Below, piece by piece: positions 1 through 39,066 of a DNA stretch of 39,066 nucleotides (its first letter is position 1; each line of letters begins with the position of its first letter). This DNA comes from Hyphomicrobiales bacterium. Its GTDB lineage: Bacteria; Pseudomonadota; Alphaproteobacteria; Rhizobiales; Xanthobacteraceae. The notes beneath the pieces are model-generated. The model worked only from the letters and a program-made list of their open reading frames with translations, made no database searches and was not told the origin of the DNA. A program made the translations under genes and the position numbers. The DNA lies in the NCBI GenBank assembly GCA_003152455.1, contig PMAF01000238.1, positions 767 through 39,832 on the forward strand, in the 5' to 3' direction.

Positions 1-514
1 AGATCTGGGCGATGACGTCGCCGTCGCCGGCGAGCAGCGACTTGGTCGAGCACATCTCGGCGCACAGCGGCAGCTTGCCTTCGGCCAGCCGGTTGGCGCC
101 GTATTTCTCGTACTCTTCCTTGCTGTTGTCGGCTTCCGGGCCGCCGGCGCAGAAGGTGCACTTGTCCATCTTGCCGCGCGAACCGAAATTGCCGACCTTG
201 GGATATTGCGGCGCGCCGAACGGACAGGCGTAGAAGCAATAGCCGCAGCCGATGCAGAGGTCCTTGGAGTGCAGCACCACCGCGTCCGCCGTGGTGTAGA
301 AGCAGTTCACCGGACAGACCGCCGCGCAAGGCGCGTCGGTGCAGTGCATGCAGGCCATGGAGATCGAGCGTTCGCCAGGCTTGCCGTCATTGATCGTGAC
401 GACGCGCCGGCGGTTGATGCCCCAGGGCACCTCGTGCTCGTTCTTGCAGGCGGTGACGCAGGCGTTGCACTCGATGCATCGGTCGGCGTCGCAGAGGAAT
501 TTCATTCGAGCCAT
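1..514 (-). CDS. fdhB: Formate dehydrogenase iron-sulfur (beta) subunit, 3'-truncated by window edge
   Basis: This subunit carries electrons from the molybdenum catalytic subunit through a chain of [4Fe-4S] clusters. The 171 visible residues contain four cysteine groups: Cys13/16/19/23, Cys55/58/63/67, Cys87/90/93/97, and Cys119/122 with Cys151/155. That arrangement matches the four-cluster beta subunits of membrane-linked or periplasmic formate dehydrogenases (FDH-N/FDH3 type). The ATG is preceded by a strong AGGAGG-like site, and the gene begins 11 bases after the stop of the catalytic subunit, so the two are in one operon. It has no Tat signal of its own; in this family the beta subunit is exported bound to the Tat-tagged alpha subunit. 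The reading frame is open to base 1, so the C-terminus, and any gamma (cytochrome b) gene after it, lie outside the window. Confidence 0.93.
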   Translation of the reverse strand, partial: MARMKFLCDADRCIECNACVTACKNEHEVPWGINRRRVVTINDGKPGERSISMACMHCTDAPCAAVCPVNCFYTTADAVVLHSKDLCIGCGYCFYACPFGAPQYPKVGNFGSRGKMDKCTFCAGGPEADNSKEEYEKYGANRLAEGKLPLCAEMCSTKSLLAGDGDVIAQI

Positions 515-525
515 GGTCCCGCCTC

Positions 526-3465
526 CTATGCCGCTCTGATCTGACAGAGGGTCGCTTTGGGTTCCTGCATGCCCGTCGCCGGGTCATAGCCGTAGGTCAT
601 GATCGTGTTGGCGCTTTCGCCGAGCACGTAAGGATCGGCGCCCTGCGGATACTTGCTGCGCAGGTCCTCGCCCTCATACCAGCCGCCGAAGTGGAACGGC
701 ATCCAGGCGACGCCCTTGCCGACCCGCTCGGTGACCAGCGCCTTCATCCTGGCCTTCGATGCATTTTCGGCGCCGGTGACCCAGACCCAACCGCCGTCCT
801 TGATGCCGCGGTCGGCGGCATCGGAGGTGTTGATCTCGATGAACATGTCCTGCTGCAATTCGGCGAGCCACTTGTTGGAGCGGGTTTCTTCGCCGCCGCC
901 TTCGTATTCGACCAGCCGGCCCGACGAGAGGATGAGCGGGAATTGCTTGACGATGCTCTTGTCGACCGCCGCCTTTTGCACCGTGAAACCGATATTGGGC
1001 AGCCGGAACTGCTTGGCATCGGGCAGCGTCGGATATTTACCGACCAGGTCCACCCGCGCCGTATAGATCGGCTCGCGATGCACCGGTATCGGATCCGGCA
1101 GGCCGAAGGCATTCATGCGCGCCTTGGCGTTGCCGTAGGGCACGCAGCCATGCTTCAGGGCGACCCGCTGGATGCCGCCCGAAAGATCGATCGACCAAGC
1201 CACCGCGTCCGGCGTGGTCGGGTTGATCTTGTTGATCACGGCCATCTCGGCTTCGGTCAGGTCCTTGTCCCAGGCGAGCTTCTTGAGGACGCCGAGGGTG
1301 AATTCGGGATAGCCGTCCTTGATCTCCGAGTCTTTGGAATAGGACCCGTCGGCCAGAAGGCTGACCTTCACGGTCGAGCCATCCGGCCGCTTCTCCTCGC
1401 GTTCCACGCCAAAGCGGGCGCGGAAACAGCCGCCGCCGTCCATGACGTTGAGATTGGTGTTGTAGAGCAGCGGGGTGCCCGGATGCTTGACCTCCGGCGA
1501 GCCCCAGCATGGCCACGGCAGGCCGTAATAATCGCCGCCGACCTCCGGCGTGTCCTTGGGCGCGCGCATGGTGACCAGGTCGAACGCGGCCTGGTTCTTC
1601 ATGTGCGCCTTGAGCCGTTCCGGCGACTGGCCGCAATAGCCGGTCGACCAGCTGCCACGATTCATCTCGCGCAGGACGTCCTCAGGAACCGGCGCGTCGT
1701 CCTCTATTTTGATGTTCTTGAACATCTTATCGGCGAAGCCGAGTTTGGCGGCCATCCGATAGATAATCTCGATGTCGTTCTTCGATTCGAAGATCGGCTT
1801 GACGATCTGCTCGCCCCACTGGATCGACCGGTTGGAGGCGACGCGCGAGCCTGACGCCTCGAACTGGGTGCAGACCGGCAGCAAGTAGGTGTTGTCCTTG
1901 CGGCCGCCATTCACCGCGAGCGAAGCCCAGGTGGTGGGATGCGGATCGGCTATCACCAGCAGATCGAGCTTTTGCAGCCCTTTCATCGACTCCGGAATGC
2001 GGGTGATGCTGTTGCTGGCGTGGCCTTGCACGAACATCGCCCGGACGTTGTCCTTCTGGGCGACCTGATCTTTGGGCAACAGAACCGCGTCAAACCAGCG
2101 CGTTAGCGGGATGCCGGGCGTCTCCATGTTGGTCTTCGACTCGAAGCGCGACTGCAGCCACGCGTAGTCCGTCTCCCAGACGCGCGACCAATGCCGCCAG
2201 GCGCCTTCGATCAGGCCGTAGTAGAACGGCAGCGTCACGATATCGAGACCGACGTCGGTGGCGCCCTGCACGTTGTCGTGGCCGCGGAAGATATTGGCGC
2301 CCTTGCCCGGACCGCCGACATTGCCGGTCAGCAGCAACGCAATGCAACTCGCCCGCACGTTGGCGGTGCCGACCGTGTGCTGGGTCTGGCCCATGCACCA
2401 GATCAGCGTCGACGGCTTCTGCGTCGCGAACATCTTGGCGACGCGCTCGAGTTGAGCGCCCGGAACGCCGGATACGCGCTCGACTTCCTCGGGCGTCCAC
2501 TTTTCTATTTCCTTGCGCGTGTCTTCGAAGCCGTAGACGCGCTGTTTGATGAATTCCTTGTCTTCCCAGCCATTCTTGAGGATGTGCCACATCATCCCGT
2601 AGAGCACCGGAATGTCGGTGCCCGGGCGGAGCCGAACGTATTCGGTGGCATGCGCGGCGGTGCGCGTCAGGCGCGGATCGATGACGACGACGTTCGCCTT
2701 GTTGAGTTCGGCGCCTTCAATGAGATGCTGCAGCGACACCGGATGGGCTTCGGCCGGATTGCCGCCCATGATGATCTGCGTCTTCGAATTCCGGATGTCG
2801 TTGAAGCTGTTGGTCATCGCGCCGTAGCCCCAGGTATTGGCCACGCCGGTGACGGTGGTTGAATGGCAGATGCGCGCCTGATGATCGGTGTTGTTGGTGC
2901 CCCAATAGGCGCCGAACTTGCGGAACAGATAGGCGCCTTCATTGGTCATCTTGGCCGAGCCGAGCAAATAGACGGAATCCGCGCCGGATTTCTCGCGGAT
3001 CGCCATCATCTTGTCGCCGATCTCGTTGATCGCCTGCTCCCACTTGATGCGGGTCCATTGGCCGTCGACGAGCTTCATCGGATATTTCAGGCGGCGTTCG
3101 CCCATCACCAGTTCGCGCACCGCAGCACCCTTGGCGCAATGCGAGCCGCGATTGATCGGCGAATCCCAACTCGGCTCCTGGCCGATCCACACGCCGTTGG
3201 AGACTTCCGCCGTGACGGTGCAGCCGACCGCGCAGTGCGTGCAGACGCTTTTGCGGATGGTGACCGTGGCGCCCTTGGCGGGCGGCGGACCGGCTTTGGC
3301 CTTTTGCACGCTGGCGAGCGGCAAGGCGCCGAGCACGGCGAGGCCGCTTGCTGCCAATCCAGACCGGCGCAAGAAGGTGCGGCGATCGAGGCCGTTGTCG
3401 GCTTGGCTGGCGAGGGCGGCAAGCGAGCCTTGGCGCGCCTGGCGTTCTTTTCTTTTGATCAGCAC
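526..3465 (-). CDS. fdhA: Formate dehydrogenase catalytic (alpha) subunit, bis-MGD molybdoenzyme, cysteine type
   Basis: Oxidises formate to CO2 at a bis-molybdopterin-guanine-dinucleotide Mo (or W) centre. The 979-residue protein starts with a twin-arginine signal (RRTFLRR, residues 28-34, followed by a hydrophobic stretch ending in AKA near 58). Next comes a [4Fe-4S] motif at Cys75, Cys78, Cys82 and Cys110. The metal ligand is Cys200 followed by His201 in the ARICHS segment, where E. coli FDH-N has selenocysteine, so this is a selenium-independent enzyme. Length fits the FDH-N/FDH3 alpha family. The start is GTG with GGAGG six bases upstream. It sits 12 bases after the small Tat-signal gene and just before fdhB. 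The Tat signal implies a periplasmic active site. Family assignment is firm; the physiological electron acceptor is not shown by this gene. Confidence 0.96.
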   Translation of the reverse strand: MLIKRKERQARQGSLAALASQADNGLDRRTFLRRSGLAASGLAVLGALPLASVQKAKAGPPPAKGATVTIRKSVCTHCAVGCTVTAEVSNGVWIGQEPSWDSPINRGSHCAKGAAVRELVMGERRLKYPMKLVDGQWTRIKWEQAINEIGDKMMAIREKSGADSVYLLGSAKMTNEGAYLFRKFGAYWGTNNTDHQARICHSTTVTGVANTWGYGAMTNSFNDIRNSKTQIIMGGNPAEAHPVSLQHLIEGAELNKANVVVIDPRLTRTAAHATEYVRLRPGTDIPVLYGMMWHILKNGWEDKEFIKQRVYGFEDTRKEIEKWTPEEVERVSGVPGAQLERVAKMFATQKPSTLIWCMGQTQHTVGTANVRASCIALLLTGNVGGPGKGANIFRGHDNVQGATDVGLDIVTLPFYYGLIEGAWRHWSRVWETDYAWLQSRFESKTNMETPGIPLTRWFDAVLLPKDQVAQKDNVRAMFVQGHASNSITRIPESMKGLQKLDLLVIADPHPTTWASLAVNGGRKDNTYLLPVCTQFEASGSRVASNRSIQWGEQIVKPIFESKNDIEIIYRMAAKLGFADKMFKNIKIEDDAPVPEDVLREMNRGSWSTGYCGQSPERLKAHMKNQAAFDLVTMRAPKDTPEVGGDYYGLPWPCWGSPEVKHPGTPLLYNTNLNVMDGGGCFRARFGVEREEKRPDGSTVKVSLLADGSYSKDSEIKDGYPEFTLGVLKKLAWDKDLTEAEMAVINKINPTTPDAVAWSIDLSGGIQRVALKHGCVPYGNAKARMNAFGLPDPIPVHREPIYTARVDLVGKYPTLPDAKQFRLPNIGFTVQKAAVDKSIVKQFPLILSSGRLVEYEGGGEETRSNKWLAELQQDMFIEINTSDAADRGIKDGGWVWVTGAENASKARMKALVTERVGKGVAWMPFHFGGWYEGEDLRSKYPQGADPYVLGESANTIMTYGYDPATGMQEPKATLCQIRAA

Positions 3466-3477
3466 GGGGTGCCTCCC

Positions 3478-3684
3478 TCAGCTCGGATAACGGTTGACGC
3501 GGTAATAGGTTTTCACCTCGGCGGAATCGGCTTTGTAGCGCACCTTGCGCTTTTCATCGTTGGTCTCCGAATCCGCTTTCGCCTCGGTCACAAGAGCGGC
3601 GGGCGCCACCGCTACACCGGCGCCGGCGCCGAGCACGCGCAGGAAGTTGCGGCGTGCCAGGTTGGCTTTGGGTTCTGTTGTCAT
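3478..3684 (-). CDS. Formate dehydrogenase region Tat-signal small protein (TIGR02811-like)
   Basis: A 68-residue protein made almost entirely of a twin-arginine leader (ARRNFLR at residues 10-16, hydrophobic core to about 33, AKA cleavage-like site) and a short charged tail ending in YYRVNRYPS. Small proteins of this kind are found directly before formate dehydrogenase catalytic genes and are known as the formate dehydrogenase region Tat target; their role is unresolved, with an accessory or small-subunit function the usual guess. The ATG chosen has AAGGAG eight bases upstream. A longer frame reaching 3918 is open, but it would overlap most of the C-terminal coding region of the TorD gene and lacks a comparable ribosome-binding site. 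It lies 43 bases after the TorD-like gene and 12 before fdhA, so it is part of the same transcription unit. Confidence 0.85.
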   Translation of the reverse strand: MTTEPKANLARRNFLRVLGAGAGVAVAPAALVTEAKADSETNDEKRKVRYKADSAEVKTYYRVNRYPS

Positions 3685-3727
3685 CGCCAGTTCTCCTTGA
3701 AGACGTAAAACTTTTCGCTCGCGCGCA

Positions 3728-4504
3728 TCATTCGGACAGCGCGAACGCCTCCGATTCGATATCGATGAAAACCCGGCCGAGCGTACCGACGCGCCGGTAG
3801 AAATCCGCAGTCTCGGCGCGCTCGAGGTCGGTGAAGAAGCGGCCGAGCCAGGGCGCCAGATGCTTTTCGAACAATTGCCGGTCGGCGCCGGCCGGGGCCG
3901 GGAATTGCCCGCCGGCAATGCCCGACATGATCTCGCACAGGATGGCGGCGTGATCTTCCGATTCGTATTGCCCCTCGGCGCGCTCGATGCCGAGCGCGGC
4001 CAAATCCTCGCGCAGCCGCGCCAGCGGACGTTCGTGCAGGAACCCGGCGATGTAGTAGGAGCCGTAGGGCATCAACTCGCCGCGGCCGATGCCGATGAAC
4101 AAATTGAAGAACTCGCGCTCGATTTTGGTGGCATCGGCGTTTGCGGCCGCGTCGGCGAGGCCGACATGGGCCAAGCCCAGCGGCGTCGGGTCGCCGCGCA
4201 GCGTGGCCAGGCGTTGCAGGAATTCCGTATCCGGCGCACGCGACAGTAACGCCGCCAGCAGCGCGTATTCCTGCGCGCGGGCGAGATCCGTTTCATCGAC
4301 GCCGTTCGCCTGATTGTTCTCGTCGTAAAGGTCGGGCCGCAGGATCGCGCGCGCGACACCGGTTAACGCCTCGACGGTAAGCACCCGCTCGGCGGGGATG
4401 CGCGACCAATTCGAAACCGACGGTTGGGAGATTCCGATGCGGCGCGCAAGCTCGGTGACGCCACCGGCGGCGCGAATCGCTTCCTGGAGTCCCCGGTCCG
4501 GCAT
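3728..4504 (-). CDS. TorD-family molybdoenzyme chaperone with N-terminal helix-turn-helix domain
   Basis: The C-terminal part (about residues 72-250) looks like a TorD/DmsD-type chaperone: all-helical, with EFFNLFIG near 131-138 and a following LMPYGSYY stretch. TorD-family proteins bind the Tat leader and apo-form of a molybdoenzyme until cofactor is inserted; the obvious client here is FdhA. The first 60 residues are extra and resemble a Cro/CI or YdaS-type helix-turn-helix (VTELARRIGISQPSVSNW at 16-33), a DNA-binding fold. The 258-residue length fits a roughly 190-residue chaperone plus this domain. It is the first gene of the fdh operon, so autoregulation coupled to enzyme maturation is an attractive inference, but DNA binding is not shown. 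It is read as one continuous frame with no sign of a frameshift. Confidence 0.85.
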   Translation of the reverse strand: MPDRGLQEAIRAAGGVTELARRIGISQPSVSNWSRIPAERVLTVEALTGVARAILRPDLYDENNQANGVDETDLARAQEYALLAALLSRAPDTEFLQRLATLRGDPTPLGLAHVGLADAAANADATKIEREFFNLFIGIGRGELMPYGSYYIAGFLHERPLARLREDLAALGIERAEGQYESEDHAAILCEIMSGIAGGQFPAPAGADRQLFEKHLAPWLGRFFTDLERAETADFYRRVGTLGRVFIDIESEAFALSE

Positions 4505-4585
4505 GTCGTCTTGTTTCCCTCGCCTCTTCGTTATCGTTTTCTGGGCGCGACCGGCTTATAAACGGCCAGTTTCGAATGGTTAAAA

Positions 4586-4627
4586 GCTATCGCCAGGGAG
4601 AACGCACGGTCAATAGCCACAGGCTAT
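4586..4627 (-). promoter_or_regulatory. Candidate promoter and palindromic operator for the torD-fdh operon
   Basis: This lies in the 134-base gap between the DUF3306 gene and the HTH-TorD gene. On the minus strand a TTGACC (4613-4608) is followed after 16 bases by GATAGC (4591-4586), a possible -35/-10 pair predicting a start near 4579. Immediately upstream, touching the -35, is the perfect palindrome ATAGCC-ACA-GGCTAT (4613-4627). Its centre falls near -41 from that predicted start, a position typical of activators contacting RNA polymerase. TATAAGCC at 4625-4632 and its inverse GGCTTATA at 4553-4560 flank the region. The -10 match is weak; the palindrome is directly visible, but its binding protein is unknown. 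Confidence 0.4.
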
Positions 4628-4638
4628 AAGCCCAATCA

Positions 4639-5316
4639 TTATTTCGGGAGCGCGCCGCCATGCTCACGATGGGCAGACGGACGCAAGTCTTCCCGTTCTT
4701 CGGAATTATATTGCGTTGCAATATTATCTTCACTGCGCTGCATGGAATCTTTTTCGGCCGGCGCGAGCTCTTGCGTGGGCGCCGGTTGATCTTGCGGCGA
4801 CTGTTGCGTCCGCTCGGAACTAGTTGCCTGCGTCGAACTTTGTCCGGAGTGGCCCTCGGTGAGAGCGGCCTGCTGCGGCGACGCGGTTTGCTCCGGCTGC
4901 GGCGTGCCGATCATGTGCGCCAGCAGGTGACCCACCTCATCGGCGCTGATCGATCCGAAGCCAGGTATGCCGTTGGGATCGTTGAAATCCCAGCCATTCT
5001 CGACCAGCCCAATGAAGTCGCGGATCTGCGGATCGGCGGACCAAGCGCGACGAAGCGCCGCACGTGTGAGATCGGGCGGCACGCCGGGCCGGAGAAAGGC
5101 GCTTAGATCGGAACTGGCGCCGATCGATTCGATCGACGGCAGGCTTGCCGGATCGAATTGCGCTGCCGGGCGGGCGTCGACCGAGGTCACCGGCGCGGCA
5201 TCCGGCTCGTCCGAGCCGCCGGGCTTTTTTTGCGCCGCATCCGGCGCCGTTGCATCCGTCTCGGCGTCGTGTTTGCGCCGCGACCATCGTTCGAGGAAAT
5301 TTTCCGGCTCGCTCAT
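4639..5316 (-). CDS. DUF3306 domain protein, formate dehydrogenase accessory
   Basis: 225 residues. The recognisable core (about residues 55-140) contains the DUF3306 pattern: SLPSIESIGASSDLSAFL, then LTRAALRRAWSADPQIRDF, and FNDPNGIPGFG. The N-terminus (FLERWSRRK) is also typical of the family. The C-terminal 85 residues are rich in Gln, Ser, Thr and Pro and look disordered. No catalytic motif, signal peptide or membrane segment was seen, so it is probably cytoplasmic. The start overlaps the DUF3305 stop by four bases (ATGA), implying translational coupling. DUF3306 genes are regularly found beside DUF3305 and TorD genes at formate dehydrogenase loci, which points to a maturation or assembly role; the biochemical function is unknown. 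Confidence 0.8.
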   Translation of the reverse strand: MSEPENFLERWSRRKHDAETDATAPDAAQKKPGGSDEPDAAPVTSVDARPAAQFDPASLPSIESIGASSDLSAFLRPGVPPDLTRAALRRAWSADPQIRDFIGLVENGWDFNDPNGIPGFGSISADEVGHLLAHMIGTPQPEQTASPQQAALTEGHSGQSSTQATSSERTQQSPQDQPAPTQELAPAEKDSMQRSEDNIATQYNSEEREDLRPSAHREHGGALPK

Positions 5317-5831
5317 TGTTTGTCACCGTCGCGCGCGGGCACCCGTCGCGCCAGCGCTTCCGGGTCGATGCGATCGCGCTTGCGCTTCGCGAACGTGCGC
5401 TCGACATAGTGCTCGACAACGAATGCCGCAACCGCCTCTTGGATCGCCATCGGCATCGGCACGGTCTCGACCAGGTCGTTGCCGGCTTCGGTCAGGCCTT
5501 CGCCTTCGGCCGGGTCGGCGGTGACGGTGAGCAACGCATAGGGCGGATCGGTTTCGGTCGGCCGCAACGCGACCCAGAGCAAAGGCGCGCCGGAGGCGAG
5601 ATTCTCCTGATAGTAAGGCGTCTCGGTGCGATACAGCTCGATGTCGGCGACACCGGCGAAAAAAGTCGTGTGCTCGCCATCGTCGGAAAGCTTCGTCCAC
5701 GGCGCGGTCGCCGGGACACCGACGAGCACGCTGACCGGACGCCAGAGGAAGTCCGTCCACTGGCTCGTGCCCTTGGTTCGTTCGACGATCACGCCGACCG
5801 CAATGGTTTGCAACGGGCTTGCGATGCTCAA
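5313..5831 (-). CDS. DUF3305 domain protein, formate dehydrogenase accessory
   Basis: 172 residues, nearly all one domain of the DUF3305 type: an N-terminal strand region (IAVGVIVERTKGTSQWTDFLWRP), then VADIELYRTETPYYQENLASG and a C-terminal acidic/basic tail. No active site is apparent and there is no signal peptide. The start codon appears to be TTG, overlapping the previous stop as TTGA; no in-frame ATG or GTG precedes the conserved N-terminus. Its own stop overlaps the DUF3306 start by four bases. The DUF3305-DUF3306 pair is characteristic of formate dehydrogenase loci. A role in assembly of FdhAB is inferred from context only. Confidence 0.8.
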   Translation of the reverse strand: MSIASPLQTIAVGVIVERTKGTSQWTDFLWRPVSVLVGVPATAPWTKLSDDGEHTTFFAGVADIELYRTETPYYQENLASGAPLLWVALRPTETDPPYALLTVTADPAEGEGLTEAGNDLVETVPMPMAIQEAVAAFVVEHYVERTFAKRKRDRIDPEALARRVPARDGDKQ

Positions 5832-6835
5832 CTGACCGCCTCCAGATGTCTTATCGGCAGGCCGGTGACCAAGTTCTGCGGCTTCAACCGGATGGTCTTG
5901 TCATCGGTCATGGCCAGGATCAGATAGACCGGCTCGCCTTTGACCTTGTCGAGCACGACCGATGGATCGCGGAAGGTGAGCGCGAACAGCCCGATCACCT
6001 TCGACATGGCCGCCTCGTCAATGTCGCCCTCTTTCCAAAGCCGATCGCCGATCCGGGTGGCGTCGGCATCGAGCCCGACATACCAGCTGAGCGGTGCGTC
6101 GCGCAGCTCGGTGAGCGGCTCGATCGTCACCTCGACGCCGAGCACATGCGCGATCCAGCGCCGCATCGCCTCGGCCAAAGCCACCAACCCGGCGCGACCG
6201 CCGGTCAGATCGAGCGCCATGTCGAACCGGTCGCTGCGCTCCCAATAGCTTTCGGCGTTGCTGTCGTTGATGACGTCGATCTGCGCTTCGGCCGGAATAC
6301 CCAACATCGACACCAATGGCGTCACCGGCGAGGTATTGACGCCGCCGATGGTCTCTTCATCGGCCGCCAGCAATGAATTCTCGTGCATGGTCACGCGCTG
6401 GGTACGGAAGAACAGTTCGGCCGCGCGCACCACATGGGCGTCGGTCACGCCGTCGAGCGCGTTGCGCAGAATCACGTGCGCCAGCTGATTGACGAACAGC
6501 GGCGGCGTATGACCGAGACCGCGCCGCACCAGATCGGCATAGGCGGCTTCCAGCGTCTTGTGGCGCAGTAGCTGGTCGCGGAAATCGACCAGCATTTGCC
6601 AGTTCTCGCGCGCGTCCGCGTCAGCAATCGCCGCGATGTCGGATGCGGCGACCGGCATACGCGGATCGGCGAGCAGCGCAGCATGCAGCGTCTTTTCGAC
6701 CGCGCAGGCCTCCGGCGGCGGGATCAGCTCCGGCCGCGCCAGATAAAGCTTCAGGAACTCGTCGGTCACCTTGAGGCCGCCGCCTTCGTCGCGGTCGAGC
6801 AGGTGATGGCCGCAGGAGAGCCAGAAGTCGTTCAT
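5828..6835 (-). CDS. DUF6352 family protein
   Basis: 335 residues, function unknown. The start is distinctive (MNDFWLSCGHHLLDRD), followed by a helical N-terminal half (to about 190) and a mixed C-terminal half ending in the TIRLKPQNLVTG strand. Cys8 with His10 and His11 near the N-terminus could bind metal, though this is only a visual impression. No signal peptide or membrane segment is seen, so the product should be cytoplasmic. It is coupled by 4-base overlaps to DUF6505 upstream and DUF3305 downstream. I recognise it as the family that sits with formate dehydrogenase accessory genes in Hyphomicrobiales. A role in maturation or electron delivery is contextual inference. Confidence 0.72.
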   Translation of the reverse strand: MNDFWLSCGHHLLDRDEGGGLKVTDEFLKLYLARPELIPPPEACAVEKTLHAALLADPRMPVAASDIAAIADADARENWQMLVDFRDQLLRHKTLEAAYADLVRRGLGHTPPLFVNQLAHVILRNALDGVTDAHVVRAAELFFRTQRVTMHENSLLAADEETIGGVNTSPVTPLVSMLGIPAEAQIDVINDSNAESYWERSDRFDMALDLTGGRAGLVALAEAMRRWIAHVLGVEVTIEPLTELRDAPLSWYVGLDADATRIGDRLWKEGDIDEAAMSKVIGLFALTFRDPSVVLDKVKGEPVYLILAMTDDKTIRLKPQNLVTGLPIRHLEAVS

Positions 6836-7371
6836 TTGCGCTCCCGTTCGGCCAAGCCGACCAGATCGACGGTTTCGCCGGGCGCATCATCCTCACCCTC
6901 GACCTCGAGGAAGGAGAACGCCCGCGCCGGCTTTTGCCCCTCGCGCGGGCGCAGCGTGCGAAAAGTCTCCCGCACTTCGCCATTGTCGAACGAGCGATGC
7001 ACGGCCACCAGCGTGTCGCGCGGCTGGCTGCAGAGCGATTCCGCGAAGGCGACTTCCTCTTCCGCCGCGGCGCGTGCATCGGCAACCGTGGGCGCGCCGA
7101 AATTCGCGACCAGCTGTTTTGCCAGTGTGTCGATAACCGCCAGCCGATCGTCTTCGCTCGCCTCCACGATCTGCACCAGCGTCGACCAGCCGAGCGAGGC
7201 GACGCCGAGAAAGCCGCCGCGAAAGGCCGAGCGCGCCTTGCCTTCCAGCGCCGACGGATCGCGATCCCAGAACACGAAGGCGCCGGACACCGCCCATTCG
7301 CCCGGCTCGGCCGCCTTCTCGAACACGAAGGTGTCCGAAACGTCGAGCCGGATGGTGCGCAACAGCTTCAC
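6832..7371 (-). CDS. DUF6505 family protein
   Basis: 179 residues, function unknown. The N-terminal third (LLRTIRLDVSDTFVFEKAAEPGEWAVSGAF) is predicted as beta strands; the middle (LGWSTLVQIVEASEDDRLAVIDTLAKQLVANFGAPT) is helical; the C-terminus is charged and probably flexible. No catalytic residues could be assigned. The start is GTG, overlapping the preceding stop as GTGA, and the stop overlaps the DUF6352 ATG. This makes it the second gene of the five-gene coupled unit. The family is known to me only as a companion of DUF6352 and the biotin/lipoate-ligase-like gene; no activity is established. Confidence 0.7.
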   Translation of the reverse strand: MKLLRTIRLDVSDTFVFEKAAEPGEWAVSGAFVFWDRDPSALEGKARSAFRGGFLGVASLGWSTLVQIVEASEDDRLAVIDTLAKQLVANFGAPTVADARAAAEEEVAFAESLCSQPRDTLVAVHRSFDNGEVRETFRTLRPREGQKPARAFSFLEVEGEDDAPGETVDLVGLAERERK

Positions 7372-8120
7372 GACCGCGGTCCTTTCGCCACTGGATCGAA
7401 CCAGGCAGGCGCCGCGAGCTTCGGCAAAAACTTCTTGCGCTCGACTTGCGTCTTGCCCATGCGGCGGATCAGCAGGTCACCGTTCTCGTCGATGTCGCGG
7501 CGCGCTCCCTGCTCCGCCGGCAGCCGCTCCAGATAACTGCGCGCGACCGCGCCGAAACCATGCTCCTGCCAGGCATCGAGCGCGACCATGAAATGGCGGG
7601 CAAAACTCTCCAGCACCTGGTCGGACATGGCGTCGGAGAAGCCCTCTTCCTCCAGCGCGGTGACCAGCGGATTGAGACCCGGCTCCGTGCCGCTCATCGA
7701 GACCGTTCGGATCATGGCGCCGAACACCAGCCAAAGCGGGGTTTCGTCCTCGGGCGTTCCTTTCGGCCAGGCCAGCCGGCCGCCGCCCACGGTGCCGCGA
7801 TTGACCGAGATCGTATCCGGCCAGTCGATGGTGATGGCGGTTTCCGGTTGCGCGTTGGCGGCGAGCGCGTCGGCCAGCGCCGCCATGCCGGCATAGAAAG
7901 CGCGGCGCGCTTGCGCCAGCGGCTCGTCCGGCTCCAGCACCACGGCGAATTCGGCGAGATCGAAGCGCCCGACATAGACCAATGTGCCGGCGCCCCGCTC
8001 AGGCGCGACCGATATTGCATGCGCGAAGGCGTCGCCCAATTCGCGCAGGCGCACCAGCGTGAACGGCGGCGGCAGCGTCAGTTCCGGCTCGAGCGGGCTT
8101 GCCCGCGTCTCCAGCGCCAT
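7368..8120 (-). CDS. Biotin/lipoate protein ligase-like protein lacking the usual catalytic lysine
   Basis: 250 residues with the layout of the biotin/lipoate A/B protein ligase fold followed by a small C-terminal domain (from about 215). In biotin ligases a WPND segment is followed by a lysine (Lys183 in E. coli BirA) in KxxGIL; that lysine contacts the acyl-adenylate. Here WPDT at 100-103 is followed by GTVGGG at 109-114, with Thr110 where the lysine should be. The RG-rich adenylate-binding loop is also not obvious. It may therefore not be an active ligase and may have been recruited for another role. There is no biotinyl or lipoyl carrier domain among its neighbours. It is the first gene of the coupled accessory unit, with AGGA upstream of the ATG. 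Confidence 0.78.
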   Translation of the reverse strand: MALETRASPLEPELTLPPPFTLVRLRELGDAFAHAISVAPERGAGTLVYVGRFDLAEFAVVLEPDEPLAQARRAFYAGMAALADALAANAQPETAITIDWPDTISVNRGTVGGGRLAWPKGTPEDETPLWLVFGAMIRTVSMSGTEPGLNPLVTALEEEGFSDAMSDQVLESFARHFMVALDAWQEHGFGAVARSYLERLPAEQGARRDIDENGDLLIRRMGKTQVERKKFLPKLAAPAWFDPVAKGPRS

Positions 8121-8136
8121 TGATCCTGTTACTTTC

Positions 8137-8155
8137 TTGTTTGAACAACTATAAT
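8137..8155. promoter_or_regulatory. Overlapping divergent -10 elements with a 12-bp palindrome
   Basis: This lies in the 155-base space between the leftward accessory unit and the rightward iron-sulfur protein gene. A perfect TATAAT is present on the plus strand (8150-8155). On the minus strand, TATAGT spans the overlapping bases 8153-8148, placing a start about 20 bases before the ligase-like gene. Abutting both is the palindrome TTGTT-TG-AACAA (8137-8148), well placed to act as an operator for both directions. No clear -35 is visible on either strand, so an activator may be needed. The plus-strand leader would be about 115 bases. Confidence 0.45.
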
Positions 8156-8275
8156 TAGGCTTGAGTAGGTCCCGAAGCCAGTCCCGCGGCTTCGAGGGTT
8201 AAACGCGGAACCGACGCCATAGGCGGCCTTTCGCCGTCAGAATGCGGGCCCGCGAAGAAAAGGTCACGGAGCCGG

Positions 8276-10300
8276 ATGGCCGAACGGCCGCGCAATATCC
8301 TGATCTGTTCCTGCGACGACACGATGCCGCTCGATGGCGAGGCGGCGGCGCGCGTCTGCCGCGGCGCGGATGTCATCGAAGGCCGCCAGCTTTGCCGCGC
8401 CGAACTCGAGCGCTTTCGCAAATTAGCGGCCGGCGGCGCACCGCTCACCGTGGCCTGCACGCAGGAAACGCCGCTGTTCGAGCAAGTCGCCGGCGAACTC
8501 AAGGGCGCCGGACCGCTAAGCTTCGTCAATATTCGCGAAACCGCTGGCTGGTCGAAGGATGCCAAGGCAGCCGGTCCGAAAATGGCGGCGCTGCTCGCGG
8601 CCAGCGCCGAGCCGGCGCCGGACGTCGCCTTCGTTCCGCTGACCAGCGACGGCGTGACGCTAATTTACGGCAAGAACGAACAGGCGATCGAAGCCGCCAG
8701 GCTGCTGAAGGACCATCTCGACGTCACCGTGCTGATCAAGCCGCCCGCCGACGTCGCGCCGCCGCGCGCGACCGATTTCCCCGTCGTGAAGGGCACCATC
8801 CGGCAGGCCAAGGGCTATCTCGGCGCTTTCGAGCTGACGGTGGACGACTATGCCGCGCCCACGCCGTCCTCGCGCAGCGAACTCGTGTTCGGGCCGGCGC
8901 GCAACGGCGCCACGTCGCGCTGCGACATCGTGCTTGATCTGTCGGGCGGCGCGGCGCTGTTTCCGGCCGCCGATCTGCGCGACGGTTACCTGCGCGCCGA
9001 TCCGGGCGATCCGGCCGCCGTGTTGCGCGCCGTACTCAAGGCGCGCGATCTCACCGGCACGTTCGACAAGCCGCGCTACATTACCTTCACCGAGGATCTG
9101 TGCGCGCATTCGCGCTCCAAGATCGTCGGCTGCCGCCGCTGCCTCGATCTCTGCCCGACCGGCGCGATAACGCCGAACGGCGATCACGTGGCGATCGACG
9201 CGCAGATTTGCGCCGGCTGCGGGCAATGCGCCGCCGCCTGCCCGACCGGCGCCGCGGCCTACGCGCTGCCGCCGTCCGACGCGCTGCTGCGAAACTTGCG
9301 CGCGCTGCTCGGCGCCTACCGCGAAGCCGGCGGCCGGCAGGCCGTGGTGATGTTTCACGACGCCGCGCACGGCGGCGAGTTGATCGACGCGCTGGCGCGG
9401 CACGGCGACGGCTTGCCGGCGAACGTACTGCCGGTACAAGTCAACGAAGTGACGCAAGTCGGACTGGAAGCGGTGGCGGCGGCGTTTGCCTACGGCGCAT
9501 CGGCGGTGCGGTTTTTAAACCGGGCGAAGCCGCGCCACGATCTCAGCGGCCTCGCCAAGACCATTGCGCTGGCGCAGCCGATCCTTTCCGGTCTCGGCTT
9601 TGCCGGTGAGCGCGTCGCGGCGATCGATACCGACAATCCGGATGCGCTCGGTAGCGCTTTGCGCGCCATCGCGTCGATGGACGCCGCTCCCAAGCCCGCC
9701 ACCTTCGCGGCCGCCGGCCTCAAGCGCGACGTGGTGCGGCAGGCGCTGCGCGAACTGCATGCGGCGGCGCCCGCGCCGGCCGATATCGTCATGCTGCCGC
9801 AGGGCGCGCCGTTCGGCACCGTCGAGGTCAATGTCGAGGGCTGCACGCTGTGTCTGTCGTGCGTCTCGGCCTGCCCGACCGGCGCGCTGTCGGACGATCC
9901 CGAAAAGCCGATGCTGCGTTTCGCCGAGGACGCCTGCGTGCAGTGCGGGTTATGCAAGGCGATCTGCCCGGAAAAGGTCATCAGCCTGAAACCGCAGATC
10001 GATTTCCGCGCGGCGACCGCATCGAGCCGCGTCATCAAGCAGGAAGAGCCGTTCGATTGCATCCGCTGCGGCAAGCCGTTCGGCGTCAAGAGCTCGGTCG
10101 AGCGCGTGGCCGCCAAGCTGGAAGCGTCGCACTGGATGTTCGCGAATTCCAAGAAGCGGCTCGACGTCATCAAGATGTGCGCCGACTGCCGAGTCTCCGC
10201 TATGGCGGAGGAGAAATTCGATCCTTTCGCCGGGCCCAAGCGCCCGGCGGTGCGCACCACCGACGATTACCTGCGCGAGCGCGAGCAGAAGGGGGAATAA
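8276..10300 (+). CDS. Multi-cluster 4Fe-4S electron-transfer protein of the formate dehydrogenase locus
   Basis: 674 residues, soluble, with no signal peptide or membrane helix. Four ferredoxin-type cysteine groups are visible: Cys276/286/289/293 (the first spacing is unusually long), Cys312/315/318/322, Cys523/526/529/533 and Cys554/557/560/564. CxxC pairs at 595/598 and 635/638 may supply another cluster or a zinc site. The N-terminal 270 residues contain Cys11 and Cys13 (ICSCDD), Cys28, Cys40 and Cys61 and are not a domain I can name. The segment about 350-460 between the two ferredoxin pairs is alpha/beta. The ATG follows a GGAG-containing site. Being divergent from the accessory unit, it is probably co-regulated. 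It could pass electrons between formate oxidation and a cytoplasmic partner, or serve in cluster delivery; both are inference. Confidence 0.85.
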   Translation: MAERPRNILICSCDDTMPLDGEAAARVCRGADVIEGRQLCRAELERFRKLAAGGAPLTVACTQETPLFEQVAGELKGAGPLSFVNIRETAGWSKDAKAAGPKMAALLAASAEPAPDVAFVPLTSDGVTLIYGKNEQAIEAARLLKDHLDVTVLIKPPADVAPPRATDFPVVKGTIRQAKGYLGAFELTVDDYAAPTPSSRSELVFGPARNGATSRCDIVLDLSGGAALFPAADLRDGYLRADPGDPAAVLRAVLKARDLTGTFDKPRYITFTEDLCAHSRSKIVGCRRCLDLCPTGAITPNGDHVAIDAQICAGCGQCAAACPTGAAAYALPPSDALLRNLRALLGAYREAGGRQAVVMFHDAAHGGELIDALARHGDGLPANVLPVQVNEVTQVGLEAVAAAFAYGASAVRFLNRAKPRHDLSGLAKTIALAQPILSGLGFAGERVAAIDTDNPDALGSALRAIASMDAAPKPATFAAAGLKRDVVRQALRELHAAAPAPADIVMLPQGAPFGTVEVNVEGCTLCLSCVSACPTGALSDDPEKPMLRFAEDACVQCGLCKAICPEKVISLKPQIDFRAATASSRVIKQEEPFDCIRCGKPFGVKSSVERVAAKLEASHWMFANSKKRLDVIKMCADCRVSAMAEEKFDPFAGPKRPAVRTTDDYLREREQKGE

Positions 10301-10303
10301 GCG

Positions 10304-10407
10304 GTCATTCCGGGGCGCGTGCGGAGCGCGCGAACCCGGAATCCATAACCCCAGCGCTGCGGAGTATGGATTCCGGGCCCGGCGCTAACGCGCCGTCCCG
10401 GAATGAC
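10304..10407. repeat. Dispersed palindromic intergenic repeat (104 bp) of the Bradyrhizobium-group type
   Basis: The outer arms GTCATTCCGG (10304-10313) and CCGGAATGAC (10398-10407) are perfect inverse complements. An inner pair of arms (CCCGGAATCCATA and TATGGATTCCGGG) surrounds a short GC-rich centre, so the element can form a long hairpin or cruciform. Repeats of this composition are very common between genes in Bradyrhizobium, Rhodopseudomonas and relatives. It lies between two convergent genes and could act as a transcription stop or mRNA stabiliser. Its right arm overlaps the last codons and stop of the cytochrome gene. No second copy was found in the window. Confidence 0.85.
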
Positions 10408-11686
10408 GAGGAGAGACCGTCGCCCGCTCCAAAAACTCCACCAGCGCCTGGCGCTCTTGCGCCGAGCCGATTTTCTGCTCCGGCATTTTGGTGCCGGGCG
10501 TGTAGGCCATCGGGCCGACCTCGAACATTTTCGCCACCGTGTCCGGGGTCCAGACAATGTTCATATGCTTGAGCGCGTCCGAATAGCGGTAGCCCGGCAG
10601 CGACGCGATCTTGCGCCCGAAAATGCCGGCAAGGCTCGGGCCGGCCTTGTTGCCTTCGCCGGACGACAGCGTGTGGCAGGCGACGCAAGCGCGAAACACC
10701 TGCGCGCCAGGGTCGCCGGCGTAAGCGGCCAGCGGATCGTCGGGCGCGCCGACCACCACCGCGCCGATCGGCTCGCCGGTCAGGGCGTCCCAGCGGCGGA
10801 TGGTGCGATCGGCGCCGCCGGTCAATAAAGTGTGGCCGTCGGGAAAAAACGCCACCGACCATACCGGCAGGCCGGGGCCGACCAGCGTGTGGCCGAGCTT
10901 GCGGGCCTGGCGCTCGATCACCGCGACCGAGCCGCGGATGCCGGCGGCGGCAATGAGCTCGCCGTCAGGCGAGATCGCGAGCGCGATCACCGGCGTTGCG
11001 GAGGCCTGCAATTCGCCGCGCGGCTCGCCTTGCGGCGACAGGAAATAGACCTTGCCGTCGGCGCCGGCCGCGACGATCTCGCCATCGGGCGCGATGACGA
11101 CGGCATTGAGCGGCGTCGGCAGGTTGTGAATGCTGACGCCGCCGTCGGCGAGGCGCCAGATGCGTAAGCTGGCGTCGTAGCCGGCGCTGACGAGTTCGCC
11201 GCCGCCGGGCGAGAACGCCACGCCGTTGACGTTCTGGCTATTGCCTTCCAGCACGCGCGGCGCGCCACCGGCGAGCGGCCACAGCCGGACGGTGCGATCC
11301 CAGGACGCCGAGGCCAGCCACTTGCCGTCGCCCGACACCGCCAGGCCGGCGATCGGGCCGCTGTGGCCGTCGAGCACCGTGTCGGGATCGGGCTTACCCG
11401 GCGTCCAGATCGCGATATGCGCGTCGGCGCCGGCGGTGACGATGCGGCCGTCCTTGAGCCACGCGACCGCATTCACCGCGTTGTCGTGGAACCGCATCAC
11501 CTGTTCGGCGACGTTGCGCGTCAGCGACCAGCGGATCGCGGAACTGTCGAAGCTGCCCGATATGGCTTGGCTGCCGTCGGGCGAGACGACAAGCGCGCGC
11601 ACCGGCCCGCCGTGGCCGCGCAATTGCGCCTGGGCCGCGGATGAGAGCGCGGCCAACAACAGCACAACGCAAAATCGTCTACTCAT
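10385..11686 (-). CDS. Secreted WD40-repeat/cytochrome c fusion protein
   Basis: 433 residues. A Sec signal (hydrophobic residues 6-18, then AQA-Q) is followed by about seven WD40-type repeats between residues 23 and 305; examples are LASASWDRTVRLW and LLTGGADRTIRRWD. A class I cytochrome c domain follows, with heme attachment at Cys334-x-x-Cys337-His338 and a likely axial Met401 in GTKMPEQ. The product should be periplasmic, where it could accept electrons from formate oxidation, with the beta-propeller acting as a docking surface. The ATG overlaps the end of the MoeA-fusion gene by eight bases, so it is in that operon. The last residues and stop (from His428) lie inside the palindromic repeat. 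Partnership with FdhAB is inferred from location. Confidence 0.88.
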   Translation of the reverse strand: MSRRFCVVLLLAALSSAAQAQLRGHGGPVRALVVSPDGSQAISGSFDSSAIRWSLTRNVAEQVMRFHDNAVNAVAWLKDGRIVTAGADAHIAIWTPGKPDPDTVLDGHSGPIAGLAVSGDGKWLASASWDRTVRLWPLAGGAPRVLEGNSQNVNGVAFSPGGGELVSAGYDASLRIWRLADGGVSIHNLPTPLNAVVIAPDGEIVAAGADGKVYFLSPQGEPRGELQASATPVIALAISPDGELIAAAGIRGSVAVIERQARKLGHTLVGPGLPVWSVAFFPDGHTLLTGGADRTIRRWDALTGEPIGAVVVGAPDDPLAAYAGDPGAQVFRACVACHTLSSGEGNKAGPSLAGIFGRKIASLPGYRYSDALKHMNIVWTPDTVAKMFEVGPMAYTPGTKMPEQKIGSAQERQALVEFLERATVSPRHSGTAR

Positions 11687-13670
11687 CCGATGGTTTCATC
11701 CCGAGCGCTGCGATGCGCGCGCGCATCGCGGGTTCGCGCAAGGCCGCGAGGAATGCCCGCACCGCCGGCCGCTCCATGCGGCTTTCAACCAGCAGGAAAT
11801 CGTAATGTTCCGGCGACAGCGGCAGGAAGCCGAGGCCGTAGAGCTTGGCCACCGGTTCGATAGCGACGCCCCAGTCGGCGCGAGTTTGCGCGATCGCGGC
11901 AGCCACCGCATTGTGCGACTTCGGCTGGTTGGCGTAGCCGGGCGGCCGCGCGCCGGCGAGCAGTCTGTCGACCAGCACGCGGGTGCCGGAACCGGCATTG
12001 CGGTTGACCATCAGCGCGGCGTTATCGGCCAACGCGCCTTTCAGCCCATCGTGCGCGCTGCGGCCTTCGAAGCGCTTGTCGCCGCGGCGAAAGAGAATGC
12101 CCTGCATGCGCTGCCAGCCGCGCACCAGGCGCAGGCCCGGCGCCGCCAGATGCACATTATACTCGCCGCTCGCCGGATCGATCAGGTGCACCGGCGCGAT
12201 GTCGCATTCGCCGCGGCTGGCCGCCGCCACGCCGCCGAGGCTGCCGACCGCCAGCGTGCGGGCGGAAAAGCCGCGTTCCGCCAGCGCACCCACCACCACA
12301 TCGAGCGCCACGTCGTGGCTGCCCATGATGACCAGATCGGGCGCATGCGCGGCGCTGCCGATCAACGTCACATCCACGACGCTGCCGGCGTCGAGCGATG
12401 AGGCGAGCGCGTCGATCTCGAGAAAGCCGTCGGCCTGCGAGAAGCTGGTGACCGAACCGGAGCCTTTGCCGGTCGGAAAGGCGACGGTGCCCTCCTCGCT
12501 TTCGATCAGCGACACCAGCACGAATTCCTTGCGGCCAAGCTCGGAGGCAATCCGCACCGGCACCCGCGCGGCGATCGTCTCCGCGGCTTCCGGCGGCAGC
12601 CCGGCGCGGGCACGGATTACCGGCGCGACGAAAGCGTGGAACGTAAAGATCGCCGAGGTCGGAAAGCCGGGCAGCACCACGATCGGCTTTTCGCCGATCA
12701 CGCCGAGACAGAGCGGCTTGCCGGGCTTGAGCGCGACGCCGTGCACCAGGATGCCGGGTTTGCCGAGCCGCGAGACCACGCCATGCGACAGATCGCCGGC
12801 GCCTTTCGAGGTGCCGCCGGAAAGCACCACCATGTCGCTTTGCGCCAGCGCCTCACGCACCGCCTTTTCCAGCGCCGCCGCGTCGTCGGGAAAGGCGCCC
12901 AGGCTGAGCGGCTCGCCGCCGGCTTCCGTTACAGCGGCCGCGATGATCGCGCCGTTGCTGTCATAGACACCCGCCGGCTTGAGCGGCGCGCCGGGCGCAA
13001 CGAGTTCGTCGCCGGTCGACAGCACCGCCACTTTCGGCCGCCGCACCACGTCCGCCTGGGAAAGGCCGCAGGCCGCCAGCATGCCGATCTCGCGCGAGCC
13101 GATGCGCGTGCCGCGCCGCAGCAGCGTCTCGCCGCGCGCGATGTCGGAGCCGGCGTAGGAAATGAATTGCCCGGGCGCGGCGGCACGGCGCAGTTCGATG
13201 CTTGCCGAGCCGTCGGCCGTCAGCTCGGTCTGCTCGATCATCACCACGGCGTCGGCGCCGCGCGGAATCACGCCGCCGGTCGCGATCGTGGCGGCGGTGC
13301 CGGGTTTCACCTCCAGCGTCGGCGCATCGCCGCAGGCGATCACCTCGGCATTGAGCCGGAAGATTCTTGGCGCGGTGTCGCCGGCGCCGATGGTGTCGAT
13401 AGCCCGAAGGGCAAAGCCGTCCACATTGGAGCGGTCGAACGGCGGCGCATCGACTGCCGCCACTACATCGTACGCGAGCACGCGCGTCAGCGCACCGGCG
13501 AGCGGCACCGTCTCGGCCGGTAGCGGCGACAGATCGAGATGCCGCTCGAAGCGCGCGCGCGCCTCTTCCGCCGACACGACGTCGAGGAATTGCTCCTGGC
13601 GCGCGGCCGCCCGCACGCGCGCGAGCAGATCGGCATCGGCGTCCGGCTTCGCCCGGCGTTGCTCGCTCAT
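11679..13670 (-). CDS. moeA: MoeA molybdopterin molybdotransferase fused to a periplasmic-binding-protein-like domain
   Basis: 663 residues in two parts. Residues 25-435 are MoeA, the enzyme that inserts molybdate into adenylylated molybdopterin. Its motifs are intact: PPFDRSNVDGFA (76-87), TGGVIPRGADAVV (131-143), STGDEL (218-223), SGGTSKG (284-290) and LPGFP (333-337). Residues 445-663 form a substrate-binding-protein-like domain (PF12727 type) with no signal peptide, so it acts in the cytoplasm; ligand sensing or metal-oxyanion handling has been suggested for such fusions but is not established. The ATG at 13670 was preferred to an upstream one because it forms an ATGA overlap with the preceding stop and precedes the conserved region. 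Beside fdh genes it probably makes cofactor for FdhA. Confidence 0.9.
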   Translation of the reverse strand: MSEQRRAKPDADADLLARVRAAARQEQFLDVVSAEEARARFERHLDLSPLPAETVPLAGALTRVLAYDVVAAVDAPPFDRSNVDGFALRAIDTIGAGDTAPRIFRLNAEVIACGDAPTLEVKPGTAATIATGGVIPRGADAVVMIEQTELTADGSASIELRRAAAPGQFISYAGSDIARGETLLRRGTRIGSREIGMLAACGLSQADVVRRPKVAVLSTGDELVAPGAPLKPAGVYDSNGAIIAAAVTEAGGEPLSLGAFPDDAAALEKAVREALAQSDMVVLSGGTSKGAGDLSHGVVSRLGKPGILVHGVALKPGKPLCLGVIGEKPIVVLPGFPTSAIFTFHAFVAPVIRARAGLPPEAAETIAARVPVRIASELGRKEFVLVSLIESEEGTVAFPTGKGSGSVTSFSQADGFLEIDALASSLDAGSVVDVTLIGSAAHAPDLVIMGSHDVALDVVVGALAERGFSARTLAVGSLGGVAAASRGECDIAPVHLIDPASGEYNVHLAAPGLRLVRGWQRMQGILFRRGDKRFEGRSAHDGLKGALADNAALMVNRNAGSGTRVLVDRLLAGARPPGYANQPKSHNAVAAAIAQTRADWGVAIEPVAKLYGLGFLPLSPEHYDFLLVESRMERPAVRAFLAALREPAMRARIAALGMKPSDE

Positions 13671-14785
13671 GGCCACGGCCTTACCAAAACCTGCGAACCG
13701 GCGGGATAACCTTCGCTGTCCGCCGGCACCAATGTCCATCCGTCGGAACCCGCCAGCGACGACAGCGACAGATATTTCGTCGCCAGCGGCTCGACGTTAT
13801 CGCCGCTCCGGCGCACCGGAACGACTGCGGCGAGGCCGACGGTGGAAGTGACTTTGCGTGCGAGCGTGGCCGTCATCCCCGGTTCATGATCGCGGCCGCC
13901 GGTGAGCCGCGCGAGCATACGCCGCCCGGCCACGAGCCAAACGCTCAACGCCGCGTCGAGCCGCCCCGGCAGCAGCAGCACGGGCCGCGGACCGGCAAAA
14001 CCGAACGCGGCGGTTTCGCCGGGCGAGAGCGCCATGCCATGCGCGACCAGGCGGCCTTCGCGCGTGAGCGTCTGCACACTCGTGTCGTTGCGCCCTTGGC
14101 CGGTGCCGCCGATGGCGACGATGGCGTCCACATCGTCCCTTGCGAGCGCGGTCGCGAGCTTGCAGCCACAATCGGCGCGGTGTGCCGCCCCGCCACGACT
14201 CTCGATGTCGCCGCCCATTAACCCGACGGCGGCATCGACGACATCGCCTTCACGCAGCGGCAAAACCATGATGCGCGGCTCACGCACAGAAACACGGGAA
14301 ATACCGGCAGCGGCGAACACCGCGCCATCGAGCGAACGCAACACGTCACCCGCACGTCGCAGCGGCGTCTTGCCGTCGCAATCCGCGCCCGCCGGCAGCA
14401 CGCCGTCGCCCGGATTGACCGCGTCGAGCGCCTCGGCGCGGCCGCCGGTCACCCTCACCGCATCGAACGCCACCACGCAGTCGGCGCCGGGCGGCATCGG
14501 CTGCCCGGCCTCGACGCGCTGCGGCATTGCGGGCAGCAGCACGGGCGAATAGCCGCCGGCGCCGAGCGTGGTGTCGGCCGCTAGAGCCCAGCCATCGAGA
14601 ATGGCAATCGGCGCCTTCGGCAACATCGGCGCCGTGACATCGGCCGCCAGGACACGCCCCGCGCCCAGGCGCAGTTCCACGCTGCGCGCCGCGACCGGCT
14701 TCACCTCCCGGTCGATCAACGCCAGCACTTCGGCGAGCGGCGTCAGCCTCGCGATGGTCTGTATCGTCTCGGACGCCGCTGCCAT
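13667..14785 (-). CDS. Degenerate MoeA-like molybdopterin-binding protein
   Basis: 372 residues with the MoeA layout but altered signatures. The usual SAMDGYA-like loop reads IAILDGWALA (60-69), the SGGxSxG loop reads IGGTGQGRND (225-234, closer to the GGTG of MogA/MoaB proteins), and LPGxP reads LPGRLDA (273-279). The PPGAD segment is kept (98-102). It is therefore a molybdopterin-binding relative that may bind cofactor without standard MoeA catalysis, perhaps as a carrier or partner of the fused MoeA encoded next. The stop overlaps the start of that gene (ATGA). The ATG lies only 57 bases from the divergent tusA-like start. Confidence 0.82.
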   Translation of the reverse strand: MAAASETIQTIARLTPLAEVLALIDREVKPVAARSVELRLGAGRVLAADVTAPMLPKAPIAILDGWALAADTTLGAGGYSPVLLPAMPQRVEAGQPMPPGADCVVAFDAVRVTGGRAEALDAVNPGDGVLPAGADCDGKTPLRRAGDVLRSLDGAVFAAAGISRVSVREPRIMVLPLREGDVVDAAVGLMGGDIESRGGAAHRADCGCKLATALARDDVDAIVAIGGTGQGRNDTSVQTLTREGRLVAHGMALSPGETAAFGFAGPRPVLLLPGRLDAALSVWLVAGRRMLARLTGGRDHEPGMTATLARKVTSTVGLAAVVPVRRSGDNVEPLATKYLSLSSLAGSDGWTLVPADSEGYPAGSQVLVRPWP

Positions 14786-14842
14786 ATTCCGGTACTTGAC
14801 CTTGTTGCGGTGAACTTATTCAGTCTACCCCAACGAGGCGGA

Positions 14843-15073
14843 ATGCGCATGACTGAAACCACCATGAACCTGCGCGGCCTGAAATGCCCGCTGCCGACGC
14901 TGCGGGTGCGCAAAATGCTGTCGAGCCTGAAAACCGGCGACCTGATCGTGGCGGAATGCACCGATCCGCTGACCGCGATCGACATTCCGAATCTGCTGCG
15001 GCAGACCGGCGACACGCTGGAAGGCAACGCGGAAGCCGGCGGCGTGCTCAGTTTCCGCATTCGCAAGAAGTGA
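14843..15073 (+). CDS. TusA-family sulfur carrier protein
   Basis: About 76 residues with the sulfurtransferase signature GLKCPLPTLRVRK, in which the Cys of CPxP carries persulfide sulfur. TusA proteins pass sulfur for tRNA thiolation, molybdopterin or other acceptors; formate dehydrogenases need a sulfido ligand on Mo, so this copy may serve FdhA sulfuration. The start is ambiguous: a GTG at 14810 is in frame but has no ribosome site, whereas ATG at 14843 or 14849 follows GAGG (14835-14838). A TTGACC at 14796-14801 could be the -35 of its promoter. It ends ten bases before the convergent alcohol dehydrogenase gene. Confidence 0.85.
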   Translation: MRMTETTMNLRGLKCPLPTLRVRKMLSSLKTGDLIVAECTDPLTAIDIPNLLRQTGDTLEGNAEAGGVLSFRIRKK

Positions 15074-15083
15074 GGTTAGCGGC

Positions 15084-16115
15084 TCACGCAACGCGCAGGA
15101 CCGCCCGCCCGGTCACCTGTCCACGCTCGACCAGCTCGTGCAGCGCCTCGGCCGCCTGCAACGGCCGGATGTCGGTGACCAGCGGCCAGACTTCGCCGCG
15201 CGCCACCAGATCGCAGGCCTCCAAAATTTCGGTGCGCGTGACATAGCGGCTGCCGAGCACTGCCTGTTCCTTGGTCAGCATGTCGCGCGCCGGCACCTGA
15301 AAAGGCTGCGCGGCGCCGCCGAGAATGACCAGACGGCCGCGGCGGCCGAGCGCCTTGACGCCGGCCTCCAGCGTCGCGGTGGTGCAGACGTAATCGATAG
15401 CCACGTCGACGCCTAAGCCGTGCGTGAGATCGCGCAGCGCCGCGACCACGTCGCCGTCGCGCGGATCGAGCACGGCGTCGGCGCCGGCCTTGCGGCAGGC
15501 GTCGAATTTGGCCGCCGCGACGTCGATTGCGATCACGCGCGCGTGCGCCCATTTCGCCATCATCACCTGATGGATGCCGACGCCGCCGCCGGCGCCGAAG
15601 ATCGCAACGGTCTCGCCGGCTTTGACCGACGCCCGGCGCAGCACCTTGTAGGGCGTCGCCAGCGCGTCGGTGATGACGCCCATCTCCGCCGGATGCTTTT
15701 TGTAGTCGAGGCCGTCGGGATACTTGATGAAGATGTGCGCCGGCAGCTTGATGTATTCGGCGTAGCCGCCGTCGCATTCGAGCCCGACATTGCCGCGGTT
15801 GTGCTCGCACAGCGGTTCGAGCTGGGAGAGGCAATACCGGCAATGGCCGCAGTTGAGATAGAAGTACGAGGTGACGCCGTCGCCGACCCGGAGCGTCGAC
15901 ACGCCGGCGCCGACCGCGACGATCTCCCCGGTGATCTCGTGCCCGATGATGCGCGGAAATTCGATCTGCCGGCGGCCGGCCTTGGCGTGCTGGATGGTCA
16001 GCCCGGAGCCGCAGGTGATGACGCGGGCGACCGCCTCGCCCGGCCCCGCGACCGGATTGGGCACCTGCGCCATTTCGAACGGCGTGTTCGGCCCCCGCAA
16101 CACCATCGCTTTCAT
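15084..16115 (-). CDS. Zinc-dependent medium-chain alcohol dehydrogenase family protein
   Basis: 343 residues of the MDR superfamily, oxidising an alcohol (or reducing a carbonyl or enoyl group) with NAD(P). Visible features are the catalytic zinc region (CGSG, then GHEITGEIV), the structural-zinc cysteine cluster CGHCRYC ending in LC, and the Rossmann motif GAGGGVG. ATG at 16115 (MKAMVLRGP) was chosen because the upstream seven residues are not conserved-looking. The substrate is unknown; acyl-CoA neighbours make a CoA thioester hydroxy-acid possible, but this is only context. It is convergent with the TusA-like gene and divergent from a Gfo/Idh/MocA oxidoreductase. Confidence 0.88.
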   Translation of the reverse strand: MKAMVLRGPNTPFEMAQVPNPVAGPGEAVARVITCGSGLTIQHAKAGRRQIEFPRIIGHEITGEIVAVGAGVSTLRVGDGVTSYFYLNCGHCRYCLSQLEPLCEHNRGNVGLECDGGYAEYIKLPAHIFIKYPDGLDYKKHPAEMGVITDALATPYKVLRRASVKAGETVAIFGAGGGVGIHQVMMAKWAHARVIAIDVAAAKFDACRKAGADAVLDPRDGDVVAALRDLTHGLGVDVAIDYVCTTATLEAGVKALGRRGRLVILGGAAQPFQVPARDMLTKEQAVLGSRYVTRTEILEACDLVARGEVWPLVTDIRPLQAAEALHELVERGQVTGRAVLRVA

Positions 16116-16146
16116 GCGCACTGCCCCGGCTATCAACCCAGCTTAT

Positions 16147-16185
16147 TATGTCATATCGATTGGCGGACATTGACAAGACGTCCGC
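16147..16185. promoter_or_regulatory. Two inverted-repeat operator candidates in a divergent 86-base gap
   Basis: The space between the alcohol dehydrogenase and the Gfo/Idh/MocA gene contains TATG-T-CATA (16147-16155), a 9-base palindrome, and GCGGAC (16163-16168) facing GTCCGC (16180-16185) across 11 bases. Either could bind a regulator controlling both directions. The sizes are small enough that chance cannot be excluded. Confidence 0.3.
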
Positions 16186-16201
16186 AACATTCGGGGGAAA
16201 A

Positions 16202-17170
16202 ATGATCAAGGCAGCGATGGTCGGCCTGGGCCGCTGGGGCCAGACGGTTCTCGGTTCAATTCAAGGCAAAAGCGACCGCCTGCGCATCGTGCATGGCGTG
16301 ACCAAGGAGCCGGAACTCGCGCGCGAGTTGGCGGCGAAGCATGGCTTCCGGTTGTCCACCGACCTCAAGGACGCCATTGCCGACCCGGAAGTGCAGGCCA
16401 TTCTGCTCGCCACGCCGCATTCTTTGCACGTCGAGCAGGTGCGCATGGTGGCGGCGGCCGGCAAACCGGTCTGGTGCGAAAAGCCGTTGGCGCTGACCCG
16501 CGCGGAAGCCGAGCGCGCGGTCGCCGCGGTGCGCGCAGCCGGCGTCCCGCTCGGCACCGGCAACAACAAGCGCTGCTTTGCCTCGATGCGCGAGCTCAAG
16601 CGGGTGGTGGAATCGGGCGAGATCGGCAAGGTCTTCCATATCGAAGGGCACTTCTCCAACGAACACTCGACCCGCGTCTCGGGCGGCTGGCGCGACGACC
16701 CGGCGGAATCGCCGGGCGCCGGCATGACCGGCGCGGGCCTGCACGTGCTCGACGCCTTCATCAATCTCGCCGGGCCGATCAGCTACGTGGACGCGCGCTG
16801 CGTCTCCAAGAAAGCGCCGCCCGATCCGCGCGACGTGGTCGCCGCGCTGGTGGAGTTCGAAAGCGGCGCGACCGGGCTGATGGCGACCGTGCGCGCCACG
16901 CCGGTCTATTGGTGCTGCGCCGTGTTCGGCACCGACGGAATGGCGGAAGCGCGCGGCGAGGATACGCTGATCGTCGCCAAGATCGGTGGCACGCCGAAGG
17001 AGCAAACGCTAGAGCACGTCGATTCGCTGCGCGTGCTGCTCGAAGCCTTCGCCGACGCCATCGAGGGCAAGGCGCCGTTTCCGGTGCGTCCGGATCAGAT
17101 GCTCAACCTGATCGGCGCCTTCGAGGCGGTGATCACCTCGCTCGAATCAGGCGCGCCAGTGAAACTCTAG
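16202..17170 (+). CDS. Gfo/Idh/MocA family oxidoreductase
   Basis: 322 residues. An N-terminal Rossmann fold (MVGLGRWGQ, residues 6-14) binds NAD(P); the CEKPL segment holds the conserved catalytic-region lysine of the family, and the C-terminal half is the usual beta-sheet substrate domain. Family members oxidise or reduce sugars, inositols and similar polyols. ATG at 16202 follows a GGGGGAAAA site, preferred over the upstream ATG at 16148. It ends in a CTAG that is simultaneously the stop of the convergent acyl-CoA dehydrogenase, so the two coding regions share four bases. Substrate unknown. Confidence 0.9.
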   Translation: MIKAAMVGLGRWGQTVLGSIQGKSDRLRIVHGVTKEPELARELAAKHGFRLSTDLKDAIADPEVQAILLATPHSLHVEQVRMVAAAGKPVWCEKPLALTRAEAERAVAAVRAAGVPLGTGNNKRCFASMRELKRVVESGEIGKVFHIEGHFSNEHSTRVSGGWRDDPAESPGAGMTGAGLHVLDAFINLAGPISYVDARCVSKKAPPDPRDVVAALVEFESGATGLMATVRATPVYWCCAVFGTDGMAEARGEDTLIVAKIGGTPKEQTLEHVDSLRVLLEAFADAIEGKAPFPVRPDQMLNLIGAFEAVITSLESGAPVKL

Positions 17171-18360
17171 GCCGACAGCCGCCTCGCCACTTTCATGCGC
17201 GACACGCTGTCGCCGGCGAGGTGGTTCCAGATGAAGGCGTCGCGCACCAGCTTGTCGGTGTGGTGGTCCATGTGGCAGCCGTTGGCGCCACGCACTTCCA
17301 TGTAGAGTTCGGACACCTCGTTCACCACGTCGCAGGAATAGTTCATCGCCAGTCCGGCATTGTGGGAGTGGACCTTCATGTCGTGCTCCCAGGCCACGCG
17401 CATCACGAAGCAGCGCAGCGCTTCCGTGAGCATGAACATCTTGTTGATCTGAAGCTGGATGTTTTGCTGCGCGAACAGCACCTGGCCGCCCTGCTTCTCG
17501 GTCTTGGCGTAGCGCAGCGCCGACGCGCAGGCGTCGTCGCAGATGCCGAGGCCGTTGGCGGCAAGCTCGAGGTCGCCGAACAGATCGCCGCCGGTGGTGT
17601 CGCCGCCCGAGCCGCCGGTCTTCTGCGCCGCGCCGCCCACCTCGCCCACCAGATTGGCGTGCGGCACGCGGGCGTTCTCGAAAATCATTTCACCGTTCTG
17701 GTAGAAACGCCAACCGCTCTTGTTGAACACCTTGCCGATGCGGAAGCCGGGCGTGTCGCTCGGCACCAGGAACATGGAGGTGCCCTTTTTCGGCGCCACC
17801 GTGGCGTCGGTGCGCGCGTCAATGAAGAACAGCTTGCCGATCGGCGCGTTGGCGATGAAGGCCTTCTCGCCGTTGAGGATCCACTCGTCGCCCTTGCGCT
17901 CGGCCTTGAGCTTCAGCCCGGTCTTGGGATCATCACCCGGCATGCGGTTGTCGGAGCCGGCGCTCGGCTCGGTGATGCCCTTGCCGAGCACGAAAGTGTC
18001 GTCGGCGACGAAAGCCGGGAGGAAGCGCTGCTTCTGGTCTTCGGTGCAGGCGTTGGAGATCAGATGGCTCCATTTCCAGTTCTGGCTGAACGCCTTGGAG
18101 ATCGCGCTGTCGGCCTTGGCGAGCTCGGTCATCACCAGCGCCTGCGTCACAAAGTCGGTGCCCTGACCGCCCCATTCCTTCGGCACCGCCATGGTGCGGA
18201 AGCCGAGCTTGGAGCCCTTCTTGATGATTTCCCAATCGAAGGTCTCGCGCGCGGTTTCGATGGCGTCGCGCGCGAGCGAGATCGGGCGGATTTCCTCGTC
18301 GGCGAATTTGCGCGCCGCCATCTGCCAGGAGCGCTGTTCGTTGCTCAGTGTGAAGTCCAT
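17167..18360 (-). CDS. Acyl-CoA dehydrogenase family protein (atypical active site)
   Basis: 397 residues, an FAD flavoprotein of the acyl-CoA dehydrogenase fold: helical N-terminus, ITEPSAGSDNR and GEKAFIANA (FAD/substrate strand region), helical C-terminus. Where medium-chain enzymes have the catalytic glutamate (IYEGT), the equivalent segment here reads NHLAGD, with Ala382 at the Glu position. The base may come from another helix, as in isovaleryl-CoA dehydrogenase, or the chemistry may differ. There is a Gly/Thr-rich insert near 258-268 (KTGGSGGDTTGG). It is last in a leftward set IMDH-like, acyl-CoA dehydrogenase, acyl-CoA dehydrogenase with 30-base gaps. Preceded by a GAGGA-type site. 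Confidence 0.88.
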   Translation of the reverse strand: MDFTLSNEQRSWQMAARKFADEEIRPISLARDAIETARETFDWEIIKKGSKLGFRTMAVPKEWGGQGTDFVTQALVMTELAKADSAISKAFSQNWKWSHLISNACTEDQKQRFLPAFVADDTFVLGKGITEPSAGSDNRMPGDDPKTGLKLKAERKGDEWILNGEKAFIANAPIGKLFFIDARTDATVAPKKGTSMFLVPSDTPGFRIGKVFNKSGWRFYQNGEMIFENARVPHANLVGEVGGAAQKTGGSGGDTTGGDLFGDLELAANGLGICDDACASALRYAKTEKQGGQVLFAQQNIQLQINKMFMLTEALRCFVMRVAWEHDMKVHSHNAGLAMNYSCDVVNEVSELYMEVRGANGCHMDHHTDKLVRDAFIWNHLAGDSVSRMKVARRLSA

Positions 18361-18390
18361 GGGAGTATCCTCGCCTGAAATGTTTCGCGG

Positions 18391-19626
18391 TTATTCGCCG
18401 GCCAGCGCCATCGCGCCGTTGCCGGCGCGCCGGTAGCCCGCCAGCTCCTCGGCGATGCGCAGCTTGGCGTCGGTATTGCCGTCGCCGGTGTGCAGGCAGA
18501 CGCGGGCATCGTGGATATATTTCTGCAGCGGCATGTCGCGCATCACGCCCATGGCGCCGAACATTTCGGCGGAATCCTTGGCGGCTTTCATCACCATCTC
18601 CGAGGTGAATACCTGCGCCATGGTTTGCAGCGGCAAGTCGGACAGGCTGCGGTCGGCGATGGCTTCGGGGTGATCGGAAGCCCAGGCCGCCTGCCATACC
18701 GCGGCGCGCGCAACTTCCAGCCGGATCGCGATCTCGGCGAGCTTGGTGGCGATCGCCTGATGCTCGATGAGCGGGCGGCCGCCCTGCACCCGCAGCTGCG
18801 CATAATCGAGCGCGGCTTCGTAAGCGGCGCGGCCGATGCCGAGATTGAGCGCCTGCAACAGCGGATTGCCGCGGCCATGCGCATGCGCGCCGATCAAGAG
18901 CGCCGCCGCGCCGTCGCCGAGCAGATTGCCCGCCGGCACGCGGCAGTCCTTGAACGTGACCTTGCCGCAGGCGCCGTGGTGCCAGGCCTGGTCGTGGGCC
19001 TGCACGCTGACGCCCGGCGCGCTCGCCGGCACCAGCAGCACGCCGGCGCCGCGCCCGGCGATTTCGACCAGAACCGCGAACAGCTCGGCGACCGGCGCAT
19101 TGGCGACGTAGTCCTTGGCGCCATTGACGATAAAGTCATTGCCCGATTTCGCGGCGACGGTCTTGACCGCCGTCGCGACCGCCGCCGGGCGATGATAATT
19201 GATGCCGAGCCGCGTATCGGTTGCGCTCTCGTAGCCGGCGAAGGCGAGATGATAACGGTCGTCGTTGAGGAGTTTCGGCAGGAACGTATCGCGCTGCGCA
19301 TCGTTCATCGCTTGATCGAACAGCAGATGGGATAGCCGCGAGGTTTCCGAAAGCGTGCCGGCAATGTCGGCGTCGCCGGCCGCCAATTCCTCGGTCACGA
19401 TGCAGCAGGTGAGCACATCCACTCCGGCGCCGCCGCGCTCTTCCGACAAAGCCAGCGTGCGCAGACCCAACTGCGAGCCCGCGTCGATCTGGGCCATCAG
19501 CAGGCTGCGGTCGCGGACATCGAGCCGGTCCGCCTTGAGCGCCACCGGCTTGACCTCGCGCGTGACGAAATCGCGCACCGTGTCGCGGATTTCCAACTGT
19601 TCGGATGAGAGCTGAAGACTGTACAT
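18391..19626 (-). CDS. Acyl-CoA dehydrogenase family protein (atypical active site), second of pair
   Basis: 411 residues with the acyl-CoA dehydrogenase fold (EERGGAGVDVLTCCIVTEEL, NGAKDYVANAP, FGAMGVMRD). The usual IYEGT glutamate site reads LHTGDG near residues 378-383, so the catalytic Glu is absent at that position, as in its downstream partner. It could pair with the 397-residue protein as a heteromer, or each may act on a different intermediate; the shared substitution suggests related chemistry. ATG with AGGA ten bases upstream. It sits between the IMDH-like gene and its partner with 30-base gaps, consistent with one transcript. Confidence 0.88.
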   Translation of the reverse strand: MYSLQLSSEQLEIRDTVRDFVTREVKPVALKADRLDVRDRSLLMAQIDAGSQLGLRTLALSEERGGAGVDVLTCCIVTEELAAGDADIAGTLSETSRLSHLLFDQAMNDAQRDTFLPKLLNDDRYHLAFAGYESATDTRLGINYHRPAAVATAVKTVAAKSGNDFIVNGAKDYVANAPVAELFAVLVEIAGRGAGVLLVPASAPGVSVQAHDQAWHHGACGKVTFKDCRVPAGNLLGDGAAALLIGAHAHGRGNPLLQALNLGIGRAAYEAALDYAQLRVQGGRPLIEHQAIATKLAEIAIRLEVARAAVWQAAWASDHPEAIADRSLSDLPLQTMAQVFTSEMVMKAAKDSAEMFGAMGVMRDMPLQKYIHDARVCLHTGDGNTDAKLRIAEELAGYRRAGNGAMALAGE

Positions 19627-19656
19627 GGCGTTTCCTGGCTTATGTTTTGTGCCGCG

Positions 19657-20715
19657 CTATTGCGTGACGGCCGCCGCGATGGCGTCGCCCATTTCCCGGG
19701 TGCTGGCCTTGCCGCCCAGGTCCGTGGTCAGGTGCTTCGCTTCGGTGACGACCTTGTCGATCGCCGCCTGCATATAGCCGGCGGCGGCCGCGGCTTTCGG
19801 TTCGTTGTGCTTGCGGCCGAGGAAAGCCAGCAGCATCTGCGACGACGCGATCATGGCATAGGGGTTGGCGATGCCGCGGCCGGCGATGTCGGGCGCCGAG
19901 CCGTGGGTCGCCTGCGCCATGGCCTGGCGCTCGCCGACGCAGAGCCCCGGCGCCAAGCCCAGCCCGCCGACCAATCCGGCGCCGATATCTGTGAGGATGT
20001 CGCCGAACTGGTTGGTCGTCACCACCACATCATATTGTTGCGGCGCCATCACGAGCTTCATCGAGATGGTGTCGATCATCGCTTCTTCGAACTTCACGTC
20101 GGAAAATTCACGCGCGACCTTGCGGCATTCCTCGGCGAACATACCGCAGGCCAGCCGATAGACCGGCTCCTTGTGTGCGGCGGTCACCTTCTTGCGCGGC
20201 CGCGTGCGCGCGATCTCGAACGCCTCGCGCGCCACCCGGTTCGAGCCCTTGCGCGTGATGACGCGCATGGCGACGGTGATGTCGTCGTTCGGCCGGAATT
20301 CCGGGCCGCCGGCCACCACCGTTTCGGAATAGAGCATCCCTTCGGAGATTTCGCGCAGAAAGACGATGTCGACGTCCTTATGGATTGATTTCACGCTCGG
20401 ATAGGAGCGCGACGGGCGGACGGCGGCGAACAATTCGTATTTCTTGCGTACAGGCGGCATGACCCAAGTGGGGTCGTTGCGCGGATAGGCGGCATGCCCG
20501 ATCGGCCCCATGATCCAGCCATCGAGCTTCCACAGCGCCGCCTCGGTGGTCGGCGGCAGCGTATCGCCTTCCATCTCGTGGCCGGCCTTGCCGATCGGCA
20601 ACGGGTGCCAATCGATCGCGAGGCCCGAGCGCGACGCCGCGGCTTTCATCACCTTGACGGCTTCGGGCACGACTTCGAGGCCGATGTCGTCGCCGAGAAG
20701 AATTCCAATTTTCAC
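19657..20715 (-). CDS. Isocitrate/isopropylmalate dehydrogenase family protein
   Basis: 352 residues, a metal- and NAD(P)-dependent oxidative decarboxylase of beta-hydroxyacids. Family features are present: GDDIG near the start, VRKKYELFAAVRP (substrate-binding arginines), ISEGMLYSE (catalytic Tyr region) and TTNQFGDILTD (metal-binding aspartates). The ISEG variant replaces the usual ENTEG. Specificity (3-isopropylmalate, isocitrate, tartrate, homoisocitrate) cannot be read from the sequence, and no leuCD genes are nearby, so leucine synthesis is not indicated. GTG start with GGGAG upstream. It leads the unit with the two acyl-CoA dehydrogenases, which favours a catabolic role. Confidence 0.9.
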   Translation of the reverse strand: MKIGILLGDDIGLEVVPEAVKVMKAAASRSGLAIDWHPLPIGKAGHEMEGDTLPPTTEAALWKLDGWIMGPIGHAAYPRNDPTWVMPPVRKKYELFAAVRPSRSYPSVKSIHKDVDIVFLREISEGMLYSETVVAGGPEFRPNDDITVAMRVITRKGSNRVAREAFEIARTRPRKKVTAAHKEPVYRLACGMFAEECRKVAREFSDVKFEEAMIDTISMKLVMAPQQYDVVVTTNQFGDILTDIGAGLVGGLGLAPGLCVGERQAMAQATHGSAPDIAGRGIANPYAMIASSQMLLAFLGRKHNEPKAAAAAGYMQAAIDKVVTEAKHLTTDLGGKASTREMGDAIAAAVTQ

Positions 20716-20846
20716 GACGGCGTCTCCCGGAATGCGCAGCTAGGGGGAATAAGTCGCAAGGAACCGCGGCTGGTGCGCGGCGGAGGCCTTTCTCGCACCG
20801 CGAGACGTTCGCCGCAATAGTCTCTGATGCAACGGCGCGCCCCGAG

Positions 20847-20901
20847 TCCGGTCCGTGGACAGACCGGATTTCACAGCGCGATAAGGACGTATTCGAATAC
20901 G
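20847..20901. other. Hairpin and palindrome in the 211-base gap between SDR and IMDH-like genes
   Basis: TCCGGTC (20847-20853) and GACCGGA (20862-20868) form a 7-bp stem with an 8-base loop. CGTATTCGAATACG (20888-20901) is a perfect 14-base palindrome. Both lie upstream of the leftward IMDH-like operon and downstream of the leftward SDR gene. They could be an intercistronic terminator plus an operator. No T-run follows the stem on either strand. The rest of the gap shows nothing recognisable. Confidence 0.35.
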
Positions 20902-20926
20902 GTTGGCCGCGCCAACATACGCGGGG

Positions 20927-21679
20927 TCAGGTCGCCATAAACCCGCCGTCGACGGCAAGCGTCTCGCCCGTGATCGCCGAGGCGCCGAGGCTGGCGAGGA
21001 AAACCACCGCCGCCGCGACCTCTTCCGGCGTGATGAAGCGGCCGATGGGAATGCGCGCGACCATGCGCGCGCGCGTGGCGTCGTCGTACATCGCCGCGCG
21101 CGAGGGCGTGAGCACGGTCGACGGCGCGACCGAATTGACGCGGATGTTGTGTGGAATCCATTCGATCGCCAACATGCGCGTCATCTGGATCAGCCCGCCT
21201 TTGCTGATGCCGTAGACCGTGCGCCCGGCAAAGCCGGTCATGCCGTGCGTCGAAACAATATTGACGATGCAGCCGGGGCGTTTGCGCGCGATGCACTGCG
21301 CGGCATAGGCCTGCGACATGAAGAACGGGCCCTTGAGATTGGTGTTGACGACGTCGTCCCATTCGGCGGCGGTCACCTCGACCGCGGGCTTGACCAGCGA
21401 GCAGGCGGCATTGTTGACCAGGACGTCGATGTCGCCGAGCGCGTCGGCCGCGGCGGCGAGCGCTTTCGCAATGTCGCCATCGACGCGCACGTCGAGTTTG
21501 ACCGGCACAACCTTGCGCCCTTTCATCACCGGCTCTTTCATGAGCGCGTCGAGCCGCGCGGCATCGCGGCTGGTCATCGCCAGATCGTAGCCCGCTTGCG
21601 CCAGCGCACAGGCAATGCCGTAGCCCACTCCGGTCGAGGCGCCGGAAACGAAGGCGGTGCGGTTAGCCGACGATGTCAT
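20927..21679 (-). CDS. SDR-family NAD(P)-dependent oxidoreductase
   Basis: 250 residues, classical short-chain dehydrogenase/reductase. Visible features: cofactor loop SGASTGVGYG near residue 12, NNAA motif, catalytic Ser in NIVSTHG, and the YGISK (YxxxK) active site, followed by the C-terminal VDGGF signature. It interconverts an alcohol and a ketone; the substrate is unknown. The ATG overlaps the end of the Gfo/Idh/MocA-like gene by 17 bases, so the two are co-transcribed. The ribosome-binding site lies within the upstream coding region and is weak. Confidence 0.92.
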   Translation of the reverse strand: MTSSANRTAFVSGASTGVGYGIACALAQAGYDLAMTSRDAARLDALMKEPVMKGRKVVPVKLDVRVDGDIAKALAAAADALGDIDVLVNNAACSLVKPAVEVTAAEWDDVVNTNLKGPFFMSQAYAAQCIARKRPGCIVNIVSTHGMTGFAGRTVYGISKGGLIQMTRMLAIEWIPHNIRVNSVAPSTVLTPSRAAMYDDATRARMVARIPIGRFITPEEVAAAVVFLASLGASAITGETLAVDGGFMAT

Positions 21680-22685
21680 CGAGGGTCACCCATGTCTGTT
21701 GCGCGACGCTGCGATAGCACGCTTCCGCCAACTGTACATCGCGGAGACCGGCGGCAAAATTGCAGACCAGCGGTGCGTCGGCAACGACATGACGCAGAAA
21801 ATTCTCCCATCCGACCCGATACGGATTGGTGTAGGCGGCCGCGCCGGCAACTTCGGTCCATTGCGCGCGATAATCCTCGGCGATGTCGATGTCCGGATTG
21901 AAGCGACGAATGGTGGGTGTGCCGGCGGCGCTTTGCACCCAGCAGCGGTGCAGGCCGGCGAGCGCCGAGCCGCCCCTGCCGTCGATCTGCAAAGTGATGA
22001 GATCGTCGCGCCGCACCCGCGTCGCCCACGAACAGATGATTGTGCCGACTGCGCCGCTCGCCAGTTCGGCGAGCGTGACCGAGGTGTCATCGACGTCGAC
22101 GGCATAACGTTTGCCCTCTTCGTCGACGCGCTCGGGAATCGCGGTCGGCGTCGCCGACACGACGCGGCGGATCGGCCCGAGAATGCCTTCGATCACGTAG
22201 CGCCAGTGCGGCAGCATATCGCTGGTCAATCCGCCTCCGCCGCTGCGCTGGTAATTCCAGCTCGGTCGCTGGCTGTCGCGCTCGGCGCCATCGAACACCC
22301 ACCAGCCGAAATCAAGCCGGAAGCCGGTCACGCGACCGAAATAGCCGGATTGCGAAAGCGCCAAAAGCTTCTGCAAGCCGGGCAGATTGATCTTGTCCTC
22401 GACCGCGCCGGCCTTTAGCCCGCGGGCCTGCGCTGCATGCAGCAGCGCGCGGCCTTCGGCGAGCGAAGGCGCCACCGGCTTCTCGCTGTAGATGTGCTTG
22501 CCGGCGGCAACCGCCTTGCGCAGCGCCGACACGCGCTGTTTGGTGGCCGCCGCATCGAAGAAGACGGGGAAGTCCGGCCTCGCCAGCGCGGCATCGAGAT
22601 CGGTGGTCCAGTCGTCGATGCCGTAGCTTTGCGCCAGACCGGCGAGCGCGTCGCGGTCGCGCCCGAGCAGCAGCAGGCGCGGCAC
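21663..22685 (-). CDS. Gfo/Idh/MocA-family protein lacking the N-terminal nucleotide-binding motif (possibly truncated)
   Basis: The longest open frame is 340 residues from a GTG, with an in-frame TAA just upstream. It begins at what is normally the second strand of the Rossmann fold (PRLLLLGRDRDALAGLAQSYG), so the GxGxxG segment and about 45 N-terminal residues typical of relatives are missing. The rest is well preserved: GKHIYSEKPVA, the substrate domain with WNYQRSGGGGLTSDMLPHWRY, and an intact C-terminus. A divergent hydrolase gene starts 64 bases away, where the missing segment should be. Either a rearrangement removed the 5' end and the gene is decaying, or a shortened protein is made. 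The frame shows no internal stop. Coupled to the SDR gene. Confidence 0.75.
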   Translation of the reverse strand: MPRLLLLGRDRDALAGLAQSYGIDDWTTDLDAALARPDFPVFFDAAATKQRVSALRKAVAAGKHIYSEKPVAPSLAEGRALLHAAQARGLKAGAVEDKINLPGLQKLLALSQSGYFGRVTGFRLDFGWWVFDGAERDSQRPSWNYQRSGGGGLTSDMLPHWRYVIEGILGPIRRVVSATPTAIPERVDEEGKRYAVDVDDTSVTLAELASGAVGTIICSWATRVRRDDLITLQIDGRGGSALAGLHRCWVQSAAGTPTIRRFNPDIDIAEDYRAQWTEVAGAAAYTNPYRVGWENFLRHVVADAPLVCNFAAGLRDVQLAEACYRSVAQQTWVTLDDIVG

Positions 22686-22701
22686 GATGCGGTCTTACCC
22701 G

Positions 22702-22712
22702 TCATAGTATGA
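22702..22712. promoter_or_regulatory. Palindrome TCATA-G-TATGA in divergent gap
   Basis: A perfect 11-base inverted repeat in the 64-base space between the shortened Gfo-like gene and the deacetylase-family gene. GntR/FadR-type operators have comparable size and symmetry, but no regulator gene is adjacent. Direct observation of symmetry only; function is a guess. Confidence 0.3.
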
Positions 22713-22749
22713 TGCGATCTCGCAGCTCCGCGCAACGCAGGTATGTCTC

Positions 22750-23583
22750 GTGCCCCGCCATCTGGTTTGCCTCACCTTCGATTTCGACACCCAGTCCGGC
22801 TTCATCGCCCGCGGCATGACCACGCCGACGCCGCTGTCGCGCGGCGAATTCGGCGCCATGGCGTCGCAGCGGATTTTCGGCTTCCTCAAATCGCACGGCA
22901 TCGGCGCGACCTGGTTCATTCCCGGTTTCACCCTCGAAAGCTGGCCGCGCGAATGCGAGGCGGTAGTCGCGGGCGGCCACGAGGTCGCGCATCACAGTTG
23001 GGCGCATATTCCGCCGGCGACCCAGAGCCGCGCCGAGGAGGAAGCCGACCTGGTGCGCGCCAACGACGCCATCGCGCGCCTCACCGGGCGCAAGGCGCGC
23101 GGCTACCGCTCGCCGTCATGGGATCTGAGCGAGCACACCATCGACCTGCTGTTGCAGCACGGCTTCAAATACGATTCCAGCCTGATGGGGTCCGACTACC
23201 TGCCCTATCGCGCGCGGCGCGGCGACGCCGCCAAGCTCGGCGAACCGTTCCACTTCGGTGAGCCGACTTCGCTGATCGAGATGCCGATTAGCTGGTCGCT
23301 CGACGACTACCCGCATTTCGAATTCGTGCGGACCGCTTCCACCATCCTGCCCGGCTTGCAGCCGGCGCGCGCGGTGATGGAAAGCTGGCTCGACGAATTT
23401 CTCTACATGAAGAAGTCGGTGGACTGGGGCGTGCTCACTTACACCATGCACCCGTTCGTGATCGGGCGCGGCTACCGCATGCTGGCGCTCGAAGGCCTGG
23501 TCGAGCGGCTGGGCAAGGAGGGCGCGGTGTTCGTGACCATGGAAGAAGCCGCGCGCGAGGCCGAGACGCGTCTAGCCAGATAA
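22750..23583 (+). CDS. Polysaccharide deacetylase-family hydrolase
   Basis: 277 residues with the NodB-type metal-hydrolase fold. It shows TFDFD near residue 10 (catalytic base and metal Asp), GHEVAHHSWAH (metal-binding histidines, about 75-85), GYRSPSWD and a late TMHP motif. There is no signal peptide, and it resembles the cytoplasmic PuuE/allantoinase-like branch, which hydrolyses amides of small molecules rather than chitin. A ring-opening or deamidation step in a catabolic pathway is a fair guess. The GTG start has AGG upstream. The stop abuts that of the convergent gamma-glutamyltransferase gene with no spacer (TAA directly followed by TCA). Confidence 0.87.
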   Translation: MPRHLVCLTFDFDTQSGFIARGMTTPTPLSRGEFGAMASQRIFGFLKSHGIGATWFIPGFTLESWPRECEAVVAGGHEVAHHSWAHIPPATQSRAEEEADLVRANDAIARLTGRKARGYRSPSWDLSEHTIDLLLQHGFKYDSSLMGSDYLPYRARRGDAAKLGEPFHFGEPTSLIEMPISWSLDDYPHFEFVRTASTILPGLQPARAVMESWLDEFLYMKKSVDWGVLTYTMHPFVIGRGYRMLALEGLVERLGKEGAVFVTMEEAAREAETRLAR

Positions 23584-25458
23584 TCACCGGCCGGCGGCGT
23601 AGCCCTGCATGCCGCGCGGGTTGGCGGCGGCGCGGCGGCGATTGCCGACGCGCGAGGCAGCCGTCAGCCGGCCTTCCGACCAGGGCGGACCGACTTCGAC
23701 CTCGTGGCCGCGCGCGCGCAATTCCTTGACGGTCGCCTCCGGCACGCGTGACTCGACGACCATCACACCGGGGCGGGCCATGCGCGGCCAGAACGACGAC
23801 GGGAAATGTTCGGAATGCCAGGCCGGTGCATCGATCGCCTCCTGCAAATTCATGCCGGCATGCACGTGGCGCAGGAACATCTGCGTGATCCACTGATCCT
23901 GCTGATCGCCGCCGGGCGAGCCCCAGGCGAGATACGGCTCGCCGTCGCGCAGCGCCATCGTCGGCGTCAATGTCGAGCGCGGGCGCTTGCCCGGCGCGAG
24001 CGCCGCCGGATGATCCTCATCCAGCCAGAACATCTGCGCGCGCGTGCCGAGACAGAAGCCGAGCTCGGGGATCGTCGGCGAGGAGTGCAGCCAGCCGCCC
24101 GAGGGCGTCGACGACACCATGTTGCCGTCGCGATCGATGATGTCGAAATGCACGGTGTCGCCGGGGATCGCGCCGGCGCGTGCGCGCTGCGCGGCGGCAT
24201 CAGGCAGCCGATTTTCATCATGCGTCCAGTCGATGCGGCCGACCGTAGGCTCGCCCGCGCCAGAGCTCGCGACCGCTGCACGCGCGCCTTCGGCCACGCG
24301 CACGTCGAGCGTCTTGCCGAAGCCCGCCACGGTTCCGGGGCGCAGTTCCAGCGAGGCGCGTTCGGTGATCAATTTCCGGCGCTCGTCGTTGTAAGCATCC
24401 GACAGCAGCACATCGACCGGCACCTGCACGAATTTCGGGTCGCCGTAGAACGTATCGCGGTCGGCGAAGGCGAGCTTAGTCGCCTCGATCTGCAAATGAA
24501 TGAATTCCGCGCTCGTGGGAGCGAGTGCATCGAGGTCATAACCTTTGAGCAGAGCGAGCGTCTGCAAGGTGACCAGCCCTTGCGTCCACGGCCCCGGCTT
24601 CATCACCGTGTAGCGGCCGTAATCGTAAGCGATCGGCGGCTCGACGGACGCCTGCCAGCCGGCCATATCCTGACCGTTGAGCACGCCGCGATGACGCTTG
24701 CCCGAGGTATCCATGACCTCCTGCGTGCGGCAGAAGCGGTCGATCGCGTCGGCGACGAAGCCTTGCGACCAGGATTTCCGCGCGCGCTCGATCTCCGCTT
24801 CGCGATTGCCGCCGCCGTTTTGCGCCTCGCGCAAGATGCGTTCGTAAGTCGCGGCCATCTTCGCATTGGTGAAGATGGCGCCGGGCACCGGTACTTTGCC
24901 GTCCGGCATATAAAGTGCGGCGGAGGTCGGCCAATGATCGCGGAACTGGTCCTTGACCGTGTCGATGGTGGCGCAGATGCGCTCGACCAGCGGGTAGCCG
25001 TTTTTGGCGTAGCCGATCGCCGGCGAGAGCACGTCGGCAAGCCGCATGGTGCCGTAATCGCGCAGCAGCGTCATCCAGGTGTCGAAGGTGCCGGGGATGC
25101 AGGCGGCCAGAAGCCCGGTGCCGGGGATGAGATCGAGGCCCAGTTCGTCGCGGTAGTGTTTGATCGTGGCGCCGGCGGGCGCCGGGCCCTGACCGCAGAT
25201 CACTTCGTTCTTGCCGCGCCGTACGTCATGCAAGATCACCGGCACGTCGCCGCCCGGCCCGTTGAGGTGCGGCTCGACCACCTGCAGCGTGAAGGCGGTC
25301 GCCGCCGCGGCGTCGAAGGCGTTGCCGCCCTTTTCCAGCGTCGCCATGCCGACGGCGGTCGCGATCCAGTGGGTCGAGGCGACGACGCCGAAAGTGCCTT
25401 CGATTTCCGGGCGGGTGGTGAATGGATTGGGATTGATATTGGAAGGGCGAGCGGGCAT
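23584..25458 (-). CDS. Gamma-glutamyltransferase-family Ntn hydrolase without signal peptide
   Basis: 624 residues. The family is made as a precursor that cleaves itself before a threonine, which becomes the nucleophile; here that is Thr435 in PGDTVHFDI, followed by the conserved STPSGGW loop (450-456) and RPRSTLTPT. The N-terminal half has GGNAFDAAAATAFTLQVVEPH. Typical enzymes cleave glutathione and gamma-glutamyl peptides in the periplasm, but no signal peptide is present, so this one probably acts in the cytoplasm. It lies 44 bases after the last ABC-transporter gene, so it may process an imported gamma-glutamyl compound. Acylase or oxamate-hydrolase-like activity is an alternative. Confidence 0.9.
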   Translation of the reverse strand: MPARPSNINPNPFTTRPEIEGTFGVVASTHWIATAVGMATLEKGGNAFDAAAATAFTLQVVEPHLNGPGGDVPVILHDVRRGKNEVICGQGPAPAGATIKHYRDELGLDLIPGTGLLAACIPGTFDTWMTLLRDYGTMRLADVLSPAIGYAKNGYPLVERICATIDTVKDQFRDHWPTSAALYMPDGKVPVPGAIFTNAKMAATYERILREAQNGGGNREAEIERARKSWSQGFVADAIDRFCRTQEVMDTSGKRHRGVLNGQDMAGWQASVEPPIAYDYGRYTVMKPGPWTQGLVTLQTLALLKGYDLDALAPTSAEFIHLQIEATKLAFADRDTFYGDPKFVQVPVDVLLSDAYNDERRKLITERASLELRPGTVAGFGKTLDVRVAEGARAAVASSGAGEPTVGRIDWTHDENRLPDAAAQRARAGAIPGDTVHFDIIDRDGNMVSSTPSGGWLHSSPTIPELGFCLGTRAQMFWLDEDHPAALAPGKRPRSTLTPTMALRDGEPYLAWGSPGGDQQDQWITQMFLRHVHAGMNLQEAIDAPAWHSEHFPSSFWPRMARPGVMVVESRVPEATVKELRARGHEVEVGPPWSEGRLTAASRVGNRRRAAANPRGMQGYAAGR

Positions 25459-25502
25459 TGCGGCTCCGTTTTGCTGCCGTCATTTGTAACAGAGATATCG
25501 CC

Positions 25503-26480
25503 CTAGCGCAGGTGGCAAGCGACCAGTTGCCCAGGCTTCACTTCGCGCAACAGTGGCGTTTCCGACCGGCAGCGGTCGAACACATAGGGGCAGCGGGTGT
25601 GGAAATGGCAGCCCGACGGCGGCGTGATCGGGCTCGGCACGTCGCCCTGCAGCACGCGCATCTGCCGCTTCACCTTTGGATCGGGCACCGGCACCGCCAG
25701 CAGCAGCGACTCGGTGTAGGGATGCAGCGCCTTCGTGAACAGCGTGCGCTTGTCGGTGTATTCGACGATTCGGCCGAGATACATGACCGCGATATGGTGG
25801 CTGATGTGTTCGACCACCGCCAGATTGTGCGAGATGAACAGATAGGCCAGCCCCATGTCGCGCTGCAGGTCCATCATTAGGTTGAGCACTTGCGCCTGGA
25901 TCGAGACGTCGAGCGCGGATACCGGCTCGTCGCCGACGATCAGTTTCGGCTGCAGCGCGAGCGCGCGCGCGATGCCGATGCGCTGGCGCTGGCCGCCGGA
26001 GAACTGGTGCGGATAATTGTCCATCTGCGCCTTGCGCAGGCCGACGCGGTCGAACAATTCGGCCACGCGCTTTCTCACGTCGCCGCCGCGCGCGGTGCCA
26101 TGCACGCGCATCGGCTCGGCCACGATGTCGCCCGCGGACATGCGCGGGTCGAGCGAGGAAAACGGATCCTGGAAGATGATCTGCATCTGCCGGCGGTAGG
26201 GCCGCAACTCGGTCTTGCTCAAATGCGTGATATCGCGGCCGTCGATCTCGATGTGGCCTGCGGTCGGCTCGATCAGCCGCAGCACGGTACGGCCGACCGT
26301 GGATTTGCCGCAGCCGGATTCGCCGACCAGGCCGAGCGTCTCGCCGGCGGCAATCGAGAAGCTGACGCCGTCGACGGCGAACACGGTGCCGCCGGCGCGC
26401 TGCAACAGACCCTTGCGGATCGGGAAATGCTTCTTGAGGTCGCGTACCGCGAGCATGGCCGGGGCGGATGCATCAGCCAT
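25503..26480 (-). CDS. Peptide-type ABC transporter ATP-binding protein (DppF/OppF-like)
   Basis: 325 residues: Walker [10 protein letters not shown], signature SGGQRQR, Walker [13 protein letters not shown], and the C-terminal oligopeptide/dipeptide extension with CHFHTRCPY and further cysteines. It powers uptake together with the adjacent ATPase. ATG at 26480 was chosen over a longer frame because it overlaps the DppD-like stop by eight bases and immediately precedes the conserved N-terminus. Fourth cistron after the binding protein. Confidence 0.94.
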
Positions 26481-27543
26481 CGCGGTCACCGAATAGCTCC
26501 GTGGAACGCCAGCACGCCGCCCAATGGCGCGGCCGTTTTTCCTCGTAGGCCGGATATTCACGGCGGCAGCGATCCTCGGCATGCGCACAGCGCGGCGCAA
26601 ACACGCAGCCGGCCGGCAGGTTGGTCAAGGCCGGCACCATGCCGGGGATTTCCTGCAGGCGGCCGGATGCGCCCGCTTCCTCGCCGCGCATCAGGTCGAG
26701 CCGCGGGATCGAGGCCATCAGCCCGTGCGTATAGGGATGCTGCGGCCGGGCGAACAGTTCGTCGACCGGCGCTTCCTCGACCTTGCGCCCGGCATACATG
26801 ACGATGACGCGCTGTGCGGTCTCGGCCACCACGCCGAGATCGTGGGTGATCAGGATGATGGCGGTGCCGAGCTTGCGCTGCAGATCCAGGATAATGTCGA
26901 GGATCTGCGCCTGGATGGTGACGTCGAGCGCGGTGGTCGGCTCGTCGGCGATCAGCACTTTCGGATTGCAGGCCAGCGCCATGGCGATCATGGCGCGCTG
27001 GCGCATGCCGCCGGACAGTTGATGGGGATATTCCCTGGCGCGCTGTTCCGGTTCCGGAATGCGGGCGAGGCGCAGCATGTCGATCGACTTCTCGCGCGCC
27101 TGCTGGCGGTTGATCGGCTCATGCAGCAGCAGCACTTCGGCAATCTGGCTGCCGATGGTGAGCACCGGATTGAGCGACGTCATCGGCTCCTGGAAGATCA
27201 TCGCCATGTCCTTGCCGCGCACGCCGCGCATCGCCTCGTCGCTGAGCGTGAGCAGATCGACGCCGGCGAGCTTGATCGAGCCGCCGGCGATGCGGCCGGG
27301 CGGATCGGGCACGAGTCTCATAAGCGAGAGCGCGGTGATGCTCTTGCCGCAGCCGGATTCGCCGACGATCGCCAAGGTCTCGTGCGGCGCCAGCGCGAAG
27401 CTGACGCCGTCCACGGCTTTCACCACGCCGTGGCGCAGGTCGAAATAGGTCCGCAATCCGTCGACTTCGAGCAGCGGCGCCTCATTCGAAATATCGGCCG
27501 GCGCCGGCGTTCCCATCTCGCGCTCGCTGGTCGTCATGGTCAT
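26473..27543 (-). CDS. Peptide-type ABC transporter ATP-binding protein (DppD/OppD-like)
   Basis: 356 residues with Walker [11 protein letters not shown], the [11 protein letters not shown]-loop, signature SGGMRQR, Walker [13 protein letters not shown], and the family C-terminal extension ([14 protein letters not shown]). It forms the ATPase heterodimer with the DppF-like protein. The start is three bases from the stop of the permease gene and the stop overlaps the next ATPase start, so all are translated from one message. Confidence 0.94.
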
Positions 27544-27546
27544 GGA

Positions 27547-28437
27547 TCAGTTACGCAGCCGCGGGTCGAGGATGTCGCGCAGCGCATCGCCGAACAAATT
27601 GGTACCGAACACCGCGAGGCTGATGGCGACGCCCGGGAAGATCACCAGCCACGGCGCGGTGTGCATGTATTCGGCGGCGGATTCCGACAGCATGCGGCCC
27701 CAGGATGGATGCGGCTCGGGCACGCCTAGCCCCAGAAACGACAACGACGCTTCGGTCAGGATTGCCGCGCCGAGCTGCGCGGTCGCGATCACGATCAGCG
27801 GCGCCAGCGTATTGGGCAGCACATGGCGGACCGCGATGCGGAACTCGCTCATGCCGACGGCGCGCGCCGCCTCGACGAACGGCTGTTCGCGCAACGTTAG
27901 GGTGTTGGAGCGGATGACGCGCGCGGTATAGGGGATGAGCGGGATCGCAATGGCGAGGATGGTGTTGTCGAGCGCCGGTCCGAGCGCCGCGGCCATCACC
28001 AGCGCCAGCACCAAGAGCGGCACCGATTGCAGCACGTCGACGATGCGCTGGATCACCAGGTCGACCCAGCCGCCGATATAGCCCGAGGCGAGACCCAGCG
28101 CGACGCCGAACACGCAACCGAGGAAGGTCGAGCCCAAGCCCACCGCGAGCGAGATGCGCGCGCCGTAGACGATACGGCTGTAGATATCGCGGCCCATCTG
28201 ATCGGTACCCAGCCAATGCGCGTGGCTCGGCTGCACCAGCGTGATGAGAGAATTGGTCTTGATCGGGTCGTAGGACGTAATGAGGTCGGCGAAGATCGCG
28301 GCGAATACGAACACCGCCATGATCGCGGCGCCGACCACGCCCAGCGGATGCGCGGCGGCGTGATAACGGATCTTCGACCACACGCTTTCCGCGCGGACGA
28401 TATCCGCAGGCCCCGGAACGATGTCGATGCTCGCCAT
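27547..28437 (-). CDS. Peptide-type ABC transporter permease (DppC-like)
   Basis: 296 residues, inner-membrane permease with about six hydrophobic helices. The N-terminal cytoplasmic part is followed by the first membrane helix (GVVGAAIMAVFVFAAIFADL) and the DPIKTN and LGTDQMGRDIYSRI segment typical of DppC/OppC. The EAA loop that contacts the ATPases is present (EAARAVGMSEFRIAVRHVLPN). The substrate cannot be deduced from permeases of this class. A conserved Hyphomicrobiales palindromic repeat separates it from the DppB-like gene. Confidence 0.93.
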   Translation of the reverse strand: MASIDIVPGPADIVRAESVWSKIRYHAAAHPLGVVGAAIMAVFVFAAIFADLITSYDPIKTNSLITLVQPSHAHWLGTDQMGRDIYSRIVYGARISLAVGLGSTFLGCVFGVALGLASGYIGGWVDLVIQRIVDVLQSVPLLVLALVMAAALGPALDNTILAIAIPLIPYTARVIRSNTLTLREQPFVEAARAVGMSEFRIAVRHVLPNTLAPLIVIATAQLGAAILTEASLSFLGLGVPEPHPSWGRMLSESAAEYMHTAPWLVIFPGVAISLAVFGTNLFGDALRDILDPRLRN

Positions 28438-28454
28438 TAATGCGCTCTCTTTTG

Positions 28455-28503
28455 GCGCATGATCTTTTCCGAAAACCGGTTCCCACTTTTCGGGATCATG
28501 CGC
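28455..28503. repeat. 49-bp palindromic Hyphomicrobiales intergenic repeat
   Basis: Outer arms GCGCATGATC (28455-28464) and GATCATGCGC (28494-28503) are perfect inverse complements. Inner arms CCGAAAA and TTTTCGG flank a CCGGTTCCCAC centre. This is a short element widespread between genes in Rhizobium, Mesorhizobium and Bradyrhizobium relatives. It occupies most of the 73-base gap between the two permease genes and may affect mRNA processing between them. No other copy seen in the window. Confidence 0.85.
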
Positions 28504-28510
28504 GCTCCCG

Positions 28511-29455
28511 TCATGAATACTTGATACGCGGATCGAGCACCGCGTAGAGCAGGTCGACCAGGAAGTTGATCGACACCGCGACCACGGCGATGAACATCAC
28601 CAGGTTCTGCACGATCGGATAATCGCGCCAGCGGATCGCCTCGACTAGGAAGCGCCCGACGCCCGGAATATTGAACACCGTTTCGGTCACGATCAGGCCC
28701 CCCATCAGGAAGGCAGCCTCGAGGCCGATCACGGTGACGACCGGAAGTATCGCGTTGCGCAGGGCATGGTGATAGTTGACCGTGGAGTCGGAGGCGCCCT
28801 TCGCGCGCGCCGTCCGGATGTAATCCTGCCGCAGCACTTCCAGCATCGACGAGCGCGTCAGCCGCATGACCAGCGCGGACGAGCGAAAGCCCACCGCGGC
28901 CGCAGGCACGCTATAGAGCCACAAATTGTTCCAAAATCCGTGCGGCGGATCGGTATAGATCGGAATCGTGCCGAAGAATTTGACGAACGCCATCAGGATC
29001 AGCAGACCGAGCCAGAAGGCCGGCATCGACAGCCCGCTCAGGCTGATCACCCGCAATACGTAATCAAGCCCGGAGTTTTGCTTGACCGCGCTGATCACGC
29101 CGAGCGGAACGCCGAACAGAATCGCAAACGTCAGCGCCAATCCGGCAAGCTTGGCGGTGATCGGGATGCGCGGCAGAATCTCTTGCAGCGCTGGCTTTTC
29201 CGACACGTAGGAATAGCCGAGATCGCCGTGCGCCAGGCCGCCGATCCAGTGTGCGTATTGCACGACGATCGGCTTATCTAGCCCCAATTCCGTTTCCAGC
29301 TTGCCCTTCTCGGCGGTGTCGATCATCCCGGCCGCGTCGAACAGAATGTCCGCGATATTGCCGGGCACCACCCGCAGCATCGTGAAGACCAGCACGGAAA
29401 TTCCGAATAGCGTCAGGAGCATCAAAAAGAAGCGCCTGATCAGATAACTCCCCAA
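28511..29455 (-). CDS. Peptide-type ABC transporter permease (DppB-like)
   Basis: 314 residues. First helix RFFLMLLTLFGISVLVFTML, then the periplasmic loop with GLDKPIVVQY, further helices and the EAA loop (RTARAKGASDSTVNYHHALRNAILP), ending in the DPRIKYS tail typical of DppB. Start codon is TTG, supported by a strong GGGAGG five bases upstream and by the conserved GSYLIRR start. It pairs with the DppC-like protein as the membrane channel. Confidence 0.92.
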   Translation of the reverse strand: MGSYLIRRFFLMLLTLFGISVLVFTMLRVVPGNIADILFDAAGMIDTAEKGKLETELGLDKPIVVQYAHWIGGLAHGDLGYSYVSEKPALQEILPRIPITAKLAGLALTFAILFGVPLGVISAVKQNSGLDYVLRVISLSGLSMPAFWLGLLILMAFVKFFGTIPIYTDPPHGFWNNLWLYSVPAAAVGFRSSALVMRLTRSSMLEVLRQDYIRTARAKGASDSTVNYHHALRNAILPVVTVIGLEAAFLMGGLIVTETVFNIPGVGRFLVEAIRWRDYPIVQNLVMFIAVVAVSINFLVDLLYAVLDPRIKYS

Positions 29456-29504
29456 CCTGACCTCCCGTCATGTGCGGGGAAAGACGCGCAAAGCCTCCCA
29501 AAGT

Positions 29505-29525
29505 CTGGCCGCCCCTCACGGCCAG
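29505..29525. terminator. Stem-loop between binding-protein and permease genes
   Basis: CTGGCCG (29505-29511) and CGGCCAG (29519-29525) form a 7-bp GC-rich stem with a 7-base loop. It lies 35 bases past the stop of the binding-protein gene in the direction of transcription. The T-run (29527-29531) follows on the plus strand, opposite to transcription, so on the minus strand this is more likely an mRNA-stabilising or partially terminating hairpin. Such hairpins commonly let the binding protein be made in excess over the membrane parts. Confidence 0.45.
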
Positions 29526-29559
29526 CTTTTTGGACGATCTTGCGCGCCGGGACTGGCGT

Positions 29560-31152
29560 TCACTTATCCAGCCAGATGTCCTCGTAGCGATAGCCGTTGT
29601 AGGCGCTGTTGCTCTCGATCGTCATGTTCTTGACGTAAGGCTTCCAGCAGGTGCCGGTACGGGCGTGGAACAGGATCGGCCGCGCGCCGTCCTCCTGAAT
29701 CTTCTTGTCGATTTCCCAGACCAGCTTTTTACGCTTCGCGAGATCGGTTTCGGCGGACTGCTGATCGAACAGCTTCTCCAGGTCCTTGTTGCAGTAATGC
29801 GTGTAGTTGCGCTCGGACCCGCAGGAGTAGTTCTCATAAAAGGCCTGGTCGGGATCGTCGATGCCATTTCCGGTGAGGTTGAGACCGACTGAATAGTCTT
29901 TGCGCGCCACCTTGGCGAACCAGGAACTGGATTCAACCGGGTCCAGTTCGGCGTCGATATAGATCTGCTTGAGCTGGTCGATCAGCACCACCGCGGGATC
30001 GCGATAGGTCGCGAGATTGCGCGTTGATACCTTGATCTTGAGCGGCTTGTCGGCGGAATAGCCGAGCTTGGTCATGATCGCGCGGGCTTCGTCGCGGTCT
30101 TTCTTCACATCGCCATAACCCGGAATGGTCTTGAGAATGTCGGGCGGCAGGCCCCATACGCCTTCCGGCGGCGGCAGCAACGAGCCGCCCTGGTCGCCTT
30201 GCCCCTGCAAGATGATGTCGATGAGCGCCTTGCGGTCGAGCGACAGCATCATGGCCTTGCGCAGTTCCCAATTGTTGAACGGCGGCGCCTCGAGATTGAC
30301 AATCAGATTGGTGTTGACATTGATCGGCTTGATCTCGCAGATCGCGGTCGGGTCCTCCGACTTGATGTCCTTCTCCAGCGCGACCGTCATCTCGGTCGGG
30401 AAAGTCATGTCCACTTTGCCGGCGACGAAGGCCAGCACCGCGGTCGCACGATTTTTGATGATGGTGTATTCGATGCCGTCGAGATACGGCAGGCCCTTTT
30501 TCCAGTAATCCGGATTCTTCACGAGTTTGATCGACTCGTTCTGCTTCATCTCGACGAACTTGAACGGGCCGGTGCCGATCGGATGCGTGCGCATCTGCGC
30601 GGCGGGAACGTGACAGGGGTAGATCGGCGTATAGCCGGACGCCAGCATCGCCAGCAGCGACGGCTGCGGCCGCTTGAGATGGAAGCTCACTTCAAAGTCG
30701 CCGTTGGTCGAGACGTCCGAAACGAATTCGTACCAATCCTTGCGCGGATTCTTGCGGAACTTGTCCTGCCCTTTGCCTTGCAGCAGGTCGAAGGTGCATT
30801 TCACGTCCTTTGCCGTGAACGGCACGCCGTCGTGCCATTTCACGCCCTCGCGCAGCTTGAAGGTGAGCGCGGTGTTGGCTTTGTCCCAAGCCCAGCTGGT
30901 CGCCAGCTCAGGCACGATGGTGTCGATGCTGGTCTGCGGCTTGTGCTGATCGTAGACGATCAGATTGTTGAAGATGGCCATCGCCGGCGCGTTGACCGAG
31001 AAGGTCGCCTCCTCGTGAATCGAGAGGCTCGGCGGCGTTTCGCGGTGATAGATTTTCAGAATGCCGCCGTGTTTCGGCTCCGCCGCGTTGGCATTGCAGA
31101 GTGTGAGGCTAGCGAGAATAGCGGTCGCCAACGCGACGAATTTCGTTCCCAT
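29560..31152 (-). CDS. Peptide-type ABC transporter substrate-binding protein (family 5, DppA-like)
   Basis: 530 residues with a Sec signal (hydrophobic residues 6-18, NANAAEP cleavage region), so periplasmic. Family-5 features: KHGGILKIY start, LATSWAWDKANTALTFKLREGVKWHDG, PIGTGPFKFVEM, and the AFYENYSCGSERNYTHYCNKDLEKLFDQQ segment near the C-terminus. This family binds di- and oligopeptides, glutathione, nickel-chelates, opines and sugars; the ligand is not predictable here. The ATG follows GGGGAGGAT. First gene of the transporter operon and divergent from the acyl-CoA dehydrogenase operon. Confidence 0.93.
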   Translation of the reverse strand: MGTKFVALATAILASLTLCNANAAEPKHGGILKIYHRETPPSLSIHEEATFSVNAPAMAIFNNLIVYDQHKPQTSIDTIVPELATSWAWDKANTALTFKLREGVKWHDGVPFTAKDVKCTFDLLQGKGQDKFRKNPRKDWYEFVSDVSTNGDFEVSFHLKRPQPSLLAMLASGYTPIYPCHVPAAQMRTHPIGTGPFKFVEMKQNESIKLVKNPDYWKKGLPYLDGIEYTIIKNRATAVLAFVAGKVDMTFPTEMTVALEKDIKSEDPTAICEIKPINVNTNLIVNLEAPPFNNWELRKAMMLSLDRKALIDIILQGQGDQGGSLLPPPEGVWGLPPDILKTIPGYGDVKKDRDEARAIMTKLGYSADKPLKIKVSTRNLATYRDPAVVLIDQLKQIYIDAELDPVESSSWFAKVARKDYSVGLNLTGNGIDDPDQAFYENYSCGSERNYTHYCNKDLEKLFDQQSAETDLAKRKKLVWEIDKKIQEDGARPILFHARTGTCWKPYVKNMTIESNSAYNGYRYEDIWLDK

Positions 31153-31223
31153 TGGATCCTCCCCGGAATGCATGACTGCCGCCACCACGACTGGCCGGCC
31201 GCCTGTTTCTTGCTTTTTGTGAC

Positions 31224-31248
31224 GGCAACGCTACCCGGTATGGTTGCC
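31224..31248. promoter_or_regulatory. 25-bp dyad operator candidate between transporter and acyl-CoA operons
   Basis: Twelve bases (GGCAACGCTACC, 31224-31235) and twelve bases (GGTATGGTTGCC, 31237-31248) are inverse complements at 10 of 12 positions around a single central C. With a one-base centre this is unlikely to be an RNA hairpin and looks like a protein-binding operator. It is in the 202-base divergent space, 72 bases from the binding-protein start and 107 from the acyl-CoA dehydrogenase start. No regulator gene is nearby. The rest of the gap shows no confident promoter. Confidence 0.5.
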
Positions 31249-31354
31249 CCGATCAACTCGACAAAAGTCCTTCCTGGCGGCGCCAAGTTGCCGCCGCTTG
31301 CCAACGATGCGGCCGCGCCGCACCATGGCGGGACGAGAAAGCCCGGGAGCGGCA

Positions 31355-32416
31355 ATGGAGACCGAGAGCGATAATATCGTCGCCGAAACGGCGGCGCGGA
31401 TATTTGCCGACCTTGCCGATCCCCAGACGATCAACCGCGCCCGCGATGCGAGCTGGCAGGAAGCGCTTTGGCGCGCCTTGTCCGATGCGGGCCTGACGCT
31501 CGCCTGGGTGCCGGAAAAGCACGGCGGCGCCGGCGCGAGCCTGGCCGAGGGCTTCGCCATCCTCGGCGCCGCCGGCCGTTATGCTTTGCCGGTGCCGCTG
31601 GCGGAAACGCTTATCGCGGGATGGCTGTTGGCGCGCGCCGGCATCGCGGCGCCTGCCGGCGCGATGACGGTCGCGCCCGCCCGCCCGCGCGATCGCATTG
31701 TACTCAACGCCGACGGCAGTTTGAGCGGAATTAGCCGCGGCGTGCCTTTCGCCAAGGATTCGCAGCATATTGCGGTCCTGGCCGCCGGCGACAAGGGCGC
31801 CGCGATTGCTTTGGTAAAAACGAGCGACTGCCGCGTAAGCGAAGGGAAAAATCTCGCCGGCGATGGCTCGGATACGGTGACTTTCGATCGCACAAAAGTG
31901 ATTGCCAGCGCGCCGGCGCCGTTCGATGCCTCCGCGCTGATGTTGATGGGGGCGGCCGTACGCAGTGCGCAATTGGCCGGCGCGCTTGAAACGATCCTGT
32001 CGCTCAGCGTCGCTTACGCCAATGAACGCGTGGCGTTCGAGCGCAAAATCGGCAAATTCCAGGCCATACAGCAGAACCTCGCGCGGCTCGCCGGCGAAAC
32101 GGCGGCAGCGCTCGCCGCCGCCGGCTCCGCCGCCGATACCATCGAGCACAGCGATGCGTTCGACGACACGGTGCTGCTCGAAGCGGCCTCCGCGAAAATC
32201 CGCACCGGCGAGGCCGCCGCCGAAGGCTCCGCCATCGCACACCAGGTGCATGGCGCGATCGGCTTCACCAACGAGCATGTGTTGCATCGCTTTACGCTCC
32301 GCCTGCTGTCGTGGCGCGACGATTTCGGCAGCGAAAGTTATTGGGCGGCGGCGCTCGGCGAACTGGTCGCGCGGCGCGGCGCCAACCAGTTCTGGCCCAT
32401 GCTGGCTTCGCGTTAG
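31355..32416 (+). CDS. Acyl-CoA dehydrogenase family protein, short subunit type
   Basis: 353 residues, FAD-dependent acyl-CoA dehydrogenase fold (WVPEKHGGAGASLAEGFAILGAAGRYALPVPLAET; VAYANERVAFERKIGKFQAIQQNLA; AHQVHGAIGFTNEHVLHRF). The middle beta domain is short, as in one subunit of heteromeric alpha2beta2 dehydrogenases (FadE/ChsE-like). ATG at 31355 has GGAG five bases away, preferred to the upstream in-frame starts. The next gene, nine bases after the stop, encodes a 386-residue partner. Likely role: first oxidation of a CoA-activated acid. Confidence 0.87.
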   Translation: METESDNIVAETAARIFADLADPQTINRARDASWQEALWRALSDAGLTLAWVPEKHGGAGASLAEGFAILGAAGRYALPVPLAETLIAGWLLARAGIAAPAGAMTVAPARPRDRIVLNADGSLSGISRGVPFAKDSQHIAVLAAGDKGAAIALVKTSDCRVSEGKNLAGDGSDTVTFDRTKVIASAPAPFDASALMLMGAAVRSAQLAGALETILSLSVAYANERVAFERKIGKFQAIQQNLARLAGETAAALAAAGSAADTIEHSDAFDDTVLLEAASAKIRTGEAAAEGSAIAHQVHGAIGFTNEHVLHRFTLRLLSWRDDFGSESYWAAALGELVARRGANQFWPMLASR

Positions 32417-32424
32417 GACCGGCC

Positions 32425-33585
32425 ATGACCAGCCAACTTCGCTTCGATCAGATCAGGTTGCCGCCCGAATGCGAGAAGCTTCGCCAAGAAGTGCGCGCTT
32501 TCATCGCCGAAGAAGTGGCGGCCGGCACCTTCGTTCCGGACCGGCCTGGCCACGGCGACAGCCACAATCGCGCGTTCAGCAAGCGCGTCGGCGCCAAGGG
32601 CTGGATCGGCATGACCTGGCCGAAAAAATACGGCGGCCATGAACGCAATTTCCTCGAGCGTTTCGTCGTCACCGAGGAATTCCGCGTCGCCAACGCGCCG
32701 GTGCGCCTGCACTTCGTCGCCGACCGGCAGAGCGGCCCGATACTGCTCAAATACGCGCCCGAGCACGTCAAGCAAGATATTCTTCCCCGCATCTGCCGCG
32801 GCGAATTGTGCTTCGTCATCGGCATGAGCGAGCCGGGCTCCGGCTCCGACCTGTTCGCCGCCAAGACCAAGGCGACCAAGGCCGACGGCGGCTGGCGCAT
32901 CAACGGCTCAAAGATCTGGACCAGCAACGCCCATATCTCCGACTACATGCTCGGCCTGTTCCGCACCTCGCCGCCGACCAATGAAAACCGCCGCCACGGC
33001 CTCACGCAATTCCTCGTCGACATGAAAACGCCGGGCATCACGGTCAACCCGATTTATCAGATGACCGGCCAGCACGACTTCAACGAGGTCGTGTTCGACG
33101 ACGCCTTCATCCCCGACGATCACGTGCTGGGCGAGATCGACGGCGCCTGGAAGCAGGCGACCAGCGAACTCGCTTATGAGCGCAGCGGGCCGGAGCGCTT
33201 CCTGGAGACTTATTATGTGCTGGCCGAACTGGTGCGCGCGCTCGGCCCCAATCCCGATTTGCGCAGCGCCGAGGGCCTCGGCCGTCTGGTGGCGCAGCTG
33301 CACACCTTACGACGGATGTCGGTGTCGGTGGCCGGCATGTTGCAGGCCGGCAAGGAGCCGGTGGTGGAGGCGTCCATTGTCAAGGACGTCGGCACGATCT
33401 GGGAACAGAAACTGCCCGAGCGCGTGCGCGATCTCAGCGCGTTCCTCGAGCCGGAGGCGAGCAACCGGGTGACGCTCGACGAACAACTTGATTTCGCCTT
33501 CAAGATAGCCCCCAAGCTCACCATCCAGGGCGGCACCACCGAAATCCTGCGCGGTATTATCGCGCGCGGCCTCGGTCTGCGTTGA
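32425..33585 (+). CDS. Acyl-CoA dehydrogenase family protein, larger partner subunit
   Basis: 386 residues with FAD-site features (CFVIGMSEPGSGSDLFAAKTKA, INGSKIWTSNAH, TGQHDFNEVVFDDAFIP) and the C-terminal IQGGTTEILRGII segment. The position of the medium-chain catalytic Glu is Gly, as is common in FadE-type enzymes where the base lies elsewhere or in the partner subunit. Start ATG with AGGA upstream. Adjacent to the 353-residue dehydrogenase, with which it may form a heterotetramer. The acyl chain specificity is unknown. Confidence 0.9.
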   Translation: MTSQLRFDQIRLPPECEKLRQEVRAFIAEEVAAGTFVPDRPGHGDSHNRAFSKRVGAKGWIGMTWPKKYGGHERNFLERFVVTEEFRVANAPVRLHFVADRQSGPILLKYAPEHVKQDILPRICRGELCFVIGMSEPGSGSDLFAAKTKATKADGGWRINGSKIWTSNAHISDYMLGLFRTSPPTNENRRHGLTQFLVDMKTPGITVNPIYQMTGQHDFNEVVFDDAFIPDDHVLGEIDGAWKQATSELAYERSGPERFLETYYVLAELVRALGPNPDLRSAEGLGRLVAQLHTLRRMSVSVAGMLQAGKEPVVEASIVKDVGTIWEQKLPERVRDLSAFLEPEASNRVTLDEQLDFAFKIAPKLTIQGGTTEILRGIIARGLGLR

Positions 33586-33599
33586 ACGGGGGCCGCGCC

Positions 33600-35774
33600 A
33601 TGCCGGACATCGGGAAACTGCTCTGGCCGAAAACAGTCGCGGTCGTCGGCGCCTCGTCCGACACCAGCGGACTGCGCGGCCGTATCCTGGAAGTTATTTT
33701 GAGTCATCCCTTTGCCGGGAAAGTCTATCCGGTGAGCCGCAGCGCCGGCGAGGTGCAAGGCCTCAAGGCTTATCCTTCCGTCGAAGCTCTGCCGGAACCC
33801 GCCGATCTCGCGGTCCTCATTATTCCCGCGGAATTCGTGCCGGCGGAGCTGGAACGCTGCGGCCGCGCCGGTATCAAGGCCGCGGTCATTCTCTCCTCCG
33901 GTTTCGCCGAGGAACCGGGCGAGACTGGCCACCGCATGCAGGCCGAAATCACCGCCACCGCGCGGCGCTACGACATGGCGGTGAGCGGACCCAACACCGA
34001 GGGCTTCGCCAATATCGAAGCCGCGCTTTGCCCGACCTTCAGCCCGGCCATGGACAAGAATGCCGGCGCCATCCGCCCGGCGCGCGCGCTCGGGAAGGGC
34101 CAAGTGTCGGTGATCTCGCAAAGCGGCGGCCTTGGCTTTGCCTTCTTCGACCGCGCGCGGCCGCGCAATCTGGCGTTCCGCCACATCGTCACCACCGGCA
34201 ACGAGGCCGCGCTCGATGTCGCCGACTTCCTCGATTACATGCTCGACGAAGGCGGCACCGATGTCTTCCTGCTGCTGCTCGAGGACGTGAAATCGCCGGC
34301 AAAATTCCGCCGCGCCGCGGATAAGGCGCTCAAAGCCAGCAAACCGCTGATCGTCGGCAAGATCGGGCGGTCGGAGCCGGGCAGCCGCGCCGTCATGTCG
34401 CATACCGGCGCGCTCGCCGGTTCGCACGCTGCCTATCGCGCGATTTTCCAGCATCATGGTGTGATCGAGGGTCAGGATTTCGACGACATGATCGATCTCG
34501 CGGCCGGCTTTCTCGCCTGCGGCGAAAAACTGCCTGCCGGCAGGCGCATAGGCATTTGCACGTCGTCGGGCGGCGCCGGCGTATGGATGGCGGACGCCTG
34601 CGCCGCGGCCGGCCTCGAAGTGCCGGTGCTCGACGGCGCGACGCGCAACGCCATCGACGTGCATTTGCCGTCCTACGGCACCTCGCAGAACCCGGTCGAT
34701 TCCACCGCGCAAGGCGTGCACAAGCTCGGCTACGCCGAATTCGCCCGCCTGGTCGGCCAGTCGCCCATGGTTGATGGCGTCATCGTGGTGGTGACAGCGC
34801 GCCGCTCGGCGTTTCTGGAAAACGATCTGCCGAAGCTGCAGAACCTCGGCCGCGAATCGAAAAAGCCGGTCTTCATGTGGACCTACACGCTGCCCTCCAG
34901 CCGCAGCGTGGAAATCCTCAACGAAGCCGGCTATCCGCTGTTCACCGGCGCGCTCGGTTGCGCCCGCACCATGCGTGCGATGGCCGATTACCGCGCCTTG
35001 CGGGAGCGCCTGCTGCGGCCGGCCGACATGTCCAACATCGCAGCGCCGGATCGTGACGCCGCGCGCGCCATGTTGGCGGCGTCCATGCCCGTCCTATGCG
35101 AATGGCACGCACGGCCGGTGCTGGCGGCCTACGGCATCGGCGGCAACGAGGCGGGACAACTCGTGCATTCGGCGGCCGAGGCGGAAGCCGCGATCCGCGC
35201 GATGGCGCGGCCGGCGGCGCTGAAAGTGCAGTCCGCCGACCTTCCGCACAAGACCGAAGCCGGCGCGGTGGCGCTCGCTGTCTCCAGCGAAGGCGCGCGC
35301 GCCGCCTACGAGCGCGTGGTGGCCGGCGCGCTACGGCACGCGCCGCACGCGCGCATCGACGGCGTGCTGGTGCAGCCGATGGCGCCGCCCGGCCGCGAAG
35401 TCATCCTCGGCGTCAACCGCGATCCGATCTGGGGCCCGCTGCTGATGGTGGGCTTGGGCGGCGTGCTGGTCGAGGCACTCGGCGACGTCACGCTGGCGCC
35501 GGTGCCGCTGGATCATGCCGCGGCGCGCGCGCTCATCGGCCGTCTCAAAGGCGCAGCGGCGCTCGGACCGTTTCGCGGCGCGCCGGCGGCCGATACCGAG
35601 GCGCTCGCCGACCTGATCGTGCGGCTGTCGCATTTCGCCGCCGACCACGCCGACGAGATCGCGGAGATCGACCTCAATCCGGTCATCGTGCACGCCAAGG
35701 GGCAAGGCGTGTCCCTCGTGGATGCCCTGATCGTCAAACAACCGCGTCCGGCGCAGCGCAGCGCCGCCGAGTAG
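33600..35774 (+). CDS. ADP-forming acyl-CoA synthetase (acetate-CoA ligase family)
   Basis: 724 residues combining the alpha- and beta-type parts of succinyl-CoA-synthetase-like ligases. The order is CoA-binding Rossmann domain (VAVVGASS near 13), two flavodoxin-like domains with the phosphorylated His268 in MSHTGALAGS, and an ATP-grasp domain (about 500-724; LKVQSADLPHKTEAGAV and DLNPVIV). It reversibly makes an acyl-CoA from acid, ATP and CoA, giving ADP and phosphate. In this operon it would activate the substrate before dehydrogenation, or harvest ATP from a product. The ATG lies 14 bases after the previous stop. Confidence 0.93.
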   Translation: MPDIGKLLWPKTVAVVGASSDTSGLRGRILEVILSHPFAGKVYPVSRSAGEVQGLKAYPSVEALPEPADLAVLIIPAEFVPAELERCGRAGIKAAVILSSGFAEEPGETGHRMQAEITATARRYDMAVSGPNTEGFANIEAALCPTFSPAMDKNAGAIRPARALGKGQVSVISQSGGLGFAFFDRARPRNLAFRHIVTTGNEAALDVADFLDYMLDEGGTDVFLLLLEDVKSPAKFRRAADKALKASKPLIVGKIGRSEPGSRAVMSHTGALAGSHAAYRAIFQHHGVIEGQDFDDMIDLAAGFLACGEKLPAGRRIGICTSSGGAGVWMADACAAAGLEVPVLDGATRNAIDVHLPSYGTSQNPVDSTAQGVHKLGYAEFARLVGQSPMVDGVIVVVTARRSAFLENDLPKLQNLGRESKKPVFMWTYTLPSSRSVEILNEAGYPLFTGALGCARTMRAMADYRALRERLLRPADMSNIAAPDRDAARAMLAASMPVLCEWHARPVLAAYGIGGNEAGQLVHSAAEAEAAIRAMARPAALKVQSADLPHKTEAGAVALAVSSEGARAAYERVVAGALRHAPHARIDGVLVQPMAPPGREVILGVNRDPIWGPLLMVGLGGVLVEALGDVTLAPVPLDHAAARALIGRLKGAAALGPFRGAPAADTEALADLIVRLSHFAADHADEIAEIDLNPVIVHAKGQGVSLVDALIVKQPRPAQRSAAE

Positions 35775-35787
35775 CAAGGAATATTGC

Positions 35788-36591
35788 ATGGGTCCGTTCA
35801 AGGATATCGCCGTCGAGAAGACCGGCCACGTGGCGTTGATCGAGATCCGGCGGCCGCCGAATAATTTTTTCGACATTGCGCTGATCCAGGAAATCGCTGG
35901 CGCGCTCGAGGCGTTCGATGAGGACGTCGATTGCCGCGCGGTGGTGCTGGCAGCCCAGGGCAAGGCGTTCTGCGCCGGCGCCAATTTCGGCGACGGTTCG
36001 GCGCTCAACAAGGAAGGCCAGCGGCCGGGTGAACTCAACCGCGAACAGGCCGTGCAGCATCTTTATCTCGAGGGCAACCGGCTGTTCCGCACCAAAAAGC
36101 CGATCATCGCGGCGGTGCATGGCGCGGCGGTCGGCGGCGGGCTCGGGCTTGCCATGGTGGCGGACTTCCGCGTGGCCTGCCCGGAGGCGCGCTTTGCCGC
36201 CAATTTTACCCGGCTCGGTTTCCATCCCGGCTTCGGGCTGACGGTGACGCTGCCGCTGGTGGTCAGCGCCACCCATGCGGCGCTGATGTTCTACACCAGC
36301 CGCCGCGTCGGCGGCGAGGAAGCCCACGCCATGGGGCTCGCCGATGTGCTGGTGCCGCAGGACCAGGTGCGCGCGGCGGCGATGACACTCGCCGCCGAGA
36401 TCGCCGAGAATTCGCCGCTCGGCCTGATCTCGACGCGCGCGACCATGCGCGGCAACCTCGCCGACCGCGTGCTTAAGGCGACCGAGCATGAACTCAAGGA
36501 GCAGACCTGGTTGCGCAAGACCGACGACTTCAAGGAAGGCGTCAAGGCCACAGCCGAGCGGCGGCTGCCGAATTTCACCGGCAAGCGCTGA
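35788..36591 (+). CDS. Enoyl-CoA hydratase/isomerase family protein lacking both usual catalytic glutamates
   Basis: 267 residues of the crotonase fold. The oxyanion-hole segments are present (KAFCAGANF, 59-67; HGAAVGGG, 111-118). The two glutamates that catalyse hydration in the rat enzyme (Glu144, Glu164) correspond here to Gly120 (GGGLGL instead of GGGCEL) and Phe140. Thus simple water addition is unlikely; isomerase, hydrolase, decarboxylase or C-C cleavage reactions occur in this superfamily. The substrate is a CoA thioester. ATG with AAGGA upstream, 13 bases after the synthetase stop. Confidence 0.88.
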   Translation: MGPFKDIAVEKTGHVALIEIRRPPNNFFDIALIQEIAGALEAFDEDVDCRAVVLAAQGKAFCAGANFGDGSALNKEGQRPGELNREQAVQHLYLEGNRLFRTKKPIIAAVHGAAVGGGLGLAMVADFRVACPEARFAANFTRLGFHPGFGLTVTLPLVVSATHAALMFYTSRRVGGEEAHAMGLADVLVPQDQVRAAAMTLAAEIAENSPLGLISTRATMRGNLADRVLKATEHELKEQTWLRKTDDFKEGVKATAERRLPNFTGKR

Positions 36592-36605
36592 TCGCGGGTG
36601 CTGGC

Positions 36606-37130
36606 ATGGACTTGCCGTTCTGGAATTTTTCCCTCGCGGTCTATGGCGCCAACGCGGTCGAGGACGAATGTCTCGGTTTACAGGACCAATTCGGGATCGA
36701 CGTGAATTTGGTCCTGCTGTGCGCCTATCTTGGCGCGGTCCATGGCGCGGCTTTGACGGCCGGCGACTTCGCGTCGGCACGCGCGGAAGCCGGTCCCTGG
36801 CATGAACAGATCGTGCGTCCCTTGCGCGCCGCACGCCGCACGCTCAAGGCCATTACGTTTCGGACTGACGATGAGACCAAGGCGGCGGCACAACTGCGCA
36901 TACAGGTCAAAGCCATTGAACTTGAATCCGAACGGATCGAGCAAATGACGCTAGGGCGATGGACCGAGGCGCGGCTGACGTCCTGGCCGCGCGGCGATTC
37001 CCGCGAGGCCGTTGTCGGCAATTTGCAAGTTTTGCTCGCCGGCTATGGCGGCGGCGCCGAACGGCTCGCGGCGGCAGAGGCCGCGAAGCATCTCATCGCG
37101 GCCGCGCTCGACCAGGTAGTAATTAAGTAG
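36606..37130 (+). CDS. TIGR02444 family protein (DUF2390)
   Basis: 174 residues, helical, with the family start (FWNFSLAVYGANAVEDECLGLQDQFGIDVNLVLLCAYLG). The middle (WHEQIVRPLRAARRTLK) is also typical. Function unknown. No signal peptide or membrane segment. It follows the crotonase gene by 14 bases and probably ends the operon. The 123-base convergent space to the CBS gene contains no hairpin I could identify. Confidence 0.85.
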   Translation: MDLPFWNFSLAVYGANAVEDECLGLQDQFGIDVNLVLLCAYLGAVHGAALTAGDFASARAEAGPWHEQIVRPLRAARRTLKAITFRTDDETKAAAQLRIQVKAIELESERIEQMTLGRWTEARLTSWPRGDSREAVVGNLQVLLAGYGGGAERLAAAEAAKHLIAAALDQVVIK

Positions 37131-37253
37131 CGCGCCGCGGCCGGCCGTCATTCAATCGAGCGGCGACGTTCCATTCCTGTGCTGGGCTTGTTCGCGCCTG
37201 GCAACGCGACTTAGTGGCAATAAAGAACAGATCGGAACGCGAAGGCCGCGCCG

Positions 37254-37943
37254 TCACTCCACATTCATCAGGTGTTTGACCACCAGTTTGTTCGCGACCT
37301 GGCGCACGCCCGGCATCACCTCGACCGCGACTCGGATCGCATTCTTCTCGGTCTCGGAGTCGACGATGCCCCAGAGCTCGACGCTTCCGTTATTGACGAG
37401 GATACTGATTGTCGACGGATCGACCCACGGCTTTGACCGCAATTGCTCGAGGATATTGCCGTGCAAGGTCAGGTCGTCGACCGATGCTTCCGTCTTCGCG
37501 CGGTTGAGGTTCACCAGTGCCTGAATAAGGTTAGCGCGGCTCACGATGCCGACAATCTTTCCATTGCTCGCGACCGGCACGCGTTTGATCCGATGTTTTT
37601 CTAGCAACGACGCGATGTCGCCGAGTGGCGTGTCCGGCTGCACGCTGATCACCGGACGCGTCATCACGTCGGCGGCCTTGCGGGCGTGCGACATGACAAA
37701 CTCATGGGCCAGGGTTTCTTTTCCGGTCAGAAGTTCGAGCCACCACGAGCGATGGCGCTCGGTGCCTGCTTCCACGCGATGAATCAGGTCGCCTTCGCTG
37801 ACGATTCCGACGAGGACGTCCTTGTCATTGACCACCGGCACGGCGCTGATGCGGTTTGCGAGCAGGACCTCTGCGATCGTCGCGACGGGCGTATCCAGGC
37901 GGACCGTGATAACATTCGTCGCCATGACATCGGCGGCTTTCAT
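37254..37943 (-). CDS. CBS-domain pair plus BON-domain protein
   Basis: 229 residues: CBS motif 1 (about 7-60), CBS motif 2 (about 92-147), then a BON domain (about 152-225). Tandem CBS domains bind adenine nucleotides or similar ligands; BON domains are associated with membrane or lipid interaction. No signal peptide, so cytoplasmic. The ATG follows GGAG. Upstream is a perfect FNR/FixK-type box (38001-38014) centred 64 bases before the ATG, so expression under low oxygen is likely. A role in energy-state sensing is inference. Confidence 0.9.
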   Translation of the reverse strand: MKAADVMATNVITVRLDTPVATIAEVLLANRISAVPVVNDKDVLVGIVSEGDLIHRVEAGTERHRSWWLELLTGKETLAHEFVMSHARKAADVMTRPVISVQPDTPLGDIASLLEKHRIKRVPVASNGKIVGIVSRANLIQALVNLNRAKTEASVDDLTLHGNILEQLRSKPWVDPSTISILVNNGSVELWGIVDSETEKNAIRVAVEVMPGVRQVANKLVVKHLMNVE

Positions 37944-38000
37944 AACCCCCTACTCCTCTTCAAGTTCGCCGGATATTTTGCCATATAAATGTCCAGCGCC

Positions 38001-38014
38001 TTGATATGTATCAA
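38001..38014. promoter_or_regulatory. Perfect FNR/FixK-type box
   Basis: TTGAT-ATGT-ATCAA matches the TTGAT-N4-ATCAA consensus of FNR, FixK and related regulators at all ten specified positions. If centred at -41.5, it predicts a start near 37966 for the CBS-BON gene with AAATAT at the -10 position (37978-37973, minus strand). It is 125 bases before ccmI, so an effect on that gene is possible but less well placed. An additional GAATTG/CAATTC inverted pair (38089-38113) lies nearer ccmI. Confidence 0.75.
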
Positions 38015-38138
38015 TGGGTTAGGGTGGCTGGCGTTCAACAAAACGGCGGTGATGACATAGGTCGTTATTCCGACGTTTTTCCGGCCTTGAATTGTCTTTT
38101 CTGGATGCAATTCCAACGGTTTAGCGGGTAGTGGTTCG

Positions 38139-39066
38139 ATGACACTTTGGCTCGTGTTTGCTCTGATGACGGCGGCGGCCATCTTCGCCGTGCTGTGGCC
38201 GCTGGCGCGGCGCAAACCCTTGCGTCCGGGCAGCGACGTCGCCGTCTACCGCGACCAACTGGACGAAATTCAACGCGACCGTTCCGCCGGGATGATCGGC
38301 GACGCCGAAGCCGAGGCCGCCCGCGTCGAGGTCTCGCGCCGGCTGATTGCCGCCGCCGATGCCGCGGAATCCGAAAAGCTGGCGCCGGAAACGTCGTCGC
38401 TGCTGCGCCGCCGCGTCACCGCCATCGCCGGTCTCGTTTTGCTGCCGGTCGGCGCCGTCGCGCTCTACCTCACGCTCGGCTCGCCGGATTTGCCGGGCGA
38501 ACCGCTGGCGGCGCGGGTGCAGACGCCGAGCGAGGCCGGCAATATCCAAAATATGGTCGCCAAGGTCGAGGACCACGTCGCCCGCAATCCCAAAGACGGG
38601 CGCGCCTGGGAAGTCCTGGCGCCGGTCTATATGCGCGTCGGCCGTTTTGACGACGCGGTCAGGGCCTGGAGCAATGTGATTGCCCTGAACGGCAGCAACG
38701 CCGAGCGCGAGGCCAACTTCGGCGAGGCCATGGTGGCCGCCGCCAATGGCGTCGTTACCGGCGATGCCAAGGCCGCTTTCGATCGCGCGCTGGCGCTCGA
38801 CAAGCAGAACGTGATGGCGCGCTTCTACATGGGCATGGCGGCCGATCAGGATGGCCGGCGCGCCGACGCCGAGAAGATCTGGGGCGAGCTTTTGGCGAGT
38901 GCGCCGCCGGACGCTCCCTGGATCGAAGTGGTCCGCCACGCGCTCGCGCGCAATGCGCCGGCCGGCGAGGCGGCACTATCCCCCGCTGCCGGTGCAGCGG
39001 CCGCGCCGGCCGCCGACCACGACGTCAACGCCATGGTGGAGCGGCTGGCCGATCGCCTGAAGAAAG
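38139..39066 (+). CDS. ccmI: Cytochrome c maturation protein CcmI, 3'-truncated by window edge
   Basis: 309 codons visible. An N-terminal membrane helix (LWLVFALMTAAAIFAVLWPL) is followed by the YRDQLDEIQRDRSAGMI segment that marks CcmI/CycH, a second membrane helix (AIAGLVLLPVGAVALYLTL, about 94-112), and a TPR-type domain (from about 140) that binds apocytochromes c in the periplasm. It presents apocytochrome to the heme ligation machinery; the WD40-cytochrome encoded in this window is one potential client. No strong ribosome-binding site is visible. The frame is open to the end of the window, and ccmEFH genes commonly follow. Confidence 0.92.
   Translation, partial: MTLWLVFALMTAAAIFAVLWPLARRKPLRPGSDVAVYRDQLDEIQRDRSAGMIGDAEAEAARVEVSRRLIAAADAAESEKLAPETSSLLRRRVTAIAGLVLLPVGAVALYLTLGSPDLPGEPLAARVQTPSEAGNIQNMVAKVEDHVARNPKDGRAWEVLAPVYMRVGRFDDAVRAWSNVIALNGSNAEREANFGEAMVAAANGVVTGDAKAAFDRALALDKQNVMARFYMGMAADQDGRRADAEKIWGELLASAPPDAPWIEVVRHALARNAPAGEAALSPAAGAAAAPAADHDVNAMVERLADRLKK

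Follow-up and report, generated by a model that had tools for sequence, protein, structure and literature searches.

The stretch of DNA analysed here (the window, 39,066 nucleotides) carries five overlapping genes, four of them from DUF families, beside the genes of an exported formate dehydrogenase (FDH), and raises the question of what these five proteins do for that enzyme. An earlier note, made from the sequence alone, had described them as a translationally coupled unit dedicated to the dehydrogenase, perhaps forming a maturation or electron-transfer complex. A name search of the literature found no experiments on any of the five families, and the names DUF6352 and DUF6505 were absent from the literature searched.

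Five genes joined by short overlaps

The five open reading frames run on the minus strand from 8120 to 4639, and the families named in the earlier note were confirmed at 85–211 bits against Pfam cut-offs of 24–27 bits:

7368..8120, minus strand: protein with the biotin/lipoate protein ligase fold (BPL-like), PF16917 BPL_LplA_LipB_2, 250 aa, 201 bits
6832..7371, minus strand: DUF6505 protein, PF20115, 179 aa, 187 bits, GTG start inside a 4-base overlap
5828..6835, minus strand: DUF6352 protein, PF19879, 335 aa, 211 bits, ATG start inside a 4-base overlap
5313..5831, minus strand: DUF3305 protein, PF11749, 172 aa, 134 bits, TTG start inside a 4-base overlap
4639..5316, minus strand: DUF3306 protein, PF11748, 225 aa, 85 bits, ATG start inside a 4-base overlap

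The coordinates bear out the four successive 4-base overlaps described earlier (GTGA at 7368–7371, ATGA at 6832–6835, TTGA at 5828–5831 and ATGA at 5313–5316). These overlaps recur in relatives, exceed chance and end at torD: at homologous junctions a start codon is available at the 4-base position, which is not proof of its use, in 68/85 cases for BPL-like/DUF6505, 67/82 for DUF6505/DUF6352, 50/86 for DUF6352/DUF3305 and 76/94 for DUF3305/DUF3306, and in 3/92 for DUF3306/torD. The five-gene order is retained in 70 of the 75 loci holding all five genes, with the full set of four overlaps present in 31 of the 70, though junction and order counts alike are non-independent because many loci are close relatives. 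No fusion among the five genes was seen in the fetched loci.

The neighbouring formate dehydrogenase cluster

As the earlier note had stated, the block adjoins torD-fdhAB, with the genes for TorD, an FdhX-like protein, FdhA and an FdhB-like protein next on the same strand. Conservation of the neighbourhood was counted in 55 full loci, in which DUF6352 is flanked by 8 kb or more in each direction; the other 25 of the 80 loci were set aside.

3728..4504, minus strand: TorD-family chaperone, PF02613, 95.7 bits, with an N-terminal Cro/YdaS-like HTH (residues 6–62)
3478..3684, minus strand: FdhX-like short Tat protein, TIGR02811 at 41 bits, under the cut-off of 48.45; same label in 55/55 full loci
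526..3465, minus strand: FdhA catalytic subunit, twin-arginine signal, QARICHST motif; nearest solved relative 9VAP chain A
2..514, minus strand: FdhB-like ferredoxin subunit, identified by eye and running off the window, with four CxxC in the visible part
8276..10300, plus strand: polyferredoxin (Fer4 repeats), divergent, conserved neighbour, 674 aa
10385..11686, minus strand: WD40 repeats plus cytochrome c domain, frequent neighbour (46/55 full loci)
11679..13739, minus strand: MoeA fused to a PBP-like domain, cofactor metal insertion family
13667..14785, minus strand: second MoeA-like protein
14810..15073, plus strand: TusA-family sulfurtransferase

All 55 full loci hold FdhA, FdhB, FdhX, DUF3305, DUF3306, TorD and the polyferredoxin, while DUF6505 is present in 54 and the BPL-like protein in 52. 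Species of Methylorubrum and Bradyrhizobium are among the carriers of the cluster. FdhA matches 9vap_A at 1205 bits over residues 25–978, and the cysteine of QARICHST occupies what we take to be the equivalent of the selenocysteine site. By its sequence relation and this cysteine, the window FdhA belongs to the type of SoFdhAB. Both FdhA and FdhX carry twin-arginine motifs with a hydrophobic stretch.

The five families travel with one type of FdhA

Within a sample of 200 genomes of the phylum, DUF3305 and SoFdhAB-type FdhA are present in the identical 22 genomes. DUF6505 (15 genomes) and DUF6352 (9 genomes) fall wholly within these 22, and neither was found in any of the 178 genomes without this FdhA type. 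The dedication to formate dehydrogenase proposed earlier is thus strongly supported, as is the broader statement that, in the genomes surveyed, the five genes travel with one kind of exported FDH; frequent occurrence of DUF6352 or DUF6505 apart from FdhA, which the earlier note had named as the observation that would count against it, was not seen. A sample of 140 genomes of the order gave similar results: DUF3305 is present in 53/53 FdhA genomes, and FdhA in 43/46 DUF6352 genomes and 44/46 DUF6505 genomes, the three and two exceptions being assemblies 71–84% complete. DUF3305 was seen with no FdhA found in 5/58 genomes; of these, G292 is 94% complete. The order sample thus agrees with the phylum sample, and of its five exceptions four come from assemblies below 85% completeness.

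The notion of a five-gene unit fared less evenly: the order is kept in most full sets, but only 15, 14 and 9 of the 22 FdhA genomes carry DUF6505, the BPL-like protein and DUF6352, respectively. On these counts the set is modular, with DUF3305/DUF3306 as a core and with BPL-like plus DUF6505, and DUF6352, as add-ons. Neither DUF6352 nor DUF6505 is always present (9 and 15 of 22; 43 and 44 of 53), and since 10 and 9 of the 53 FdhA genomes of the order lack them, they cannot be essential in general.

Could the five genes simply be hitch-hikers in a conserved operon, found together just because they are linked and the cluster moves as a whole? Most copies are indeed linked, but this is very improbable, as gene orders of the cluster vary between lineages and unlinked copies in two genomes still co-occur with FdhA (DUF6352 about 280 kb and DUF6505 about 380 kb from fdhA in G016; DUF6352 2.8 Mb from fdhA on a 4.4-Mb contig in G019), so that the association holds without linkage. 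The neighbours of these unlinked genes (both in G016, DUF6352 in G019) offer no visible functional link.

FdhD is in all 22 FdhA genomes and FdhE was not found

FdhD and FdhE are dedicated accessory proteins for E. coli-type exported bis-MGD formate dehydrogenases. In the phylum sample FdhD occurs in 22/22 FdhA genomes, and FdhE in 0/22 compared with 24/178 of the others, the E. coli control being detected. Five taxonomic families (f1, f2, f14, f26 and f34) each contain both FdhA genomes and FdhE genomes. With kinship ignored, the exclusion has little strength when all 200 genomes are counted (p 0.05), and is stronger only among the 80 that have FdhD (p 1.3e-4); it may simply reflect the type of FDH that a genome has. 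The FdhE domain PF04216 is matched by none of the five window proteins. The available part of Bay et al. (2015, PMC4464133) states that all species with TorD-fdh sequences had fdhD/fdhE in trans, which conflicts with our 0/22; the species sets of the two studies differ.

A TorD with an HTH domain and a candidate operator

The window TorD resembles NarJ/TorD chaperones in having a Nitrate_red_del domain and lying beside its target, and the TorD label recurs in 55/55 full loci. TorD next to the five genes often bears an HTH domain. At torD lies a dyad:

4613..4627, no strand: ATAGCCACAGGCTAT (ATAG-N7-CTAT), candidate operator of torD-fdhXAB, sole copy in the window

The dyad is found at torD in 44/56 loci with an HTH-TorD and in 0/39 other loci; the best copy in the remaining 12 HTH-TorD loci has one mismatch in three and two mismatches in nine, figures that carry no chance control. 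Scans of 4480–4700 and 8050–8330 gave no sigma-70 promoter or terminator, and nothing relevant to a TorD-HTH regulator was found in the literature. If real, the pair of HTH-TorD and dyad would mean that a chaperone signals enzyme maturation to its own promoter.

A probable role in FdhA maturation

None of the five window proteins has a CxxC or CxxCH motif or a membrane span, and hydropathy and motif inspection gave no export signal (an RR pair lies close to the DUF3306 N-terminus, but no hydrophobic stretch accompanies it). Because the five lack membrane span, redox motif and export signal, and FdhA bears a twin-arginine signal, we favour cytosolic maturation over electron transfer as the best fit, itself an inference. 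We postulate that the five are probably soluble cytosolic helpers preparing the exported, Cys-ligated FdhAB(C) before Tat transport, most plausibly at bis-MGD loading. Following this scheme, bis-MGD would be made by MoeA/MobA, sulfurated by FdhD and loaded into apo-FdhA while TorD holds it, and it is here that the five genes would most likely act. DUF3305, with DUF3306, would form the general part and may occupy the place of FdhE in E. coli-type systems; the BPL-like protein and DUF6505 would be a second module, the BPL fold serving as a binding scaffold instead of a ligase, and DUF6352 a third, the second and third having presumably been added in particular lineages. Action at cofactor loading, replacement of FdhE and contact with FdhA or among the five are all inferred.

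Links to the cofactor come from several sides. First, DUF3305 matches positions 219–368 of the NCBIfam MobA-DUF3305 model NF011058, a link given by the model's name and by this match. Second, in one locus (L114) mobB and a MobA-like gene come directly after DUF6352. Lastly, MoeA, MoeA-PBP and TusA are encoded near the window locus. The predicted structures of DUF6352 (pLDDT 88.4, pTM 0.88) and DUF6505 (pLDDT 88.5, pTM 0.77) match no solved structure at E <= 0.001, and a cofactor role for these two thus has no backing from fold. Sequence searches of the PDB gave no relatives of DUF6352 up to E 10 and chance-level rows only for DUF6505 (best 0.077), DUF3305 (0.32) and FdhX (0.39), and hhalign found no relation for DUF6505/DUF3305, DUF6505/BPL-like, DUF6352/DUF6505, DUF6352/BPL-like or DUF6352/a single TorD sequence.

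A bolder form of this proposal, which we hold as tentative, is an FdhE-independent machine for Cys-type oxygen-tolerant FDHs, in which the ligase-fold pseudo-enzyme, DUF6505, DUF6352 and DUF3305/DUF3306 would pass bis-MGD to apo-FdhA, and TorD, as a DNA-binding regulator, would read unfinished FdhA and set torD-fdhXAB transcription through ATAG-N7-CTAT. We weigh it lower because PMC4464133, in the part available, reports fdhD/fdhE together with TorD-fdh operons.

The five might instead select or supply tungsten versus molybdenum, or shield the cofactor from oxygen, which we regard as unlikely. MoeA-PBP and the second MoeA near the locus would suit such a function, but the five show no likeness to metal-binding proteins except for the His/Cys residues of DUF6352 (H10, C44, H51 and H230, conserved in >90% of alignment rows). 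A parallel is offered by MeFDH1 of M. extorquens, presumably a cytosolic enzyme. It is a tungsten enzyme served by a MoeA1-MobB-FdhD route, but represents a different FDH type, and the accessible text of PMC13197769 names none of the five families. Also in favour, 9VAP, the nearest solved relative of FdhA, is a Cys-W, oxygen-tolerant FDH according to the portion of PMC13397495 available.

That the five form part of the working FDH, as subunits or as carriers of electrons (the shared electron-transfer complex of the earlier note), is less probable again and found no support. Strict adjacency to fdhAB and the polyferredoxin and the translational overlaps would fit it, but the absence of redox motifs and membrane spans from the five and the twin-arginine motif of FdhA argue against it, as does SoFdhAB, which the same portion of PMC13397495 describes as a two-subunit FdhA–FdhB dimer. 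The polyferredoxin itself is still a possible electron carrier.

It is very improbable that the BPL-like protein works as a biotin/lipoate-type ligase that modifies FdhA or a partner. It fits the fold and family profile of these ligases, with its 201-bit PF16917 match and a solved relative, 3bfm_A (E 2.3e-15), titled biotin protein ligase-like. The glycine-rich GRGRxGR loop is what we take to be the ligase loop, and the lysine ahead of WPN presumably the catalytic residue. Compared with a BirA-type protein from G016 (L088), which keeps the loop as GRGRQGRNW, four aligned fdh-type sequences (P0001, L091, L084 and L076) have it deleted and replace the KWPN lysine by D, D, Q and Q; no lysine stands at this position in any of 38 BPL-like sequences, some having R or H. 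As judged from the alignment, both ligase loop and lysine are lost. The G016 protein matching PF16917 (95.9 bits) has a BPL_C domain, the loop and the lysine; as an ordinary BirA, it was left out of the fdh-type counts.

If cytosolic maturation is the true role, four DUF families would gain functions. Maturation hampers the making of metal formate dehydrogenases in other hosts, according to the available part of PMC13396061; if the five are the helpers that the oxygen-tolerant Cys type has been lacking, supplying them to an expression host would test this directly and be of practical use.

Comparison with known systems

The E. coli-type FdhD/FdhE system likewise provides accessory proteins for an exported bis-MGD FDH and has the FdhD family in common with ours; FdhE acts there, whereas here there are five other proteins and FdhE was not found in the 22 genomes. 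The TorD-fdh/DmsD-fdh operons of Bay et al. (2015, PMC4464133) share the core, a single operon there combining DUF3305, DUF3306, a TorD/DmsD chaperone, a Tat peptide, fer4 and fdhGHI. The available part of that paper does not mention the BPL-like protein, DUF6505, DUF6352 or an HTH on TorD, all present here; it terms DUF3305/DUF3306 putative membrane proteins, whereas the window copies have no membrane span, and it places fdhE in trans, compared with 0/22 here. The MoeA1-MobB-FdhD route to MeFDH1, as far as the accessible text of PMC13197769 extends, is also a dedicated late cofactor assembly for a non-selenocysteine FDH, but serves a different enzyme and does not name the five families. For SoFdhAB of Shewanella oneidensis (PDB 9VAP), the available portion of PMC13397495 describes the enzyme alone and not its accessory genes; its FdhA is of the same type as that of the window (1205 bits).

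Organisation of the five-gene set

The five genes that the earlier note had described as translationally coupled lie on the minus strand beside torD-fdhXAB, and reading frames, four-base junctions and Pfam assignments together bear out its genes, overlaps and family names.

8120-7368, minus strand, BPL-like protein (PF16917)
7371-6832, minus strand, DUF6505
6835-5828, minus strand, DUF6352
5831-5313, minus strand, DUF3305
5316-4639, minus strand, DUF3306
4504-3728, minus strand, TorD (Pfam)
3684-3478, minus strand, FdhX-like Tat peptide
3465-526, minus strand, FdhA, catalytic subunit of formate dehydrogenase
514 to window edge, minus strand, FdhB-like protein
start at 8276, divergent to the five genes, polyferredoxin
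10385-11686, past the polyferredoxin gene, WD40-cytochrome c protein
11679-14785, past the polyferredoxin gene, MoeA-PBP and a second MoeA-like protein in tandem
past the polyferredoxin gene, after the MoeA-like protein, TusA

The four successive junctions overlap by 4 bases (stop/start GTGA, ATGA, TTGA, ATGA). One member of the MoeA-type pair at 11679-14785 is fused to a PBP-like domain. Among the matches listed, the closest named relatives of the window DUF6352 are Pseudolabrys MAGs (78% identity).

Across homologous loci, many of them closely related (Bradyrhizobium, Methylobacterium), a start codon is available at the 4-base position in 68/85, 67/82, 50/86 and 76/94 cases for the four junctions in order, although availability is no proof of use. 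At the DUF3306/torD junction this falls to just 3/92, which argues that the coupled unit ends before torD, at DUF3306, where the earlier note had placed it. The gene order is kept in 70 of the 75 loci holding all five genes, and 31 of these 70 show all four overlaps.

Association with FdhA

A scan of genome contigs with a DUF6352 alignment returned at least 543 relatives, of which the best 80 were used; the survey set thus leans to close relatives (at least 48% identity). Neighbours were labelled with profiles made for this survey, each ORF taking its best label, in the 55 of 80 loci with at least 8 kb on either side, the other 25 being left out. In this neighbourhood survey, which the earlier note had proposed, DUF6352 stands with FdhA in 55/55 full loci, as it does with FdhB, FdhX, DUF3305, DUF3306, TorD and polyferredoxin; DUF6505 is found in 54/55, BPL-like in 52/55 and WD40-cytochrome c in 46/55, all among the best 80 of at least 543. 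The WD40-cytochrome c protein (10385-11686) is a possible periplasmic electron partner of formate dehydrogenase. Bradyrhizobium erythrophlei GAS478 carries two rearranged cluster copies on separate contigs (L121, L124), with all labelled genes on the same strand and no BPL-like or WD40 label.

The association extends to whole genomes. In a fixed phylum sample of 200 genomes (FdhA threshold E <= 1e-150, weakest match 2.8e-285), DUF3305 and FdhA occupy the same 22 genomes, and DUF6505 (15) and DUF6352 (9) form subsets of these. PF16917 is common (120/200), while its matches of at least 165 bits fall in 14/200 genomes, every one inside the DUF6505 set. The next match, at 95.9 bits in genome G016, was rejected as an fdh-type BPL-like protein, being an ordinary BirA. 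An order sample of 140 genomes, overlapping the phylum sample in some genomes, contains FdhA in 53 and DUF3305 in 58, including all 53; DUF6352 is present in 46 (43 with FdhA) and DUF6505 in 46 (44 with FdhA). Frequent occurrence outside FdhA genomes, which the earlier note had named as evidence against dedication, is therefore not seen (3/46 and 2/46). The exceptions are G208, G250, G302 and G223 (67-84% complete) and G292 (94%). In G292, DUF3305 was the only one of the searched families detected; FdhA of this type was not found.

Linkage is not the sole reason for co-occurrence, because two genomes retain unlinked genes: in G016 the distance to fdhA is ~280 kb for DUF6352 and ~380 kb for DUF6505, and in G019 a 4.4 Mb contig carries DUF6352 and fdhA 2.8 Mb apart. 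Dedication of the five-gene families to this FdhA type, as first proposed, is strongly supported.

Step of action

Hydropathy revealed no membrane span in the five window proteins (best 19-residue value 1.31), and neither CxxC nor CxxCH was found in them. The earlier note had also considered an electron-transfer complex; lacking these features, the five are unlikely to form one. Export signals were judged from hydropathy and an RR scan alone: in FdhA and FdhX an RR pair precedes a hydrophobic stretch, and DUF3306 has RR at residue 13 with the stretch absent. With no span, redox motif or export signal, the five proteins most likely act in the cytosol, ahead of export. The BPL-like protein, aligned with a BirA-type protein, is missing both the Gly-rich loop and the lysine, so ligase activity is not expected of it.

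A curated NCBIfam model unites MobA with DUF3305, and the window DUF3305 protein (P0004) aligns to its positions 219-368. In one of the 80 loci (L114, 10001-12195) DUF6352 occurs without fdh cluster genes over 10 kb on its left side and, up to the contig end, 4.5 kb on its right; it is followed by mobB and by a MobA-like gene on the opposite strand. Together with the MoeA, TusA and TorD neighbours, these features point to a set concerned with bis-MGD handling.

FdhD is present in 22/22 FdhA genomes (80/200 overall). FdhE was found in 0/22 FdhA genomes, with the E. coli control detected, and in 24/178 without FdhA. Families f1, f2, f14, f26 and f34 of the phylum sample contain FdhA genomes and FdhE genomes, yet never both in one genome. 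With phylogeny ignored, this exclusion is weak when all 200 genomes are counted (p 0.05) and gains strength when only the 80 with FdhD are (1.3e-4). On balance, cytosolic maturation is the likely role of the five-gene set; a single complex of all five products, which the earlier note had suggested, is a hypothesis.

Confident models were obtained for DUF6352 (pLDDT 88.4, pTM 0.88, 54 sequences) and DUF6505 (pLDDT 88.5, pTM 0.77, 49 sequences); neither matched the PDB at E <= 0.001 in Foldseek, which can miss distant folds.

A candidate operator upstream of torD

The window TorD (3728-4504) bears an N-terminal Cro/YdaS-like HTH; an HTH is present in 56 of 95 TorD ORFs in the fetched loci. Within the 134-base DUF3306-torD gap, ATAGCCACAGGCTAT at 4613-4627 is the sole window copy of ATAG-N7-CTAT (0.03 expected). 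A dyad ATAG-N5-10-CTAT lies at most 200 bases from the torD frame start in 44/56 HTH-TorD loci versus 0/39 others. Of the N7 form, 45 sites lie near torD and 11 in other places. When an FdhA tree covering 89 loci is used (HTH and dyad together in 39, the HTH alone in 12, neither in 38), parsimony gives 7 changes for the HTH and 6 for the dyad. The dyad may be an operator of HTH-TorD, a chaperone that would then regulate its own operon. Dyads away from torD include two lying 117 bases ahead of the WD40-cytochrome c frame (L112:4672, L116:4792) and one 19 bases ahead of the BPL-like frame (L120:120); these three suggest a small regulon.

Comparison with known systems

Literature searches by name for DUF6352 or DUF6505, and for six family accessions, found nothing. 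In 2015, DUF3305/DUF3306 were termed putative membrane proteins (PMC4464133), unlike the window pair (4639-5831), which has no span by hydropathy. The same paper reports fdhD/fdhE in trans in all its species with TorD-fdh sequences, which counts against the exclusion; FdhE was not found in our 22 FdhA genomes. The fdh operons it describes contain DUF3305/DUF3306 as here, but the BPL-like protein, DUF6505 and DUF6352 are not named in the portion of that account available to us. Among solved structures, 9vap_A (1205 bits) is nearest to the window FdhA; it belongs to the Shewanella oneidensis enzyme SoFdhAB, which PMC13397495 presents as an oxygen-tolerant FdhAB dimer of the Cys-W type.
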